64,000 bases of DNA from Parasutterella excrementihominis YIT 11859 (GTDB lineage Bacteria > Pseudomonadota > Gammaproteobacteria > Burkholderiales > Burkholderiaceae_F), in contig NZ_GL883727.1 in NCBI RefSeq assembly GCF_000205025.1, positions 1 to 64,000 of the forward strand, in the 5' to 3' direction. A program made the position numbers and the translations under genes. This document shows positions 1 through 64,000 of the stretch, one piece after another (the stretch's first letter is position 1; the number at the start of each line of letters is the position of its first letter). Below the pieces are notes generated by a model, which was given only the letters and a program-made list of their open reading frames with translations, ran no database searches and was not told where the DNA came from.

Positions 1-239
1 ATATAGTACAAATAATTGAGAAACCTTTAATTGAAATTTTTGATTGTATCTCTTTTTACTTCTTCCAACTTTCCACAGTTCCTGCTTAAAAGTTTGAAAA
101 TAACCGAATAATTCTTTTAATTCAAGTTGTTAGCTATGACTTTGAAACGTTGGCAATAGTTTAAAGGGCCTCAAACCGGCTAGTACTAAACTATGAATAA
201 AAGATCTTATGGTTTACCAGTTCTACCAAGGAGTAAAAA

Positions 240-1115
240 ATGGCAAAGGCAATCCGACCATTGGCACCACAAGAAACTGAGAAAGTATTATCAATGCTTT
301 CAAATCTTGGTTTTCACCAATCAAAAATTACTGATAAGCAAATTGAGTTTTCAGGCGACAATTTGCCAACCATTTATTTGCACAATAAGAGAACAAAAGA
401 AGAGCCTCTTATCTGCGGTATTGTTTGTTTTAACCCTGAGCTTGACTTCGAAAGAAATCATTTAGAGGGGTTCATGCATCGGCCTTCTCAATCCGGTGAA
501 TTTAAGTCAAAGAATTCAAACTGGACTGCTTTTCCGAAGGATCTTATCAACGGAGGCGCTAATGAAGGAGTGCGAAGCGATTTTGTCTCTCCGGAGCATT
601 TGAAAAACCTTGTTCTTCAAGTCATGAGCTTGTATCGGACTGGAAAAGTAAATTCCAAAGAGAAAAACAATTCACTGTTCACCGCTAGCAATCTCAATAA
701 GAAGTCCCAACCAAAAACCATGGAAAATAAAGAACTCCATGGGGCGAACATAACTAAGTCTCCTCTAGATGACTTCCATACCGAAGCCAAAGTGCCCGAA
801 GGCAAACCTAGGACTTTTTTCACCTACCGCTACGAAAGAAGTCCTAAATTAAGAGCTGCTGTATTGAACAAATTTGGGTATAAATGCGCTGTCTGCGGAT
901 TTGATTTTGAGAAAATTTATGGGCAGCTCGGCAAAAATTTCATAGAAGTGCATCATATGATTCCTGTTTCTGAAAAGGAAAGGGAAAATGATGTAAATAA
1001 TCTTCGTCCCCTCTGCTCAAATTGCCACAGAATGATCCATAGACTTTATTCAAGTCTTGAGCCAGAGGAATATGCCGGAGCCATTGATTTGCTTAAGTTA
1101 ACGATCAACAAATAA
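240..1115 (+). CDS. HNH endonuclease (McrA-like C-terminal domain)
   Basis: A 291-residue protein that probably cuts DNA. The last third (about residues 200-275) is an HNH nuclease fold: a CAVC zinc pair, an EVHH motif carrying the catalytic histidine, an NNLRPLC segment and a CSNCH second zinc pair. The first 130 residues are not recognised and may read the DNA target or its modification; residues 140-190 look like a linker. The start is supported by AAGGAG seven bases upstream. It converges on the methyltransferase end of the restriction operon across a shared hairpin, so it is either an accessory nuclease of that island or a separate modification-dependent enzyme. The fold is clear; the substrate is not. 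Confidence 0.85.
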   Translation: MAKAIRPLAPQETEKVLSMLSNLGFHQSKITDKQIEFSGDNLPTIYLHNKRTKEEPLICGIVCFNPELDFERNHLEGFMHRPSQSGEFKSKNSNWTAFPKDLINGGANEGVRSDFVSPEHLKNLVLQVMSLYRTGKVNSKEKNNSLFTASNLNKKSQPKTMENKELHGANITKSPLDDFHTEAKVPEGKPRTFFTYRYERSPKLRAAVLNKFGYKCAVCGFDFEKIYGQLGKNFIEVHHMIPVSEKERENDVNNLRPLCSNCHRMIHRLYSSLEPEEYAGAIDLLKLTINK

Positions 1116-1130
1116 TTTCTGAGTTAAGCG

Positions 1131-1163
1131 ATAATTTCAGGCTGTCGAAACAGCCTGAAATTT
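1131..1163. terminator. Bidirectional hairpin between convergent HNH and methyltransferase genes
   Basis: An 11-bp perfect inverted repeat (ATTTCAGGCTG and its complement, loop TCGAAA region) lies between the two convergent stop codons. There are short A/T runs on both sides, so it can end transcription from both directions. Confidence 0.7.
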
Positions 1164-2340
1164 AAAGAGATTTAGCTTCAAAAGTCCCTATCGAGGCTTC
1201 TTCACTCACATAATTGGTCCCGGCAAAAGTCTTGAGCAACGCATTAAGAATGATTGACGCTCCCTTCGGAGGGACAGCCATACCAATTTGTTTTCTTACA
1301 GATTCTTTCGAACCGATAAATTCAAAATCATCAGGAAAGGTTTGAATTCTTGCCCTCTCCCGATTAGTTAATGCTCTGGGTTCTTCCCAGTGATAAGTAT
1401 GAGTCCCGCCGCCGCCCGACCCCGTGACCGTGTAAGCAGGTTTATCAGGATCTAACCTTCTGTAAATCTGAGAGAGACGAGCACCTTTCACCTTAAGCCG
1501 CAAGTGTTCGGGCATTCTGTCTTCTGCTTGCCAAACGTTTTCTCCGGGTCTTATAAATTTAAGACGCTCCATCACGACCTTGCTTTGGTTAGTTTTTTCC
1601 TGATTAGAGGCCCAGTCAGGGATGTCTTTCAAAGCTTCTTTGACAGAAGTCACTATTCCAGGAGCTTTGGGCACCCTGAAGAAAAGTTTTTCTCCATTCT
1701 TTGGCGAGACAAGGTCCCCTCTAATACCAATGAGAATAAATCTATGTCTGGCTTGAGGAATCCCGTATTGCTCAAATTTATAGAGATGAGCCGTGACGTT
1801 ATAGCCAAACTTTCCTGCGTTGTTTAATGCTTTTAGAATGGTCTTGAATGCGTTTCCTTCATTAGCAGACCGGAGCCCAGAAACATTTTCGGCAAAAAAG
1901 AAAAGCGGATTATTGATATTTATATACTCAACACCGTATGAAAACAGCGGCCCAAAATGACCATCCAAGCCTTTACTCTCACCGACATTCGAAAAATCAT
2001 TGCAAGGGAAGCCATAAAGAAAGCCGTCTGCCTGGGGAAGTTCCTTAGCTATATCGACTTCTCTAATATCTTTGCAGATGCTGAGGGCCTCTTTATGAAT
2101 ACCTGTGAAGATATTCTTTCGATACGTCTCACATGTATCTGAATCGTAGTCTGTAGCCCACAAATGCTTGAAAGAAAGCTTTCCTCTTTTCGTTTGATTA
2201 AGAGCTAAACCAATACCGCCCGGTCCGGAGAACATCTCTCCAACTGTTAATTCTCTTGGGCCTTGGTATTGGGGAAGAGGCCTATCTAAAGGCTCTTCGG
2301 AGAACAAATCCCCCTGAAAATTGAATTCTTTCCTCGACAT
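1162..2340 (-). CDS. DNA C5-cytosine methyltransferase
   Basis: This enzyme transfers a methyl group from S-adenosylmethionine to C5 of cytosine in a specific DNA site, protecting host DNA. At 392 residues it is full length. Motif I (FSGPGG, residues 37-42) binds the cofactor, motif IV (FPC, catalytic C113) attacks the base, motif VI is ENV (151-153), and motif VIII is QARHR (196-200). A glycine-rich target-recognition stretch near residue 305 is followed by motif IX/X (NRERARIQTFPDDF, then QIGMAVPP). It is the last gene of the nine-gene operon, one base after vsr. The methylase-Vsr pairing fits repair of deaminated 5-methylcytosine. The recognition sequence cannot be read from the protein. 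Confidence 0.95.
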   Translation of the reverse strand: MSRKEFNFQGDLFSEEPLDRPLPQYQGPRELTVGEMFSGPGGIGLALNQTKRGKLSFKHLWATDYDSDTCETYRKNIFTGIHKEALSICKDIREVDIAKELPQADGFLYGFPCNDFSNVGESKGLDGHFGPLFSYGVEYININNPLFFFAENVSGLRSANEGNAFKTILKALNNAGKFGYNVTAHLYKFEQYGIPQARHRFILIGIRGDLVSPKNGEKLFFRVPKAPGIVTSVKEALKDIPDWASNQEKTNQSKVVMERLKFIRPGENVWQAEDRMPEHLRLKVKGARLSQIYRRLDPDKPAYTVTGSGGGGTHTYHWEEPRALTNRERARIQTFPDDFEFIGSKESVRKQIGMAVPPKGASIILNALLKTFAGTNYVSEEASIGTFEAKSL

Positions 2341-2341
2341 C

Positions 2342-2821
2342 TTAAGCTTCTTGACGTTGGTCCGTAGAACTATAATTCAATTCAGGTATTTCTCCAAATT
2401 GATCCGAACCTTCTAACCAAGCAGCAATCTTTAGTGGAAGTTTTTCCCTAGCCTCTTTCGTTTTCATCGAACACTCCCACACCCAAAGGACCCTCCATCC
2501 AGCCTTTAGAAGTCTTTCTTTGTTCTCATAGTCGCGGACTTTGTTCTTTGAAAGTTTTATGTGCCAATAATCTTCTCTTGATTTGGGTAAAACAGCTCGG
2601 GAACAACCGTCGTGTTGGTGCCAAAAGCATCCTTGAACAAAAATTACCGCTTTCTTTTTTGGGAGAACAATGTCAGGTTTACCGGGTAGGTCTTTTCGAT
2701 TGATTCTGTAGCGATAGCCAAGCCTAAAGAGCGCAGAGCGTATAAATACTTCTGGGCCAGTATTCTTTGACCTAATCTTTGACATGTTTAGGCTCCTGGC
2801 CTCAGAAGATTTATTGTCCAT
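2342..2821 (-). CDS. vsr: Very short patch repair (Vsr) endonuclease
   Basis: Vsr nicks DNA 5' of the T in T:G mismatches that arise when 5-methylcytosine deaminates, starting repair. The 159-residue protein has the family signature: MSKIRSKNTGPE near the N-terminus, GKPDIV with the catalytic aspartate (D50), FVQGCFWHQHDGC with zinc-ligand cysteines and active-site histidines (68-73), then RDYENKERLLKAGWRVLWVWEC. It sits one base from the C5 methyltransferase and five bases after the AIPR gene. In MORC-type restriction islands a Vsr-like enzyme has also been proposed to act as the restriction nickase, so its role here may be repair, attack or both. Confidence 0.95.
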   Translation of the reverse strand: MDNKSSEARSLNMSKIRSKNTGPEVFIRSALFRLGYRYRINRKDLPGKPDIVLPKKKAVIFVQGCFWHQHDGCSRAVLPKSREDYWHIKLSKNKVRDYENKERLLKAGWRVLWVWECSMKTKEAREKLPLKIAAWLEGSDQFGEIPELNYSSTDQRQEA

Positions 2822-2826
2822 AATTA

Positions 2827-4659
2827 CTATCGAATATAACGAGAAGTTTCAAAAGGATGATCTAAACTGATTTCTGCTCTATCAACGAGTTCTAAGCACT
2901 GATCTTTTCTGGCAAACATATTAATCATTTGGTTGCCCATGTTCCTTCTAATAATTTGATCTAACTTTTTAGCCAGCTCTGTCAAGGGGTATAGGATCTC
3001 CTCTGGTACTTCTTGGAGGCTCCATATTTCTGACCAATCTATCCGATTCCTATATTTTTTAGAAAATAAATAGATTGAGTAATTAACTATCGTACGAGGA
3101 TTTTTAAAATTGTCCTCCTTTAGTCTTCGTTCTAAAGTTGAAAATACCATCCATTTGCAAATTAATTCTTTAACCTCCTTAACATCTGGAATCCGTTCTT
3201 TTACTCCCTCATTAAACTCCAAGAAAGCTAACTGAGCTCCTTTACAAGCCGACTTGGGTTTTAAGTCCCAGCACAAAGCCGAAACGGCAAGATCAGTTTT
3301 ATCAAACATCTTTTCTTTAGGATATGTAGCCCTAAAGAGGTTCATTCCCTTCCGCTGGCCAATAAACTTTGCTTCTTCTGCCTTGTAAGATCCACGGGCT
3401 CTTTCAAAGAACCAATGATCCCCATTTGAGGTTGTAAGTTCTCGGGATATTTTTTCAAACTCCTGGTAATACTTAACTGAAGCAGATAGATCTGAGGCCT
3501 TAATTGCATTTTGTGTGTTAGCTGCGATGGGTATTTGAGCCGCAAAATCAAATCCGTTGGACTCTAGATTCGTTTTCTTTATTCTCACAATTTTTAATGG
3601 AACTTGAATCTTTGCGAAATTATCTTTAATCCTCTTTCCCTCTTCCTTTTTCTTCATTCTTTCGGCTGCTTTAAAGGTGTAGTAAAGAGTAGCTGTCGTT
3701 TGGCCTCCATTCACAATCTGAAAATTTTTTAGCTTCTTTAATTTTCCTAAGCTAGTTTCCACATCTTCCGCAACCATCACTAATCCATTGTTAAGGGCAA
3801 CGAAAGTCTCAGGCGCTTCTTTGATTGTGGATTCAATTCCTTTATTGGCTTTTTTATTTCCAAGATAGGCGCGTACATTTTTTTCTATTAATCTGGTTCC
3901 GTACGCGGAATAAATTTGAACTAGATAATTTGCTGGGATTGAGGCTAGATAGCAGTCAAATTGGCTATTATCTCCAAGGTTTAATTTAAGAACGTCTATG
4001 CCTCCCACAGGCGAAAAGTCGAGAAAACTGTGAGCTCTTTCGGCGTCAGAATCTGCAAGATAACTCAAATCCACCACACGTTGGACCAGCTCTACAGGCT
4101 GTCCCCACAACGTAATGTTAGCTCTCTGACTATATTCTTCATTAGCGAAGCGATTACTTAGAATCCATATAAAAACTGAGGAAATCTGAGCTTTATTTTT
4201 GATAATTTGGTTGCATACTTCATATGCACTTCTCTCGCGCGACAGCTGATTCTTAAAACTTTCTTCTCCCGCGTTATAAATGAAGTAGTAAGCCTCTGAG
4301 GAAAGTTTTTTTACTTCCTCCTTCGTAATCTTTTCTACTTTCACCCTTCTCTCGTAGTCGGTCACAAAAATGTGGAGATCCAACTCTCCATGACCATTTG
4401 GAAGAATCAGACAGCCGTCCATTCTCATCCTTTTATCTGACCCTGGAAACACGGCTTCAAATCGATCAATTTCGTTGAAGTAATTCAGCTCATCCTCGGA
4501 GGGTACCTGGATAACACTGTTGCTAATAAGTTTATTTAAAACCACATCGGCAAAGCATATTGACTCGAAGGCTCTTTCTGGCTCGGCATTGTCCATTCCA
4601 CAGGAAACGGCCTCATTGAGATCTTTTAAAGATTGTTCTACTTGTTCAGTTGATGCCAT
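2827..4659 (-). CDS. AIPR family protein (abortive infection phage resistance)
   Basis: A 610-residue protein of the AIPR family, which takes its name from a phage-resistance protein and recurs in restriction and other defence islands. The family signature is visible near the middle: an ALNNGLVMV block followed about 35 residues later by FQIVNGGQTTATLYY, then a stretch ending in IPIAANTQNAIKASDL. The biochemical activity is unsettled; a nuclease-like or RNA-directed function has been suggested for relatives. Its start overlaps the end of the PD-(D/E)XK gene by 14 bases, which implies coupled translation and a shared task. Confidence 0.88.
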   Translation of the reverse strand: MASTEQVEQSLKDLNEAVSCGMDNAEPERAFESICFADVVLNKLISNSVIQVPSEDELNYFNEIDRFEAVFPGSDKRMRMDGCLILPNGHGELDLHIFVTDYERRVKVEKITKEEVKKLSSEAYYFIYNAGEESFKNQLSRERSAYEVCNQIIKNKAQISSVFIWILSNRFANEEYSQRANITLWGQPVELVQRVVDLSYLADSDAERAHSFLDFSPVGGIDVLKLNLGDNSQFDCYLASIPANYLVQIYSAYGTRLIEKNVRAYLGNKKANKGIESTIKEAPETFVALNNGLVMVAEDVETSLGKLKKLKNFQIVNGGQTTATLYYTFKAAERMKKKEEGKRIKDNFAKIQVPLKIVRIKKTNLESNGFDFAAQIPIAANTQNAIKASDLSASVKYYQEFEKISRELTTSNGDHWFFERARGSYKAEEAKFIGQRKGMNLFRATYPKEKMFDKTDLAVSALCWDLKPKSACKGAQLAFLEFNEGVKERIPDVKEVKELICKWMVFSTLERRLKEDNFKNPRTIVNYSIYLFSKKYRNRIDWSEIWSLQEVPEEILYPLTELAKKLDQIIRRNMGNQMINMFARKDQCLELVDRAEISLDHPFETSRYIR

Positions 4660-5644
4660 TTAGTTCTCTTTCTCTTAACAAAAGTAAATATTCTTCCTTT
4701 GACAAAGGAGGCGTCCAAAATTCGCCGTTCTCAGTGGTCAGCGTAATTTTGTATTTCGCGCTAAGGATTCCATGAATAGATGAGGGAGTAATCCTTGGAA
4801 GCTTAGAAACATCGTAAAAGGACATACCTTTACAGACAAACTTATAAAGTTCCTCCTTCTTTTCGATTTGTCCCAATCCAGCCGACATTAATAAAGATTC
4901 AAACTCTATAACGTCAAGCTTGTTAGAGAGACGAGACTTAATCCTATCGCCAAGATCGGAAATGTTGACACCATCTTCTTGATTACTGCAAAGAACAGCG
5001 GCAAGAAAAAGATGTTCTTCCGGACCATGGTCAAACTGCAGCAATGAATCGACCGTTATTTCAAAAGGATTGTCTTTCAGAGATGTTTTTACTTCTAAGT
5101 ACTCGCTATCACTGAGTTTAAAATCGTGGCTATCTCTTAAGGGACCTGTCCAAAAATCAGTAAAGCCAGTAGACCTTTGCCCATTAGATAATAAAAATTC
5201 CAGAACTGTTAATTCTCCAAATATTCCCATTTGGGCCTTCTGATCTAGCTTCCTGCCGCGTATAGCCATAAATTTCTGCCAAGCTTTGATTCGGGAAATT
5301 AATGACTTGAATCTATTCCCGGCATTTTCTTCTTTCGTATCAAAAGAAAGCCCCAATAAATTTGCTGCCAATGAGGAAAAGATGCTCTGGTCTGAACCTG
5401 GATTTTTTAAAATTGTTAACTCTTTGCTATCCCCTTCATCTTTAAGTTCCACGGAAAAACCCAGAGAGGAGATCTCTCCCAAACGGACGTTTTTAGGGAA
5501 TTGAAAAGCCAATCCTACAATGTCATCTTTGAGCCTTATTAATTTGGTTGGATGCCGCCCTCCTTCCATAAGGACGTAACCGTCCAGAACGATTTTTTCC
5601 CATAAAGCCTCGATCAAGGAGGCGTTATAAATCTGATCTGTCAT
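4646..5644 (-). CDS. PD-(D/E)XK nuclease, DUF4420-like
   Basis: A 332-residue protein matching the PD-(D/E)XK motif family found in defence islands (DUF4420 type). The nuclease core is at residues 138-190: MGIFGELTVLEF (E144), then SHDFKL (D174) and YLEVKTS (E184, K186), the metal-binding acidic residues and lysine. The N-terminal 130 residues probably form a beta-rich domain typical of the family. It lies between the Z1 helicase (12-base gap) and AIPR (14-base overlap). Within the operon it is a good candidate for the DNA-cutting subunit driven by the helicase and the MORC ATPase. Confidence 0.85.
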   Translation of the reverse strand: MTDQIYNASLIEALWEKIVLDGYVLMEGGRHPTKLIRLKDDIVGLAFQFPKNVRLGEISSLGFSVELKDEGDSKELTILKNPGSDQSIFSSLAANLLGLSFDTKEENAGNRFKSLISRIKAWQKFMAIRGRKLDQKAQMGIFGELTVLEFLLSNGQRSTGFTDFWTGPLRDSHDFKLSDSEYLEVKTSLKDNPFEITVDSLLQFDHGPEEHLFLAAVLCSNQEDGVNISDLGDRIKSRLSNKLDVIEFESLLMSAGLGQIEKKEELYKFVCKGMSFYDVSKLPRITPSSIHGILSAKYKITLTTENGEFWTPPLSKEEYLLLLRERELNGIN

Positions 5645-5656
5645 TAAAACATCCTC

Positions 5657-8491
5657 CTAGCCTTCTGATTCAGAAATAGTACTGTTGCCAAAAGCAATGA
5701 TATTTGAAGCTTCCTCATCCTCCGGCATCCACATAAAATAAGAGACCAAAGGAATATGCCCATCGGAAGTTTGGAGGTCTTTTCTCTCTCTTATGGTTTT
5801 AGTGGTTATCAAGTAGAGCTGAAAGAAACCTTCTTGGTTTACACCGTACTTAGTGTCGCTTGCTAACTTTCTCATTCTGCGAAAGACAAGGTTCTCCTTT
5901 TGAGAGGATGCTGCGGCGGCTTGATAAAGCGCCGGGGGAACACCAACGTACTCACTCAAACCCGTCTTTAAAATTGAAAAGCGCAGTTGTTTTGCCTCAA
6001 TATCGTCTGACGAGTACTTGGCAGATTTGCTTCGGTCTACAAATTTGGACCCAGCCTCTTTCTCAGTTTTAGTAGCCAAAGATTTGGGATCTCCTGGAAC
6101 CCAAACTGTCCAATAATTAATCTTCTCTTTCTCATCCTTCTGCTTTAAATATTCAATCAGCATCTTTTGATCTTGGTCCGTATCTTCCCCCTCCGTTACC
6201 TTTGTCGCATGAAAATGATCCAGGAATTCTATGATGATGGATGTGGGGACATTCCTCCACAACCTTCCCTCGGGTCTTTTGTTTTCGTCGTATGGAACGG
6301 GGGAAGGCAAAATATTGGCTTCCTCTGCAGAAGAATAGGCTCGTTCCCCAAATTCTTCTATGTTGGAAAGAAGGGTTTTGGCGGCAATCCAGTTGTTTTG
6401 AAAAACGTCGTAGTTCAAATCAAAAGAACTTTTGTAAGACACCGGCTTAATTGGCCCCTTGGTAACAACTCTGGCGCTGAGCATTTTGTTTCTTGCTGTT
6501 ATTCTTAACCCAGGGTGTGCTCGAACTTTCAGGCCGAAGGTCTCCGGGGTGAGATCATGGGAGTTCATCTCATCAATCTGCGCCGTAAAATCTAAAATGG
6601 CGTCTGTGATGCTGATATAACGATCAATTACTTCCAAAGGAGCATACAATCGGCATAAGTCAAGATAGCCGTCTCGATAACCGAACCACCTGCCCATCTG
6701 CATCAGCGTGTCATACATAATGGAACCGCGGAGAAAGACGCTCACACACAATCCAGGAAGTGTTAGTCCGCGAGAAAGTTTATTCCCGCCTATGAAGAGA
6801 ACTGCTTTAGGAACCTCTGAAAAAGTTTCTTCGGGGTCAAGATTTTCTTCTTTTCCTTTGCTGCTTTCCCCGTTTACCACTCGAATCTCGATATTAGCGG
6901 CAACTTTTCGAATATCTTCAATGATTTCGTCTAGAGAATCAGGCAAGCTCCAGTCACCTACTGTATCAACATCGTGCCTCTTTTCTTTAACTCTTGGAGT
7001 GATTTCATTTTTCTGCAGTTCGAAAAGCTGTGCAAGAGTGTCAAGGGAGTCATTACCAAAGATCGAACCGTTCAAATCCGCTGAAATTTCTTCTAGTACC
7101 GCACTAACTTTTTGCCTTTGGTCTTTATGATCTGCAATTAAATGAGAAACATGGAAAAGCATTGAGGATTCGAAACGTTCCTTTTGGGAGCCTGAAAGGT
7201 AATCGCCTCTTGTTTTAAATCGTCTCCACTTAATAGCAGTAGAAAGAATAAATTGCAGAATCGCTTTTTTTAGCGTCTTTGAAATGAATTTTTTATCTTT
7301 TGTGAATTGCTTTGCTTCGGAAGGTTCAAAAATCTCGTACAGCCCTAAACCTTCTTCATTTTCAGTTCCAAAGAGTTCTTTTGGTCCAACATAATTGGCG
7401 GGAGAAGCTAAGCGGACAATAAAATCTTTAGGGTATAGGTCTTTGGAATACTCGTCGTTGTCCGCTTTTGAATCAATGAATACATTAGCGAAGGGAGTCG
7501 CTGTATATCCTATGAAAGCCGAACGCCTAAAAAGTTTTAGGATCTTGCGAATAAATCGATTAGTTGCTGTAGCTTCGTCAACAGCACTCGTGTTAATAGA
7601 AGCTAAGTCCGCCTCGTCATCGATTACAAGAATTGGTCTATCAGAGTGATCCGTCAGCCATTTTTCCAACTTACCTAAAACCGTCGTATTTTTCTTTACG
7701 ACAAAGAGCCAAGGAAGCTCTTCTGCCGTTATGGGCGTCCCCTTAAAATCATCATCTAAGGTAGTCGCTGATTTCGGTTTTCTTTCATCCGAGTAATCCG
7801 GTAGAGTGCCCACACCGACAGGGTCGGAATCAAATTTGCCGCCTTCTAATGTCCGATTATGAAATCCTGTAAAAGCTTGATCTAACCGTATTTGTGTTTG
7901 TTGTCTAAGGTCATTATGAATGCCGGACAGGACCACAATAATTTTGTAACCTGCATCTGCTGCCTTACACGCTAAGGCACAATAATTAGCTGTTTTTCCA
8001 CTCTGGATTGAACCCAGGACAAGGCCGCGGATGTCCCAATCCTCTTCATCTTTTGGATCGTGAAGAACTTCCAAAATTCTTTCACTTTCGTCGTCAAGTT
8101 TCTCAACAATACTCAAATTACCCCACTGTTGAAGCAACTCACGATACAGCGGCCAGTAATATCTTTCTGAGATTCTTTGTTTACTAAGCCAATTAGTACA
8201 GCGTTTCGGAACTATAACATCAGCTTTGGGTACGATTGCATAGTTACCCAAACCTGCAATGATGGCTTGCTTTTGTTCTTTTATATATTTACGCACCAAG
8301 TCTTCATTCATCAAGCCTTTTAGCAAATGGGTGTCGGAAAGTTCATCTAATTTTTTCGTAACCATTTCAATTATTTCTACAATGGAAACTGAATGGCCCT
8401 GTCCCTTTAAGCTCTGTAACTCTATCTCGCAATCGCGCTCTACGCTGCCCAAAAGCATAGAAATTAGTCGTTCCGAAGAAATCCCTGTCAT
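5657..8491 (-). CDS. Z1 domain superfamily II helicase/ATPase
   Basis: A 944-residue motor protein. Helicase motif I (Walker A) is GSIQSGKT (160-167), motif II is DDEAD (291-295), and motif III is GYTATPFA (328-335). The Z1 domain follows: LFIGGNKLSRGLTLPGL near residue 560, then a QMGRWFGYRDGY block holding the arginine finger. Z1 proteins are known as the helicase component of MORC-type restriction-modification islands, where they are thought to translocate on DNA. Its ATG overlaps the MORC stop codon (ATGA), so the two are translationally coupled. All motor motifs look intact. Confidence 0.93.
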   Translation of the reverse strand: MTGISSERLISMLLGSVERDCEIELQSLKGQGHSVSIVEIIEMVTKKLDELSDTHLLKGLMNEDLVRKYIKEQKQAIIAGLGNYAIVPKADVIVPKRCTNWLSKQRISERYYWPLYRELLQQWGNLSIVEKLDDESERILEVLHDPKDEEDWDIRGLVLGSIQSGKTANYCALACKAADAGYKIIVVLSGIHNDLRQQTQIRLDQAFTGFHNRTLEGGKFDSDPVGVGTLPDYSDERKPKSATTLDDDFKGTPITAEELPWLFVVKKNTTVLGKLEKWLTDHSDRPILVIDDEADLASINTSAVDEATATNRFIRKILKLFRRSAFIGYTATPFANVFIDSKADNDEYSKDLYPKDFIVRLASPANYVGPKELFGTENEEGLGLYEIFEPSEAKQFTKDKKFISKTLKKAILQFILSTAIKWRRFKTRGDYLSGSQKERFESSMLFHVSHLIADHKDQRQKVSAVLEEISADLNGSIFGNDSLDTLAQLFELQKNEITPRVKEKRHDVDTVGDWSLPDSLDEIIEDIRKVAANIEIRVVNGESSKGKEENLDPEETFSEVPKAVLFIGGNKLSRGLTLPGLCVSVFLRGSIMYDTLMQMGRWFGYRDGYLDLCRLYAPLEVIDRYISITDAILDFTAQIDEMNSHDLTPETFGLKVRAHPGLRITARNKMLSARVVTKGPIKPVSYKSSFDLNYDVFQNNWIAAKTLLSNIEEFGERAYSSAEEANILPSPVPYDENKRPEGRLWRNVPTSIIIEFLDHFHATKVTEGEDTDQDQKMLIEYLKQKDEKEKINYWTVWVPGDPKSLATKTEKEAGSKFVDRSKSAKYSSDDIEAKQLRFSILKTGLSEYVGVPPALYQAAAASSQKENLVFRRMRKLASDTKYGVNQEGFFQLYLITTKTIRERKDLQTSDGHIPLVSYFMWMPEDEEASNIIAFGNSTISESEG

Positions 8492-9897
8492 TTTTCTATT
8501 TCCTTGAGTATTTGTTTGACTTCGTAGGGGTATAAGTTAAATGGAGGTAATTTAAGAATATTGACCGCCTCTTCCTGAAACCTTTCTTCTTTTTTGATTT
8601 CTCCAACCGCAGAATGAAGCGCAAGCAATTCATTTTCAGAAAGTTCTTTCCTCGCTCTTTTTAAATTGGAAGGCGAACATCTGGCAATTAAGTCTAAGAA
8701 ACCTTCCGTTACCTCCTTAGAAACTCCCTTCGAACAAAGCTCCATAAAAATGATCAGAAACGGCTGAGAAAAATCTAGACTTTCAGCTTTTCCCCTTTGT
8801 TTAAGCCAAATTCCAGAAGTTTTACCGCTCACACTTCTCGATATGTCATAAAGTTCCTCTGCCTCTTCCCTTGCCGCACGGAGATAAGGTTCAATCCATT
8901 TCTTTACTTCTATTGGAGGTATGGCGTTCTTCTTACGGATATCCAGTCTCCAGCCGCCATCAACTTCACCAGTAAAATCAATTTTCGTTCGAATCAGAGA
9001 TGTTTCCTTAGATTTCGGCATGTTCTTTAAGCCTAGCCAACCCCCGTAACTGATAAGCCGCTTGGAACGATATATGTAAACCCCCTGCATGTTATAAATT
9101 TCTTCCTCGGTAAGACTTGAATCTACCTTCAGCATTTCTGGAGAAAGAAGAAAAGTTTCTGCGGTAACTTTCGGCTGCTCAGGCATTGGCGGCCACGCAA
9201 TTTTTGGGCTCCGTCTGATTAGAGCCATGCTGTCGGGATTAAATGGGTTTAAGGACTCTAGCCTTTGCCCCTGAAACCAAATGTTCGTATCGCCGTCTTC
9301 TAGGAATCTATGAAAGATTAAACGAAGGTGCCTTCTAAGGGACATAAAGGAGGCATTGAAGGATTCCTTATCTTTCCCCCTCAAAGCTTTTACTTCAGGC
9401 CAATAAACTAAGGTTCCGCTTTTTAAACTTTGTTCTTCTGATCGAAACCTCATTTCGGGGAGACAATTTGAATGTTCAATTAATTCCCATCTGTCTTTTT
9501 TTCTCACTAAATCCAGATTCCATTCAAAACAGGAAGCTTCCTGATCACTTTTAGACCTTACAACCAAGCGATCACTTTGAGATAAAGAAGCCGTTTTCAA
9601 GCCTAGACCAAATTGCCCCAAATCAGATATTTTTCTTGTTTGCCGAGGATCAAAAGAACCAAATCTCATTGCCCTCAATAGTTCAAGCCGCTTCATTCCG
9701 CATCCATCGTCTTCAATTTTGAGAAAGACTTCTTTTGACTCATGAAGCGCAAAATCCACGTAAATATTTTTAGCTCCCGCCGCAATGCTGTTATCGAGAA
9801 TGTCAGCCACCGCGCTGTTGAGATCATAGCCAATCGAACAGAGGGACGTTATGAGATTCGAGGGACTAGGCGGAGTCTCAAAGGTTTTATCTTCCAT
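8488..9897 (-). CDS. MORC/MutL-type GHKL ATPase
   Basis: A 469-residue protein with an N-terminal GHKL (Hsp90/MutL/histidine-kinase-like) ATPase. The N-box is ADILDNSIAAGA (31-42), motif II is DDGCGM (63-68), motif III is GQFGLGLK (94-101), and a TLVYW strand follows near 175. The middle resembles the S5-like transducer of MutL/MORC proteins; the rest is helical. Such ATPases act as ATP-gated clamps. They are the defining component of the MORC restriction systems from which eukaryotic MORC proteins are proposed to derive. The start codon directly follows the stop of the small reading frame upstream, and its own stop overlaps the Z1 start. Confidence 0.92.
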   Translation of the reverse strand: MEDKTFETPPSPSNLITSLCSIGYDLNSAVADILDNSIAAGAKNIYVDFALHESKEVFLKIEDDGCGMKRLELLRAMRFGSFDPRQTRKISDLGQFGLGLKTASLSQSDRLVVRSKSDQEASCFEWNLDLVRKKDRWELIEHSNCLPEMRFRSEEQSLKSGTLVYWPEVKALRGKDKESFNASFMSLRRHLRLIFHRFLEDGDTNIWFQGQRLESLNPFNPDSMALIRRSPKIAWPPMPEQPKVTAETFLLSPEMLKVDSSLTEEEIYNMQGVYIYRSKRLISYGGWLGLKNMPKSKETSLIRTKIDFTGEVDGGWRLDIRKKNAIPPIEVKKWIEPYLRAAREEAEELYDISRSVSGKTSGIWLKQRGKAESLDFSQPFLIIFMELCSKGVSKEVTEGFLDLIARCSPSNLKRARKELSENELLALHSAVGEIKKEERFQEEAVNILKLPPFNLYPYEVKQILKEIEK

Positions 9898-10056
9898 TTA
9901 CCGCTCCGTACGACTGAAATATTCAGCCATGATTTCATAAAGAAGCTTTCCTCTTTCGACCAGAAGATGACCAAATCTTCTTTCCAGGTCTTCTTCTGAT
10001 TCTTCATGACTTCTCCAGGCTAAAAATAGTTCTTTTGCTTCCTGAGTAATTGGCAT
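9898..10056 (-). other. 52-codon frame: small ORF or -1 frameshift tail of the proline-rich protein
   Basis: This frame encodes 52 residues from an ATG at 10056 (starting MPITQEAKELF, ending SRTER) and stops immediately before the MORC ATG. The frame is open further upstream to about 10092. It overlaps the end of the 399-residue proline-rich gene in the -1 frame, just past a run of seven A (mRNA sense). A one-base slip back in that run would join the two frames and give a product of about 440 residues. The tail is highly charged and predicted helical. It may be a separate small gene, the true C-terminus of its neighbour after a one-base deletion, or a frameshifted extension. Confidence 0.55.
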
Positions 10057-11219
10057 ATCTGAAATAGCTGATTCAAATGATTTTTTTCTCCTTCAATCGG
10101 CGTAAGTATCCCTTCAGTACCAAAAGGGGACGCGGGCAATGGAGGGGGACAGGAAATAACTTCCGGCCCCGGGGATCCAGCCTCCCCTTTTGGCTCTTCC
10201 CCTTCACCAAAAGGAACCTTCACACCCTCCGTACCAAATGGCGAAGGCGGTATTTTGGGGGTTCCTTGGACAACAGGTACTTCAGTAGGGCCTATTTCAT
10301 CTCCGGTGTTTTTCTTTCCTTTTTCAGGATTTCCATTGCCTGTTTCACCGAAAGGTGATTCTGGTATCGGTGGAAGCACTGGTATTATTTCCGGTTCTGG
10401 CGATTTATTCTTTCCAGCCGGAACGCTTTTTCCTTGTCTTTTTGTTTCAGGCAGCTCGCCTGTTGGCTCTTCGCCTCCATTTTTGTCGTTTCCGCCGCTT
10501 AGCTCTTGGAGGTATTTATTTGTTTCAATCCCGCCCCTAGACCTAAGGAAACTTGCCATTTCCTCTCTTTCTGCGAATAAGGAAAGATCTACGAGGTTAT
10601 ACCCTAACGACCCAGTGAATTCATTCCAATCTGGGTTCTCTTTAATGAAGTAATCTATAGAAGAAATGTTACCGATCCCTACCGCACCCTGAATAACAGC
10701 AGGGAGTGTTCCACCAAAAACCTCACGTTTTTGATAATACTTTTTGACGATTGGCTTAACGTCAAAACACAGAGATTCAAGATCTGCCCTGGACAGCGGG
10801 ACATATACCCCATAACGCAGCATTAACTCAATGGATTTTAATTTTTTCTTTTCAAGAGCCCATAAAAACAAGTCCTGCACTTTAAAATTCAAAAAAGACG
10901 CTCGGAGACTGAAAACTCTTGGATCACTGAACAACTTCTTAAGTCTCTCAGTGTCCTCTTTCAGTACGAGCCTTTGTGCAACTTGAAAACTAATATTGTA
11001 AATTTCTGGAAATAAAATCTGCTGAAACCAAGGTTCGAGAATATCCTTGTGCCGAGAATGCTCAACAAATTGAGCTAATGTCAGAAGAAAAGATTCGTTC
11101 TCTTCTCGAACTTGAAATAACTCTTTGTTTCTATGAATGAATGGGATGATTTCATCAAAATCTGCATTTGCGATCCAGGCATTGAGATCTACAGATGGGA
11201 ATTTGTTTTCTGTTAACAC
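10020..11219 (-). CDS. Unrecognised helical (ankyrin-like) protein with proline-rich repeat tail
   Basis: A 399-residue protein with no clear family. Residues 1-240 are alpha-helical with spacing and phrases (IELMLRYGVYVPL, SIDYFIKENPDW) resembling degenerate ankyrin repeats. Residues 240-380 are low in complexity, rich in Pro, Gly and Glu, and hold three spaced copies of a motif close to PPxPxSPFGTEG. Such tails often bind partner proteins. It sits between the AlwI-like enzyme (6-base gap) and the MORC ATPase, so it may be an adaptor linking the nuclease to the MORC core. The last 20 residues may be an artefact of a frameshift at the A run; see the overlapping frame at 9898-10056. Confidence 0.7.
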   Translation of the reverse strand: MLTENKFPSVDLNAWIANADFDEIIPFIHRNKELFQVREENESFLLTLAQFVEHSRHKDILEPWFQQILFPEIYNISFQVAQRLVLKEDTERLKKLFSDPRVFSLRASFLNFKVQDLFLWALEKKKLKSIELMLRYGVYVPLSRADLESLCFDVKPIVKKYYQKREVFGGTLPAVIQGAVGIGNISSIDYFIKENPDWNEFTGSLGYNLVDLSLFAEREEMASFLRSRGGIETNKYLQELSGGNDKNGGEEPTGELPETKRQGKSVPAGKNKSPEPEIIPVLPPIPESPFGETGNGNPEKGKKNTGDEIGPTEVPVVQGTPKIPPSPFGTEGVKVPFGEGEEPKGEAGSPGPEVISCPPPLPASPFGTEGILTPIEGEKNHLNQLFQICQLLRKQKNYF

Positions 11220-11225
11220 AATAAA

Positions 11226-12884
11226 CTAGCCCCTCAGATCCAACTCATTTTCTATCTGGCTGCATGAAACAAAATAATCTCCTGTTTCAAATACTTTGCT
11301 TAATTCGTGGGCAAGCTCCCTATCGCCAATTTTCAAAAATCCGTCTTCTCTTCTTTCATTCAAATCAAGCAATGCATTGACCGTCACAGCCGAAACCGGC
11401 CGTCCAAATTTTTCGGTGCAGTCTTTCAGTGAAGATAAAACTGACTCCGTACCGCGGCTAAAACCACCGGCAACGTAAAGAAAGAAACCACAAGGATGAA
11501 CGTTGTCTATCTCTTCTGAACAATCCTTGTAGTAAGTTTGAAGCTTGTTCTTATCGGTTAAACCAAAGCTATAGGAAGAGGTTGCCTTAGTATCGCCTAA
11601 GCCGCAAACCGTCATCCCATCCTCGTAGATGTAAATATCTGGGAAGCCTCCATCACGTTTTTTCTTTGACTTCAACTGACCAATGTGGCGGGACTGTTTA
11701 AATCCCAAATTTTTGAGGATATTGGTAACGCCTTTTTCAAGCGTAAGAGCTTCTTTTCCTCCAGACAGGGAGGCTCTTATGAGAACATCACGTTCGAGCG
11801 TCCTTTGACGAGGAATTATTGATTCAATCCGAGAGTAGATGTCTTGCTCAGGTTTTCCTAAATTCCCGGCTAAGCCTTTTACAAAATTCTGGATGTCTAC
11901 GCCGTAGGGATCTTTCTCCATCGCCGATATGAACAGATTCCTCGCCATTACAGCCAGACCATCGAGTTTTTCCGATTCGCCTACGTTCTGAACTCCTCGT
12001 TTGCTGTCGTACCTGCCGTAAAACTGCTGCCACCTGCTCTCGTCGCCGGAAACAAGAGGATAAATTTTTTGTTCATTTAGATAAGGCTGAATCTCTTTCC
12101 GAAGCTTAGAATCCTCGATTAGAGAAAAAGTTTTATCTTCGTCCTCATTAGGTTTTATTAATAGAGCTGCACGAAGATAGTTAACTGCCGTATTCGCAAT
12201 TTCAAACGCATCCACTATGCCAAGCTCAAGATCGCGTTTATCTCCATCTAGCAAGTCAGAATGATCCCTTTTTGGAGTTCTTACAAGGTCAGGATCGGTA
12301 ATGACAGAAGAAAGGTCATTGTCGTTAGACCTAAGTTCAATAATTTTTGATACGCACAATTCAAAATCTGAATCTGTATGTCCAAAGACCACGGGCACAG
12401 TAATGTCTTTGCAGGAAAGTTTGTATCCGAGCCGCTCTTCGTTCAGTAATCTAAGTAGAAACTGAAAAGGTTTAATTTTTAAAGTCGGAGAAATTCGTAC
12501 ATTATTTCCTAAGCCATAAACGGATGGATACTGCATTCTGAGAAGTTGACAGCGAAGGACTTTTAGCGGATTTTTTCCGGCGATTACTGACTTACCCGCC
12601 TTTGTTGGATAAAATTTTTTATCTTTTCTCCAAAAAAGACCGAGGCAGGCAAGCTGAGCAAGGTAAGTTCGAAAGCCGCCTTGATTTGTAGATCCGTCTT
12701 CGTTTTCTTTTCTTTTGACGCCTAATTCACTCAGCTGTTTATAGAGTTCATCCTGAACATCCTGAGACTGAACATCGCCAATGCATACTTCCAGCGCACT
12801 TGAAATCTGTGTTAGTTTCCAAGGTTCGATTCTTCGAATATTTCTAGGAAACATCCACATTGTTCTAAATTTTTTAGATTCCAT
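11226..12884 (-). CDS. Type II restriction endonuclease, AlwI-like
   Basis: A 552-residue protein resembling the AlwI family of type II enzymes (AlwI reads GGATC). The N-terminal half has winged-helix-like DNA-reading segments and a PTLKIKPFQFLLRLL stretch like AlwI relatives. The nuclease core is near the C-terminus: FPDIYIY (P415, D416) and GDTK (D431, K433), a PD-(D/E)XK site with strong spacing. It is the second gene of the operon, two bases after the HNH gene. The only methyltransferase nearby is a C5-cytosine enzyme, so host protection would have to come from that or from elsewhere. The family assignment is moderate; the nuclease core is convincing. Confidence 0.72.
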   Translation of the reverse strand: MESKKFRTMWMFPRNIRRIEPWKLTQISSALEVCIGDVQSQDVQDELYKQLSELGVKRKENEDGSTNQGGFRTYLAQLACLGLFWRKDKKFYPTKAGKSVIAGKNPLKVLRCQLLRMQYPSVYGLGNNVRISPTLKIKPFQFLLRLLNEERLGYKLSCKDITVPVVFGHTDSDFELCVSKIIELRSNDNDLSSVITDPDLVRTPKRDHSDLLDGDKRDLELGIVDAFEIANTAVNYLRAALLIKPNEDEDKTFSLIEDSKLRKEIQPYLNEQKIYPLVSGDESRWQQFYGRYDSKRGVQNVGESEKLDGLAVMARNLFISAMEKDPYGVDIQNFVKGLAGNLGKPEQDIYSRIESIIPRQRTLERDVLIRASLSGGKEALTLEKGVTNILKNLGFKQSRHIGQLKSKKKRDGGFPDIYIYEDGMTVCGLGDTKATSSYSFGLTDKNKLQTYYKDCSEEIDNVHPCGFFLYVAGGFSRGTESVLSSLKDCTEKFGRPVSAVTVNALLDLNERREDGFLKIGDRELAHELSKVFETGDYFVSCSQIENELDLRG

Positions 12885-12886
12885 AG

Positions 12887-13699
12887 TTAAAAACCAACAT
12901 CAAATTTTCCGGCTCGAAATTCCTGATAATGAAGAGACAAAAATTCTTTGTTTATCGGAGTCCTTGTATCTAAATCTATCTTTATCCCTTCCAACGGCTC
13001 CAAAAAATTATCCCAAAATTCTGTTGACCGTTGCTTTAAACTTTCTGCAAACTCAACTGTCCCGTCAGGAGAAATTCCCATAAAGTTCTTGTCATAAGCC
13101 TCATGGAAGAAAGGATTTAAGGCAATACCGTTCCCTATCGTAAGTCTGTCAGCTTCACCGGCTGACCAAGAAACAATATGTGCCGCTTCCAATAACTCAG
13201 GTGTCCTGCAGTGAGAAATAAGACAAGTATTTCCACAATTTGCTAGCACGGCGTTGCGAAAATATCCTTGTCCGACTCGTCGCTTCACTATTGAAACAGC
13301 CTCAGTCTTTCTGATTTCCGGAAGGATATCTACACCAAGTATGACTTCTAAGGCATGACTTTTATCAACAGGAGAACAAACGGCACCAAAAATTGATTGA
13401 ACGGCATCCGATAGTTTTTCCAAATCCACACTTCCCGAATCAGGGTCTAGGAATCGCTCCATAACCTCGGTGTCGGTTCGACTTCCGTGAGAAAAGCCTC
13501 TAGGCCCTTCTCCTGCGTTCCTGTCGATGGCCCTAAAATTTGCAAGCTTAAATGCTATGGCAGAAGAACTCCTTCCAATGTAGGCGCTTGCATCTTTCAG
13601 CATTGGATTAGTTCCGGATATTTTTGTGGCAGGAACACGATAATAAAGAGCCAGCGCAAGTGTGAGCTCCCTCTCATTCCAATTTGAATTCCTGCTCAT
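12887..13699 (-). CDS. HNH endonuclease, first gene of the restriction operon
   Basis: A 270-residue protein. The N-terminal 80 residues carry a helix-turn-helix-like segment (GRSSSAIAFKLANF), probably DNA binding. The HNH nuclease lies at about residues 165-225: CGNTCLISHC, AAHIVSWS with the key histidine, then NGIALNPFFHEAYDKNFMGI. This arrangement is common among HNH enzymes next to restriction-modification genes. It opens the operon, with GAGG eight bases before the ATG, and is followed two bases later by the AlwI-like gene. It could be a target-cutting enzyme or one restricting modified DNA. Confidence 0.85.
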   Translation of the reverse strand: MSRNSNWNERELTLALALYYRVPATKISGTNPMLKDASAYIGRSSSAIAFKLANFRAIDRNAGEGPRGFSHGSRTDTEVMERFLDPDSGSVDLEKLSDAVQSIFGAVCSPVDKSHALEVILGVDILPEIRKTEAVSIVKRRVGQGYFRNAVLANCGNTCLISHCRTPELLEAAHIVSWSAGEADRLTIGNGIALNPFFHEAYDKNFMGISPDGTVEFAESLKQRSTEFWDNFLEPLEGIKIDLDTRTPINKEFLSLHYQEFRAGKFDVGF

Positions 13700-13975
13700 A
13701 AATAACCTCGAGACTTCGCGATTGGTTTTACATTTAGTTATATTTTCAATAGTGTATTACGAAGTGGTAAAGCTGTCCTCCCTGCGCTGAGTTTCTTGAG
13801 CGCGATGCTTCAAATGCATTATTTTTAAAATTTTCTCCAACCATCTATGAGTAGGAAATCGAGTGGGATATCCACTCATTAAAATGGATGTCTTCTTTTG
13901 AGAGAGATTAAACTGTCGCTCTGTCTAGTCTCGCTAAGCGATCACCTCTGTCCAAGGCAAAGTCATGAGAAAGTT

Positions 13976-14380
13976 ATGAAAACTATTGAAGTTGTTGCTG
14001 CCATTATTCATCACGATGGAAAGATCCTCGCTACACAGCGAGGATATGGTGACTTTAAAGACGGATGGGAGTTCCCGGGCGGAAAGATGGAAGCCGGAGA
14101 AACAGCCGAACATGCAATTGTTCGCGAAATCGAGGAAGAGCTCAATGTAGAAATTCGACCCGAAAAGCTTCTTCATACTGTTGAATACGACTATCCGAAC
14201 TTCCACTTGACGATGCACTGCTTTATCTCGGTCATTACTAAAGGAACCATCGAGCTGATTGAGCACGAAGACGCAAAATGGTTAAAACCGGATGAGTTGG
14301 ATTCCATTGCTTGGCTTCCGGCTGACGTGGAAGTTGTCGAAAAGCTCAAAATCTATCTAAAAGAAAAAAACGAACTCTAA
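13976..14380 (+). CDS. mutT: Nudix hydrolase, 8-oxo-dGTP diphosphatase (MutT)
   Basis: MutT hydrolyses oxidised nucleoside triphosphates such as 8-oxo-dGTP to monophosphates, so that they are not built into DNA. The Nudix box is complete: it starts GGKMEAGET and ends REIEEEL, with the metal-binding glutamates. The protein is 134 residues from the ATG at 13976, the usual MutT size. An earlier in-frame ATG at 13898 would add 26 residues that fit no Nudix domain, so the inner start is chosen. It is a lone gene, convergent with the HAD phosphatase, and marks the right edge of the defence island. Confidence 0.9.
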   Translation: MKTIEVVAAIIHHDGKILATQRGYGDFKDGWEFPGGKMEAGETAEHAIVREIEEELNVEIRPEKLLHTVEYDYPNFHLTMHCFISVITKGTIELIEHEDAKWLKPDELDSIAWLPADVEVVEKLKIYLKEKNEL

Positions 14381-14479
14381 AGAGTTAGTACGGACTTATG
14401 CCAACGTCCGTTGGCAAAGTCACATTCAGTGCCCGACGGACAAGGCTAACGTGAAAGCCTTATCTTTGTTCGGCAGGAA

Positions 14480-15316
14480 TTACTTTTCAGCCAATTTATT
14501 GAGGTTTTCCTGGGCGGCGATCAAGTCAATGATGCCGAAGGCCAGTTTTTCTACTTTCGTATCAGGAGAGTAATCCGTCGGTGCAATGTAAGAACAACGA
14601 TTGTCTGCGAGAAGCTGACCGGCCTTCTCTTTCTTTCGCGCCGGATAAACAGCAATAGAAAATCCGCCCTCTGCCTTAACGAGCTTCATGCAGGGTACAT
14701 CCGTATCACCGTCTCCGAAGTACACCATCCTTCTGAAAGGTACGCGCCGTTCATCTTGCGGAATGTATTGATTTACTTTCTTGACGTCCGCTAAATCTAA
14801 TGAATCCTTGTTGATACGGAAAATATATTGCGTCTTAGTCGTGAAATTCACTATCTGCGCTGGCCAAATCGGCTTTCCATAAGCATCAAAAATGAAGGCC
14901 GATGCAAAAATTTTTCTGAACTCTTTAGCGATCGGTGTTCCTTCGATGATTTCCTTCAGACCCGAAGAGATAATAAAGTGCTCGACTTTTAAGCCTTTGG
15001 TGTGAGCGTATTCATTAATTCGCTTGAACCAAGTTTCAACGCCGGGAAACAACTCCACAGTTTGCCCGAGCTTGATGAGGTTTTCCTTACTAATGTTGAG
15101 GGCCCTGCTTTCCGTTTCCTTGATCATCAAGTGCATGTAAGCGGAAATCGGATCCATCTCGAACTTCCTCGCCTCTTCATTGGATTTTCTCCAGAATTCC
15201 GTACTACTCTCGCCTAACTTATCCAGGAAGCCATACTCCTGCATATTTCCAGGCGACAAAGTTCCGTCAAAGTCATACATAAAAGCGACAACAGGTTTGT
15301 TCAAACGCGTACTCAT
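14480..15316 (-). CDS. HAD superfamily phosphatase (phosphoserine-phosphatase-like)
   Basis: A 278-residue haloacid-dehalogenase hydrolase. Motif I is DFDGTLS (D15 nucleophile, D17 acid), motif II is the FIISSG serine site, and motif IV is YFGDGDTDVPC with the metal aspartates. A long helical cap lies between motifs I and II. The general layout is like SerB-type phosphatases, but the cap region is not diagnostic and the substrate is unknown. The gene stands alone, with about 250 bases of gene-free DNA on its upstream side. Confidence 0.85.
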   Translation of the reverse strand: MSTRLNKPVVAFMYDFDGTLSPGNMQEYGFLDKLGESSTEFWRKSNEEARKFEMDPISAYMHLMIKETESRALNISKENLIKLGQTVELFPGVETWFKRINEYAHTKGLKVEHFIISSGLKEIIEGTPIAKEFRKIFASAFIFDAYGKPIWPAQIVNFTTKTQYIFRINKDSLDLADVKKVNQYIPQDERRVPFRRMVYFGDGDTDVPCMKLVKAEGGFSIAVYPARKKEKAGQLLADNRCSYIAPTDYSPDTKVEKLAFGIIDLIAAQENLNKLAEK

Positions 15317-15567
15317 AACACTTGGTCTTTGGGAGAAAAGCTCTGGAAACTATAAAGCGAAAGCTAGAATCGCTTCGCTCAATCATACCCGCGATGAACG
15401 ATATTACCAATAACAAGTGATGCTCCTATCCTCTGAAGCACCTGCTGACATTTGCCGTATGCTTTCTTTATTTACCAAAATGATTTTCTGTCCCCACAAT
15501 TTCACTGAAAGGAGTCCACGCACGGTAAATGTTTCGTCAGATATAAACTTCCGGCGGGACCAAAAAT

Positions 15568-16470
15568 TCAACAGTCAATTTCCACTAATTTATCCCTAAG
15601 CCAATATGCAAATGTTCTGTGTTTTCTCGAGGTCAGCAAATTTTGATGAATGGCGATAAATGTAGGTTGTTCTCCAACATGCCAATCAGGCAAAATTTTA
15701 ACTAACTCCCCTTTCTTTAGTTCCGCTTTGCATAAAGGGAGCGGCATATCAAGACAGAGACCCGCACCATCTAAAACGGCCTTCTTTATGGTCAAAATAT
15801 CAGCGGACAACAATACATTTTCGCCTGAGATCAGAAAACGTTCTTCACCCCTTATTAATGCACTGGGACTGGTTCGATTTTCACCGTCATACTGATAAAT
15901 CGTATGCTCTTTTAACTGTGCAGGATCATTAGATACAGGATTTCTCTTAATATAAGACGGCGCTGCTATTGAAGCATATGTCACCTTACCTCTCGGGATT
16001 AAAAAGATCTCGGGTGAAGATATTTTTCCCGTTACACAGGCAATATCTGCGAGATTATTTTCGATATCAGCTATGGAACCGTGGCCTGCCAATTTAAAAA
16101 CGACCTTAGGGTGGTACTTTCTAAACTCTGTAATCAACTTAATCATATAAAGTGAAAGACCTTGAGCGACAGAAACCCTAATCTCACCCTCAAATAAATA
16201 GTTAACTGATACCAGCTCCGAAATAATTTGCTGATGTTTCCTGAGATGCGGACTCATCAGCTGCTGGGCTTTTTTTCCAAACTCGGTAAGTTCTAAGGGT
16301 CTCGTTTTTCTAAAGACTAACTTCTGACCTAACGCTTTTTCTAATGTGTCTAGGTTCCGTGTGATCGTAGAAAGATCACTTTCAAAATAATCAGCGGTAA
16401 CCTGGAAATTTCTTGTATTCGCCAGAGAAAGAAAAATTTTCCAGCTGTTTAAGTTGTCGAGTTTGTTCAT
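15568..16470 (-). CDS. LysR family transcriptional regulator
   Basis: A 300-residue LysR-type regulator. The N-terminal winged helix-turn-helix is clear (FLSLANTRNFQVTADYF, then LSTITRNLDTLEKALGQKLV), followed by the two-lobed periplasmic-binding-like effector domain from about residue 90. The ATG at 16470 is preferred over a TTG seven codons upstream. It is transcribed divergently from the respiratory flavoprotein across 202 bases, the classical layout for a LysR regulator controlling its neighbour. Its effector may be the flavoprotein's substrate; this is inferred from position only. Confidence 0.9.
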   Translation of the reverse strand: MNKLDNLNSWKIFLSLANTRNFQVTADYFESDLSTITRNLDTLEKALGQKLVFRKTRPLELTEFGKKAQQLMSPHLRKHQQIISELVSVNYLFEGEIRVSVAQGLSLYMIKLITEFRKYHPKVVFKLAGHGSIADIENNLADIACVTGKISSPEIFLIPRGKVTYASIAAPSYIKRNPVSNDPAQLKEHTIYQYDGENRTSPSALIRGEERFLISGENVLLSADILTIKKAVLDGAGLCLDMPLPLCKAELKKGELVKILPDWHVGEQPTFIAIHQNLLTSRKHRTFAYWLRDKLVEIDC

Positions 16471-16672
16471 TATGAAGTTTTCTTTTGGCAAGAAATTTGT
16501 AGCGATATTCGTCGTTTTGGGGCGAAAACTCTAACAAAAATTTAACACCGTTTACTTGCAATTAATGCAAGTCCCGACCGAACTCATCCTATAGATGAAA
16601 AAAGAACAAACGCTAAGAATAGAGCCCGTGCTCAGATCAGAAACGAGCCAATGCCTCTAAGGAGAAAAACAT

Positions 16673-18244
16673 ATGACAACACGTCGATCATTCTTAAAAA
16701 CTTCATCATTGACGGCAGTCGCGGGCCTAGGTGGTGTTGCAGAAGCAGTCTTCGCTAATACTACTCTGCCCTCTGCCTGGGACCTTAGCACTGAGATCGT
16801 AGTTGCTGGTTCCGGCCCCGCTGGAATGGGTGCAGCAGTGACCGCTATTGACAACAATGCAAAAGTATTAATTTTTGAAAAGGGAAAAAATTACGGCGGC
16901 TGCGGGGTCATCAGCGCCGGAATCTTGAAGCTTGAAGGCGGAACACGTTCCCAAAAAGCTGCGGGAATTCAGGATTCTGTTGAACAATACTACAAGAGAC
17001 TGACAAATCCTAATGAAGATTTAAGCAGAGCGGAACGCATGGGAAACCAGGAACTCCTGGCTAAGAAAGTCGAACATACTGCCGCATTTGAAGACTGGGC
17101 CATTAACCATGGAGTTAAATTCCGCCCCGGCCTTACAACAGCAGGAGTTGATTCACAGCATCCAGGTATGTGGCACCATGTGTGGTGGAAGGACGGAGGA
17201 GAAGGAAGAAACATGATTCCCCCGAACAAAGACGGATACGTGACCTGTGCCGGCTTGATGCTTCCGCTGAAGGAATATTTTGAGAGCAAAGGCGGAAGAA
17301 TATATCTTGAACATAAAGTAACTTCTGTTATTAAAGATGCTAACGGCCGTGTTATCGGTGTTGAAGTACTCAGTCCGAATGGAAAAATCTTAAAAGTCCT
17401 GGCAACAAAGGGTGTGGTTCTCGCTGGCGGCGGCTTCAGAGGAAACGTGCCGATGCGCATGCTCTTTGATGCCAGAATGACAAAAAACATGATTGCAACC
17501 GGAGAGCCTTTCGTCTTCCAGGATGGCAGTGCGATCAAAGTCGGCGTGAAGGCAGGTGGCTTTATGGTTCGAGACGGCAATCGCCCACATAGTAATTTCC
17601 GTCGAAAGTTTGGAACGATCCACTATAACTTCCCTCTTAATTCGCCCTATGGTGCGCCTGGATTAGATGTTGCAGGAAACCGATGGAATCAAATTATTTT
17701 CACCAATAAAAACGGTGATCGCTTTGTTCAGGAAGTTGACAAATGGGATCTGGGCACGGGATATAACTTCTATGACTTAGCCTTGGCTCAGCCGGATCAG
17801 CTTATTTGGACGATTTTTGACGACGCAACGGCAAAGAAATATCGCTGGAGTACCAAACCACCGGTTTGTGAAGAAGGTTTAGCTTTTGATGCAAACACCT
17901 TAGATGAACTCGGAAAATTAACCAATCAGCCTAACCTTGCTCAGACCGTGGAGCGTTATAACAATTTTGTCGATACGAAGGCTGACAGCGATTTTGGCAG
18001 ACCGGCTGCAACAATGACAAAGAAGATCGAGAAAGCTCCGTTCCATGCGGTCAGGTGTGTACTAGCAGTCCATAACATTTCCGCCGGATTGGCAATAAAT
18101 GGCGACGGTCAGGTCATTGATATTGACTTACAACCTATCCCCGGACTTTACGCTGCGGGCGAAAGCGCCGGTGGTATCGGTGGAGGTGTCACTGGTTCTA
18201 TGATCGTCGGACAAATTGCTGCAGAGCATTTGACTAATAACTAA
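16673..18244 (+). CDS. Tat-exported FAD-dependent reductase, fumarate/urocanate reductase family
   Basis: A 523-residue periplasmic flavoprotein. The N-terminus is a twin-arginine signal (TRRSFLK, then a hydrophobic stretch ending AEAVFA). FAD binding begins with VVAGSGPAGMGAA near residue 45, and the C-terminal FAD loop is LYAAGESAGGIGG. The family reduces small organic acceptors such as fumarate, urocanate or methacrylate using electrons from a cytochrome c. The substrate arginine found in fumarate reductases (in an NRLGG-like context) appears replaced by SMIVG, and the proton-donor arginine region reads VDKWD, so fumarate is unlikely. The tetraheme cytochrome downstream is its probable electron donor, and the divergent LysR its likely regulator. 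Confidence 0.88.
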   Translation: MTTRRSFLKTSSLTAVAGLGGVAEAVFANTTLPSAWDLSTEIVVAGSGPAGMGAAVTAIDNNAKVLIFEKGKNYGGCGVISAGILKLEGGTRSQKAAGIQDSVEQYYKRLTNPNEDLSRAERMGNQELLAKKVEHTAAFEDWAINHGVKFRPGLTTAGVDSQHPGMWHHVWWKDGGEGRNMIPPNKDGYVTCAGLMLPLKEYFESKGGRIYLEHKVTSVIKDANGRVIGVEVLSPNGKILKVLATKGVVLAGGGFRGNVPMRMLFDARMTKNMIATGEPFVFQDGSAIKVGVKAGGFMVRDGNRPHSNFRRKFGTIHYNFPLNSPYGAPGLDVAGNRWNQIIFTNKNGDRFVQEVDKWDLGTGYNFYDLALAQPDQLIWTIFDDATAKKYRWSTKPPVCEEGLAFDANTLDELGKLTNQPNLAQTVERYNNFVDTKADSDFGRPAATMTKKIEKAPFHAVRCVLAVHNISAGLAINGDGQVIDIDLQPIPGLYAAGESAGGIGGGVTGSMIVGQIAAEHLTNN

Positions 18245-18256
18245 TCCAATGAGAAA

Positions 18257-18275
18257 AGGCGGGGTTTCCCCGCCT
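18257..18275 (+). other. GC-rich hairpin between flavoprotein and cytochrome genes
   Basis: The repeat AGGCGGGG-TTT-CCCCGCCT forms an eight-base-pair stem with no T run after it. It ends nine bases before the cytochrome ATG, where no ordinary ribosome-binding site is visible. It may stabilise or process the mRNA, or limit translation of the cytochrome relative to the flavoprotein. Confidence 0.6.
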
Positions 18276-18283
18276 GAATACCC

Positions 18284-18652
18284 ATGAAAAAACGTCCACT
18301 CCTCTTTTTTTTGAGTCTTATCCTCGGACTAACATTTGCAGGGCCGGTTTCTGCGCAAAACGCACAACAACAAATAACCAAGGAGCAATGTTTGGCTTGT
18401 CATGGTCTAACATTTAGCGAGTTAGTGAATAAAAACATCCAGGTTGAAAGTGATACAGGCCCGGTAAACCCGCATGTATTCCTGCCCCACAATGATCCGA
18501 ACGGCGAGGTGACGGAATGTACAAACTGCCATCAAGTGCATACAACGCCCCCTCCTAAAGGATATAAAGATGATCAGGCATCCCTTGAGACTTGCTATTC
18601 ATGCCATCATAACTATGAACTAAAAAAATGTTCATCTTGTCACGATAAGTAG
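18284..18652 (+). CDS. Periplasmic tetraheme cytochrome c
   Basis: A 122-residue protein with a Sec signal peptide (KKRPLLFFLSLILGL, cleavage near SAQ-NA) and four CxxCH heme-binding motifs at residues 36-40, 79-83, 104-108 and 116-120. The size and motif number match the small tetraheme domain that is fused to, or paired with, flavocytochrome c reductases. It lies 39 bases after the flavoprotein gene on the same strand, so it most likely passes electrons from the quinone pool or a membrane cytochrome to that enzyme. Confidence 0.93.
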   Translation: MKKRPLLFFLSLILGLTFAGPVSAQNAQQQITKEQCLACHGLTFSELVNKNIQVESDTGPVNPHVFLPHNDPNGEVTECTNCHQVHTTPPPKGYKDDQASLETCYSCHHNYELKKCSSCHDK

Positions 18653-18762
18653 GCCTCCTGGAGATGAATGCCAACCGCATCGCAGTCAACACTGCATGTT
18701 TGGAGATCGCCGCTTGCTTTTTTTATTTTTCCAGCTTGAAAAGGGAAAACTTAATAGAATAA

Positions 18763-18799
18763 CTCGGCGCTGGGTCGACTTCTCAGCGCCGAAGTTTTA
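18763..18799 (+). terminator. Rho-independent terminator after the cytochrome gene
   Basis: The inverted repeat TCGGCGCTG...CAGCGCCGA (9 bp, 11-base loop) is followed by AGTTTTAATT. It lies about 110 bases after the cytochrome stop codon. Confidence 0.65.
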
Positions 18800-18868
18800 A
18801 TTGATAACTATAAGGTGTTGCTCAATGACAGCCACAAAAAAATCCTTCTCTCTGATCTAAATTAACGA

Positions 18869-19105
18869 TCATTCCTCAGCATACTGAAGGACGGTCGGGC
18901 TCTCGACATCAACACCGAATTCCTTTGCTCTCTTCAAAATTGCACGAGCCAATTCGGGTTTCAATTCTTCAGGGCAATATCTGAAATAAGCTTCAGCTGC
19001 TCTGACGTGTGCCGCATCAGGCATCGGGTATTCGCGTCTTTCGGGCAATCCGTATACAGATGTCGGAAGTTCTTCTTTTTCTGCATAACTTAATCTGTCG
19101 CTCAT
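18869..19105 (-). CDS. Small DUF6582-like protein
   Basis: A 78-residue acidic protein. The ATG at 19105 is chosen because GGGAGG lies six bases before it; the ATG four codons earlier overlaps that site. The central pattern (LPERREYPMPDAAHV, then AAEAYFRYCPEEL and ILKRAKEFGVDV) resembles a short domain also seen in phage head and structural genes (DUF6582-like), though here it stands alone. The function is unknown, and the match is from memory of the motif only. Confidence 0.65.
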   Translation of the reverse strand: MSDRLSYAEKEELPTSVYGLPERREYPMPDAAHVRAAEAYFRYCPEELKPELARAILKRAKEFGVDVESPTVLQYAEE

Positions 19106-19206
19106 GGTTCCTCCCATATCAAAAATGTTCCGAGTATAGGAGTTCGATAAATTGTCTCAGTATAATTTTGAGCATAAGTGGGCACACAAAAATACAGACC
19201 TCAACC

Positions 19207-19791
19207 ATGTTTTCCTTGCCATCCTTTTTGCTTTATACATTCGTAACGTCCATCACACCTGGACCCAACAACATCATGTCTATGTCTTTGGGGCTCAAGG
19301 TCGGATTCAAAAAAACGCTTTATTTCAATGCCGGTGTCCTCACCGGGTTTTGCATCATTACCCTTCTGTGCGCCTTCTTTTGCGCAAAGTTAAACGAATG
19401 GATTCCTGAAATCCGTTTACCCATGTTGGTGCTGGGAACGCTTTATCTCATCTGGCTTGCCGTAAAGATTTTGAGAAGTACATATGACACAAAAGCCGTT
19501 GAGCCGAAAAAAGGACAAGCGTATCTCTCTGGTTTGTTACTGCAGTTTGTAAACGTAAAAGTAATGGTGTCGGCCATCGTCTCCATCCAAATGTTTGTTC
19601 TTCCGTACTATCAAAGTACAGAAGCGCTTGCAGCGTTTGCGATCTTCATCGCGATCGCCGGAACAAGCTGTAATTTGGTTTGGTCTGGATTTGGATCTGT
19701 CGCTTCGAGATTATTTGCCAATCACACAAAGCTGATAAACACAATTTTGGCTATTTCGTTGGTTTTCTGCGCCGCCGGTTTTTGGTTCTAA
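19207..19791 (+). CDS. LysE family amino-acid exporter
   Basis: A 194-residue inner-membrane protein of the LysE/RhtB family, which exports amino acids or related compounds. The family signature SITPGPNNIMSMSLGLKVGFKKT lies near residues 15-37, split around the first two membrane segments; five to six hydrophobic segments follow. The start at 19207 puts the first membrane helix at the N-terminus, as the family requires; in-frame starts upstream add non-membrane sequence. The exported substrate cannot be told from sequence. Confidence 0.88.
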   Translation: MFSLPSFLLYTFVTSITPGPNNIMSMSLGLKVGFKKTLYFNAGVLTGFCIITLLCAFFCAKLNEWIPEIRLPMLVLGTLYLIWLAVKILRSTYDTKAVEPKKGQAYLSGLLLQFVNVKVMVSAIVSIQMFVLPYYQSTEALAAFAIFIAIAGTSCNLVWSGFGSVASRLFANHTKLINTILAISLVFCAAGFWF

Positions 19792-19988
19792 TCAACTTCA
19801 TTCAGGCAAGCTCCCTCATTTGTTTAATTCGTCCTTTCTATATGACCCTACTTCCTTATTGTTATAAATTCAATAAATTATTCATTAGAGGTTAATTAGA
19901 AAAGGCATAATCCAGCCCGAAGAAATGAGAGAAATTAGCCGCCCGTTAAAAAATTTACTCTAATACGAGCAAAAATCGGCGCTAACTG

Positions 19989-20468
19989 TCATACAAAGAG
20001 ATAAAGATACAGAGGGGAATTTTTAGTCTTCTTAAAACCGAACTTTGTGTAAAAACTGGCCACTTCCGGTGTTTTTGCATCCACTATCAAAGCCCGCACC
20101 CCAATATCCTCTCTAACTTTTAGTGCACTTCGAACAGCGTGACCTAAAAGAGCTGAGCCAACTTTATTACCTTGAAACCTTGATGAAACTGCGAGCCGAG
20201 CAATCTTTATTGCTGGTATGGGATAACGGGGAAGACGCCTCAGATCAGAGGGATTCAAGTCCTCAATGGAAAGTGATGAAGAGCATAACGTGATGAACCC
20301 TAAAATTTCTTCTCTTCTTTCTGTGTTAGCCAAAACGTGAGTTGTTGATTGACTAATTCTTTGATTTTGTGCTGCGTATTTTTTCAAAAAAACGTCAAGT
20401 TCCTCATTTCCGCAGGAAAACTGTTGTCTGTTATGAACGGCTGGTTCAAGTTTTTCAAAAACCAGCAT
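19989..20468 (-). CDS. GNAT acetyltransferase toxin (TacT-like)
   Basis: A 159-residue GNAT-fold protein. The acetyl-CoA loop is RFQGNKVGSALL (R/Q-x-x-G-x-G/A pattern) near residues 97-108, and the N-terminal FSCGNEELDVFLKKYA pattern is typical of TacT/AtaT toxins. Those toxins acetylate the amino group of aminoacyl-tRNA and stop translation. It overlaps the upstream antitoxin by 14 bases, which fits a toxin-antitoxin pair. The C-terminal segment with the conserved tyrosine (ASFYTKFGFKK) is intact, so the toxin looks active. Confidence 0.88.
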   Translation of the reverse strand: MLVFEKLEPAVHNRQQFSCGNEELDVFLKKYAAQNQRISQSTTHVLANTERREEILGFITLCSSSLSIEDLNPSDLRRLPRYPIPAIKIARLAVSSRFQGNKVGSALLGHAVRSALKVREDIGVRALIVDAKTPEVASFYTKFGFKKTKNSPLYLYLFV

Positions 20469-20751
20469 TCAAAGCTCCGTTTTTCTCAATCTGCTCTGCA
20501 ATTGTCATGGCCTCTTGAAGTCTCTTATTCGGAACAAAACCGTTGTCGAGTACAGAAAATAATTCCCTTACTTCTCTACCGGAAAGAACATAGCGATCAT
20601 TTTTGCTTATGGTGTCTTTCGCAGCTGAGATAGCGGCTTTTCTTATAAAAGCAGATAAGGAGGTTCCGTCTAAAGAAGCGGCCAATTGAAGAAAAGCTTT
20701 ATCTTCCGAACTTAATCGGATGTCACATCTTTCAAGTGCAGTTGTTGTCAT
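20455..20751 (-). CDS. DUF1778 antitoxin (TacA-like, ribbon-helix-helix)
   Basis: A 98-residue protein with an N-terminal ribbon-helix-helix DNA-binding region (CDIRLSSEDKAFLQLAA, then LSAFIRKAA) and a C-terminal tail that neutralises the partner GNAT toxin. It precedes and overlaps the toxin gene. AGGTGG before the ATG gives a good ribosome site. The GTAC-containing inverted repeats in its promoter are likely its own operator, giving autoregulation with the toxin as co-repressor. Confidence 0.88.
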   Translation of the reverse strand: MTTTALERCDIRLSSEDKAFLQLAASLDGTSLSAFIRKAAISAAKDTISKNDRYVLSGREVRELFSVLDNGFVPNKRLQEAMTIAEQIEKNGALNAGF

Positions 20752-20771
20752 ATTCTACCACCTCATATTTT

Positions 20772-20807
20772 GTACGTAATTATACCGTACACAATAGAAT
20801 TCCGTAC
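20772..20807 (-). promoter_or_regulatory. Toxin-antitoxin promoter with palindromic operator
   Basis: A minus-strand TATAAT (20784-20779) lies inside the inverted repeat GTACG...CGTAC (20772-20776 and 20786-20790), with a third CGTAC at 20802-20806. The repeats lie about 15-16 bases apart and cover the -10 box, as expected for repression by the TacA-like protein. No good -35 box is seen. Confidence 0.6.
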
Positions 20808-21145
20808 TCCTCTTGGGTAAGCAAAGCTATGAGGTCTTACTCAGTGGCTCTAAAAATCAAAAAGTTAAACGTAACCAGTTAGTGCCTCCAACCCCGACCT
20901 TTTATTATTAACGGTCCACAGGGCATTTTTTGTTCTCTTCAGGATATTCAATGTGTTATGCGTTCAAAAGACATGCTTTTTATAAAAGCGAATGGTTCGG
21001 AAAAATCCCGTAAATTCGGAAAATTCCTCCAAACTGAACTTTTTCTTGGTTTCCATCAAATCTGTCAGATACGTTTCCTCAAACTTCGGAGTTGTCGTAC
21101 ACCCGTTTATGACACTATAACTGTCATGAAAAAAAATAAAACAGC
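20808..21145. other. Gene-free stretch upstream of the toxin-antitoxin promoter
   Basis: No convincing gene was found. An open frame runs through its right part into the kinase gene, but it has no ribosome site and no protein-like composition. An imperfect AT-rich region surrounds 20900; no repeat or RNA structure stood out. Confidence 0.5.
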
Positions 21146-21178
21146 AGAAAAAAGAGGACGGGTTTTAGTCGTCCTCTC
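21146..21178 (-). terminator. Rho-independent terminator of the FGGY kinase gene
   Basis: Read on the minus strand, AGAGGACG...CGTCCTCT forms an 8-bp stem with a 9-base loop followed by six T. It lies just past the kinase stop codon. Confidence 0.8.
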
Positions 21179-21204
21179 AATAATTAGTGAAACTGATCTT
21201 CGGC

Positions 21205-22770
21205 TTAATTTTGTTTCTGGGGAAGAATCTTCTTCATATTCCACAGCGTGGCAAAGGCCGGCGCCATATCGACGTCAATCAGCTTGCGCTGGAGATTTAA
21301 GAGATCACGATACAGCTTGGTGTTTTCAGCACGCGGCTGGTAAGACTGATCGATCTGAAGAATCTTCGAGAGTTCAGGAATGATTTCCGGAACATCTTTA
21401 ACGGCATAAGCCGCAAAGATGCAGTTCGTCACAACAGCGCCGCCCGCATTCTTATAACGAACAACTTCGGCGTCGAGCATGTCGGACTTGATTTGGTTCC
21501 AGAGCGAGCTGCGGCTTCCGCCTTCGGCAACCGTCAAACGCTGAAGGTCAACACCGGCAGAGCGGTAAAGATCGCAAATTTCCATGTAGTCAAAGCCGAT
21601 GGATTCCAAAACCGAACGCCACATCACAGACTGATCGTCATCAAGCGTCAAACCCAGGAAGCAGCCGCACTTCTTATTGTTGATATCCTGACCGCCGGTA
21701 AGGTACGGAAGGAACAAAACACCGTTGGAGCCCACCGGAACCTGGGCGGCGCGATCATTCAGATCGTTGTAGTAAACCGCGTCATTGGCCTTGTGGCAGA
21801 CATTGTCTTTAAACCAGCGCAGAGCTAAGCCCCCGGTACGAATCGTGCCCCAGTAGAAATAAGTGTCAGGAAGCGATCCGGAATTAAAGATAAGGTTGTT
21901 GCCCTTCTTACTTAACTCAGGAATGATGCCCTTAGTCGAAACGCAGAACATCGCGCAGGTACCAGCAACGTCAACGCCCTTGCCTGCTTCATAGTTTCCG
22001 CAGCCGATCATGGACTGCATGGTGTCCCCGGCGCCGGCACAAATCGGTGTGCCTTCGGGTAAACCTGTTTTTTCTGACATCGCTTTTGTTAGGCCGCCAA
22101 TAATGTCCCAAGGTTTGAGAATACGCGGCATGTATTTTTCGTTGATGCCGAGAATTTCGAGCTGTTCTTTGGACCATTCTTTCTTCATAACGTTGTAGCC
22201 CAGACCCCAGCCGGACATAGCGCCCCAGTCGATAAAGGCATCTTTGCCTTTTAAGCCGGCTAAGTGAGAAAGAATGTACGGAGCGTTGTGCATGAACTTA
22301 ACGCCCTGCTGCTGGAATTTGGTGTTGTTTTTCAGGAACCAGCGGGCAAACATTGCCGGGAACATCGTGCAGGCTTCCGGATTTCCGGTTTCTTTAACCC
22401 AGATGTCCAAGTTCATGTCATTGATGAAACGTACGTCATCATCGGTACGTGTATCGAGGTAATTAATATAAGGGGTGATCGCGTCGCCCTCTTCGTTCAC
22501 ACCGGCGATACCGCAGATAATGCCGTCGCCCATAACAGCTCGCACGTCTTTGGGATCGTAGCCGAGCGCTTTAATGTCATCGACACAGCGTTTGATGCAT
22601 CGAACCGTAATGTCCAAAAACTCATCCAGGTCCATTTCGACCCAGCCGGCATGCGGATAACGAAGAATCGTGGGCAGACTCTGTGAAGTGATGCTCTTGA
22701 GATTCTCGTCATAGACAGATACCTTAACGCTCTGAGTTCCCGCATCAAAGCCTAAGTAAAGTTTGGACAT
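21205..22770 (-). CDS. FGGY family carbohydrate kinase (xylulokinase-like)
   Basis: A 521-residue sugar kinase that would phosphorylate a pentulose or related polyol using ATP. The N-terminal phosphate-binding loop is FDAGTQSVKVSVYD (8-21), and a GAGDTMQSMIGCG block near residue 255 and a GGSRSSLWNQIKSDML block near 430 match the FGGY signature. Length is normal for xylulokinase relatives. No sugar isomerase or transporter gene lies nearby, so the substrate cannot be inferred from context. It has its own terminator, and AAGGAG lies before the ATG. Confidence 0.85.
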   Translation of the reverse strand: MSKLYLGFDAGTQSVKVSVYDENLKSITSQSLPTILRYPHAGWVEMDLDEFLDITVRCIKRCVDDIKALGYDPKDVRAVMGDGIICGIAGVNEEGDAITPYINYLDTRTDDDVRFINDMNLDIWVKETGNPEACTMFPAMFARWFLKNNTKFQQQGVKFMHNAPYILSHLAGLKGKDAFIDWGAMSGWGLGYNVMKKEWSKEQLEILGINEKYMPRILKPWDIIGGLTKAMSEKTGLPEGTPICAGAGDTMQSMIGCGNYEAGKGVDVAGTCAMFCVSTKGIIPELSKKGNNLIFNSGSLPDTYFYWGTIRTGGLALRWFKDNVCHKANDAVYYNDLNDRAAQVPVGSNGVLFLPYLTGGQDINNKKCGCFLGLTLDDDQSVMWRSVLESIGFDYMEICDLYRSAGVDLQRLTVAEGGSRSSLWNQIKSDMLDAEVVRYKNAGGAVVTNCIFAAYAVKDVPEIIPELSKILQIDQSYQPRAENTKLYRDLLNLQRKLIDVDMAPAFATLWNMKKILPQKQN

Positions 22771-22849
22771 TACAGACTCCTTCTTATTAATTTCGTTTTC
22801 TAAATAAGTCCGTCAGCGCGGCGGTCAATTCTTTCCAAAGCTTTCAGGC

Positions 22850-23725
22850 TCAGCGCGCCAGCGAAATCAAGATGACTCCTGTCATCATAGCAAGAACACC
22901 CGCCGTCTTTAAAGGCGTAACCTTTTCATGAAGGGCTTTTGCTCCGATAAATAAGGCAAGCATCATGGAAACCTCTCGGGTTGGTGCGACATATGCGAGC
23001 GGCGCGTAAAGCAAAGCGAACAAAACCAAGAGGTAAGCAGCCGGATGTGCAATACCGATGTAAAGTGCGTACTTCCAACGCTTTTTAATGTCTTCTTTAA
23101 AGCTTTTACGCCCCGATTCCTTGGAAAGAATCCCAGGGCCTAGAAGAAAGAGCCGAACCGCCATGCCGGGGACGTAATACATTAAAGGCGTCAATCCGAT
23201 CAGCTGAATCGCAAATCCGTCCAAGCTCGAATACGAAGCAATAAACACGCCCGTCAACACACCCCAGAACAATCCTTCGGATAATGAACTCTTGAGCTGC
23301 TTGTCTTTACCCGGCATTGCGAGCAGCACAATACCCAACAGAACGCAGGCAATTCCGGCAAACCCCAGCGGTGCAAGCTTTTCTCCAAAAAGAAAAACCG
23401 CCACTAAAACCGTAAACGCGGGGCCCGTGCCTCTGGCGGTCGGATAAACAACGGAATAATCCGCCTTTCGATAACCAGTTTGGAGAACAATCGTATAAAT
23501 GACATGAAGCACTGCGCTGAGAATAATCAGCAGCCAAAGTTCAAGCGGAAGAGACAAAAGCCTTTTGAAGTCCACTAAATACAGCAAAGGCATGTAAATC
23601 AAAAAGGCAAAGGTCTCGTAAAGCAGGACAAAAGACGGACCTCCTCCGCTCTTCTTAGAAACGAAGTTCCAAGAAGCATGCAGTACGGCCGCGAAGAAAA
23701 CCAGCGCCAGTGCTATAGCATTCAT
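22850..23725 (-). CDS. EamA/DMT family transporter
   Basis: A 291-residue membrane protein with about ten hydrophobic segments in two EamA repeats, the drug/metabolite transporter layout. The second repeat ends in the usual PLKTAGVLAMMTGVILISL pattern. Its start overlaps the queC stop by four bases (ATGA), so the two are co-translated. That pairing hints at uptake or export of a queuosine-related base or another metabolite, but the EamA family is too broad to say. Confidence 0.85.
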   Translation of the reverse strand: MNAIALALVFFAAVLHASWNFVSKKSGGGPSFVLLYETFAFLIYMPLLYLVDFKRLLSLPLELWLLIILSAVLHVIYTIVLQTGYRKADYSVVYPTARGTGPAFTVLVAVFLFGEKLAPLGFAGIACVLLGIVLLAMPGKDKQLKSSLSEGLFWGVLTGVFIASYSSLDGFAIQLIGLTPLMYYVPGMAVRLFLLGPGILSKESGRKSFKEDIKKRWKYALYIGIAHPAAYLLVLFALLYAPLAYVAPTREVSMMLALFIGAKALHEKVTPLKTAGVLAMMTGVILISLAR

Positions 23726-24417
23726 TTGACGTATTCGATAGGATCTTTAACACCATTGGCTTCAAAAGCGGCTTTACGATCAATGCAGGTGCCGCATTCT
23801 CCGCAGGCCTTCTCGCCGCCGTCATAGCAAGACCAAGTCAGCTCATAAGGAACTTTTAACTCCAGGCCCTTAGCAACGACCTGTGCTTTGTTCCAGCGGT
23901 TCAGTGGCGCACGAAGTGAAACCAAACCGTAAGTTCCGATATTGATTGCCTGATCCATTGCATTATTAAAGCCTACAGAGCAGTCGGCATAAGCGTTGCC
24001 TGCTGCATCATCAGCATGGGCCCCGATCCAGATTTCGCATTTTTCTTCCGGGAACAAGGATTGAGCCAGTGCCGCTCCGGCTGAAAGCATTAAGCCGTTT
24101 CTAAAAGGAACGTACGTCGAAACCTTGCCCTCTCCGTTTTTAGAGATCTGTTCGGCATAACTTTCATGGACGGGCTTTTCCGTGCTAGTAGATAACAGGG
24201 AGCAGTTGCTGAAAGAAAAGATCTGAGTCAGGTTAAAAACAACGTGTCTGACACCGTAATAATCTGCGACCTTCTGAGCGCTTTCTAACTCTTTGCAATG
24301 TCTCTGACCGTATTCAAAGGACAGAGTAACGACGTTTTCTTTGCCTAATTCATGGACGGCCATGGCAAGACAAGTCGTGCTGTCGACACCGCCGCTGCTG
24401 AGAACAATGGCTTTCAC
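23722..24417 (-). CDS. queC: 7-cyano-7-deazaguanine synthase (QueC)
   Basis: QueC converts 7-carboxy-7-deazaguanine to preQ0 with ATP and ammonia, a step in making queuosine of tRNA. The 231-residue protein has the PP-loop SSGGVDSTTC (7-16) for ATP, and a C-terminal zinc site with the SCYDGG...CGECGTC cysteine pattern. Length is standard. It is the first gene of a two-gene unit with the EamA transporter. No preQ1 riboswitch was recognised upstream. The other queuosine genes are not in this window. Confidence 0.95.
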   Translation of the reverse strand: MKAIVLSSGGVDSTTCLAMAVHELGKENVVTLSFEYGQRHCKELESAQKVADYYGVRHVVFNLTQIFSFSNCSLLSTSTEKPVHESYAEQISKNGEGKVSTYVPFRNGLMLSAGAALAQSLFPEEKCEIWIGAHADDAAGNAYADCSVGFNNAMDQAINIGTYGLVSLRAPLNRWNKAQVVAKGLELKVPYELTWSCYDGGEKACGECGTCIDRKAAFEANGVKDPIEYVK

Positions 24418-24489
24418 CGTTTTTCCTCGACTAACTATTAATGAGTGTTTGGTATTTTAATCAGCGGCTCTGCAAAATTCCCGCTGCCA

Positions 24490-24523
24490 AAACAACTCAG
24501 TCCGCCTCTGGGACGGACTGAAT
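24490..24523 (-). terminator. Hairpin terminator after the M20 lid-domain gene
   Basis: The repeat CAGTCCG...CGGACTG (extended to TTCAGTCCG/CGGACTGAG) is followed on the minus strand by TTGTTTT. It lies 20 bases after the stop codon. Confidence 0.7.
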
Positions 24524-24543
24524 TGACCTCTTCTTAGTTTGAA

Positions 24544-24945
24544 CTACTTGATTTTGAATTGGATTTCAGCGGGGAATCCTTTCACCAAGTCACCGGCCTT
24601 TACGCCTCTGAAAGCGTTTTCTTTATCGACACCGGCTTTGATCGCTTTTTCAATCAAAGCCTTATTATCAACTTCCGGTGTCTTGCACATTGCCGTGTTG
24701 ACCTTAAAAGCCGCGTCCCCGGCAATCGCATTCACCGTAGCACCGCCCTTAAAGTCGGTAATGACGGCACATGGAAGCGCTTTTTCAAGTTCAAGAACTG
24801 CTCGGCTTCCGGCGTGAACGGCATTCGTGTTGCCGTAACTTCCGTTGGAATGGCCGCCGGGGCCGGTAATGAAAACTTCATAAGTTGCGGCAGAAACCGC
24901 TGATGCTGCAAAGGCGCAAACTAACGCTGCTAATAATTTATTCAT
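24544..24945 (-). CDS. Secreted stand-alone M20-peptidase-like dimerisation domain
   Basis: A 133-residue exported protein. Residues 1-20 form a Sec signal peptide ending SAVSAA. The rest matches only the dimerisation (lid) domain of M20 metallopeptidases: FITGPGGHSNGSYGNTNAVHA, then a strand-helix and a FKGGATVNAIAGDAAFKV block. The metal-binding catalytic domain is absent. It lies 10 bases after a full M20 peptidase gene, with a good GGGGG-type ribosome site, so it is expressed with it. It may pair with the neighbouring enzyme or be a remnant that kept its export signal. The first ATG, 23 codons upstream, would hide the signal peptide. Confidence 0.75.
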   Translation of the reverse strand: MNKLLAALVCAFAASAVSAATYEVFITGPGGHSNGSYGNTNAVHAGSRAVLELEKALPCAVITDFKGGATVNAIAGDAAFKVNTAMCKTPEVDNKALIEKAIKAGVDKENAFRGVKAGDLVKGFPAEIQFKIK

Positions 24946-24955
24946 GTCTGCCCCC

Positions 24956-26653
24956 TTATTTGTACAGCTCTTCAGTCGTGCGATTGCCTTTGGGAGAAAC
25001 CAACGGCGGAACAACCTTTCCGTCGGAAGTATGGTATCCGGCAGCCATAAGTCCCATCAGAATCATTCGATAAACGCGTTTGCCTTCGTCCTGGCCGTTT
25101 CCGGGAATGCCCCATTCATACCAAGCATGTCCGCCGCCACCGCCTGCATTCGTACCAACGTTGAAGTTAACCGTCGGAACGCCAACCGCTGCAGGAACGT
25201 TGTCGTTGAGCGATGCCGCTCGCTCGTTCAGTTTTTCACGAATATCAATGCCGGCTGTGCGGGCAGACTGCCAGAATGCCTGCATAGCAGGATCGTCGTA
25301 ATTCTTGCGTTTATGGGCGGGACGATCGCCGAACCAAACCAATTCCATCTTCACGGCTTTGGCGTCTCCGTCTTTCAGACCATATTTGGCGTTTTCCTGC
25401 TGGAGTGCCTTTGCGAAAGCAGGTTCAATCTTGCTGCGAATATCTTTCAGCGGTCCGGGTGTCGGACTTCTCATATCGACGAGAAGTGTGCACTCTTTGC
25501 TTCGTTCACCTTCCGGCGCCGGTGTGCAGGAACCAACACCTACGGTGTAAGTCGTTCTTTCTGCTTTTTTATCCAGATCGTAGGGAGTTTTCAGATTGGA
25601 AATCATTTCAATGGCACGGTTCATAGCCATTAAAGCGGAAGGCTGGTTTGCGCCGACCTTCACTCCGGCAGGTTCCGAGTATTTAATTTCGAAACGGTAA
25701 GAACCCAAGTAGTTAACCGTTCCGGAACCGGGAGATGTACTGTCAGCGCCGAAGTTAGCAACGAAGTTCAGAGCATTGTTGCCTTTGCCGGTGTCTTGGT
25801 TATAACCGTAAAGCTGCTTCATGCCGCAAAGGTTGCCTTTGCCCTCTTCACCGGTCGTACCGCAAATCCAGATGTCATAAACCGGCTTGATCTTATATTT
25901 GTTGAGCATGTAAGCGGCTTGCATGACAGCTGCCGTGTTAATCATCGCGTCGTTATAACCAGGAACATAAATTCTCAGAGCGCCGCGACCCAAAGCGTCT
26001 TCATAGTCGTTATAACGCTGATAGGCTTTTTTGTAATTGGCGTCTTCAATAATCTTTCCGTCTTTATCGAAGTGGAGTTCATCTGGCAAAGCGGCAAGTT
26101 CTGCCTTTGTCTTAACCAATGCGTCAGAAGCTTTCTGAAGCTTAACCGGCACGAAGGGAGCTGAAGCCGGCGGCAGTTCCGCAGGATTCACTGTGTCAAT
26201 GTGACCTTCTAAGAGGACCTTAGGAAACTGGCCTTTGTAAGACTGAGCATCTTTTTGCTGGGAATAAGTGCCGGGAATTCTGACGCAGGCGTTATATACA
26301 GGCAGACCGTCAACCTTCTGAAGTCCAGCACCCTTGATGATGCCGTCGATACGCGTCATTACCTGCGCGGGAGAGAAGCCCCATTCTTCGGTGAAACGAC
26401 GCATCAGTTCCTGCTGACGGCGCATTTCTGATCGGGACGGAGATGCAATTCGGACGATTTCCATTTGAGTATTGAATCGCCACTTTTGTCCTTGAGGACT
26501 CGTGAGCTCTGCCAACATTTTCTGCATCGGAGCATCGGCGTTAATCATGTCAGCAGCTTTTTTTGCTTCAGTACTGACTGTCGGAGCCGCAGCTATAGCT
26601 GACAAGGAAACGGCCGACATGACGGTGAGTAAAGAGAGTGTTCGAATGCGCAT
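24956..26653 (-). CDS. Exported M20 family metallopeptidase
   Basis: A 565-residue zinc peptidase with a signal peptide (MRIRTLSLLTVMSAVSLSA). The zinc-site motifs are visible: LEGHIDTVNP (H and metal D), CGTTGEEGKGN (catalytic E), a FGADSTSPGSG block, and GGGGHAWYEWG near the C-terminus with the last histidine ligand. Its own dimerisation domain sits between them. The ATG at 26653 is chosen because CTGAGGAG lies before it and the signal peptide starts there; an in-frame start 22 codons upstream adds only basic residues. It probably trims peptides or acyl-amino acids in the periplasm, and heads a two-gene unit with the lid-domain protein. Confidence 0.85.
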   Translation of the reverse strand: MRIRTLSLLTVMSAVSLSAIAAAPTVSTEAKKAADMINADAPMQKMLAELTSPQGQKWRFNTQMEIVRIASPSRSEMRRQQELMRRFTEEWGFSPAQVMTRIDGIIKGAGLQKVDGLPVYNACVRIPGTYSQQKDAQSYKGQFPKVLLEGHIDTVNPAELPPASAPFVPVKLQKASDALVKTKAELAALPDELHFDKDGKIIEDANYKKAYQRYNDYEDALGRGALRIYVPGYNDAMINTAAVMQAAYMLNKYKIKPVYDIWICGTTGEEGKGNLCGMKQLYGYNQDTGKGNNALNFVANFGADSTSPGSGTVNYLGSYRFEIKYSEPAGVKVGANQPSALMAMNRAIEMISNLKTPYDLDKKAERTTYTVGVGSCTPAPEGERSKECTLLVDMRSPTPGPLKDIRSKIEPAFAKALQQENAKYGLKDGDAKAVKMELVWFGDRPAHKRKNYDDPAMQAFWQSARTAGIDIREKLNERAASLNDNVPAAVGVPTVNFNVGTNAGGGGGHAWYEWGIPGNGQDEGKRVYRMILMGLMAAGYHTSDGKVVPPLVSPKGNRTTEELYK

Positions 26654-26917
26654 ATTTCTCCTCAGTTTGGTTTTTAGTTTTTCTTTCATTTTACCCCTCA
26701 GAGTTTTCCTGGTGTTCAATTTTTCTTTACTTTACTTGAGATTCTTGAGTTTTCTCTAAGTTTTGCTTTGCGTTTTTTCTTTCAGCGCAAACAGTATCCG
26801 CACATGAAGTTCTTGCCTTCCAGACAAGCCGCAAAAATAGACAAACCGCTTCTTTTGAATCGTTCTAATATTAATAAGTTATATCCGCAAAACTTTTTAG
26901 CGAATAAGGAGAAAGAA

Positions 26918-27901
26918 GTGAGCGATTGTTGTACTGGTTCCTGCGGCTGCGGCAAAGTGATTAATGCGCCTGTTGTTACAGCCGTTATTGGGTCCAAACG
27001 GGTTGAACCCGGGAAATACAAAGGATCTGCGGCGAAAGTTTTCTTCTCGCCGATCATTGACGCTGAGCACCTCATCAAACTCTATAACTTAGTGAACAGC
27101 GAAATTTACGGCAAAGTTGCGATCAAACTGCACACCGGTGAAAAACACGGTCCGAATATCCTTCCTCGTGATTTAGTCCAAGCCCTTCAGGCGACGATTC
27201 CGAACAGCAACATCGTCGAAACAAATACACTTTACGAAGGCGACCGCTACACAACGGAAAGCCACCGAGAGACCATCAAGGTTAACGGCTGGACATTCTG
27301 CCCGGTCGACATCATGGACGAGGACGGCTTTGTCAACCTGCCCGTTAACGGCGGCTTCCACCTGAAAGAAGTTGCTATGGGCAAGAACATTGTCAACTAT
27401 GACTCCATGCTGGTTCTGACTCACTTTAAGGGTCATGCTATGGGTGGTTTCGGAGGCTCGATGAAGAATATCGCCATTGGCTGCGCTTCCGGCCAGGTTG
27501 GTAAACGCCAGGTCCATGGCATCGAAGGCGAACCTCCTGCCGATTGGAATGCATGGCCGGCCAAGGAAAAGCTAATGGAATTGATGGCTGACTCGGCCAA
27601 AGCCACGATTGACCATTTCGGCAAGAGAATTACTTACATTAACGTCATGCGCAACATGTCTGTTGACTGCGACTGCGCTGGCCTTTCCGCTGCTAAACCG
27701 ACGATTGCCGATATCGGTATTTTGGCTTCTACCGACCTCCTCGCTATTGATCAGGCTTGTGTCGACTTGGTTTACTCTCACCATAGAGACAATCATGATC
27801 TAGTTGAAAGAATGGAATCCCGTCACGGCCTGCGCCAGCTGACCGCAATGGCAGAGCATAAGATGGGCAACACCCAGTACGAATTGATCGAAATCGACTA
27901 A
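26918..27901 (+). CDS. DUF362 domain protein
   Basis: A 327-residue protein of the DUF362 family, usually linked to iron-sulphur or corrinoid proteins but without a settled reaction. The GTG start at 26918 is preferred because AAGGAGAAAGAA lies just before it; the longer in-frame ATG version begins in non-coding-like sequence. A cysteine-rich start (CCTGSCGCG) is followed by the DUF362 core, including AIKLHTGEKHGPN, a LVLTHFKGHAMGGFGGSMKN block and a DCDCAG segment. The last two suggest metal or cluster binding. It is a single gene followed by a hairpin. Confidence 0.8.
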   Translation: MSDCCTGSCGCGKVINAPVVTAVIGSKRVEPGKYKGSAAKVFFSPIIDAEHLIKLYNLVNSEIYGKVAIKLHTGEKHGPNILPRDLVQALQATIPNSNIVETNTLYEGDRYTTESHRETIKVNGWTFCPVDIMDEDGFVNLPVNGGFHLKEVAMGKNIVNYDSMLVLTHFKGHAMGGFGGSMKNIAIGCASGQVGKRQVHGIEGEPPADWNAWPAKEKLMELMADSAKATIDHFGKRITYINVMRNMSVDCDCAGLSAAKPTIADIGILASTDLLAIDQACVDLVYSHHRDNHDLVERMESRHGLRQLTAMAEHKMGNTQYELIEID

Positions 27902-27919
27902 TTTCCTTCAATGCAGTAT

Positions 27920-27945
27920 GAGGGCTCCGATCTACGGAGCCTTCG
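27920..27945 (+). terminator. Hairpin after the DUF362 gene
   Basis: GGGCTCCG-ATCTA-CGGAGCC, a 7-bp stem, follows the stop codon by about 20 bases. The T run is poor (TTCGTCG), so termination may be incomplete. Confidence 0.5.
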
Positions 27946-28129
27946 TCGTCTCAGGCGGAAAATGACAATCGGTACTTGGTGTGTTTTTTCTCAATGGTTT
28001 GTGAAAACCATTTGGATGCATCGCCCCAGGATTTATAGCTAGCCCCCGAAATTTAAGACCGTGATCAGTTAAGATAAAGAAAATTAATCCTGAAGGACTA
28101 ATTAAGGCTTTAACGGAAGAATATTAAGA

Positions 28130-29260
28130 ATGCTTGCACCGGTTCGTATGATTGTGACTTACCCTCTTTACATGGCAATGGAAAGAGCTATTTTTCATTC
28201 TCAGACTTTTGAGAAAACCTGGTCAGGCCTTCGTCCGAAACTTGAAAAAGGCGTTGAACTCATCGCGCAGGAAGTTCACCCTCAGGGCCGCAACTTCATC
28301 CGCCGTTATGTCTATCAGGAACCCGCGACCCGCAGAATTTGTTCCGAATGCTTCGAAGAGATGTTCAATAATGAAGTCATGTCTCTTCTCGGCTTAGTCA
28401 AAAATGTCCGTAAAGACATTCGCGGCCGCCAAAAGCAAATCCTCGAATGGGAAAAAGATTTAATCGCGGCTCCGAAAAAGACCTGGAACATTCTTAACAG
28501 TACACAAAGCAATTTAAAGGACAAGATCAGTCGCTACAAAAGCAAGATCGAATACGACGAAAAACAAATCGTTGTGCTTTTGGATAAAGCGCTGGGTTCT
28601 TTGAAGGCACGCGGCGTTCGCATCGATCGCGAGCAGCTGGAAAGCCTGATTGAATCGGCCGAAGGCGAGGACCTTGCGGCCATTCTTTCTGTAGCTGACT
28701 GCGTGGGTCAGGTGTTAAAGCGTTTGGAGTCTCAGCTTGCTGAGTCGAACCCGACTCCGGAACTCTCTAAAACTTACGCAGGTTTTTACATGATGTGCAA
28801 TCGCCTCTATTTAGAAGCGGTAAATCGAGCTTTGTATCAAATCGGCAAGGTTTACATGAAGCGCGTTGCAGGAATCGAAAAAGAAGCCTTTAAGCAAATC
28901 AACACAGCAGAAGAAAAACTCACTTCTCCTAATCTTTCTGAAGCTGCGCGCGCCACGCTTAAAAACAACGTCAAGATCAACCATGAGATTCTTGAAGTCG
29001 TTAAGTTCTACACACGTCATTTAAACAAGCGCACAAAAGAACTCTTAGAGATCCGTGAAAAAGCCGCTTTGAATTTCGAAATTTCTTTGAATACCTTCAT
29101 GACGATGAAGATCGGCGCAGATTTAGCCGACTGCATCTCGAATGCAGAAAAAGATATCTCCAAGATCTTTGCTTTCGAGCCGCCTGCTCTTTCCGCCCTT
29201 TATGATGTCGGATTCAAAGAACAGTTCAGAGCTGTTACAAGACAAATCCGGAACGAGTAA
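28130..29260 (+). CDS. Unrecognised coiled-coil protein
   Basis: A 376-residue, almost all-helical, highly charged protein without signal peptide. The heptad-like stretches at about residues 95-160 and 235-320 suggest coiled coils. A CSECFEEMF segment lies near residue 73, and the N-terminal 20 residues are hydrophobic enough to touch a membrane. No family was recognised. It has its own upstream region and terminator, codon use like neighbouring housekeeping genes and no sign of decay, so it is probably a lineage-specific functional gene. Confidence 0.75.
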   Translation: MLAPVRMIVTYPLYMAMERAIFHSQTFEKTWSGLRPKLEKGVELIAQEVHPQGRNFIRRYVYQEPATRRICSECFEEMFNNEVMSLLGLVKNVRKDIRGRQKQILEWEKDLIAAPKKTWNILNSTQSNLKDKISRYKSKIEYDEKQIVVLLDKALGSLKARGVRIDREQLESLIESAEGEDLAAILSVADCVGQVLKRLESQLAESNPTPELSKTYAGFYMMCNRLYLEAVNRALYQIGKVYMKRVAGIEKEAFKQINTAEEKLTSPNLSEAARATLKNNVKINHEILEVVKFYTRHLNKRTKELLEIREKAALNFEISLNTFMTMKIGADLADCISNAEKDISKIFAFEPPALSALYDVGFKEQFRAVTRQIRNE

Positions 29261-29264
29261 TAAG

Positions 29265-29298
29265 AAAACCGGAGCCTAAACGGAATCCGGTTTTTACT
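29265..29298. terminator. Hairpin terminator after the coiled-coil gene
   Basis: AAAACCGGA...TCCGGTTTT (9-bp stem, 12-base loop) followed by TTACTTT. It may also serve the converging hydrogenase gene. Confidence 0.75.
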
Positions 29299-29342
29299 TT
29301 TGGAGGCCCTTCAGGAATTTCTTCGAAGAGCTTTAATTTTGA

Positions 29343-31136
29343 TTAGCCTAACTGGATCTTCTTCCACACATGACGGATGGAAGGAACGGCAGGCGTCTTG
29401 CTTCGATCGTCGTAAGAAGTATGGAGCAGCTGATGAGCTTTGTGAGAATTCGGCTCTCCCAAGAACTCGTCATAAAGCTCTTTGACCATCGGATTGTTGT
29501 GAGACTGACGAACCGGACTGTTTTCGTCGGCGCGTTCCAGAACTTCGAAGCGCTTCGAAGTAGCGTTCAAATAGTTTCCTCTGAAACGAATCGTGCCGCC
29601 GCCGTTGACGCATCCGCCCGGACAAGTCATCACTTCGATAAAGTTATAGTCGCAGGTTCCCGCGGCCACTTCATCACAAATCTTGTTGGCGTTGGCTAGA
29701 CCGTAAACGACTGCGATTTTCAGCTTCACGCCGCCTTCGTCCATATCCGCTTCTTTATAAACATGCGGGTGGTTGGAGGGCTTAAAGGGAACGTTGTTCA
29801 CCTCTTTTCCGGTGAGGACATGGTAAAGCGTTCTTGAAGCCGCTTCTGCCACACCGCCGCTTTTCCCGAAAATCACACCGGCGCCCGAACCTCGGCTCAT
29901 AAAGGGTGTATCAAATTCACCGTCTTCGATCTCTTTCAGATCTATCCCACGGCTCTTAAAGAGTCTTGCCAATTCGCGGACGGTTAAAACCAGATCCGTG
30001 TCCGGCACGCCGTCTTTGGCCAACTGTGGGCGTCCTGCCTCGATCTTCTTTGCTGTGCACGGCATGATGGAAATCACACGGATCTTTGAAGGCTCGGCGC
30101 CGATTTTTTCCGGCAGCCATGTCTTGGCAAGAGAACTGAGCACAGCCTGCGGAGAGCGAGTGGTGGAAAGATGGTCCAGCATTTCAGGACGATGCTGTTC
30201 AACAAAACTAACCCAGCCGGGGCAGCAGGAAGTAAACATCGGCATCACTGAGTGCTTATCTTTGATTCGATTAAGCAGCTCAGTACCTTCTTCCATGATC
30301 ACAACATCAGCTGAGAAGTTGGTATCAAGAACATAGTTGGCACCCATCATCTTCAGCCCGGCAATGATGCGTTTTTCAACATTAGTTCCGGAAAGCGTTC
30401 CGAATGCATCGCCCAATGTTGCGCGGACAGAGGGCGCAAACTGAACTACGGAAATAACACTTTCGTCTTCAAGAATTTCGCGGGCCTTATCCACATTATC
30501 CGTTGACATTAAAGCCCCCGTAGGACAGACCATAATGCACTGTCCGCAGCGAACACATTTAGTGGAATCCACCCAATCTTTGGTGCCGTTCAGGCATACA
30601 CCGGCTTTCGTTCCGATTTCATCAATACGAAGCGCTCCGATGCCTTGGATCTTATTGCACACCTCCACACAGCGCATACAGCGGACGCACTTATTAACAT
30701 CGAGCTCGATCGCCGGATCGGTATGGTCAACCTTTCGTTCAGCAATAAATTTGCCCGTGAAAGGCGCCTTCTGGACTCCTAAGTTGCGAGCCAGCTGAAG
30801 AAGTTCACAATTACCGTAACGACCGCAGGTCACACAATCCATGTCGTGGTCTGCGAAGATCAAAGCCACCTGAGTTCGCTGCATTTTTTTGACCTGAGAG
30901 GAAATGGTGTCAACTTCCATTCCGTCTTCCAAAGGTGTCTTGCAGCTGGTGAGCGTAAGTTCCTGACCGTCGGCCCTTTTTACACGGACGATACAAACTG
31001 CACACGTCCCCGGTGTGTGACAGAGCGGCTTAAAAGCACAAAGCGTCGGGATAAAGAACCCCATTTGTCTGGCCGCTTCTAAAATTGTAATTTCTTGATC
31101 AAAATCAAAAGGTTTGTTGTTGATATAGGCTCTCAT
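29343..31136 (-). CDS. hydA: [FeFe]-hydrogenase catalytic subunit
   Basis: A 597-residue cytoplasmic hydrogenase that makes or uses H2. From the N-terminus it has a [2Fe-2S] domain (C33, C45, C48 and a later Cys); a His-ligated [4Fe-4S] site (HDMDCVTCGRYGNC); two [4Fe-4S] ferredoxin motifs (KCVRCMRC, KCVRCGQC); and the H-cluster domain. That domain carries TSCCPGW, MPCTAKK and MTCPGGCVNGGG, the three signatures with the cluster cysteines, and ends in the small-subunit-like tail. It lies 18 bases after the flavoprotein gene, so the two are one operon and probably one complex. The maturation genes (HydE, F, G) are not in the window. Confidence 0.95.
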   Translation of the reverse strand: MRAYINNKPFDFDQEITILEAARQMGFFIPTLCAFKPLCHTPGTCAVCIVRVKRADGQELTLTSCKTPLEDGMEVDTISSQVKKMQRTQVALIFADHDMDCVTCGRYGNCELLQLARNLGVQKAPFTGKFIAERKVDHTDPAIELDVNKCVRCMRCVEVCNKIQGIGALRIDEIGTKAGVCLNGTKDWVDSTKCVRCGQCIMVCPTGALMSTDNVDKAREILEDESVISVVQFAPSVRATLGDAFGTLSGTNVEKRIIAGLKMMGANYVLDTNFSADVVIMEEGTELLNRIKDKHSVMPMFTSCCPGWVSFVEQHRPEMLDHLSTTRSPQAVLSSLAKTWLPEKIGAEPSKIRVISIMPCTAKKIEAGRPQLAKDGVPDTDLVLTVRELARLFKSRGIDLKEIEDGEFDTPFMSRGSGAGVIFGKSGGVAEAASRTLYHVLTGKEVNNVPFKPSNHPHVYKEADMDEGGVKLKIAVVYGLANANKICDEVAAGTCDYNFIEVMTCPGGCVNGGGTIRFRGNYLNATSKRFEVLERADENSPVRQSHNNPMVKELYDEFLGEPNSHKAHQLLHTSYDDRSKTPAVPSIRHVWKKIQLG

Positions 31137-31153
31137 TTCTATTCTCCTTTTTC

Positions 31154-33139
31154 TTATTGAGCCTTTTGGTTAAAACCGGGAATCGGCAGCTGAGTAACAA
31201 CGCCGAAGAGCCGGTAGCAGCGCATGCATCGTTCCGCTTCTTTCTTAGCTTCTTCCGGAGTTAATCCGAGTTCGACTTCTTCAAAGTTATGGGCGCGAAT
31301 TTCGGGCGCCAGTTCTGGCATCTGCTGACGATCCTGATGAATGGTCGGAAGAACGGGTTCAGTCTCCTCAAGAAGATTGCATTTCTTAATCATCTGAGTC
31401 ATGCGTGATCGCGGTTCAAAACCGACGGAACCTCGGGTTAGATATTCATGAATAGATTCGGCAGCTGTTTGACCCTGAGCCATACCTCCGATCAGCGTGG
31501 TCGGTCCGGTGGCACAGTCTCCGCCCGCAAATACGCCGGGACGGCTTGTAGCCAATGATTCCGTCACGGAAATGTTGCCGCGCTTATCAAACAGAATATT
31601 GTCTTTCTGTTCAAAAATACTTTGATCAATTCGCTGTCCGATAGCACTGATGACATTGGAGCAAGGAATGACAAATTCCGTACCCGGAATCTCGATAAGC
31701 TTTCTTCTGCCGTTGGCTTCAGGCGCGCCTTCGCGAAGTTTGATGCAGCGAAGTCCGGTAACTTTACCGTTTTCGAGCACCAGTTCTTTTTGAGCTGTCA
31801 GGAAATGGAATTCGATGCCCTCTTCTTTAGCCGCCTTGATTTCCAAAGGATCTGCCGGAGCTTGAGCTTCAGTTCTTCGATATATGACATGAACTTTGCC
31901 GTCGGTCATACGCACAGCAGAGCGAGAACAGTCCATTGCAACGTTGCCGCCGCCGACAACCACAAAGTCTCCGGAGAAGGAAGGAGCCTCACCTTCTACG
32001 ACGCCGCGTTCAACCTGAAGAAGAAAATCCAAGCCGTTGTAATAGCCTTCAATTTGTTCATTGTCCTCGGGGAATCCAAGTTTCATACCCTTGGCACAGC
32101 CGACCCCTATAAACACAGCATTAAATCCCTCGTTAAAAAGGTCATCCAATGTGAAGTCTTTCCCTAAACGCCTGCCGTAATGAAATTTACCGCCCAGCTG
32201 CTCAATCGTATTGGCTTCAGCCAATAGAATATCTTTCGGCAGACGATACTGAGGAATACCGACTAAAGCCATCCCCCCGGCCTTTCGCTGTGCCTCAAAC
32301 ACTTCAACTTTGTAGCCTTTCAGCAGCAAATGATATGCGCATGTGAGTCCGGAGGGACCGGCGCCGATAATTGCGATTCTGGGAGAGAATTCGCTCGGTT
32401 CTGCAGCGGCACCTTCGAACATTTTGTCAACGGTGTACCCCAATGAGTCAGCGCAATAACGCTTCAGATTCTTGATGTCGACAGCTCCCTCCAGACGATT
32501 TCGTCTGCAAGCCTTTTCGCAAAGACGGACGCAGACTCGTCCGCAGGAGCCGACTAACGGGTAGTGACGAAGAACTACACCCGTGGCGTAATCCGTACGT
32601 CCTGCCTTTATGTAATCAATATAACGAGGCACGTTGACGTGCGCCGGACAGGCTTCGATGCAGGGAGCCGTCATTACTTCATAGCCGCCCCATGGCATAT
32701 CAGGAAGCGGAACGAGTTTTAGATCTCCGGGAAAAGCTTTGATCGCTTCAATTAAAGCTACCGGCGAAGTCTGACCCACCCCACAGAAACTCGTATTTCT
32801 CATCATGCGGGCGATATCGAGAAGATTTTCCCAATTAATCGGGTCTCCTCTCAATGCTTTTTCCAGCGCCTGAGAAATGATGATTGAGCCGCTTCGGCAA
32901 GGAGTACATTTACCGCAGGAATTGTCTTTTACCGTTGAATAATATTTATTCATGGCAAAAAGCAGGTTTGCATGCGGGTGGAAAACTAAGAATCCCCGAT
33001 GCGAGATAAATGTCATAACGGGGTTGCCGTTATTGAACTGCAGAAGATTTTTAAGATCCAGACCCTCAGGTTCTTTGTAATCAGCAGTGCCGCGGTTGTC
33101 ATAGACGACACCGTCCCACACGCCATAATGAAGCCGCAT
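31154..33139 (-). CDS. NuoF iron-sulphur domain fused to GltD-like NADPH oxidoreductase
   Basis: A 661-residue fusion likely to feed electrons to the hydrogenase downstream. Residues 1-125 are only the C-terminal [4Fe-4S] part of NuoF/HydB (C75, C78, C81, C119); the FMN and NADH domain normally before it is missing. Residues 155-240 hold the cysteine-rich N-terminal domain of glutamate-synthase small subunits. FAD binding follows (GAGPSGL, 259-265), and a second nucleotide site (VVGGGNVAMDCSR near 395) suggests NAD(P)H. The ATG has AAGGA nearby. Electrons probably pass from NAD(P)H through FAD and the iron-sulphur cluster to HydA, or back. Confidence 0.88.
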   Translation of the reverse strand: MRLHYGVWDGVVYDNRGTADYKEPEGLDLKNLLQFNNGNPVMTFISHRGFLVFHPHANLLFAMNKYYSTVKDNSCGKCTPCRSGSIIISQALEKALRGDPINWENLLDIARMMRNTSFCGVGQTSPVALIEAIKAFPGDLKLVPLPDMPWGGYEVMTAPCIEACPAHVNVPRYIDYIKAGRTDYATGVVLRHYPLVGSCGRVCVRLCEKACRRNRLEGAVDIKNLKRYCADSLGYTVDKMFEGAAAEPSEFSPRIAIIGAGPSGLTCAYHLLLKGYKVEVFEAQRKAGGMALVGIPQYRLPKDILLAEANTIEQLGGKFHYGRRLGKDFTLDDLFNEGFNAVFIGVGCAKGMKLGFPEDNEQIEGYYNGLDFLLQVERGVVEGEAPSFSGDFVVVGGGNVAMDCSRSAVRMTDGKVHVIYRRTEAQAPADPLEIKAAKEEGIEFHFLTAQKELVLENGKVTGLRCIKLREGAPEANGRRKLIEIPGTEFVIPCSNVISAIGQRIDQSIFEQKDNILFDKRGNISVTESLATSRPGVFAGGDCATGPTTLIGGMAQGQTAAESIHEYLTRGSVGFEPRSRMTQMIKKCNLLEETEPVLPTIHQDRQQMPELAPEIRAHNFEEVELGLTPEEAKKEAERCMRCYRLFGVVTQLPIPGFNQKAQ

Positions 33140-33367
33140 ATTCTTTTCCTTGTTTTGAGAGCAATTGTTTTATCGTAATGAATTCCATTTTAGGCGAGCC
33201 ACGCCCTCATTTTTACATTTCAACATTTTTTACATGTTGTGAGCTGTCGAAGTTCCTCCTTCGTCCATTTCTTATTTATTGACTACGAATAGATGTACTA
33301 CTTTGAGAAGATCACTGCAAAGATTTTCAGAATTGATCATTAGAATCTATTTGAAGTGAGGAGTTTT

Positions 33368-34276
33368 ATGAAAGTCGGATTAGCACTTGGAAGCGGTTCA
33401 GCCCGCGGTTTTTCCCACATTGGCATTATTGATTGTTTGCTGGACCAAGGAATTGTTCCAGATGTTGTTGCAGGTACATCAATCGGAGCGATAGTGGGCG
33501 CCTGTTATGTCAGCGGACATTTAGAACGACTGCGTAAACAAGCCCTTGCTATTAACCGCTTAAATTGGACGACGTTTTTTAATCCGAGCTTTTCTATTGA
33601 CGGGTGGATCAATTTGCATCAAATGCAGATGTTCCTCGTAAAGAGCGGCGTAGAACGGAAACAAAAATGCATTGAAGATTTAAAAACCCCTTTTGGAACC
33701 GTGACCTGTGATCTTATGAGCGGCAAAGAAATCTGGATTACAAAAGGTCCGGTTTTTGACTCCGTTTGGCCTTCAATGGCCATGCCGGGCGTCTTTCCGC
33801 CTGTTGAGGGACCTGAAGGCCGGTGGTATATCGACGGCGGCATCGTTAACCCAGTTCCTGTCTCTTTATGCCGGGCTCTGGGAGCCGATGTTGTGATCGC
33901 GGTAAACCTTAATAACGACCTCCTGAGGCGGGTTGAAATTGAAAAACAGTCAAAAGGCTCCAACAGAAAAAAAACGAGCGAAGTCGCAAAAATTTTTGCC
34001 AAGGCCAAAAATCTGATTCCGTCGATCAAAAAGGAGGCTGAGTCCGATAAACCTAAACCTCCGGATTTCTTTGAGACGATTTCCCGCTCTATTAATATTG
34101 CTCAGGACCGTATTACTAAAACCCGTCTCGCCGGTGATCCTCCCGAGATCATCCTTTGTCCGAAAGTCACCGACATAGGCTTATTAGAAACTTACCGTGC
34201 CGAAGAGGCTATTCGAGCCGGGTATAAATGCTGCGAAGCAAATATCGCTGCAATCAAAGACGCTATCGGTCACTAA
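33368..34276 (+). CDS. rssA: Patatin-like phospholipase (RssA/NTE type)
   Basis: A 302-residue serine hydrolase. The oxyanion loop is GSGSARGFSHIG (residues 8-19), the nucleophile elbow is GTSIGA (near 38), and the catalytic aspartate is in DGGIVNP (near 155), the Ser-Asp dyad of patatins. It probably deacylates phospholipids or lysophospholipids. The start is the ATG at 33368, preceded by GAGGAG; the GTG four codons earlier lies inside that ribosome site. It is a single gene that converges on the FocA/NirC channel gene. Confidence 0.88.
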   Translation: MKVGLALGSGSARGFSHIGIIDCLLDQGIVPDVVAGTSIGAIVGACYVSGHLERLRKQALAINRLNWTTFFNPSFSIDGWINLHQMQMFLVKSGVERKQKCIEDLKTPFGTVTCDLMSGKEIWITKGPVFDSVWPSMAMPGVFPPVEGPEGRWYIDGGIVNPVPVSLCRALGADVVIAVNLNNDLLRRVEIEKQSKGSNRKKTSEVAKIFAKAKNLIPSIKKEAESDKPKPPDFFETISRSINIAQDRITKTRLAGDPPEIILCPKVTDIGLLETYRAEEAIRAGYKCCEANIAAIKDAIGH

Positions 34277-34287
34277 AACGATACGTC

Positions 34288-35130
34288 TTAAGCCTTTTTG
34301 ATATTGGCGGCGAGGTAAAGCATACCCACCAAAACCGAGCCGCCGATAATATTTCCTATCGTCACCGGAACCAGATTGCCCGCAACAAATGAATAAAAAT
34401 CAGCTTTAAGTGCCGCAGCCTTCCCAGCTTCCGCTAACGCGATGTAGCGAGGATCGGTTCCTGTCAGGATTCCGAGCGGGATAAAGAACATATTGGCAAT
34501 GCAGTGCTCCATGCCTAAAGCAACGAAAGCCATCGTCGGGAACCAAAGGGCTGCGATCTTACCGATCGTTTCCGTTGAGGCGGCTGCAGCAAATACAGCT
34601 AAGCAAACCAGCCAGTTGCACCCGATTCCGCGAAGAAGCGCCTCTGTAAAACCTAACGAACATTTGGCATTGGCTAAATTCACGACAGCGGCTGCCCAAG
34701 GCATCGTCCCGCCGGCACTCTCAAAAATCAGTCCTGAAAGATAAGCGATGAAGAAAGCAACAAAAAGCGCACCGGCAAAATTACCGATCCAGGAAGTCGC
34801 CAACGTAAAGGCGGTCTGGCCGAAAGTAATCTTTTGCTTAGCTTGGGCGGTGGTCAGCGTCATACAGCTGCCGGTAAACAAATCAGCACCGCAAAGAACA
34901 ACCAGCATAAGCCCAAGCGGGAACACTGCTCCGAAAATCAGCTTTGACATTCCACCCCACTGCTCCCAAGGAAGCGCGAGTCCGATACGAATTGCGAGAA
35001 AACCGCCGATCGCAATATACATACCGGCGAGAAGTGTGTTCGCGGCACGGGCAATCCAGCATTGATTGGCTTTGGAGAGACCCATGCTCACAGTGGCATT
35101 CAGGATTTCTTGTGAAGTAAGTGTAGCCAT
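34288..35130 (-). CDS. Formate/nitrite transporter family channel
   Basis: A 280-residue inner-membrane channel of the FocA/NirC family with six membrane segments. A duplicated half-helix pattern is seen: AIGGFLAIRIGLAL near residue 40, GADLFTGSCMTLT near 95, GIGCNWLVCLAVF near 178 and GMEHCIANMFFIPLG near 215, which holds the conserved histidine. Members pass formate, nitrite or hydrosulphide. Formate is the natural guess beside a hydrogenase in an anaerobe, but substrate cannot be fixed from sequence. Confidence 0.88.
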   Translation of the reverse strand: MATLTSQEILNATVSMGLSKANQCWIARAANTLLAGMYIAIGGFLAIRIGLALPWEQWGGMSKLIFGAVFPLGLMLVVLCGADLFTGSCMTLTTAQAKQKITFGQTAFTLATSWIGNFAGALFVAFFIAYLSGLIFESAGGTMPWAAAVVNLANAKCSLGFTEALLRGIGCNWLVCLAVFAAAASTETIGKIAALWFPTMAFVALGMEHCIANMFFIPLGILTGTDPRYIALAEAGKAAALKADFYSFVAGNLVPVTIGNIIGGSVLVGMLYLAANIKKA

Positions 35131-35287
35131 AATCTATGGAAAAAAGAGGTCGGAAATTGAGCGAAATTCTAAGTGAAAATTTTCGCCTTTTTGAAAAAGC
35201 CGAATGACTAAAAAGAGACCTTTAGTCGGTGCTTTCCTCTAAATTCCCGTACACTTATGTCAAGTATGTTTCATTAAGAAAATAATT

Positions 35288-35773
35288 ATGAAAAAAATTC
35301 AATTGGCTGCCTTCATTGCTGCTGCCGGCCTGATGCTCGGATCAGCTTACGCGGCTGGTCTCGACGCACCGGTTCCCCCTTCTTTCAACGATGCTCCCGA
35401 CAATATTCAAAGACCGTCCAAGAGCGGTGAAACGATTGAGGAAAAAGTCACTGATTTAAACCAGAAAAACCCGGATATTGTTAATTCCAAAGCTGGTAAG
35501 AAAGACACCAAGGCTGAGGAAGCTCAATCTAAGAAAGACTTAAAAGCTGCTCAAAAGCGTTCTAAAGATCCTTCCTTGTGGCCAAAGACTAAAATTGAAG
35601 AGACCGTTGACAATCACAATCAGGTCACTGAAGTGAAAGTCACTCCAATGTCCACTCAGGTTCCTTATGTCATGACGCGTGAGGCTCCGAGCAATAAAAC
35701 CGGCGGAAGCGGTCCCGGTACAGGAAGCGACAATACGATGAGCATTCCAAAATTCATTAATTTCGGCTTCTAA
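35288..35773 (+). CDS. Small exported protein, unknown
   Basis: A 161-residue protein with a clear Sec signal peptide (MKKIQLAAFIAAAGLMLGSAYA). The mature part is lysine-rich and predicted disordered, with no cysteine. A Gly/Ser-rich stretch (TGGSGPGTGSDN) lies near the C-terminus. No family was recognised. It lies 20 bases before thrB on the same strand and may share a transcript with it. It is probably periplasmic or cell-envelope associated. Confidence 0.75.
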   Translation: MKKIQLAAFIAAAGLMLGSAYAAGLDAPVPPSFNDAPDNIQRPSKSGETIEEKVTDLNQKNPDIVNSKAGKKDTKAEEAQSKKDLKAAQKRSKDPSLWPKTKIEETVDNHNQVTEVKVTPMSTQVPYVMTREAPSNKTGGSGPGTGSDNTMSIPKFINFGF

Positions 35774-35793
35774 GCAGAGGATCAAAGCACAAA

Positions 35794-36768
35794 ATGGCAG
35801 TATTTACTGAGGTTTCTAATACCCAGCTCGATGAGCTTTTGTCTCATTACGACATCGGTCAGGCTCGTTCCCTAAAAGGTATAGCCAGCGGTATTGAAAA
35901 CAGTAATTTTTACTTGGACACCGACAAAGGTAAGTACGTCCTTACCATTTTCGAACGTCTGAACAAAGATCAGCTTCCGTACTATCTTGAACTGACCAGT
36001 CATCTCGGTAAAAAATGCCTTGCAGTAAGTTATCCCATTCCGCGCAAAGATGGCGGCTTGCTTTCCGAAATCAACGGCAAGCCATGCTCCATTGCTCCCT
36101 GCCTCAGCGGAACTTACGTAGAAAAACCTTCTGCCAAGGCTTGCCGTGAAATGGGAGAGATGCTTGCCAAGATGCATAACGCCGTTGAGGACTTTCCGCT
36201 TTCGCAGGAAAACACCAAAGGCTCGGCATTTTGGCTCTCCTCCATGCCGCTGCTTAAACCTTACATTCCCGATCGTCTGTACCAGATGCTCGAAGAAGAA
36301 GTCACGCGTCAGCTGGAGCTTCAAAAATCCCCGGAATATCAAGCCCTTCCGGCCGGTGCCGTCCACGCCGACTTGTTCCGCAATAATGCTTTGATCAACA
36401 AGAACGGCGATGACGAATCTTTGGCAGGCGTCATTGACTTTTATTTTGCGTGCAACGCACCGTTTCTCTATGACCTCGCTGTCACGTTAAATGACTGGAC
36501 GATTGACTTAGAGACCGGAGAATTCGAACCCGAACGCGCTCAAGCCATGCTTGAGGGTTACAACAGCGTTCGTCCTTTAACCGAAGAAGATCACAAGCTC
36601 TGGCAGGATATCCTGTCTGCGGCAGCTCTTCGGTTTTGGGTTTCCCGACTTTACGATTACTATATGCCGAGACCTGCGTCGCTTCTCACCCCGCATGATC
36701 CGGCGCATTTCGAACGTATTCTTAAACTTCGCCGCGAATCCGCGCCTGAAGATTTACCTTGGATTTGA
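35794..36768 (+). CDS. thrB: Homoserine kinase (type II)
   Basis: This enzyme phosphorylates homoserine with ATP in threonine synthesis. It is 324 residues, of the choline-kinase-like type II family used by many Betaproteobacteria rather than the GHMP type. Visible motifs are KGIASGIENSNFYLDTDKGKYVLT (ATP-binding region, split around residues 29-52), HADLFRNNAL near 190 (catalytic loop) and GVIDFYFA near 213 (metal aspartate). It is followed 17 bases later by a membrane-protein gene, an order seen in Burkholderiales close to polA. Confidence 0.92.
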   Translation: MAVFTEVSNTQLDELLSHYDIGQARSLKGIASGIENSNFYLDTDKGKYVLTIFERLNKDQLPYYLELTSHLGKKCLAVSYPIPRKDGGLLSEINGKPCSIAPCLSGTYVEKPSAKACREMGEMLAKMHNAVEDFPLSQENTKGSAFWLSSMPLLKPYIPDRLYQMLEEEVTRQLELQKSPEYQALPAGAVHADLFRNNALINKNGDDESLAGVIDFYFACNAPFLYDLAVTLNDWTIDLETGEFEPERAQAMLEGYNSVRPLTEEDHKLWQDILSAAALRFWVSRLYDYYMPRPASLLTPHDPAHFERILKLRRESAPEDLPWI

Positions 36769-36785
36769 TTTGAAACTTCGTTTTT

Positions 36786-37565
36786 ATGGAAAATTATCAC
36801 CTTCCTTTTAAAACGGGAATGGACTGGCTGCGAGGCGCATGTGTTGTTGTCAAACGTGCGCCCGCAACTGTTTTCGGCATTCTCGGCTGTTACGTGCTTG
36901 CTTTGTTCGTTGCCAACCTGCCTTCCGAGCTTCTCGGACTTTCCTGGCTCGGCGCGATCTTAAGTTCTTTGGTAACGCCTTTCGGGGCCTTGGCTTTTGC
37001 CGCTTGCGGCAGAGAGCTTGCCCGTAATTCCCGCCCGACCCTCTTCTCCTGCTTCGGCGAAGGCTGGAATGACATGGACACTCGTAACAAGCTGATTTTG
37101 TTAGGCTTGATTTACGGTCTCTGCGTTATCGTCATCGGCTTGATCGTGAGCCTCCTGACCTCCGGTGACATCGCACAGTGGAAGAATGCTCAGGGCCAAA
37201 TTGATCCTCAGAGCGTCCTGAGCCATATTCCTTGGCTGGGCTTCATCGTGGGGGCCGTCCTATACGCCATGCTGTTGGGCATCACATGCTTCTCTCCGAT
37301 GCTGATTGCCTGGAAAAAACAGCCTATCGGCAAAGCCTTCTTCTTCAGCCTTGTGGTCTGTTTCAGAAATATCGGCGCCATTGCCTGCCTCGGTCTGCTG
37401 CTTTTTCTGCTGGCTTCCGGCGGAGCAGTTGCCTTCGGCGCCTTGGGCGATCTAGGACAGATCCTGGTCATCCTGTGGGCACTCTTTGTCACAGGACTTT
37501 CTTACAGCTCTCTTTATCCGATGTGGCGTTCGATATTCGAGTCTGAAGTTCCGCCGCTTCATTAA
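36786..37565 (+). CDS. BPSS1780-family membrane protein
   Basis: A 259-residue inner-membrane protein with about six hydrophobic segments, matching the BPSS1780 family of unknown function found in Burkholderiales. The typical start (GMDWLRGACVVVKRAPATVF) and an SPMLIAWKKQPIGKAF segment after the fifth helix are present. It follows thrB by 17 bases, and the linkage thrB-this gene-polA is conserved in the order. The role is unknown. Confidence 0.8.
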   Translation: MENYHLPFKTGMDWLRGACVVVKRAPATVFGILGCYVLALFVANLPSELLGLSWLGAILSSLVTPFGALAFAACGRELARNSRPTLFSCFGEGWNDMDTRNKLILLGLIYGLCVIVIGLIVSLLTSGDIAQWKNAQGQIDPQSVLSHIPWLGFIVGAVLYAMLLGITCFSPMLIAWKKQPIGKAFFFSLVVCFRNIGAIACLGLLLFLLASGGAVAFGALGDLGQILVILWALFVTGLSYSSLYPMWRSIFESEVPPLH

Positions 37566-37654
37566 TGATTCGTTGCACATTCCCGGGCCTGCATCTGCAG
37601 GCCCTTTTGCTTCTCGATTAAGCTATCGAAAACAAGAAATCTTTTGGAGTTGAA

Positions 37655-38071
37655 ATGCGTAACTTAATTCTTTGTCTTGCTCTCGGCGCTGTCGCCTCTT
37701 CCGCTTTTGCGCTGACTAATGAAGATTTGGCTGCCAATACTTGGATGCCGCTCGAAGAACAAACTAAGTCTTCCTGCGAACTTCCGGCCATGATTGATTT
37801 TCATAAAGACGGTACGCTTTCCTCCGAGCCCGGATGCAACAACATGTCCGGCCGCTACAAAATCGGTGAAGACGGAAAGATTGATTTCTCCGAAATGGCC
37901 ATGACCCAGAGAATGTGCGCTAAGGAGTACATGGACCAGGAAATGCGTTTCACCACCATGCTGAATGCAACACACTACATCAAGAAAGATGACAAGCAGC
38001 TGATCCTTCTTGACGGAGACAAGAAAGAAGTCGGTCGTCTGGTTCCCGAAAAAGCCAAAGCCTGCAACTAA
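37655..38071 (+). CDS. META domain protein (HslJ-like), exported
   Basis: A 138-residue protein with a Sec signal peptide (RNLILCLALGAVASSAFA). The mature part is a single META domain: an NTWMPL start, the GTLSSEPGCNNMSGRYKI core with the N-x-(M)-S/G-x-Y pattern, and a TQRMC motif further on. META proteins such as HslJ are linked to envelope stress and resistance to some toxic compounds. It ends in a hairpin shared with polA. Confidence 0.82.
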   Translation: MRNLILCLALGAVASSAFALTNEDLAANTWMPLEEQTKSSCELPAMIDFHKDGTLSSEPGCNNMSGRYKIGEDGKIDFSEMAMTQRMCAKEYMDQEMRFTTMLNATHYIKKDDKQLILLDGDKKEVGRLVPEKAKACN

Positions 38072-38100
38072 TTCATGACCAGGCGCTTTGAGCGCCGTCA

Positions 38101-38136
38101 ACTAAAAACGCTCGGTCGGTCCCGAGCGTTTTTAGT
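38101..38136. terminator. Bidirectional terminator between META gene and polA
   Basis: A 15-bp perfect stem, ACTAAAAACGCTCGG...CCGAGCGTTTTTAGT with a loop of six bases, reaches into the polA stop codon. The A run on one side and the T run on the other serve both convergent genes. Confidence 0.88.
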
Positions 38137-40946
38137 TAGTGAGCGGCTTCCCAGTTGTCTCCGACCCCGACTTCAGCGATCAGAGGAACATGGAGCTCAG
38201 TGACTGAATCCATGATCTTCGGAAGATTTTCTTTAACAAGGTCAACTTCGGCCTCCGGCACTTCCATGATGAGTTCATCGTGAATTTGGAGAATGAGTTT
38301 GCTCTTAAGGCCTTTCTCTTCAATCCATTTTTGAACCGCAATCATCGACAGCTTGATCAGGTCCGCAGCCGTCCCCTGCATCGGCGCGTTAATCGCAGCT
38401 CTTTCTGCCGCGGCGCGACGAGCACCGCCCGCATGGATCTCCGGGAGCCACAGCCTTCTGCCGAAGGTTGTTTCGACGTAACCCTGGCGATCGGCTAAAG
38501 CTCTTGTCCTTTCCATGTAGTCATGAACACCTGGAAAACGAGCAAAGAATTTGTTGATGTAATTCTTAGCCTCGTCTCTTCCGATGCCGAGGTTCTTTGC
38601 CAAACCGAACGGACTCATGCCGTACATCAAACCGAAGTTAATCACTTTGGCAATACGGCGGTCATTCGGTGTGACCTTGTCCCTTTCCTTTCCGAATACT
38701 TCCGCCGCTGTCGCACGGTGAATGTCCTCATTGTTCTTAAAGGCCTCAACCAAGCGCTTATCGGCTGACAAATGCGCCATGATGCGCAGTTCGATCTGAG
38801 AATAGTCAGCGCTGATCAATTTGCAGCCGGATGCCGAGATGAATGCTTCGCGAACTTTGCGGCCTTCTTCGGTTCGAATCGGAATATTCTGAAGATTCGG
38901 ATTCGTGGAAGACAAACGTCCTGTCACAGCGACCGCTTGTTCGAAGGTCGTGTGGACTCTTCCGTCTTTGGGATCGACCATCTTCGGAAGTTTTTCCGTA
39001 TAAGTCGTCACGAGTTTTGTGATCGTGCGGTACTCCAAGGCGATCTTTGCCAAGGGATAATTTTCAGCCAGTTCAGAAAGAACTTCTTCGCTGGTGGAAT
39101 AATTCCCAGAGATCGTCTTTTTCGGTTTCGCACCCTCGAGAACAACACCCATCTTGTCGAACAAAATCTCGCCAAGCTGTTTCGGGCTGGACAGCTTGAA
39201 ATTTTCCCCGGCAACTTCAAAGGCCTGCTCTTCCAATTCTCTGGCTTTCGTATTTAGCTGGGCTGTCTGCTGATCCAAGAGTTTCGTATCGATAAGCACG
39301 CCATTTTGTTCCATTTTGAAAAGAACATCTGACAAAGGCATTTCAATATCACGGTAAATTTTCTCAAGTTTCGCGTCGTCAGACAATGCTTTCTTAAAGA
39401 GACGATTTAACCGGCTGACGATAAAGACTCTTTCCGAAGCAAATTCAGCTGCCTTTTCGACAGAAACTTGGGAAAAAGACAGTTTTTTGGCGCCTTTTCC
39501 TAAGAGTTCTTCTTCCCCTCTTAATTCATATTTAAGCCAATTGGCTGCAAGTTTTTCTATAGTGTGAGAACGATGGGCCTCTAAAACATAGCTTTCCAGC
39601 ATTACGTCATCGGAGACACCGGCGAGATTAATACCGACATTGGCGAAGACGTGTTTCATGTACTTGGTGTCATAACCGCATTTAATCGGTTTCTTATGTT
39701 CAAGCACCCTTCCGAAGATCTCTTTAAAAGTACCTAGAGTAAGACCTTGAGCTAAAAGGACATCGTTGTCGATCGGAACGTAACTCGTCTTGCCGTCCGT
39801 AGTTCCGAAAGCAACGCCGACCGGCATATATTCCTGCTGAGATGATCCGTCCGCTAAGACATAAAATTCAAAGCCGTCCTTGGTGACCAAATCTTCAAGA
39901 TGTGCGGCCAGCTCTTTAGCTTTTGCCTTATCAGTAATGATTTCAAGCGTTCTTTCGGTTTCGGATTCTTGTTCCTGTGAGAACAAATCCAAAGTATCGC
40001 CTTCAACAGGAGCAGCTCCGACCGCAGCTCTCTTTTGAGCCGTTGTTGAAGTTTCTAAAGGTTTGACTTCACCGGGTACATCCGTTTTCTTTAGTTCTTT
40101 AGCCCAGCTTCTGAATTCCAGCTTGTTGTAGTAATCCAAAAGTTCGGTGCGGTTCGGCGTCTTTAACTTCAAAGACTCTAAGGAAGGAACTTCTGCCGAT
40201 AAGTCAGCATCAGTCTTGATCGTGACTAGCTGACGGGCAATCGGAAGAAAGCCCAAAGCCGAACGAAGATTTTCACCGATCTTGCCTTTCACTTTTTCTG
40301 CGTTTTCGATCACGCCGTCCACTGAGCCGAATTCAGTGATCCATTTAGCAGCGGTCTTTTCTCCGCACTTGGGAACGCCCGGAACGTTATCGATCTTATC
40401 GCCCATAAGGGCGAGGAAATCGATGATCTTTTCCGGAGGTACTCCGAACTTCTTCTCAACGCCCTCACTGTTTAGCCAGCTGTTGTCCTTGCCCATCGTA
40501 TTCACAAGGAGAACATTGTCATTGACGAGCTGAGCAAAGTCTTTGTCGCCGGTGGCGATAACGACATTGAAGCCCTCTGCTACGGCTTTTTTCGTCAATG
40601 TTCCAATGGTGTCATCGGCTTCTATTCCGGGAATCTGAAGGAAAGGAATGCCTTCTTTTTGAACACCCTCAAAAATCAGCGGTATTTGCACGGAAAGGTC
40701 TTCCGGCATCGGAGGACGATTGGCCTTGTAGTCAGGATAGATATCCGAACGGAAAGTTTTTCCTTTCGGATCAACCACACACGCAACATAGTCCGTAGGT
40801 ACATCCTTCATCAATACTCTGAGCATCGAGAGGAAGCCGCGAATCGCATTCGTGGGCGTGCCGGTCGATGTCGATAAAGGAGGCAGCGCGTGGTAAGCAC
40901 GAAAAATAAAGTTTGAACCGTCAATAAGAAGAAGCGTTTTTTTCAA
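38136..40946 (-). CDS. polA: DNA polymerase I
   Basis: PolA fills gaps and removes RNA primers. The protein is 936 residues from a TTG start at 40946, chosen because AAGGA lies seven bases upstream and the 5'-3' exonuclease domain begins there (LLLIDGSNFIFRAYHALPPL). The polymerase motifs are intact: DYSQIELRIMAHLS (motif A), RRIAKVINFGLMYG (motif B) and QIHDELIMEVP (motif C). The middle 3'-5' exonuclease domain keeps its fold (GYDTKYMKHVF, DDVMLESYVL) but the acidic residues of ExoI, ExoII and ExoIII are not found, so proofreading is probably lost. The upstream in-frame ATG adds 24 residues unlike PolA. Confidence 0.95.
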   Translation of the reverse strand: MKKTLLLIDGSNFIFRAYHALPPLSTSTGTPTNAIRGFLSMLRVLMKDVPTDYVACVVDPKGKTFRSDIYPDYKANRPPMPEDLSVQIPLIFEGVQKEGIPFLQIPGIEADDTIGTLTKKAVAEGFNVVIATGDKDFAQLVNDNVLLVNTMGKDNSWLNSEGVEKKFGVPPEKIIDFLALMGDKIDNVPGVPKCGEKTAAKWITEFGSVDGVIENAEKVKGKIGENLRSALGFLPIARQLVTIKTDADLSAEVPSLESLKLKTPNRTELLDYYNKLEFRSWAKELKKTDVPGEVKPLETSTTAQKRAAVGAAPVEGDTLDLFSQEQESETERTLEIITDKAKAKELAAHLEDLVTKDGFEFYVLADGSSQQEYMPVGVAFGTTDGKTSYVPIDNDVLLAQGLTLGTFKEIFGRVLEHKKPIKCGYDTKYMKHVFANVGINLAGVSDDVMLESYVLEAHRSHTIEKLAANWLKYELRGEEELLGKGAKKLSFSQVSVEKAAEFASERVFIVSRLNRLFKKALSDDAKLEKIYRDIEMPLSDVLFKMEQNGVLIDTKLLDQQTAQLNTKARELEEQAFEVAGENFKLSSPKQLGEILFDKMGVVLEGAKPKKTISGNYSTSEEVLSELAENYPLAKIALEYRTITKLVTTYTEKLPKMVDPKDGRVHTTFEQAVAVTGRLSSTNPNLQNIPIRTEEGRKVREAFISASGCKLISADYSQIELRIMAHLSADKRLVEAFKNNEDIHRATAAEVFGKERDKVTPNDRRIAKVINFGLMYGMSPFGLAKNLGIGRDEAKNYINKFFARFPGVHDYMERTRALADRQGYVETTFGRRLWLPEIHAGGARRAAAERAAINAPMQGTAADLIKLSMIAVQKWIEEKGLKSKLILQIHDELIMEVPEAEVDLVKENLPKIMDSVTELHVPLIAEVGVGDNWEAAH

Positions 40947-41487
40947 GATAAGGTCCTTTTCCCTAACTACAACGGGTGCACCGAACATAAGTTGAAAGAG
41001 TACCAAAGGATGGCCCACTCGGTACGAAATTCTGCCAATTATGGACAGTTATTCAGTTTGTGTGAACCGAGATCTTAAGCCACTAAAGACATCAACGATA
41101 AGGAAAATAATTGTCTAGAGAGGCTCATTTGAAAAAGTATTCCTTTGAGCCTCAGTATCTAAACTTGCCTACCAAAAGCAGGATATAGAAACCGGAAACT
41201 GATCAATTTAATTTATTGCTTTAAAAGAAATCAGACTTGAAATTTTGCCCAGATGAACTGCAGAACTATCATGAGGAAGCGATTATCTCGGTAAATTCCA
41301 ATAGCCGATTGTTTTCATTCGATTTTAAATAAAACAGTTTAGGAGAGAGACAAACTTAATTCGGTCACATTATTCTTTAAAAATAAATTTGAATTAAATA
41401 AATATCTCTATATCGCTTATAATCATCAACAGATAATCTTATTATCTAATTTTATTTTGTTATTTCTTTTTATCAATCGGTGTCCAA
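40947..41487. other. Gene-free AT-rich stretch between polA and the H-NS gene
   Basis: No gene is supported here. AT content rises steadily toward the H-NS gene, and the last 100 bases are almost all A and T, as is usual for H-NS promoters that bind their own product. No unambiguous -35/-10 pair was chosen. Confidence 0.6.
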
Positions 41488-41850
41488 ATGGCAACTTTAG
41501 AAGATCTGATTCGTCAAAAACAAGAATTAGAAAAAGAAATTGAAGAAGTTACTCGCCGCGAACGTATTAACGCCATTAATACTTGCCGAGAATTGATTCA
41601 AAAATTCGACCTTCAGCCTGCAGAAATCGGGCTTAAAAAACTTATGCGCAAAGGCGCAATGATCCCGAAATTCATGGGACCCAAAGGCGAAACTTGGACG
41701 GGGCGCGGCCGCAAACCTATTTGGCTCCAGCAGGCTGAGCTTGAAGGCAAGAGCCTTGAGGATTTCCGTATTACTTCCCCCGTTGCAATGGAAGAAGACG
41801 AAGAAGCTCGCTTAGAAGAACTGACTCGACCCGACAACGTTAAAGCCTAA
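41488..41850 (+). CDS. H-NS family nucleoid protein
   Basis: A 120-residue H-NS-type protein that binds curved AT-rich DNA and silences acquired genes. The N-terminal half is a coiled coil for oligomerisation (LIRQKQELEKEIEEV). The C-terminal DNA-binding motif is TWTGRGRKPIWLQQA (about residues 70-84), the AT-hook-like loop of the family. The last 20 residues form an acidic tail. Both defence islands in this window are AT-rich and are plausible targets, but that is inference. It is a monocistronic gene with its own terminator. Confidence 0.92.
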   Translation: MATLEDLIRQKQELEKEIEEVTRRERINAINTCRELIQKFDLQPAEIGLKKLMRKGAMIPKFMGPKGETWTGRGRKPIWLQQAELEGKSLEDFRITSPVAMEEDEEARLEELTRPDNVKA

Positions 41851-41870
41851 TCGCATTGCTTTATCATCAA

Positions 41871-41903
41871 AACCGCAGTGAAAATTTTCTCTGCGGTTTT
41901 TTC
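41871..41903 (+). terminator. Rho-independent terminator of the H-NS gene
   Basis: AACCGCAG...CTGCGGTT (8-bp stem, 12-base loop) followed by TTTTCTT, 20 bases after the stop codon. Confidence 0.88.
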
Positions 41904-42501
41904 TTACTACTATTAAACACGACTTTTTAAGTCTTTGAAATTAATTAGTCGTTGAGATCTTGGTTTAAAGATTTTTGAACACTTAAAATTTCTTTCGTTT
42001 CTCCGGAGACACTTATCGTCGGACCAACAAACAAATATTTCCGATAAAAGATACCATTATCTAATCAGCCTCTTTAAAAAGAGTATCCGAGTCAGACTCC
42101 TTCTCTCTGCTTTACCTGTTCTTTTATATTTGAATCTATGATCGAAGGGTCATTATCAGTTTGGTTTTAATTAGACTTCTGATATGCGTAAGTTATTCGA
42201 TCCTTATTTTTTACTTCATTTAATTCAAAAAGTAGCAAATCTCTCAGAAGTTAAAGAATAATAATTTGTCTGAGCATTTAATCACGAGAGATAATTGTTA
42301 ATACCGTTCAATCATTCTTCTAGATTCAGCATTAGAGGATCAAAAACATAAACAGTTTCCAATCTCTCGCACTCCTAGATCCGCCAGGAACATAACCGAT
42401 ATCTGCTTGCAGATCTTGCAAATGTAATTGGTGGTAATACTATTGCCCAACTGACTATTAACGTCTAAGCTCGAGCCATTCCTAAAGGAGGATGATTAAA
42501 A
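41904..42501. other. Gene-free stretch upstream of the M20 amidohydrolase
   Basis: About 600 bases without a supportable gene. It is AT-rich with scattered stop codons in all frames. The right end holds the amidohydrolase ribosome site (AAAGGAGG). No terminator, repeat or structured RNA was recognised. Confidence 0.55.
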
Positions 42502-43716
42502 ATGATTGAACCCGTAGCAAAAGACAAGTGCCTTCCGGAGCTCGTAGCTCTTTTCCCGGAATTAGTCGCTCACCGTCACGATATCCATCAGCATCCTGAC
42601 TGCGGCTTCGAAACTCAAAGAACCATCGGAAAAATCAAGGAATTCCTTGAAAAACACAATGTTTCTCCCAAAGACATGGATGACACCACTTGCCCCGGCT
42701 CTTTGTTCGTCGAAATTAAAGGCAATCAGCCCGGCAAGACCATCGGTTTCCGCGCTGACATCGACGCACTCAAGATGAAAGATCTTAGCGGAAAAGAATG
42801 GAGCTCCCAGATTGACGGTCAGGCTCACGCCTGCGGCCACGACGGTCACCAGACCTGGCTCATGGGTGCGGCTGCATACATGGCTGAACATAGAGATTTC
42901 CCCGGTACGCTCGTCTGTGTTTTCCAGGGCGCCGAAGAAATCGGTAAAGGAGCCGAAAGCGTCGTGCAGTCCGGTTTCCTCGACAAGTACAAAGTTAAGG
43001 AAATGTACGGTGCGCACGATGAGCCCTTCTTAAAGAAAGGTCAGATCGGCTTCAAAGTCGGCCACCTGCAGGCGGCATCCGATACTTTTGCGGTTAAGTT
43101 CATTGGTGCCGGCACACACGGCGGCCGTCCTCATCAAGGTGCCGATCCGATTCCTGCCCTCTCCGAAATGTACCTGGCAATGCAGACAATTGTTTCCAGA
43201 AAGGTTGATCCTCTGGAAAGTGCCGTCGTTTCCGTCTGCTTTATGAATGCCGGAACTTTCGGAACATTTAATGTGCTTCCCGGCGAAGCTGTCATGGGCG
43301 GCACCGTTCGTACTTTCCTTCCAGAAGTTCGGGATTTGGTCGAAAACACGATCAAGCGTATGGCAGAAGGCATCGCCATGGCCCACGGCCTGAAAGCTGA
43401 AGTCAGCTACGAACGTCTTATCTCTTCAGTGAATAACGACGAACGTCTGACCAAAGAAGGCGTCCGCATCGCTCAGGATCTGTTGGGTAAAGACAAAATT
43501 TTCCCCGACTTTAAGCCCTTCATGTCCAGCGAAGACTTCTCCGTCTATCAGGAAAAAGTGCCTGCAACCATTTGCAGAATTGGTATTGCCGACGAAAACC
43601 ACACGGTTCCGCTTCATAATCCGAAGTTTGATTTCAATGATGAAGTGCTTCCGCTGGCAAGTACTTTATTTGTGAAAATTGCCCAGGCCCGCTTGAAAGC
43701 ATTAAGCGAAGAATAG
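42502..43716 (+). CDS. M20 family amidohydrolase (hippurate-hydrolase-like)
   Basis: A 404-residue cytoplasmic metal-dependent amidohydrolase that would remove acyl groups from amino acids. Motifs: FRADIDALKM, ACGHDGHQTWLMGAA (metal Cys/His/Asp, around residue 110), FQGAEEIGKGA (catalytic glutamates, near 140), GAHDEPF near 172, and a C-terminal MSSEDFSVY histidine/glutamate region. A lid domain lies in between (GAGTHGGRPHQGADP). It has a strong AAAGGAGG ribosome site. A second enzyme of the same superfamily lies at 61733, but the two are only distantly alike. Confidence 0.9.
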   Translation: MIEPVAKDKCLPELVALFPELVAHRHDIHQHPDCGFETQRTIGKIKEFLEKHNVSPKDMDDTTCPGSLFVEIKGNQPGKTIGFRADIDALKMKDLSGKEWSSQIDGQAHACGHDGHQTWLMGAAAYMAEHRDFPGTLVCVFQGAEEIGKGAESVVQSGFLDKYKVKEMYGAHDEPFLKKGQIGFKVGHLQAASDTFAVKFIGAGTHGGRPHQGADPIPALSEMYLAMQTIVSRKVDPLESAVVSVCFMNAGTFGTFNVLPGEAVMGGTVRTFLPEVRDLVENTIKRMAEGIAMAHGLKAEVSYERLISSVNNDERLTKEGVRIAQDLLGKDKIFPDFKPFMSSEDFSVYQEKVPATICRIGIADENHTVPLHNPKFDFNDEVLPLASTLFVKIAQARLKALSEE

Positions 43717-43738
43717 CGGGCTTCAAAACCAAATCTGA

Positions 43739-43771
43739 CGGCTCTGCATTGAAAGATGCAGAGCCGTTTTC
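43739..43771 (+). terminator. Rho-independent terminator of the amidohydrolase gene
   Basis: CGGCTCTGCAT-TGAAAG-ATGCAGAGCCG (11-bp stem) followed by TTTTC, just after the stop codon. Confidence 0.9.
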
Positions 43772-43889
43772 TTTGTTAGAAACCGCTAAGACGCAATATA
43801 CAGAAAGACAGAAAGGCGCTGAAGAAGCGCCTGCACAAGAACCGCAGAGCCCGTCTGCGGTAACCGTCACGAAGTTTTCAAACAGCTAA

Positions 43890-44075
43890 TCAGTGCGTTG
43901 TTTGATGGAAAAGATCATTCAACTCCGGATGATCTTTTAAATCCAATTTTCCGCGTGTCTGATAGCGCTGAAAGCCCAACATAAAGAGGCAGCGTCTGCG
44001 GCTGCAGCTCAAAGAGACAGATGTCTGATGGGGCGTAAACTTGGGGCAACGATGCTTGGCTCCGATTCTGTTCAC
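43890..44075 (-). CDS. Small Cys/Arg-rich protein, hypothetical
   Basis: A 61-codon frame starting at a GTG with AGGAG seven bases upstream. The product has three cysteines and many basic residues in its first half (HRCPKFTPHQ, SCSRRRCLF) and a more acidic end (LDLKDHPELNDLF). The amino-acid make-up and codon choice look more like a gene than chance. No family was recognised, and no other gene is close on this strand. It may be a lineage-specific small protein. Confidence 0.42.
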   Translation of the reverse strand: MNRIGAKHRCPKFTPHQTSVSLSCSRRRCLFMLGFQRYQTRGKLDLKDHPELNDLFHQTTH

Positions 44076-44502
44076 AATGATCTCCTAAATCGCGTGCAAA
44101 TCATAAACACTTCAAATTTGAAAATACGACCGCTTGAAGCAGAAATCTTTTCTAATTATGTCACTTCTATGACACTTCAAAATTAATCAATCAGTTAGGA
44201 AAATCCTTAAGAATTGCAACCAAATTTTTATGGAATAACAAACTTTAGTTGTCTTATCTGACAAGAAGAGAAAGTCGATAATTTTGCTTCAGGATTAACG
44301 AGAACAAGTTGCGTCAATGAGCGAAATACAGCCTGTTTAAAAAAGCTCACGCTAAATATTCCGAATAACTCCAAGAACTTAAGGCTTTTGGGCAATTTTT
44401 TGCCTTTTCCGCTTGTAGACGCTGTGAATGCTCTTCGTTAGAATAGCGAAAATATTATCGTTGTTAACCCTGACAAAAACAAAAAAGGACTGATCGACCG
44501 AA
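44076..44502. other. Gene-free stretch upstream of the Fic-like gene
   Basis: No gene is supported. The sequence is AT-rich with no clear hairpin. A promoter for the Fic-like gene is expected in the last 100 bases, but no unambiguous boxes were picked. Confidence 0.5.
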
Positions 44503-45726
44503 ATGCATTTCCAAGAGATAAGGCGTGCCGCCGCTCAAGGTACTATCAGCCTGCCTCCTCCCATGGATTCCGAAGGACTGGAAGACTTGGCTGTTTTGAA
44601 GTCATGTTTGAAAGTCATCCGTGAACTCTCGGGATTTCGCTATGCCTTTGCCAAAGATGCAATGGCGGAGACTTTTGCGCCCTTAATGGCCTCCGTAGAA
44701 GCGAAAAACGAACTCGAACGTCAGGGTTTAAAAGTCAGTTTGAAGTCTTATTTCTTGTCTTTAATACTGAAAGACTTAGAAAATCCCGACATCGTAACGA
44801 TCGATAACTACATTAATGCTCTGTTTAATTGCGCAGATGCTGCCGCTAACGGTCCGATAACGGTTCAAACCGTCGTAAATGTTGCCAACAGCTTCCCGCA
44901 AGATGGTATTAATTGGCGCCAAAACCCGCAAACCGAAGAGGAGCAGATCCTTCTTCAGCCGGATACCTTTCCCGACAGCAAAGCCGTTCAGGTTGAATTG
45001 GCCAGATGGGAAAAATACTCCAAAGAACTGAGAGACTTAGACCCTCTGGTTCATGCGCTTTTGACGAATCTGTACTTTATGGCGATCTCCCCTTTGAACC
45101 GTCATAACGGAAGAGTGACTCAAATCCTTCTGCAGCTCTCCTTGATGGGACAGAACATCAACTCGCCTGCTCCCTGTCTGATGCTCGGTCGCGCCTTGAT
45201 GACCAATGCGCACTTCGGCATCGAAGAACGTTTATACGGTTTGAGAACCCGACAATGGTCTCCGTACCTTCAGTACATGCTGAAGACATTATCCAAAGCA
45301 ATTCTGCTTTCCGGCGACCTTTTGGCTTCCTTACAGCGTTTGTACGCTCAGACAGAGGCCTACTTGAAGATGATCGGTTTAGCCTCTCATGCAGCATTCC
45401 TGCCGGTGATATTCAAACATCCGGCATGCCGTACGGGTGAGTTTTCCAGTATCTTCACAACAAGGCGTCAGGTAGCCAGTCATATTTTGAATGATCTGGC
45501 CCGCGCCGGAATCCTGGAAAGAGTTGAAGACGGAAGAGACCGTGTGTTCTACCACACGAGATTGATAGAACTGCTAGAAAGCGAAAACTATAGTTTCTCG
45601 CCTCTTCCTGCCTCTATTGATCCCTTCGTTCCTTTATACCAAAAAGGAACGCCGGGTCGAACAAAACGAGAGCCGCTTCCGACACGCGAAGACGCGCTCC
45701 CGAAATTCTCCGTCACCGGCGATTAA
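44503..45726 (+). CDS. Fic-like protein with degenerate catalytic motif
   Basis: A 407-residue protein with the layout of stand-alone Fic proteins: an N-terminal helical part, a Fic core around residues 120-260, and a C-terminal winged helix (TRRQVASHILNDLARAGILERV). Fic enzymes transfer AMP to proteins through HPFxxGNGR. Here the motif is SPLNRHNGR (196-204): the catalytic histidine is serine, the metal-binding acid is arginine and the first glycine is histidine, while N202, G203 and R204 remain. AMP transfer is therefore unlikely. It converges on panD. It may act as a DNA-binding or scaffold protein. Confidence 0.72.
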   Translation: MHFQEIRRAAAQGTISLPPPMDSEGLEDLAVLKSCLKVIRELSGFRYAFAKDAMAETFAPLMASVEAKNELERQGLKVSLKSYFLSLILKDLENPDIVTIDNYINALFNCADAAANGPITVQTVVNVANSFPQDGINWRQNPQTEEEQILLQPDTFPDSKAVQVELARWEKYSKELRDLDPLVHALLTNLYFMAISPLNRHNGRVTQILLQLSLMGQNINSPAPCLMLGRALMTNAHFGIEERLYGLRTRQWSPYLQYMLKTLSKAILLSGDLLASLQRLYAQTEAYLKMIGLASHAAFLPVIFKHPACRTGEFSSIFTTRRQVASHILNDLARAGILERVEDGRDRVFYHTRLIELLESENYSFSPLPASIDPFVPLYQKGTPGRTKREPLPTREDALPKFSVTGD

Positions 45727-45741
45727 TTCCATTCGAAGTTT

Positions 45742-46128
45742 TCAGCGAATCTCCCCGTGGACTTCCTGATGCTCCACGGAGGTTACTGCGTTCGTATCCG
45801 GATCGACAAAAACCACTGTCGGTTTATGTTCTTTCAATTCCTCTCGAGTCATTTGAGCGTAGCTCATGATGATGACCAAATCGCCTTCAGAAACTAAACG
45901 AGCAGCCGCCCCGTTTAAACAAATAATACCCGAGCCAGGTTTTCCTGAGATGGCATAAGTGGTTAATCTATTTCCGTTATTAATATCAACGACATCAACT
46001 TGCTCGTATTCATTAATACCTGATTGTCTTAAAAGTTCTTCATCGATCGTGATAGAACCAACGTAATTTAAATCCGCCTGAGTAACTTTTGCACGATGAA
46101 TCTTACTCTTGAGTATCGTTAATAACAT
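45742..46128 (-). CDS. panD: Aspartate 1-decarboxylase
   Basis: PanD makes beta-alanine from aspartate for pantothenate and CoA. The 128-residue proenzyme has the self-cleavage site at G24-S25 (YVGSITID), which produces the pyruvoyl cofactor. Other family motifs are [12 protein letters not shown] at the start, [15 protein letters not shown] around 65-79 and IIMSYAQM. Length is normal. No other pantothenate gene is nearby. Confidence 0.95.
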
Positions 46129-46749
46129 CTATTACATCCCGAAATCATTTATAAAGTAAATAAATTATAGTCCTTAGACATGAGCAGAAACGTCATTATC
46201 ATGAAAGAATATCCCTCAGAAAGGATGATAAGATGTTATCCGCTAGATCTATATGTTAGGTATCAATAATAATTAATATGCAATACATATTTGATTGAAC
46301 ATAAATTTATAAATAAATACTTGAATTATTTTTATCATATATACAACGAAGATTTAAATCTATAAATAATATATCTATGTATATCATCATGAAATAGATC
46401 TTCAAGCTATAACTCATATATTTTATTTACAAAAAGCCTGTATCAATTTAATTTTAACGATTTTTAAAGTGAAATTTCGCGTATCTCAGCATTCTTGTTT
46501 AATTGTTTTATATGCGTTATTTAACTATAATTCAAATAGTTACTTGTATCACATAGAAGTTGAACCTTCACTTTAAGTAAGAAAAATTCAAGACCGTATA
46601 TCTATCGGGATGAACTAGATTTATATATCTAGATAAATGATCTTCAAATACACTAGATATACACTTTCTAAACTAAAAATTAATTTTGTCTAGCTAGCCT
46701 AGATAAAACCTATCGATGTATCAAATACTTAGAATAATAGAATTTTTAG
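46129..46749. repeat. AT-rich gene-free stretch with scattered CTAGAT repeats
   Basis: More than 600 bases of very AT-rich sequence with no gene, one of the most AT-rich tracts in the window. Four copies of CTAGAT lie at 46615, 46629, 46653 and 46699, with a related CTAGCTAG at 46690. They may be binding sites for a regulator or nucleoid protein, or simply low-complexity chance. It lies between the two convergent-side ends of panD and the helicase gene. Confidence 0.45.
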
Positions 46750-46788
46750 TCAAAAAATAAGGTTCTGTTTTAAAGACAGAACCTTACC
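46750..46788 (-). terminator. Rho-independent terminator of the UvrD-type helicase gene
   Basis: AAGGTTCTGT-TTTAAAG-ACAGAACCTT (10-bp stem), followed on the minus strand by TATTTTTTG. Confidence 0.88.
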
Positions 46789-46805
46789 AAAAGTTTTGTA
46801 TTAAG

Positions 46806-49151
46806 TTACAGGATTGTAATTTTCTTTCCGGCAATTCTCGCTAAAAGATTCTTAATTCCTCCGGTCTTGAATTTAACAATCAAGACCATGTCGTCCCCTG
46901 CTCCCTGAGTGTCAAGGATGACACCGGGACCAAATTTTTCATGATTAATATTAATACCTGCTTTATAGGGTGAATCAGAATTCTGTTTAGCACGTATTTT
47001 CTGAGTTTGGAGTTTTTCTTTCTTCGTTTCAATAATTCCCTTCGCCCATTCAGGAACATTTGAAGCGAATCTATGGCCGGACGGTTTTGTAGATCCGCCA
47101 CAAGAAGAATTGCGATAAGAACTTGAATAATTTTTATTCGAGCCGGATCGGCTTCCCCAAGAGTCTTCATCTTCCGCTTCGTAACGTGACTCGAACGGAT
47201 TTCTGCTCAGCCACTTGAGCGTCTCTCCCGGAATTTCTGTGAGGAAGGAACTCGGATAGCTTGAGAAACTTCTGCCCTGGAGCATGCGTTCTTCGGCAAG
47301 CGTCAGATAAAGTTCTTTCCTTGCTCGAGTAATCGCCACGTACATGAGGCGGCGTTCTTCCTGAAGGGCCTTTTTGTCATTCTTGCTTCTGAAGTGCGGG
47401 AACATGTCTTCTTCCAAACCGGTAATGAAGACAATATCGAATTCCAAACCTTTCGAGGCGTGTACAGTCATCAGCTGGACAGCATCTTGACCGACCTGAG
47501 CTTGGTTTTCTCCGGCTTCTAAACTGGCATGAGAAACGAATCCTGCTAAAGCAGAAAGATTCTCAACCGCCGTGCCGTCGGAATTTTCCGTATCGATGGC
47601 TTCTTCTTTAATGAAGCCCTGAGCCGCGGACGTTAATTCCTGTAAGTTTTCAATACGCTCGCTGCCGTTCGGATCCAATTCGTACATATTCCTCAGGCCG
47701 CTCTTTTCAACAGTGAAGTCGACGAAAGCGGGAAGCGGCATTTCGTCTTTTGCAACACGCAGTGTGTCGATGATCTCCTTGAAAGCGGCAAATTTATTGG
47801 CCGCCGCTCCACGGATGTACTGCATAGATTCAAATAAGGAAATGCCGTTCGTCGTCGCAAAATCCACAAGGTTTTCAATGGACTTTGCGCCGATTCCGCG
47901 GGCCGGTACGTTAACGACTCTTAAGAATGCAGAATCGTCTGAAGGGTTCTCGGCCAAGCGCATGTAAGCCATAGCGTTCTTAATTTCAGCACGATCGAAG
48001 AATCGTAGACCGCCGTAAACCATGAACGGAATACCGCGTCTTGTCAGTTCCGTTTCAAACAAACGAGACTGCGCGTTGGAGCGATAAAGAATGGCGATAT
48101 CTTCAGGAGAGACGCCTTTGTCGATGTATTCCTGAATCGTGGAACAAACAAAGCGGGCTTCATCAAAGTCATTGTCCGAACGGTTGGCTCTGATCTTCTC
48201 GCCTTTGCCAGCATCCGTCCACAAGTTCTTGCCCATGCGCTCAGAGTTGTTGGAAATCAAAGCGTTAGCAGCATCAAGAATGTTGCCTTGAGAACGATAG
48301 TTTTGTTCAAGTCGGATCGGTTCTCCGATTCTGAACTCTTGAACAAAGGACATCATATTGCCGACGTTGGCGCCGCGGAAAGCATAAATCGACTGGTCAT
48401 CGTCGCCGACCGCAAAGACCGCGTTCGGCGGATTTTTTTCTCCCAAGCCGGCCAAAAGCTTCAGCCATTCATACTGGAGAACGTTGGTGTCCTGAAACTC
48501 ATCTACTAAGATAAAACGGAAACGTTCCTGGTAATGATGACGAATCATTTCGTTACGGCTCAAAAGCTCATAGGCTCTTAAGAGCAGTTCCGCAAAGTCG
48601 CAGGCTCCTTCTCTCTGAAGCACTGCTTCGTACATGGCATAAATCTGAATATATGCCTTGTCTTTAGAGAACTTTGAATAGACCTCAGAGGCGCGCTTGC
48701 CTTCTTCCTTGCAGCGGTTGATGAAGTTTTGTACCTCACGAGGCTTGAACTCTTCCGTATCAATGCCGTTTGCCTTCATCACGCGTTTGATCACGCCGAG
48801 CTGGTCGCTCATATCCAAAATGGCAAACGTCGACGGAAGGCCGGCTTCCTGATGATGCAGACGCAGCAAACGGTTGCATAAGCCATGGAAAGTACCGACC
48901 CACATAGCACGCGGGTTGATCGGAATCATGTTCTGCAGGCGAGCCAGCATTTCTTTGGCAGCCTTATTCGTAAAGGTCACCGCAAGAATCTCGCTCGGAT
49001 GAGCCATATTCTGTTGAAGCAGGTAGGCAATGCGGCTTGTTAAGACGCGCGTCTTCCCCGAGCCGGCGCCGGCAAGAATCAATGCAGACTTCGGTTCGGC
49101 AGTCACTGCCTGGGCTTGTTGCTTATTAAGCGATTCAGTAATGGATTGCAT
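46806..49151 (-). CDS. uvrD: UvrD/Rep-family DNA helicase
   Basis: An SF1A 3'-5' helicase for excision and mismatch repair and for clearing blocked forks. The ATG at 49151 gives 781 residues; a TTG six codons earlier is possible. Motifs: Q-motif LNKQQAQAV, Walker A AGAGSGKT, motif II VDEFQDTN, motif III GDDDQSIYAFRGA, motif V VHASKGLEFD and motif VI YVAITRARKEL. The C-terminal segment (HEKFGPGVILDTQGAG) is the Tudor-like tail of UvrD/PcrA. Distinguishing UvrD from Rep would need a tree. It abuts the second island. Confidence 0.92.
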   Translation of the reverse strand: MQSITESLNKQQAQAVTAEPKSALILAGAGSGKTRVLTSRIAYLLQQNMAHPSEILAVTFTNKAAKEMLARLQNMIPINPRAMWVGTFHGLCNRLLRLHHQEAGLPSTFAILDMSDQLGVIKRVMKANGIDTEEFKPREVQNFINRCKEEGKRASEVYSKFSKDKAYIQIYAMYEAVLQREGACDFAELLLRAYELLSRNEMIRHHYQERFRFILVDEFQDTNVLQYEWLKLLAGLGEKNPPNAVFAVGDDDQSIYAFRGANVGNMMSFVQEFRIGEPIRLEQNYRSQGNILDAANALISNNSERMGKNLWTDAGKGEKIRANRSDNDFDEARFVCSTIQEYIDKGVSPEDIAILYRSNAQSRLFETELTRRGIPFMVYGGLRFFDRAEIKNAMAYMRLAENPSDDSAFLRVVNVPARGIGAKSIENLVDFATTNGISLFESMQYIRGAAANKFAAFKEIIDTLRVAKDEMPLPAFVDFTVEKSGLRNMYELDPNGSERIENLQELTSAAQGFIKEEAIDTENSDGTAVENLSALAGFVSHASLEAGENQAQVGQDAVQLMTVHASKGLEFDIVFITGLEEDMFPHFRSKNDKKALQEERRLMYVAITRARKELYLTLAEERMLQGRSFSSYPSSFLTEIPGETLKWLSRNPFESRYEAEDEDSWGSRSGSNKNYSSSYRNSSCGGSTKPSGHRFASNVPEWAKGIIETKKEKLQTQKIRAKQNSDSPYKAGININHEKFGPGVILDTQGAGDDMVLIVKFKTGGIKNLLARIAGKKITIL

Positions 49152-49310
49152 TCTTTTCTTCTCATCCAAAGGAGTGAGAAGTCTAGCAAACGCATCTGCT
49201 CGCTGCAGACCCAGTGACGAACGTTTACTTCTTCATAAAGGTAAATCTCATCTATAAATTACAAACGGAACAAGATCCTTCTGCCCTTTATTAGAATTTA
49301 AAAATAAGTT

Positions 49311-50590
49311 TTACTCGGGTTCATAAACTAGGATGTCTATCAATGCCAACCTTGAGTTCCAAATTTGACGCTCTTTCGTTTGAGCCTTAGGTGGCTTTGA
49401 GTTATACCATTCCGTGGAGTAAAAGAGTCGCAATAATTTTTGGTAGTTTTTAACTGTTGGATAATCACCTTTTAATTTCCCAAGTAAGTTTAGTTTCCTT
49501 ACTGATCCTCCGTTGTAAGAAAATGCTAAATCTGGCCTGGTTATTGCTAAAAACCTTGAAGCAGAAGCCACTCCAATTTCTGGAAGAGAGTCCAACTCTT
49601 TTAGGAAACTTATAACCACATCTGCTTTTTCATCCACACTTAATCCGTCCACATTAACTTCTTTAAAGCTTTTAAGAATTTTAATTATTTTCTTTCGTTC
49701 TTCTAGGTTTCTATCCTTCACCAGGACAGAGCACAATCCTCCCCGAGCCTGAAGGGAACCCAAGAATTTGTACGGGAAAACATTCCCTGCCAATACATTG
49801 CCGTATACAGGCTTCCATCTCCGGCTCGATAGCAACTCAGCAGTCAAACTGAAAAGATTGGACCACGGATCATTGCGAGGATCCCCAAGAATGGTTTCTC
49901 TAGAAAAATTATTAAAATTTGGCGCGGCTTTTTGAAGACTATCTTTATACTTTTTCCAGTCCGTTAGATATTTTCTTTCCATCAGCCAATTACCAACGTC
50001 CTCCATATCGGTTGAATCCGGGTCTCGACCATCGTTCACCAGTTTATTACCTGCAAATTGAGCGCCAAGTCGGTCCCTCTCCTCTAGCGTTATCTCGTGA
50101 GAATTTTTCCAAGTTTCTTCAAACCAATTAACCAATTTTTCATTCTTTCCTTTCAACTCGACAAGAAGTTCTTTATTTTGTAAAAGTCCTGCCTTTGTAA
50201 AATTCATACTTCCGATGAGAACTCTAGTCCCACCCACTTCGTCATAAAAAAATATAGTTTTGGATGAAAGATTTTTTCATATAATTCTGCATTTGGGATT
50301 TTTATTTCAAAGCATCCTTTATATTCTTTCCATTCCCTTTTCCCAAGTTCAAAAATCTCTGGATCCGTCCCTCCGAAATTTATTCCCGATATGATCCTTA
50401 AAAAAACACCGTTAATCGAAGGACGTAACTCTTCCATTCTTATTCCTATCTTATCCAATACATCAGATTTCGTTACCCATGCGGAACAAATATCTATCTT
50501 TTTAGAGGATGAAATTAATTTTTCAATTCGCCCTTGTATGTTTTCAATCAAAGATAATTCGACTTGTTCAAGATTTTTTAAATCCTTCAT
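49311..50590 (-). pseudogene. Phospholipase-D-type nuclease, split by a frameshift
   Basis: Two frames, 50590-50204 and 50237-49311, together encode about 426 residues. The first has an AAGGAG ribosome site and ends with the PLD half-motif HPKLYFF (H109, K111). The rest of that motif, GTRVLIGSMNFTKAGLLQNKE with the Ser/Asn part, is in the other frame. The break is at a run of seven T; eight T would restore YFFYDEVGGTRV. One HxK motif per chain suggests a dimeric PLD nuclease, followed by a helical C-terminal region with no recognised family. It is the last gene of the unknown five-gene unit. The alternatives are a true null mutation, a sequencing error, or ribosomal/transcriptional slippage. 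Confidence 0.75.
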
Positions 50591-50632
50591 TTAATACTCC
50601 TTGATTTGGGAATCCAGATTTTTATTAAAAAA

Positions 50633-51433
50633 CTACTTGCTTTTTCGATAGTCAAACATTACTTTAAAGTCTCTCATTCCCTCAGTTTTTTTTAGTTTTT
50701 TAAAAAATACCCTTGAGCTTATCTCTTTATATGTTCTCGGCTTAGTCGTCCCGATATGAAGAGCTTGCCTCAAATCCTGGTTCATTTCGTACAAATCGTA
50801 GGGATCGTCGGTAGATGGTGTTATAAAGGTATCGCCTATTTCAAAATCGACATCTTCATTCACCCTAAGTAAACGTTTTAAAAATTCATTTTCAGTACCG
50901 TCGAATAAATCAACCTCTTTCCTAGTCAGAAGCCTTGATTTTTTTCTTCCGAACGATTTTTTGGCATTCATATTGGAATTAATCAAATAAAAATCTTCAA
51001 ACGGTTCGTTGTAAATTATTTGTTTTAATTTTCCAAAGTTTGCAAAAAGCAGTGAGTAATAAAATAAAAAATATCCGTGATATGGCTCTACCAACACCTC
51101 GAAATCACCTTTTCCATCTCCTCTGAGATATACGTTTTTTCCTCCGTCAAGAAGCCAGTCATATAAAAAAAGACCAATACCTTCCTCAGAAGTAAAAGAG
51201 AAAAAAGCGATTTGCGGAGCAAATGTCTTTTTACTAATAGCAAATGCTACCTCTGCAGTCTGATCCTTGTATTGTCTGTTAGAAAAAAAGAGAAACGCCG
51301 TTGCACATCTCTGACTGTAGTATTTGAATCGATTTAGTCCGCATCTTTTAGCTTGAGGATCTACTACAGCTTCGCCGTCAGGTAAAAGCGTGAATCCCCC
51401 GGGAATCTTCAAATTTTTATCAGTTGTATTCAT
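50633..51433 (-). CDS. Unknown island protein A2 (paralogue of A1)
   Basis: A 266-residue cytoplasmic protein with no recognised family. It aligns along its length with the protein encoded next to it (51451-52239): CGLNRFKYYSQRCATAFLFF, GIGLFLYDWLL, FYYSLLFANFGKL, DFYLINSNMNAKKSFGRKK, LLTRKEVD and a final DFKVMFDYRK. The ATG at 51433 is preceded by GAGGGG at a long spacing; a GTG six codons earlier overlaps the previous stop and is an alternative. The spread of shared aromatic and charged residues points to a folded, functional family specific to this unit. Confidence 0.72.
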   Translation of the reverse strand: MNTTDKNLKIPGGFTLLPDGEAVVDPQAKRCGLNRFKYYSQRCATAFLFFSNRQYKDQTAEVAFAISKKTFAPQIAFFSFTSEEGIGLFLYDWLLDGGKNVYLRGDGKGDFEVLVEPYHGYFLFYYSLLFANFGKLKQIIYNEPFEDFYLINSNMNAKKSFGRKKSRLLTRKEVDLFDGTENEFLKRLLRVNEDVDFEIGDTFITPSTDDPYDLYEMNQDLRQALHIGTTKPRTYKEISSRVFFKKLKKTEGMRDFKVMFDYRKSK

Positions 51434-51450
51434 AAGATAATTACCCCTCA

Positions 51451-52239
51451 CTATTCTTTCTTATAGTCGAACAAGACCGTAAAGTCAGTCAGTTGAGCCG
51501 TCCGTAAAACAATTTCGAAAAGAGGATTTGACATTATTTCTTCATACATCATTTTTCTGCCGTCGCCCAAACAGACATCTTTTTCCAACACTTCTCGTAA
51601 ATTATTTGGTAAGTTCGTGGTCAGTGACCTACGATATAAATGCTCTTGAACATTGATTTCTTCAATCTCGATATTGCTATCACTATTCAGTTGCAAAATT
51701 ATCCGTAGAAATTCTTCTTCAGCTATTGGTTTACTGTCTGCTTCTTTTCTGGTTAAAGGAGTAAATCTGGCTTTACCGAAAGATTTAGGAGAATTTAGAT
51801 CCGACTTAATCAAGTAAAAATCATCAATTGCATCCTTGTAAATAAAATGTGTAAGTCCTCCAAAGGTTGAAAAAAGCAATGAATAGTAATACATATAGCT
51901 TCCTCGGTCAGGGATAACAAGACCAACAAAATTATTCTTGTTTTCTCTCTTCAATGATAGATTTCTTCCACTCCTTAGAAGCCAGTCGAAAAGAAATAAG
52001 CCTTCACCACTTTCGCAATGAAAAGGTATAAAACCAATTTCCGCAGCCTTTGCTTTCTCTTCAATCTGCTTAACAACTGATTGAGTAAACTCATTGAAAT
52101 CTTTTCTTGGGAAAAATAAAACCGAAGTTGTACATTTTCCGCAAAGAAACCTGAGCCTGTTTATGCCAATTTCTTTTCTTGGAAGGCTTGTAGTAACATA
52201 ACCATTGGGATGAATCTCGTAACCGTGTAACGCTTTCAT
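51451..52239 (-). CDS. Unknown island protein A1 (paralogue of A2)
   Basis: A 262-residue protein of the same unrecognised family as the one downstream. Shared blocks include IGINRLRFLCGKCTTSVLFF near residue 25, EGLFLFDWLL near 100, YYYSLLFSTFGGL near 125, DFYLIKSDLNSPKSFGKA near 145, PLTRKEAD near 165 and DFTVLFDYKK at the end. The stop nearly abuts the next start. A 110-base gap separates it from the FtsK-like gene upstream. No catalytic motif stands out. Two diverged but full-length tandem copies suggest a heteromeric pair. Confidence 0.72.
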   Translation of the reverse strand: MKALHGYEIHPNGYVTTSLPRKEIGINRLRFLCGKCTTSVLFFPRKDFNEFTQSVVKQIEEKAKAAEIGFIPFHCESGEGLFLFDWLLRSGRNLSLKRENKNNFVGLVIPDRGSYMYYYSLLFSTFGGLTHFIYKDAIDDFYLIKSDLNSPKSFGKARFTPLTRKEADSKPIAEEEFLRIILQLNSDSNIEIEEINVQEHLYRRSLTTNLPNNLREVLEKDVCLGDGRKMMYEEIMSNPLFEIVLRTAQLTDFTVLFDYKKE

Positions 52240-52349
52240 TTTTAATCCAATCTATATTTTATTGTTTCGTCCGTAGAAGAATTTGATTGAAAAAGAGCTA
52301 GATTTATTCCGTCAGTAACAACAATTACTAGGCCTATTATCTTCTTTGC

Positions 52350-53138
52350 CTAAAGAGAGCTATAAACTTTAAAAGGATACTCTCCTATTCGTTCCATATA
52401 TATTGATTCTCTGTCGTAATTTTTTAGGGTCTGATGAAAATGAAATACCTTTGATAGCTCTTTTTCTTTTATTCCATACGACAGACGCGTCGTTAGATTG
52501 ATTTTTATTAAAGGATCTAACTTCCCAAGTCCTTCTTCAGTTTCGCCGACAATTACGAAGTACCCTGCTCTTCTTCCATTTTGGATAATCTTTAGAAGAA
52601 AATCTTTATATAGAGGATCGTAACATTCCAAAAATGAAGTTCCTTTTTCTACTAAGATGATTTGTATTTTTCCATTACGGATAAATTTTTCAAATTCTTC
52701 CAAATTGGCTGGACTTCTCTTATCTTGAGGTGATAAATAATTTTGTAATGATTTTCTTTTAAATTTTAGGTCACAAAAGTCTCTTACATTAAACTTTTTC
52801 ATCTCCTCCAATCGATCACTCATAGACTCATAAAAATCTTTGACTTTCAGAGGATTCCGCAAATCATAAGTTCCCCTTGTCGTCAAATTAAAACCATATT
52901 CTTCTTGGATGCCATCATATTTGGAAATTTTGGTTACACAGACGGCCATTGAAAGTCCGTTAAAAAAGCGTTCACAGTAATCAAATAGAAATCTGAGCTG
53001 CTTAAGATCTCCGGCCGCCATGAGAATGTGCGGATTAATCGTAAGGTCCAGGACCGTTTTGCCTTCATCCGAAGCCTTTACGAAAGGAAGAGGAAGGAGG
53101 ATTTCACAAAATTTCTTCTGCTTCACAACGTTTTTCAT
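52350..53138 (-). CDS. FtsK-motor-like protein with eroded ATPase motifs
   Basis: A 262-residue protein that follows the FtsK/SpoIIIE motor-domain pattern. NPHILMAAGDLKQLRF (35-50) sits where FtsK has PHLLVAG-TGSGKS. DRLEEMKKFNVRDF (108-121) matches the EMERRY-GVRN helix. IILVEKG (160-166) is in the Walker B place. KIIQNGRRAGYFVIVGETEEG (183-203) and IKINLTTRLSYGI (211-223) match the RAAGIHLVLATQRP and IKANIPTRIAF segments. The P-loop lysine/serine and the Walker B acids are missing, so it is probably a pseudo-ATPase. It may bind DNA or an active hexamer, or act as a scaffold. It is second in the five-gene unit. Confidence 0.65.
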   Translation of the reverse strand: MKNVVKQKKFCEILLPLPFVKASDEGKTVLDLTINPHILMAAGDLKQLRFLFDYCERFFNGLSMAVCVTKISKYDGIQEEYGFNLTTRGTYDLRNPLKVKDFYESMSDRLEEMKKFNVRDFCDLKFKRKSLQNYLSPQDKRSPANLEEFEKFIRNGKIQIILVEKGTSFLECYDPLYKDFLLKIIQNGRRAGYFVIVGETEEGLGKLDPLIKINLTTRLSYGIKEKELSKVFHFHQTLKNYDRESIYMERIGEYPFKVYSSL

Positions 53139-53157
53139 AGTTCTCTTGCCTAGCTTA

Positions 53158-54375
53158 TCAAGTGAGGATTGTTCTTAAAACCTCGTACAACCTCTTCGGC
53201 ACATCTCTGTCATATGTAGACCTTGAAAATTGAGAGTTCTCCTTGTTATCACCAAAACCATCTTTAAAAAGTTCTGATTGGTTTGCAGCCTCCCTGCTTT
53301 TAACCGAAACGTTCGCTAACACTTTGAGTTTTTCGTCTATTTTTTCTTCAAACTCCCTACTATTTTCTTGTTTCTTATCTTCCCTTCTTGCTGGAGTAAT
53401 GCATCTGTTCTCTCGAATGGAGAAGCTAACGATATCGACATCGTTTAAAGACCCATCCTGTCTGTGAGTTTGTTCCTCTTTTTCTGTTTCGACTTCGATT
53501 GTGAAATCCTCTGAACTGCAAACTTCTAAAACCGGGCCTTCACTTTCGTCCTCTCCTTCGGGAGTGACAGGAAAGAGATCTTCCATGTCATCTCCCTGAC
53601 CGCTATCCATTGGGAGGTCAAGAGAATCTTCAAAAATGCTTATGTGTTTCGGTATCGTCGGGGTGGAGAAAGTACGACTTAAAAATAAATCTAAAGTTTC
53701 TTCTTTCGAGTTTTTATCTTTTTGAAATTCTTTAGATTTTTTTTTACAGCCTTCAATTCGTCTGAACCCATTGTGAATATCAAAGTCTTCTTCTAATAAT
53801 TCATCGAATGCCCTGCAGAATGGATAGGGCTCACTTCGATCTGCTTTAAAGGCACTATAAGAGTAAAGAGAATCACAACCATAAGGTAGCGAATTAATTT
53901 TCGAAGAAAAATCTTCTAATGCTTTTTTTAGGCACGCTAAGGTGTAAAAGCAATCGCTACAACTAACGGCTTCGTCCAGGTATTGGACCGATTTGATGTA
54001 ATTTTTGTCATTTTTTCTTTTATCTCTTTCTTGAAGAAAGTTTTTTCTCGATATAAGCGCACAGTAGCAACTATTCAGGCAATGAAGTTCTTCCGGGATC
54101 TCTTCCTGCTCAAAAGGATCTTCTAGATAAACATAGTAATGCCGTCCAACACCATCAAAAGTTTGAATAATAACCGCCTCTAAATCTTTAAGAAACTTCT
54201 CCCCGTCACCTGACGCACAAATGTTAGAAAGGTAGGCATTCGCTCTCATGGTATGAGTTAGCTTAAGTTCAGGATCTGTGGCCTTCTTAGATAACACTTG
54301 GTGATGGAGGGCTTTATAAAGCGAATACCAGCAAACAAGCTTTTCCTGAAAAAGAACTTCACACGAACTAACCAT
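53158..54375 (-). CDS. Unknown island protein with acidic disordered tail
   Basis: A 405-residue protein that opens the five-gene unit. Residues 1-200 are mostly helical with many cysteines (LNSCYCALIS, VSCSDCFYTLACL). Residues 205-350 are highly acidic and predicted disordered (EEDLFPVTPEGEDESEG-like stretches). The end is basic, with a short helix. No family was recognised. The ATG at 54375 has GGGGAAGG just before it, and a GTG one codon earlier is possible. The low-complexity acidic part recalls DNA-mimic or partner-binding tails, but that is speculation. Confidence 0.7.
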   Translation of the reverse strand: MVSSCEVLFQEKLVCWYSLYKALHHQVLSKKATDPELKLTHTMRANAYLSNICASGDGEKFLKDLEAVIIQTFDGVGRHYYVYLEDPFEQEEIPEELHCLNSCYCALISRKNFLQERDKRKNDKNYIKSVQYLDEAVSCSDCFYTLACLKKALEDFSSKINSLPYGCDSLYSYSAFKADRSEPYPFCRAFDELLEEDFDIHNGFRRIEGCKKKSKEFQKDKNSKEETLDLFLSRTFSTPTIPKHISIFEDSLDLPMDSGQGDDMEDLFPVTPEGEDESEGPVLEVCSSEDFTIEVETEKEEQTHRQDGSLNDVDIVSFSIRENRCITPARREDKKQENSREFEEKIDEKLKVLANVSVKSREAANQSELFKDGFGDNKENSQFSRSTYDRDVPKRLYEVLRTILT

Positions 54376-54378
54376 CAC

Positions 54379-54888
54379 CTTCCCCTCTCAAAAATTTTGT
54401 TAGAACAGCTCCTCTTGTAAAATTTTATTACATTTGTTAATTGTGGGGCACAACATTTTCAGATAACCGCCAGCTAGGCAGTCTTGCTTGTTGTTTATTA
54501 GACGTTACATTCAACGCATATAACCACGTTAGCAATAATAAAACGCAAGCCCAAGCTCTATTTTTCGAACGTTTCCAAAAAGTTAAAGGGTGTACCCTTG
54601 CTTAACTTCAAGCTCCGTCCGAAAATGTAACTTCCTATTAGCTTGTCCATTGTCTTCTCCAGTTCTTTCAAGCCCCGGATCCTTGCTGCGTTTCTAATCA
54701 TCAATCAACAGAGCAAAATATTGCCTTTATCTGTCCTTTGCTGAGGTTTTCGATAAAAATTTGTGCCTGATTTAGCTTCTCTAATATAAGTAGACAACCC
54801 GAATGGCTTTCTTGCGGCAAAGCCGAAACTTTCGACTCCATCACCTATAATTGACACATTTTCCAGCTTCTTTAACTAAAGAACTCTC
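54379..54888. other. Gene-free stretch between the second island and leuS
   Basis: About 510 bases separate the divergent island unit and leuS. It must hold promoters for both. No convincing gene, repeat or attachment-site-like duplication was seen by eye. Confidence 0.5.
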
Positions 54889-57522
54889 ATGAGAGAAACA
54901 TACGATCCGGCGGAAGTTGAATCCGTCCAGCAAGCCCACTGGCGTGCTAAAGATATCTACCGCGCCGTCGAACATGCCCTCGACGCCAACGGTAAAGAAA
55001 AACCAAAATTCTATGTTTGCCCGATGCTGCCGTACCCAAGCGGAAAACTGCATATGGGTCACGTTCGTAACTACACCTTAAATGACGTCCTTTACCGCTA
55101 CCTGCGTATGCGCGGCATGAACGTCATGACCCCGATGGGCTGGGACTCTTTCGGCCTGCCGGCTGAAAACGCCGCCATCGCCAAGAAAGTCGCTCCGGCT
55201 AAATGGACATACGACAACATCGCCGACATGAAGGCCCAGATGGAACCTCTCGGTCTGGCTTTTGACTGGTCCCGTGAAGTCACGACCTGCAAACCGGACT
55301 ACTACCGCTGGAATCAGTGGATGTTCCTGAAAATGCTTGAGAAAGGCGTTGCCTACCGCAAGACCCAGACAGTGAACTGGGACCCGGTCGACCACACCGT
55401 TTTGGCGAACGAACAGGTGATCGAAGGACGCGGCTGGCGAAGCGGCGCTATCGTTGAAAAACGTGAGATCCCCGGCTATTACCTCGGAATTACTCAGTAC
55501 GCCGAAGAACTCCTGAAAGACCTCGACCAGCTTCAGGGCTGGCCCGAACAGGTCCGCCGCATGCAGGAACACTGGATCGGCAAGTCCTACGGTGTCAACC
55601 TCGCCTTCCCGTACGAACTCGACGGCGAAAAGAAAGAACTTCGTGTTTACACAACACGTCCTGACACGATCATGGGCGTCACGTTCGCTGCCATTGCTGC
55701 CGAGCATCCGCTTGCGCTCCGTTTGGCAAAAGACAAACCCGAACTCCAGGCCTTCATCGACGAATGCCGCAAAGGCTCCGTTTCCGAAGCCGATATGGCC
55801 ACGATGGAGAAGAAAGGTGTTCCGACAGGCTTCTGCGTCAAGCATCCGCTCACCGGCGCCGACGTTCCGGTTTGGATCGGCAACTATGTATTAATGACCT
55901 ACGGTGAAGGCGCTGTGATGGGCGTTCCTGCTCATGACGAACGCGATTTCGCTTTTGCACTTAAATATGGCCTGCCGATCAAACAAGTCATCGGTAAGAA
56001 AGGTGAGGTTTTCGATGACAAAGTCTGGCACGAATGGTACGGCGAAAAAGAAGGCACCTTCTGCGTCAATTCCGGCAAATATGACGGAATGGATTTCGAA
56101 CAGGCTCGCGACGCCGTTGCGAAGGATCTTGAAGCCCTCGGCTTAGGCAAGCTTCAAGTTCAGTATCGTCTGCGTGACTGGAGTATTTCTCGTCAGCGTT
56201 ACTGGGGCACCCCGATCCCGATGATCAACTGCCCGCACTGCGGTCCGGTTCCTGTCCCTGAAAAAGATCTTCCTGTCATCCTGCCCGAAGACTTAATCCC
56301 GGACGGCTCTGGCAACCCCTTGAATCAGGACGAAGCCTTCCTTAACTGCAAGTGTCCGAAGTGCGGCGGAGACGCTAAACGCGAAACCGACACGATGGAC
56401 ACCTTCGTCGATTCCAGCTGGTATTACATGCGCTATTGCTCGCCCGACTGTGAAACTTCCATGGTCGACGAACGCAATGACTACTGGATGGCTATGGACC
56501 AGTATATCGGCGGTATCGAACACGCCGTGCTTCACCTGCTCTACGCCCGCTTCTGGACCAAAGTCATGCGCGACTTGGGCCTCGTCAAATTTGACGAACC
56601 CTTCAAGCGCCTCTTCACTCAGGGCATGCTCACGGCTGAATGCTTCTACCGCGAACTCCCCGACGGAAGAAAACGTTGGTTCTACCCGAGCGAACTCGGT
56701 ATCGTTTATGACGCCAAGGGCAGAATCGAGAAGATCACTGCAAAGGAAGACGGTCTGCCCGTCAAATCTGGCGGCATCGAAAAGATGTCCAAGTCGAAGA
56801 ACAACGTTGTGGAACCGTCTGCCATCATCGGCAAGTTCGGTGCCGACACTGCCCGCGCGTTCGTGATGTTTGCAGGACCTCCCGACCAGAGCGCAGCCTG
56901 GAGCAATTCTGGAGCCGAAGGTACGTTCCGCTTCATGAGAAGACTCTGGAACTTCGGATTCACACATCAGGATGTCATTAAAGAAAATGTCAAACTGGAT
57001 GTCGCCAAACTGAATCATGAAGAAAAGGCTGTTCGCCGCGATATTTACACGGCGCTCAAACAGGCTGAATTCGACTTAGACCGCATGCAGTACAACACCG
57101 TTGTCTCGGCTGCCATGAAGATGCTCAATTCCCTTGATACCCTCAAGGACAACACATCCGAAGGCACACGCGCCGTGATCAACGAAGGCATGTCCATCCT
57201 GCTTCGCACGCTCTACCCGATCGCTCCGCACATCACGGCTCAGCTTTTCGAAGACCTGGGCTACGATCAGCGTTTCGGCACTTCCATCGTCGACGCTCCC
57301 TGGCCGAAGATTGACGCTCAGGCTATGGTTGCCGATGAAGTGAAGTATGTGATTCAGATTAACGGCAAACTGCGCGGAGAAATCAACGTTCCGGCCGAAA
57401 CACCGAAATCTGAAATCGAAGCAGCTGCCCTGGCCAACCCTGACGCACAGCGATTTATTGACGGCAAACCTGTCCGTAAGATCATTGTTGTGCCAAAGAA
57501 ATTGGTCAACATTGTGGTCTGA
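54889..57522 (+). CDS. leuS: Leucyl-tRNA synthetase
   Basis: LeuS charges tRNA-Leu. The 877-residue class I synthetase has the HMGH (HIGH-type) signature in [15 protein letters not shown] near residue 50 and the KMSKSKNNV signature near residue 630. The editing CP1 domain lies between (about 225-420, with a [12 protein letters not shown] block). Length is normal. It starts the cluster leuS-lptE-holA-proA, the standard Burkholderiales order. Confidence 0.97.
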
Positions 57523-57533
57523 TAAGGCTTAAT

Positions 57534-57575
57534 TCCTCAGGCCCTCTTAGGGCCTGAGGTTTCATTCTTTTTGTT
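57534..57575 (+). terminator. Terminator-like hairpin after leuS
   Basis: CCTCAGGCCCT-CTT-AGGGCCTGAGG (11-bp stem) followed by TTTCATTCTTTTTG. It lies between leuS and lptE, so read-through must be partial if lptE shares the leuS promoter. Confidence 0.8.
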
Positions 57576-57588
57576 TTACTGGGTGCTT

Positions 57589-58122
57589 ATGAATTACATA
57601 GGACTGACTCGCCGCAGTTTCATTCTCGGTCTTTCGGCCCTCGGCCTGAGTGGCTGCGGATGGCATCTGCGCGGCAAGCAAAACGTTCCTTTCAAGACGA
57701 TCTATATTGCTCTTGGCGAGAACTCTGCGGTTCGGGCAACCATCCGCCGCAACCTTGAAGCCCAAACGGAAGTCAAAGTTGTCAATGACCGCAAAGAAGC
57801 CGAGGCGATTTTTGAGTTGCTCGGGCAGTCCCGCGGCTCCAATGTCTTGGCTTACAACTCAGACGGTCGAGCCCGTATCTACAGTCTGCGTTTAACGAAT
57901 ACATTCAGAGTCGTTCTGCAAAACGGTGTAGAACTTCTGCCCACGACCACGGTCAGCGCTACCCGCGAATTGATTCGCGACGAAAGTGACGAAAACGGCC
58001 GCGCAAATCAGGAAAGACTGCTTTATGAAGAAATGGAGCAGTCCTGTATCCATCAAATGGTCAACCGTATGACTCACATCTCCGAAGAAACTGTCCAAAA
58101 AGGTATGCATGAGCTGGAGTAG
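57589..58122 (+). CDS. lptE: LPS-assembly lipoprotein LptE
   Basis: LptE plugs and helps assemble the outer-membrane LPS translocon with LptD. The 177-residue protein has a lipoprotein signal ending LSGC (lipidated Cys in LSGCGWHLRG, near residue 24), and the CGWHLRG start of the mature part is typical. A helix-rich end follows. The ATG at 57589 is preferred over a TTG six codons earlier. It overlaps holA by 14 bases. Confidence 0.92.
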   Translation: MNYIGLTRRSFILGLSALGLSGCGWHLRGKQNVPFKTIYIALGENSAVRATIRRNLEAQTEVKVVNDRKEAEAIFELLGQSRGSNVLAYNSDGRARIYSLRLTNTFRVVLQNGVELLPTTTVSATRELIRDESDENGRANQERLLYEEMEQSCIHQMVNRMTHISEETVQKGMHELE

Positions 58123-59119
58123 TCTTCTTGCACAAAAATTAAGGCCCGACGAAAACGGTAATCTTCCTCGGCTTTGGTTTTTATTGGGCTCGGAACCCCT
58201 GCTGGCCATCGAGGCTCAGGATGCTATCCGAGCCGCTGCTTTTAAAGCAGGTTATTCCGAACGCAAATCTTTTGTTTTTGAAGGCAACGCCGATTACTCG
58301 CCTCTTTACGAGGCACTCGGCGACCAGAGCCTTTTCGGCGAAAAAAATCTGATTGAGGTTGTTTTCCCCAGAGCAACGATCGGTAAAAACGGTCCTGCGG
58401 CTGTGGAAGCTGTTATTGAGCACGCCGACGAAGACAAGATGGTCGTTGTCTCGCTCTTTGATTACGATTGGACCGCAACGAAAAAAGACTGGTTCAATCA
58501 CCTCATGAAGTCGTCGGTTTGTATCCGCACGGATCCGATTGACCGTAACGCCGTGCCGCGCTGGATTACGGAGCGTGCCAAAGAGAAAAACGGCCAAACG
58601 CTCACGCCTGAAGCCGCAAATCTCATCGCTGAAAGAACCGAAGGGAATCTTTTGGCGACGTCTCAGGAAATTCAGAAACTCGCCCTGCTCGTCAACAAGC
58701 CGGAAATTGATGTCAGCGATGTGCTCGACGCCGTTTCCGACGTTTCTCGTTTTGATCAGGAATCGCTATTTCTTGCGATGCTTGAAGGCGATGCCAGACA
58801 GGTGTCCAAAATTATCGATTCCCTGCAAGGGGAAAACGTTCAAATTCCTTCTTTTCTCTGGATGCTGACGGATGTCGTTCGCAATCTGCTTTTGCTTAAT
58901 CGAGGATTTGCCGTCAGAACATTCGGACTCTCAGAGGCCCATCGCAGTGCGCTCAACCGCGCATCTCGCCGTGCCAATCCTAAACTCCTTGAATTGATGC
59001 TTCATCGCCTAAGCGATGTAGATCGTATGAGTAAGGGACTCTTTGTCGAAAGCAGTGACGGAGACGCCTGGCAGGAATTAAAGGCTGTCTGTCTCATGCT
59101 CTCACTAAAAAGGAAGTAA
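58109..59119 (+). CDS. holA: DNA polymerase III delta subunit
   Basis: HolA opens the beta clamp as part of the clamp loader. The 336-residue protein has the family start (LPRLWFLLGSEPLLAIEAQDAIR, split across residues 18-40), a GDQSLFGEKNLIEV block near 70 and the ERTEGNLLATSQEIQKL helix near 175. Its start overlaps the lptE stop, and proA follows six bases later, so the three genes are coupled. Confidence 0.93.
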   Translation: MSWSSLLAQKLRPDENGNLPRLWFLLGSEPLLAIEAQDAIRAAAFKAGYSERKSFVFEGNADYSPLYEALGDQSLFGEKNLIEVVFPRATIGKNGPAAVEAVIEHADEDKMVVVSLFDYDWTATKKDWFNHLMKSSVCIRTDPIDRNAVPRWITERAKEKNGQTLTPEAANLIAERTEGNLLATSQEIQKLALLVNKPEIDVSDVLDAVSDVSRFDQESLFLAMLEGDARQVSKIIDSLQGENVQIPSFLWMLTDVVRNLLLLNRGFAVRTFGLSEAHRSALNRASRRANPKLLELMLHRLSDVDRMSKGLFVESSDGDAWQELKAVCLMLSLKRK

Positions 59120-59125
59120 TAATCT

Positions 59126-60412
59126 ATGGTATTTACGAACGTCAGCCAAACGGCTCACGACAAAATCGCCGTCATCGGCAAAAAGGCACGCGCTGCTTCT
59201 TTGATCATGGCTAAAGCCTCCTCCAAACAGAAAAACAATGTTCTTCTGACTTTGACGGATTTGCTCGGCAAGAATCTAGAAGATCTTTTAAAGGCAAATA
59301 ACCTGGACATCGTCGAGGCAGAAAAGAATGGTCTTTCTAAAGCCTTTATTGATCGTCTGACCATTTCTGTAGACACCGTTGCCCAGATGGCTGCCGGACT
59401 TCGTCAGATCGCCTCTTTGAGAGACCCGATCGGCGAAATCACCGATGTTCGTCCGCAGCCGAGCGGCATTGAAGTCGGCAAAATGCGCGTGCCCCTCGGC
59501 GTAGTTGCCATTATTTACGAGTCCCGCCCGAACGTCACAATTGATGCAGCTGCCCTTTGTTTGAAGAGCGGCAACGCTGCCGTGCTCCGCGGAGGCTCCG
59601 ATGCCAAACATTCCAACGCTTTCTTAGCAGGCCTTATTCAGCAGGCACTCTCGGAAAACAGCATTACCTCCGACGCAGTTCAGATCATCACGGACCCGGA
59701 CCGCGATTTGGTAGGCGAATTGATTACCGCCCGCGAATACATCGATGTGTTGATTCCCCGCGGCGGCAAGGGCTTGATCTCCCGCTTGATGCAGGAAGCA
59801 ACCGTTCCGATGATCAAGCATCTCGAAGGCATCTGCCATACCTACGTGGATGAAAGCGCCGATATCGATATGGCAGTCGCCGTCTGCGACAATGCCAAAA
59901 CGCAGCGCTATTCTCCCTGCAACGCCATGGAAACGCTGCTGGTCAACCGAAAAATTGCCGGAACGTTCCTGCCGAAGATCGGCGCGATCTATTTCAAGAA
60001 AGGCGTGGAGCTTCGCTGCGATCAGGCTTCTAAAGCCATCCTGGAAAATTTCGGTCCGGTTAAAGACGTAACAGAAACCGACTGGTCCGAAGAATACAAC
60101 GCTCCGGTACTTTCGATTAAGGTCGTTGACGCCCTGGAAGAAGCCATTGACCATATCAACACGTATGGTTCTCACCACACGGATGCCATCATTACCAACA
60201 ATCTTGAGCATTCCGAAAGATTCCTGCGCGAAGTCGATTCTTCTTCTGTCATGCTCAATACCTCCACACGTTTTGCAGACGGATTTGAATACGGTTTGGG
60301 TGCCGAAATCGGCATCTCGACAGACAAAATCCATGCTCGCGGACCGGTGGGACTAGAAGGCTTAACCAGTCAAAAATATGTTGTTTTCGGCCACGGTGAA
60401 CTTCGCAAGTAA
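59126..60412 (+). CDS. proA: Gamma-glutamyl phosphate reductase
   Basis: ProA reduces gamma-glutamyl phosphate to glutamate semialdehyde with NADPH in proline synthesis. The 428-residue protein has the family blocks: PLGVVAIIYESRPNVTIDAAALCLKSGNA, split around residues 120-150; a RGG-D loop near 155; LIPRGGKGLI near 212; and the catalytic cysteine in YSPCNAMETLLV near 270. It ends the leuS cluster. proB is elsewhere. Confidence 0.96.
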   Translation: MVFTNVSQTAHDKIAVIGKKARAASLIMAKASSKQKNNVLLTLTDLLGKNLEDLLKANNLDIVEAEKNGLSKAFIDRLTISVDTVAQMAAGLRQIASLRDPIGEITDVRPQPSGIEVGKMRVPLGVVAIIYESRPNVTIDAAALCLKSGNAAVLRGGSDAKHSNAFLAGLIQQALSENSITSDAVQIITDPDRDLVGELITAREYIDVLIPRGGKGLISRLMQEATVPMIKHLEGICHTYVDESADIDMAVAVCDNAKTQRYSPCNAMETLLVNRKIAGTFLPKIGAIYFKKGVELRCDQASKAILENFGPVKDVTETDWSEEYNAPVLSIKVVDALEEAIDHINTYGSHHTDAIITNNLEHSERFLREVDSSSVMLNTSTRFADGFEYGLGAEIGISTDKIHARGPVGLEGLTSQKYVVFGHGELRK

Positions 60413-60490
60413 GATTTTCCTTGTGGTAAACCATCTTACGGCCGCAAGCCGAAAGGCCTACAATTCAATTCAAATGAAGAAGGAATTCTT

Positions 60491-61696
60491 GTGAATACTT
60501 TGCTTAAACCTTTTTACGCAGTCGTCCCTCTCTCTTTAGAAGAGCTCTTCGCTGAGGAACTTAAAAAGCTCGGTATTGAAAAATTCCGTTTAGAGAAAGG
60601 CGGCTGCTGGTTCGGCGCAGAAATGAGCCAAATGATGCAGGTTAACCTTTGGACTCGTTACGCCTCGAGAATTCTCTTGAAAGTAGCCGAAGGTCCCTAT
60701 CGCACGGAAGAAGATATCTATAAATTAGCTAAATCCTTCCGCTGGGAACAGTATTTCACGCCTAAAAACACCTTCAAAATCGAACTTTCTTCCCGCCGCT
60801 CCCCGCTCAAAAGCGTCGCTTTTACGGCCCTTCGCGTCAAAGACGCCGTCTGCGATTATTTTCGTGAGACCGACGGTCAGCGACCGGACGTAGAAAAGCA
60901 CGACCCGGACATTCGAATCTATGTCCACTTAACGGACAAGAGCTGCATTATTTATTTAGACACCTCTGGTGAATCTCTCTTTAAGCGCGGCTGGCGCGAA
61001 GCTAAAGGCGAAGCCCCGCTGAAAGAAAATCTTGCTGCCGGTCTTCTCGGACTTGCCGGCTGGACACCGGACAAACCGCTGCAGGATCCTTTCTGCGGCT
61101 CGGGCACCATCATCATTGAAGCTGCCACGATCGCCTGCAATATGGCTCCCGGGCTTAATCGCCGCTTCGGCTTTGAGCGCTTCCGCGGATTTGATTCCAC
61201 GGCTTGGCAGCGCATCAAGAAAGAAGCTCGTATGGCGGTGAATTTTGATGTTCCGGTTAATTTGGCCGGAAGCGATATTTCGACATTAATCGTCGACCGC
61301 GCTCAGAAAAATGCCGTCTTGGCCGGTATTTCTCAGTGGGTTAACGAAGGGAAGGTTCGCTTCTCGGCTTGCGATGCCCGTGAAGTTCAGCCCTCCTCTG
61401 AGACGCCGGGTTTAATCGTGACGAACCCGCCGTACGGTGAACAATCCAATCCGAAATCCGCCAGCGTGGCTTCCATGATGAAGAACGTGGCTGATAACCT
61501 GAAACGCAATTTCGCGGGCTGGGCAGTTTGGATGCTCACAAGCGATCGTGAGCTGCCTCGTCAGATGCGGCTCAAAGAGTCTAAAAAAATCGTTTTCTTC
61601 AACGGCCCCCTCGAGTGCCGTTTCTTCCGCTTCGTCATGACAGCGGGATCCAACCGAAAGGAAGATGTCTCTCAAAAGGAAACTTCTTCTGATTAA
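60491..61696 (+). CDS. rlmL: THUMP-domain rRNA methyltransferase (RlmL-like)
   Basis: A 401-residue S-adenosylmethionine methyltransferase with an N-terminal ferredoxin-like/THUMP RNA-binding region (PFYAVVPLSLEELFAEELK) and a C-terminal Rossmann fold. Key motifs are DPFCGSGTIIIEAA (cofactor) and TNPPYGEQ (N-methyl transfer to a base). This matches the RlmL half of E. coli RlmKL, which makes m2G2445 of 23S rRNA; the RlmK half is absent here. It has a GTG start with AAGGA upstream. Confidence 0.88.
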   Translation: MNTLLKPFYAVVPLSLEELFAEELKKLGIEKFRLEKGGCWFGAEMSQMMQVNLWTRYASRILLKVAEGPYRTEEDIYKLAKSFRWEQYFTPKNTFKIELSSRRSPLKSVAFTALRVKDAVCDYFRETDGQRPDVEKHDPDIRIYVHLTDKSCIIYLDTSGESLFKRGWREAKGEAPLKENLAAGLLGLAGWTPDKPLQDPFCGSGTIIIEAATIACNMAPGLNRRFGFERFRGFDSTAWQRIKKEARMAVNFDVPVNLAGSDISTLIVDRAQKNAVLAGISQWVNEGKVRFSACDAREVQPSSETPGLIVTNPPYGEQSNPKSASVASMMKNVADNLKRNFAGWAVWMLTSDRELPRQMRLKESKKIVFFNGPLECRFFRFVMTAGSNRKEDVSQKETSSD

Positions 61697-61732
61697 TAAA
61701 TCGTCGAGGATAACCTCAACAAGGAAAATAAA

Positions 61733-62839
61733 ATGGACACTAAAGATTTTGATGTAGTAGCCATGAGAACCGATCTTCACCAGATCCCGGAACTCGGCTT
61801 CAACGAACACAAGACCAGTGACTACGTCGCTGCCAAACTGAAGGAAATGGGGCTTGAACCGATCCGCGGCATCGGCGGAACCGGTGTTGTTGCCTACATT
61901 GACGGTACAGAACCCGGACCCACAGTCATGCTCCGCGCCGATATGGACGCCCTTCCTTTTGTTATCGACGGAAAAGATGCCTGCATCCACGCCTGCGGCC
62001 ATGACTCTCACACCGCTATGGTTCTTGCCACAGCCGCCAAGCTCATCGGCCACGTCAAAAAAGGCCGCGTAAAACTCTTCTTCCAGCCTGCTGAAGAAAC
62101 CCTCTTCGGTGCTCTGAAGTCTTATGACGACGGCGTCTTGGATGACGTCGACTACGCTTTCGGTGCTCATGTTCGTCCGATCCAGGACATTCCTGACGGC
62201 ACTGTCTGCGCTGCTGTTCGTCATACTTCCAGCACATTCTGCATCGTCGAACTCAAGGGCAAAGTCGCGCACGGCTCTCGCCCGCACCTCGGAGCCAGCG
62301 TTGTTGAAGCAGCCGTTCTCGCAACCAATGCCGTGAACTCTCTCTGGGTCAACCCGAACAAGGCTTGGTCCGCCAAAGTCACATCCATTGACTGCGCTTC
62401 TACAGCCACCAACATCATCCCGGACAAAGGCAAGATGATTCTTGATATCCGCGCCCAGGACAATGAAACGAAGACCGAACTGCTTGAAAAACTCAAGACA
62501 GCGATCACCAACGCCTGCGCATGCGTCAACGTTACCTGCGAAATCACATTCCCGGGCGGCGTTATTCCTGCTGCCGTTTACGACGAAGACTTGGTTGACC
62601 AGGTTCGCAAGACCATCGGCGAAGTACTCGGTGAAGAAAAAGTCGCTAAAGACTGCGGTGGCGGCGGAGAAGACTTCCACTACTTCAAACAGAAGAAACC
62701 TGAACTTCATGCCGCTTACATCGGTGTCGGTACCGGCGTTACACCGGGTCTGCACGATCCGCGCATGACCATGAACCCCGAATCTCTCAGAAACGGTGTC
62801 AAGGTTTTGGAAAAACTGATTCTTAATGTTGTCGGCTAA
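61733..62839 (+). CDS. M20 family amidohydrolase
   Basis: A 368-residue metal-dependent amidohydrolase. Motifs: LRADMDALPF, CIHACGHDSHTAMVL (metal site around residues 83-97), FQPAEETLFGALK (catalytic glutamates), then GAHVRPIQDIPDG. The C-terminal GGGGEDFHYF has the last metal ligand. It belongs to the N-acyl-amino-acid or hippurate hydrolase group. AACAAGGAAAATAAA before the ATG is a moderate ribosome site. It stands 36 bases after the RlmL-like gene and ends in a stable UUCG-loop terminator. Confidence 0.92.
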   Translation: MDTKDFDVVAMRTDLHQIPELGFNEHKTSDYVAAKLKEMGLEPIRGIGGTGVVAYIDGTEPGPTVMLRADMDALPFVIDGKDACIHACGHDSHTAMVLATAAKLIGHVKKGRVKLFFQPAEETLFGALKSYDDGVLDDVDYAFGAHVRPIQDIPDGTVCAAVRHTSSTFCIVELKGKVAHGSRPHLGASVVEAAVLATNAVNSLWVNPNKAWSAKVTSIDCASTATNIIPDKGKMILDIRAQDNETKTELLEKLKTAITNACACVNVTCEITFPGGVIPAAVYDEDLVDQVRKTIGEVLGEEKVAKDCGGGGEDFHYFKQKKPELHAAYIGVGTGVTPGLHDPRMTMNPESLRNGVKVLEKLILNVVG

Positions 62840-62861
62840 TTCAGCCAACAGATAAGATTCG

Positions 62862-62890
62862 GAAGGAGGCTTCGGCCTCCTTTCCTTTTA
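62862..62890. terminator. UUCG-tetraloop terminator
   Basis: AAGGAGGC-TTCG-GCCTCCTT, an 8-bp stem closed by a TTCG tetraloop, is followed by TCCTTTT. It serves the M20 amidohydrolase and reaches into the end of the convergent GntR gene. Confidence 0.92.
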
Positions 62891-63616
62891 GGATCGTTTG
62901 ACGCTTCGAACCGAGAAAGAGAATCTTTCAGCCATGTGGAAAGATTCCGAGGCGACGATTGAGAGACCTCTTGAGTCGTAATAGTTTCGAATGATTCTGA
63001 GCGACGGGCTGTTCGCCGGCACATGGAAAATGTCTGACACTTCCTTCGGCATCGTTGTCGCAGAAAACGCCTGCTTCACTTCCACGCATTCCTGCCCTGT
63101 CACTTCTTCGGCCAAGGTAATGATGAGGTCATCGGATCGTTTTTTAATCAAATCCAGTACTTCCAAAGCATTCGGATAGATATAAACGTAGGTGACGACC
63201 ACCGCTTCCGGATGGCGTTCGGAGGCCACTCGAATATTCTTAAATCGAATGACTTCTTCACCAGGGATCAAACCCAAACGATCCGCGGTTTCTTCATTGA
63301 GAACCAAACGTTCGACGTTTTGGATGTGTCGTGGATAGAGATTGCCGTAATGGTCGATTCCTCGAATATCGTTGTATTCATTTAAGAACCGACCTATGCG
63401 CGTTCTAGCTTTTACGCGGGTTCCGACGTGTGCTTTGCGCTCAAACAATCCTTGCTGAGAAAGGTACGCCAGCGCTTTGCGCATGGTATCCCTGCTCACA
63501 TTAAATTGTTTAGCAAGTTCAATTTCTCCGGGGATGATCGAGCCAACTGGCCATTTACCTAAAGAAACTTGGAGCGAGATTTCTTCTGCAACCTTGTGCC
63601 AAATTTTCTTTTGCAT
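62888..63616 (-). CDS. GntR/HutC-type transcriptional regulator (UTRA domain)
   Basis: A 242-residue regulator. The N-terminal winged helix is clear (WPVGSIIPGEIELAKQF, then SRDTMRKALAYLSQQG). The C-terminal UTRA effector domain carries VVVTYVYIYPN and the end block SLRIIRNYYDS. The start at 63616 begins just before the helix-turn-helix domain; the longer form adds 21 residues with no domain. It may control the convergent amidohydrolase, but no operator was identified. Confidence 0.88.
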   Translation of the reverse strand: MQKKIWHKVAEEISLQVSLGKWPVGSIIPGEIELAKQFNVSRDTMRKALAYLSQQGLFERKAHVGTRVKARTRIGRFLNEYNDIRGIDHYGNLYPRHIQNVERLVLNEETADRLGLIPGEEVIRFKNIRVASERHPEAVVVTYVYIYPNALEVLDLIKKRSDDLIITLAEEVTGQECVEVKQAFSATTMPKEVSDIFHVPANSPSLRIIRNYYDSRGLSIVASESFHMAERFSFSVRSVKRS

Positions 63617-63743
63617 AGAATAATTGTCGGTATCAAAAACTACAAATACATTGTAACGATACCGCCTGAAAGATGGCAAAAAGTTTACGAAAAAGCCTCG
63701 TCCGAAAGGCTTAATCCGCTTGGCTTACAAGGCTTTTAGAGAC

Positions 63744-63926
63744 TTAAACAGTGGCCTGAAAAGCCACTTGCAGCCAGCCGGTGAGACCGGCTGCTCCGGC
63801 AACCACAAAGATCAAAAAGCAAACAAAAGTGACCTTCCCTATTCTTTTCCTCGCAAATAGGTATATCAGCCAGCAAAAAATGACTAGGCTAAAAGCCACC
63901 CACAAATAGGTGATGAAATCAACCAT
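63744..63926 (-). CDS. Small two-helix membrane protein
   Basis: A 60-residue protein with two hydrophobic segments (FITYLWVAFSLVIFCWLIYL and VTFVCFLIFVVAGAAGL) joined by a basic loop (FARKRIGK). A GGAGG ribosome site eight bases before the ATG makes it a real gene. No family was recognised. It precedes the GntR gene on the same strand by about 130 bases. Confidence 0.65.
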   Translation of the reverse strand: MVDFITYLWVAFSLVIFCWLIYLFARKRIGKVTFVCFLIFVVAGAAGLTGWLQVAFQATV

Positions 63927-64000
63927 GACCGGATCCTCCGGTCAGTTAATGTATCCACGCACTGTTGCGGAATGCGCAAAATCTCTCCGAAATAAGCACT

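What the first reader, a model, noticed from the sequence alone, without database searches (positions are those of the whole stretch)
1162..13699. Extended MORC/Z1 restriction-modification island with methylase, Vsr, AIPR and PD-(D/E)XK plus three extra leading genes
Methylase, Vsr, MORC ATPase and Z1 helicase are an established genomic association in the MORC restriction-modification literature. Here they are translationally coupled (overlaps of 4 and 14 bases, gaps of 1-12) to an HNH nuclease, an AlwI-like enzyme and a proline-rich protein. The unit holds up to four nucleases and two ATPases, and the mechanism of such systems is not settled.
Basis: partly seen in the sequence, partly recalled or inferred. 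Interest (0 to 1): 0.75.

Follow-up and report, generated by a model that had tools for sequence, protein, structure and literature searches.

The report
Restriction system wrapped around MORC–Z1 core
A bacterium carries one gene cluster that joins a DNA-cutting restriction system to a separate, energy-driven defence machine, and relatives show that the methyl-marking enzyme is exchanged between different machines, which makes it a good place to ask whether two machines can share one 'self' mark.

Summary
The nine genes at 1162-13699 are real and mostly tightly coupled. MORC, Z1, DUF4420 PD-(D/E)XK and AIPR form a known block (Iyer 2008 MORC/Z1 operons; 'Type II' of PMC9523054; distant mzaBCDE relative). 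The 'three extra leading genes' are not one block. (1) The AlwI/BspD6I-like enzyme is the likely cognate nuclease of the C5-methylase and Vsr at the far end: that methylase is 47-65% identical to methylases beside AlwI-family nucleases in Bacilli plasmids, a Lentisphaerae MAG and a Duodenibacillus MAG, but mostly 24-40%, often in pieces, to other MORC-core methylases. So an RM system is split around the core. (2) The proline-rich gene sits where mzaA (ankyrin + sigma-70) sits elsewhere and probably changes frame at an A7 run, which explains an overlooked 122-nt gap. (3) The HNH gene is a loose accessory. The unit lies between mutT and an HNH gene; a sister species has a type IV restriction gene there. 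The methylase's wider subfamily serves AlwI-like, CglI/NgoAVII-like and MORC machines. Bold reading: one mark, two cutters. Against it: no core protein tracks the methylase type. New variant of a known kind.

The parts
12887..13699 (-). HNH_2 nuclease (270 aa), first gene; accessory
   Evidence: PF13391 E 5.1e-7; PDLC04132 E 1.6e-43; relatives in 20 of 299 phylum genomes, own included, few of them beside a MORC/Z1 core
11226..12884 (-). AlwI/BspD6I-like restriction nuclease (552 aa)
   Evidence: PDLC03504 E 6.8e-18; tblastn to plasmid genes annotated AlwI family; three-row profile matches N.BspD6I E 9e-9 over residues 47-200; Foldseek N.BspD6I 5.8e-10, FokI 2.4e-6, BpuJI recognition domain 7e-5 on a model of mean pLDDT 63.5; PD...DTK motif at 415
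10020..11219 (-). Proline-rich protein in the mzaA slot (399 aa, GTG start); N-part predicted helical
   Evidence: no Pfam, PADLOC or NCBIfam hit
9898..10087 (-). A7 run (first A at 10087) and the -1 frame continuing to a TAA that abuts the MORC ATG; possible frameshift, phase-variable tract or mutation
8488..9897 (-). MORC / GHKL ATPase (MzaB-like, 469 aa)
   Evidence: PF13589 7.2e-27; NF041932 208.9 bits against a cut-off of 850; eukaryotic MORC4 structure 7k7t E 7.6e-6
5657..8491 (-). Z1 SF2 helicase-like ATPase (MzaC-like, 944 aa)
   Evidence: PF10593 2.7e-58; NF041933 478.8 bits against 1500; DEAD at 292 and DTLMQMGRWFG at 594
4646..5644 (-). DUF4420 PD-(D/E)XK protein (MzaD-like, 332 aa)
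   Evidence: PF14390 4.8e-43; NF041934 133.7 bits against 420
2827..4659 (-). AIPR protein (MzaE-like, 610 aa)
   Evidence: PF10592 6.7e-60; NF041935 243.9 bits against 1050
2342..2821 (-). Vsr mismatch endonuclease (159 aa)
   Evidence: TIGR00632 143.8 bits against a cut-off of 97.85
1162..2340 (-). C5-cytosine DNA methylase (392 aa) of the AlwI-linked subfamily
   Evidence: PF00145 3.5e-72; identities and tree
240..1115 (+). Flanking HNH gene, convergent; probably outside the unit
   Evidence: PF01844 1.1e-12; relative (46% over 204 aligned residues) also beyond the restriction gene in sister species G347
13976..14380 (+). mutT/NUDIX gene, right flank
   Evidence: PF00293 1.3e-20; 79% identical gene borders another restriction gene in G347

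Best explanation
A composite restriction island, probably one transcription unit. Module A is a type II, probably type IIS, RM system: AlwI/BspD6I-like nuclease, C5-methylase, and Vsr to repair deaminated 5mC. Module B is the MORC-Z1-DUF4420-AIPR core with a mzaA-slot protein in front, nested between the nuclease and the Vsr/methylase. The HNH nuclease is an accessory. Shown by sequence comparison: the anatomy, the kinship of the methylase with AlwI-linked methylases, the inheritance of the core as a block, and the flanks. Inferred: the methylase marks host sites (guess: GCNGC class); the AlwI-like enzyme cuts unmarked sites; the MORC and Z1 ATPases drive a DUF4420-dependent attack on foreign DNA, with Z1 acting as in CglI/NgoAVII, where a Z1 ATPase is switched on by a nuclease bound to an unmethylated site. 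That module B reads the same mark is the least certain step.
For: Methylase 47-65% identical to AlwI-linked methylases, mostly 24-40% to other MORC-core ones. AlwI + this methylase without a core in 7 loci from Bacilli plasmids and a Lentisphaerae MAG, one with a broken AlwI gene. Same gene set in Duodenibacillus G316 in another order. 15 of 27 plasmid records with the methylase also hold an AlwI-family gene. AlwI-like fold match to BspD6I, FokI and BpuJI. Core order MORC-Z1-DUF4420-AIPR kept. Some C5-methylase in 28 of 30 and Vsr in 23 of 30 long-Z1 loci. All four core proteins have the same nearest relative, L045. The interval between mutT and the HNH gene holds a different restriction gene in G347.
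Against: No core protein groups the islands that share the methylase type, so nothing shows that the core reads this mark. Window AlwI is only 21-24% identical to the Bacilli AlwI-family proteins over full length, and no Pfam model of that family was hit at E 0.1. The Duodenibacillus island also has a PLD-B3 nuclease gene that could be the methylase's partner. Promoters, transcripts and activities are untested. The possible frame break in the proline-rich gene may mean partial decay.
Confidence: 0.6

Rival explanations
1. Two independent defence systems share a hotspot and an operon by accident. Methylase and Vsr protect only against the AlwI-like enzyme; the MORC core senses something other than methylation (for example phage replication or DNA topology) and has no methylase of its own here.
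For: Core inherited as a block while methylase types change around it; the interval is occupied by a different restriction gene in G347.
Against: Some C5-methylase accompanies 28 of 30 long-Z1 loci; the window's methylase subfamily also stands directly with MORC cores that lack AlwI (L045, L067).
Confidence: 0.3
2. The MORC core is an abortive backup: it kills or arrests the cell when the AlwI-like nuclease fails or has cut, rather than acting as a restriction machine.
For: AIPR was named after abortive infection (figure legend of PMC2292703); the window's AIPR matches PADLOC AbiU weakly (E 2e-26 over 175 residues).
Against: Name and weak homology only; no toxin domain seen; DUF4420 and Z1 suggest DNA cutting.
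Confidence: 0.2
3. The locus is decaying: the proline-rich gene is broken by an indel at the A7 run and the core may be poorly expressed.
For: The apparent frame changes at the A7 run.
Against: The other eight ORFs are intact with tight junctions, and most catalytic motifs searched were found; my Walker-A and GHKL G-box patterns found nothing, though GSIQSGKT and GQFGLGLK can be read by eye. The downstream frame keeps coding composition.
Confidence: 0.12

Closest known systems
MORC / Z1-type helicase RM operons (Iyer, Abhiman, Aravind 2008, PMC2292703)
   Same: MORC ATPase, SFII helicase with DThhQXuRhFG motif, RE-fold protein, Vsr, C5-methylase, AIPR.
   Different: The parts read (1-2 of 4; figures not held) do not mention an AlwI-like nuclease or the proline-rich protein here.
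'Type II' putative defence system of Miller et al. 2022 (PMC9523054)
   Same: Z1 + PD-(D/E)XK + C5-methylase + AIPR, associated with MORC; described as resembling mzaABCDE.
   Different: The section read does not mention an AlwI-like or HNH nuclease. Function there is also predicted only.
MZA (mzaABCDE; Gao 2020, not held, seen through PMC9523054 and NCBIfam/PADLOC models)
   Same: Gene order and families B-C-D-E.
   Different: All four proteins far below NCBIfam equivalog cut-offs; no sigma-70 MzaA; a methylase, Vsr and type II nuclease in the unit.
AlwI-family C5 RM cassettes of Bacilli plasmids (e.g. Geobacillus pJS1-2, Exiguobacterium pEspB)
   Same: AlwI-type nuclease + related C5-methylase (53-57%), Vsr in two of the first three read.
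   Different: No MORC core; they have a 158-187-aa ORF before the nuclease that the window lacks; nuclease only 21-24% identical.
CglI / NgoAVII (PMC4267653: abstract, passages, one section; PMC5737866: abstract)
   Same: Z1 ATPase beside a C5-methylase with a similar target domain.
   Different: No PLD R-protein among the ten window ORFs tested; long Z1 protein with MORC instead of a short one.

Membership tests
Iyer 2008 MORC/Z1 operon (third type) | SFII helicase with DThhQXuRhFG motif | tested here: met
   DTLMQMGRWFG at 594 of Z1
Iyer 2008 MORC/Z1 operon (third type) | MORC-specific GhXhhpXXRhl motif in the S5 domain | tested here: met
   GVYIYRSKRLI read by eye in the MORC ORF; motif from PMC2292703
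Iyer 2008 MORC/Z1 operon (third type) | Companion RE-fold protein with E-D-ExK | tested here: inconclusive
   DUF4420 4.8e-43; EVK at 184 among other [DE]xK; fold not modelled
Miller 2022 'Type II' | Z1 + PD-(D/E)XK + C5-methylase + AIPR, with MORC | tested here: met
   definition
MZA (mzaABCDE) | MzaB, C, D, E at NCBIfam equivalog level | tested here: not met
   208.9/850, 478.8/1500, 133.7/420, 243.9/1050 bits/cut-off
MZA (mzaABCDE) | MzaA sigma factor before MzaB | tested here: not met
   no sigma-70 hit for the proline-rich ORF (N-part again)
MZA (mzaABCDE) | Anti-phage activity | not testable with these tools
   no assay
AlwI/BspD6I-type nuclease family | Sequence and fold similarity with a PD-(D/E)XK site | tested here: met
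   low identity (21-24%), model pLDDT 63.5
AlwI/BspD6I-type nuclease family | Type IIS cutting at a fixed distance | not testable with these tools
   no assay
CglI/NgoAVII | PLD-B3 R-protein beside a short Z1 protein | tested here: not met
   no PLD hit among the ten window ORFs
CglI/NgoAVII | Methylase target GCSGC | tested here: inconclusive
   target-domain residues shared with the gonococcal NgoAVII-type methylase at 37-39% overall; BceSIV of this kind reads GCWGC

The most novel reading that the evidence does not exclude
One C5-methyl mark licenses two mechanistically different cutters in one operon: a stand-alone type IIS enzyme and an ATP-driven MORC-Z1-DUF4420-AIPR machine. The methylase/Vsr pair is an exchangeable specificity cassette that has been fitted to AlwI-like, CglI-like and MORC machines, so the MORC core has no fixed sequence of its own and borrows it.
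Probability: 0.28. Interest if true: 0.72.

Novelty: new variant of a known kind. Interest (0 to 1): 0.5.

Why it matters
How MORC-Z1 systems tell self from non-self is open as far as I could see. Here one methylase subfamily sits with a simple nuclease, with a biochemically known Z1 enzyme type (CglI/NgoAVII) and with MORC cores. That gives a target motif to test and natural swaps (window, L045, L047, L067, L080) for asking whether the MORC core reads the methylase's mark. It also shows a four-gene core that is inherited as a block while its methylase and nuclease change.

Tried and rejected
Three leading genes as one extra module: rejected; they occur apart elsewhere. Depletion of candidate motifs in the window: none clear (observed/expected 0.83-1.16), uninformative. 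A core protein that tracks methylase type: none of four. Ankyrin fold of the proline-rich protein: not shown. hhalign gave nothing significant for the window protein against L045 (E 0.45) or eight MzaA-slot proteins (E 0.82); L045 against those gave E 0.025. The single-sequence model was poor (pLDDT 55.7) and Foldseek gave no match at E 0.001. RNA structure after the A7 run: -7.0 kcal/mol, no shuffle control. The first genome-contig scan, with MORC, found nothing; the second, with AlwI, gave 2 loci, one of them apparently the contig already seen as G316:C10 (same length, 69,025). Viral contigs: no AlwI relative from 17 pattern matches. Re-joining of RM module and core as separate events in Duodenibacillus: suggested, not proven. 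Not done: a search of the phage collection.
Full report
WHAT IS THERE. Nine minus-strand genes run from 13699 down to 1162: HNH, AlwI-like nuclease, proline-rich protein, MORC, Z1, DUF4420, AIPR, Vsr, C5-methylase. Seven of eight junctions are within -14 to +12 bases; the eighth, before MORC, is 122 bases. The window begins at the first base of contig C54 of the source genome, so what lies left of it is unknown.

CORE. Pfam, PADLOC and NCBIfam name MORC, Z1, DUF4420 and AIPR as MzaB-, C-, D- and E-like, far below NCBIfam's equivalog cut-offs. MORC relatives occur in 19 of 299 sampled phylum genomes, own included. Of the 18 other loci fetched, 14 have a Z1 beside the MORC gene; of the other four, one contig ends in the MORC gene and three show a MORC hit only. 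In 30 loci with a long Z1 (at least 200 bits; window not counted) the window's proteins find MORC in 27, DUF4420 in 24, AIPR in 23 and Vsr in 23, and four methylase queries find some C5-methylase in 28 (E 1e-4). Some misses are divergent genes or contig ends. With more queries all four core proteins were found in all 22 other loci put into; loci with missing genes had been left out of that call. The 30 loci are 14 from the MORC search, 4 from a Z1 search of 67 family genomes, 11 of the 12 plasmid loci fetched out of 50 records with a Z1 match (the twelfth, L066, has a broken Z1 and fell below the threshold), and L119, fetched by an HNH search.

The core was described by Iyer et al. 2008 (PMC2292703, parts 1-2 of 4 read) and again as 'Type II' in PMC9523054 (passages and one section read). 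Gao 2020 was not held. Eight paper searches were answered; the rows shown held no mechanism paper on MZA or on MORC/Z1/AIPR systems. Some lists were capped, and most subscription journals are not in that library.

THE AlwI-LIKE GENE GOES WITH THE METHYLASE AND Vsr. On Exiguobacterium, Geobacillus and Planococcus plasmids AlwI-family genes stand near a C5-methylase, with Vsr in two of the three. Those methylases are 53-57% identical to the window's. Other MORC-core methylases align mostly at 24-40%, often in two pieces; the exceptions, L045 (63%), L047 (65%), L059 (52%) and L067 (47%), carry the window's type. A Lentisphaerae MAG has AlwI (33%) and this methylase (47%) without a core within about 10 kb. 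In Duodenibacillus (G316, same family; named through L054) the order is AlwI (42%), a PLD-B3 gene on the other strand, methylase (65%), Vsr (59%), then MORC-Z1-DUF4420-AIPR. 15 of 27 plasmid records with the methylase (E up to 1e-70) also carry an AlwI-family gene (matched by accession). The window's AlwI subfamily is rare: found in 1 of 299 phylum genomes (own only, E 1e-6) and 2 of 67 family genomes (E 1e-4). Both of the latter stand in a MORC-core island, but the own case is how the question arose, so only one is independent. Identity of the window's AlwI to the Bacilli proteins is low (21-24%).

The wider methylase subfamily also serves CglI/NgoAVII-type systems. Of 18 loci with a hit of at least 200 bits (window not counted): 7 AlwI without Z1 (one, L077, in pieces), 6 PLD + short Z1 (two of these, L081 and L082, only 213-216 bits, about 37%), 2 MORC core without AlwI (L045, L067), 2 AlwI + long Z1 (L047, L059), 1 with no partner found by my queries (L075). 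These loci were picked by hits, not at random. L059 (Priestia) has Z1 and DUF4420 but no MORC or AIPR that I could find. Target-domain residues are shared with the gonococcal methylase of a methylase-PLD-Z1 locus, which I take as NgoAVII-type from its gene content. M.NgoAVII and M.CglI methylate GCSGC (PMC4267653, passages); BceSIV of the same kind reads GCWGC. Hence the guess of a GCNGC-class target.

THE PROLINE-RICH GENE. Some islands carry an ankyrin + sigma-70 protein just before MORC: eight were listed, three of them tested and confirmed by Pfam, the rest read by eye. One of these three, L049, also matches PADLOC MzaA (5.7e-58). The window and L045 have instead, in the same slot, a protein with a long charged or proline-rich stretch and no sigma-70 hit. 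Homology to MzaA is not shown: the window protein has no Pfam hit, L045's ankyrin match is weak (E 0.026), hhalign is non-significant, and the model is poor. At GAGAAAAAAATC the frame appears to change: the following bases have coding composition only in the -1 frame, which ends in TAA abutting the MORC ATG. A programmed -1 shift, a phase-variable run, a mutation or an assembly error would all fit. Four other A7 runs lie in the operon, so the run by itself is not special.

HNH GENE. Relatives are in 20 of 299 genomes, own included. Of 17 fetched out of 19 others, one adjoins Z1-DUF4420-AIPR and a MORC remnant (L119), one a Vsr and a C5-methylase (L103), one a C5-methylase (L116), and 14 showed none of my query genes; some contigs are short. 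I treat it as an accessory.

HISTORY. In the Z1 tree the window joins L045 (SH-aLRT 100, quick method) and L047 falls in the other half. In the methylase tree window, L047 and L045 form one clade (99/100), with L047 + L045 inside it weakly (88/77). Window + L047 as Z1 sisters is rejected (p 0.006); the three together are not (p 0.096). Both groups were named after seeing the trees, and several branches are long, with a long-branch warning for window + L045 too. For each of the four core proteins the window's nearest relative is L045, and none gathers the four islands (window, L045, L047, L067) that share the methylase type. So the core seems to move as a block, with the methylase/nuclease part exchanged around it. 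In the same family L046 and L048 pair the core with an HpaII-type nuclease and its own methylase, and L045 has an EcoRII-type nuclease nearby.

PLACE. The unit lies between mutT (13976-14380) and an HNH gene (240-1115). In sister species G347 the same mutT (79%) abuts a DUF3427/PLD/helicase gene that PADLOC calls type IV methyl-directed (1.7e-186), followed about 0.6 kb on by a relative of that HNH gene (46% over 204 aligned residues). The third genome of the genus, G348, has no such mutT match. In G307 (L048) a mutT relative (62%) also borders a MORC-core island. Island GC is 41.5% against 46% for 14.5-64 kb, but 12.5-kb stretches of the rest range from 40.9 to 48.3%, so GC is not decisive.

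HOW IT MOST LIKELY WORKS. The methylase marks host sites, Vsr repairs T:G mismatches from deaminated 5mC, and the AlwI-like enzyme cuts unmarked sites without ATP (from family knowledge). The Z1 ATPase, by analogy with CglI (ATP-driven, triggered by site binding of its partner; PMC4267653 passages, PMC5737866 abstract), and the MORC ATPase drive DUF4420-dependent damage of foreign DNA. The role of AIPR is unknown. Whether this arm reads the same mark is the open question: the C5-methylase found in 28 of 30 long-Z1 loci speaks for it, the lack of a co-varying core protein against it.

VERDICT. Known core, known RM kind, new interleaved combination with recurring methylase exchange: a new variant, interest 0.5.

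Noticed in passing
window 13976-14380 and 240-1115; L126 (G347); L048 (G307): A mutT-linked site holds different restriction cassettes in relatives: RM + MORC core here, a type IV methyl-directed gene in G347, an HpaII-type + MORC island beside mutT in G307. A 5mC-dependent nuclease and a 5mC-making RM system would be incompatible, which may favour swapping (inference).
   Followed up: partly
L047:10618-11781 (Duodenibacillus): An NgoFVII-type PLD-B3 nuclease gene lies between AlwI and the methylase, with no short Z1 protein found in the stretch; it might use the MORC-linked long Z1 as its ATPase.
   Followed up: no
L050:15421-16590, L061:14573-15775, L021:9382-10296: Some MORC-core islands with a C5-methylase also carry AspBHI-type or Mrr-type nucleases, families known (recalled) for cutting modified DNA: an odd pairing with a methylase.
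   Followed up: no
L051:6436-6999, L052:5532-6008, L053:5364-5882, L059:12920-13429: A 158-187-aa ORF of no Pfam family (L059 copy tested) precedes AlwI-family genes in Bacilli; the window lacks it. It could be a second subunit or a regulator.
   Followed up: no
L077:6784-8860 (Bacillus carboniphilus plasmid): An AlwI-family gene in three pieces beside an intact methylase.
   Followed up: no
window about 46-47 kb and 50-53 kb: Low-GC stretches (28.5% and 34-36%) with ORFs at 49311-54378, the first with PLD-like text, not annotated here; perhaps another acquired cluster.
   Followed up: no
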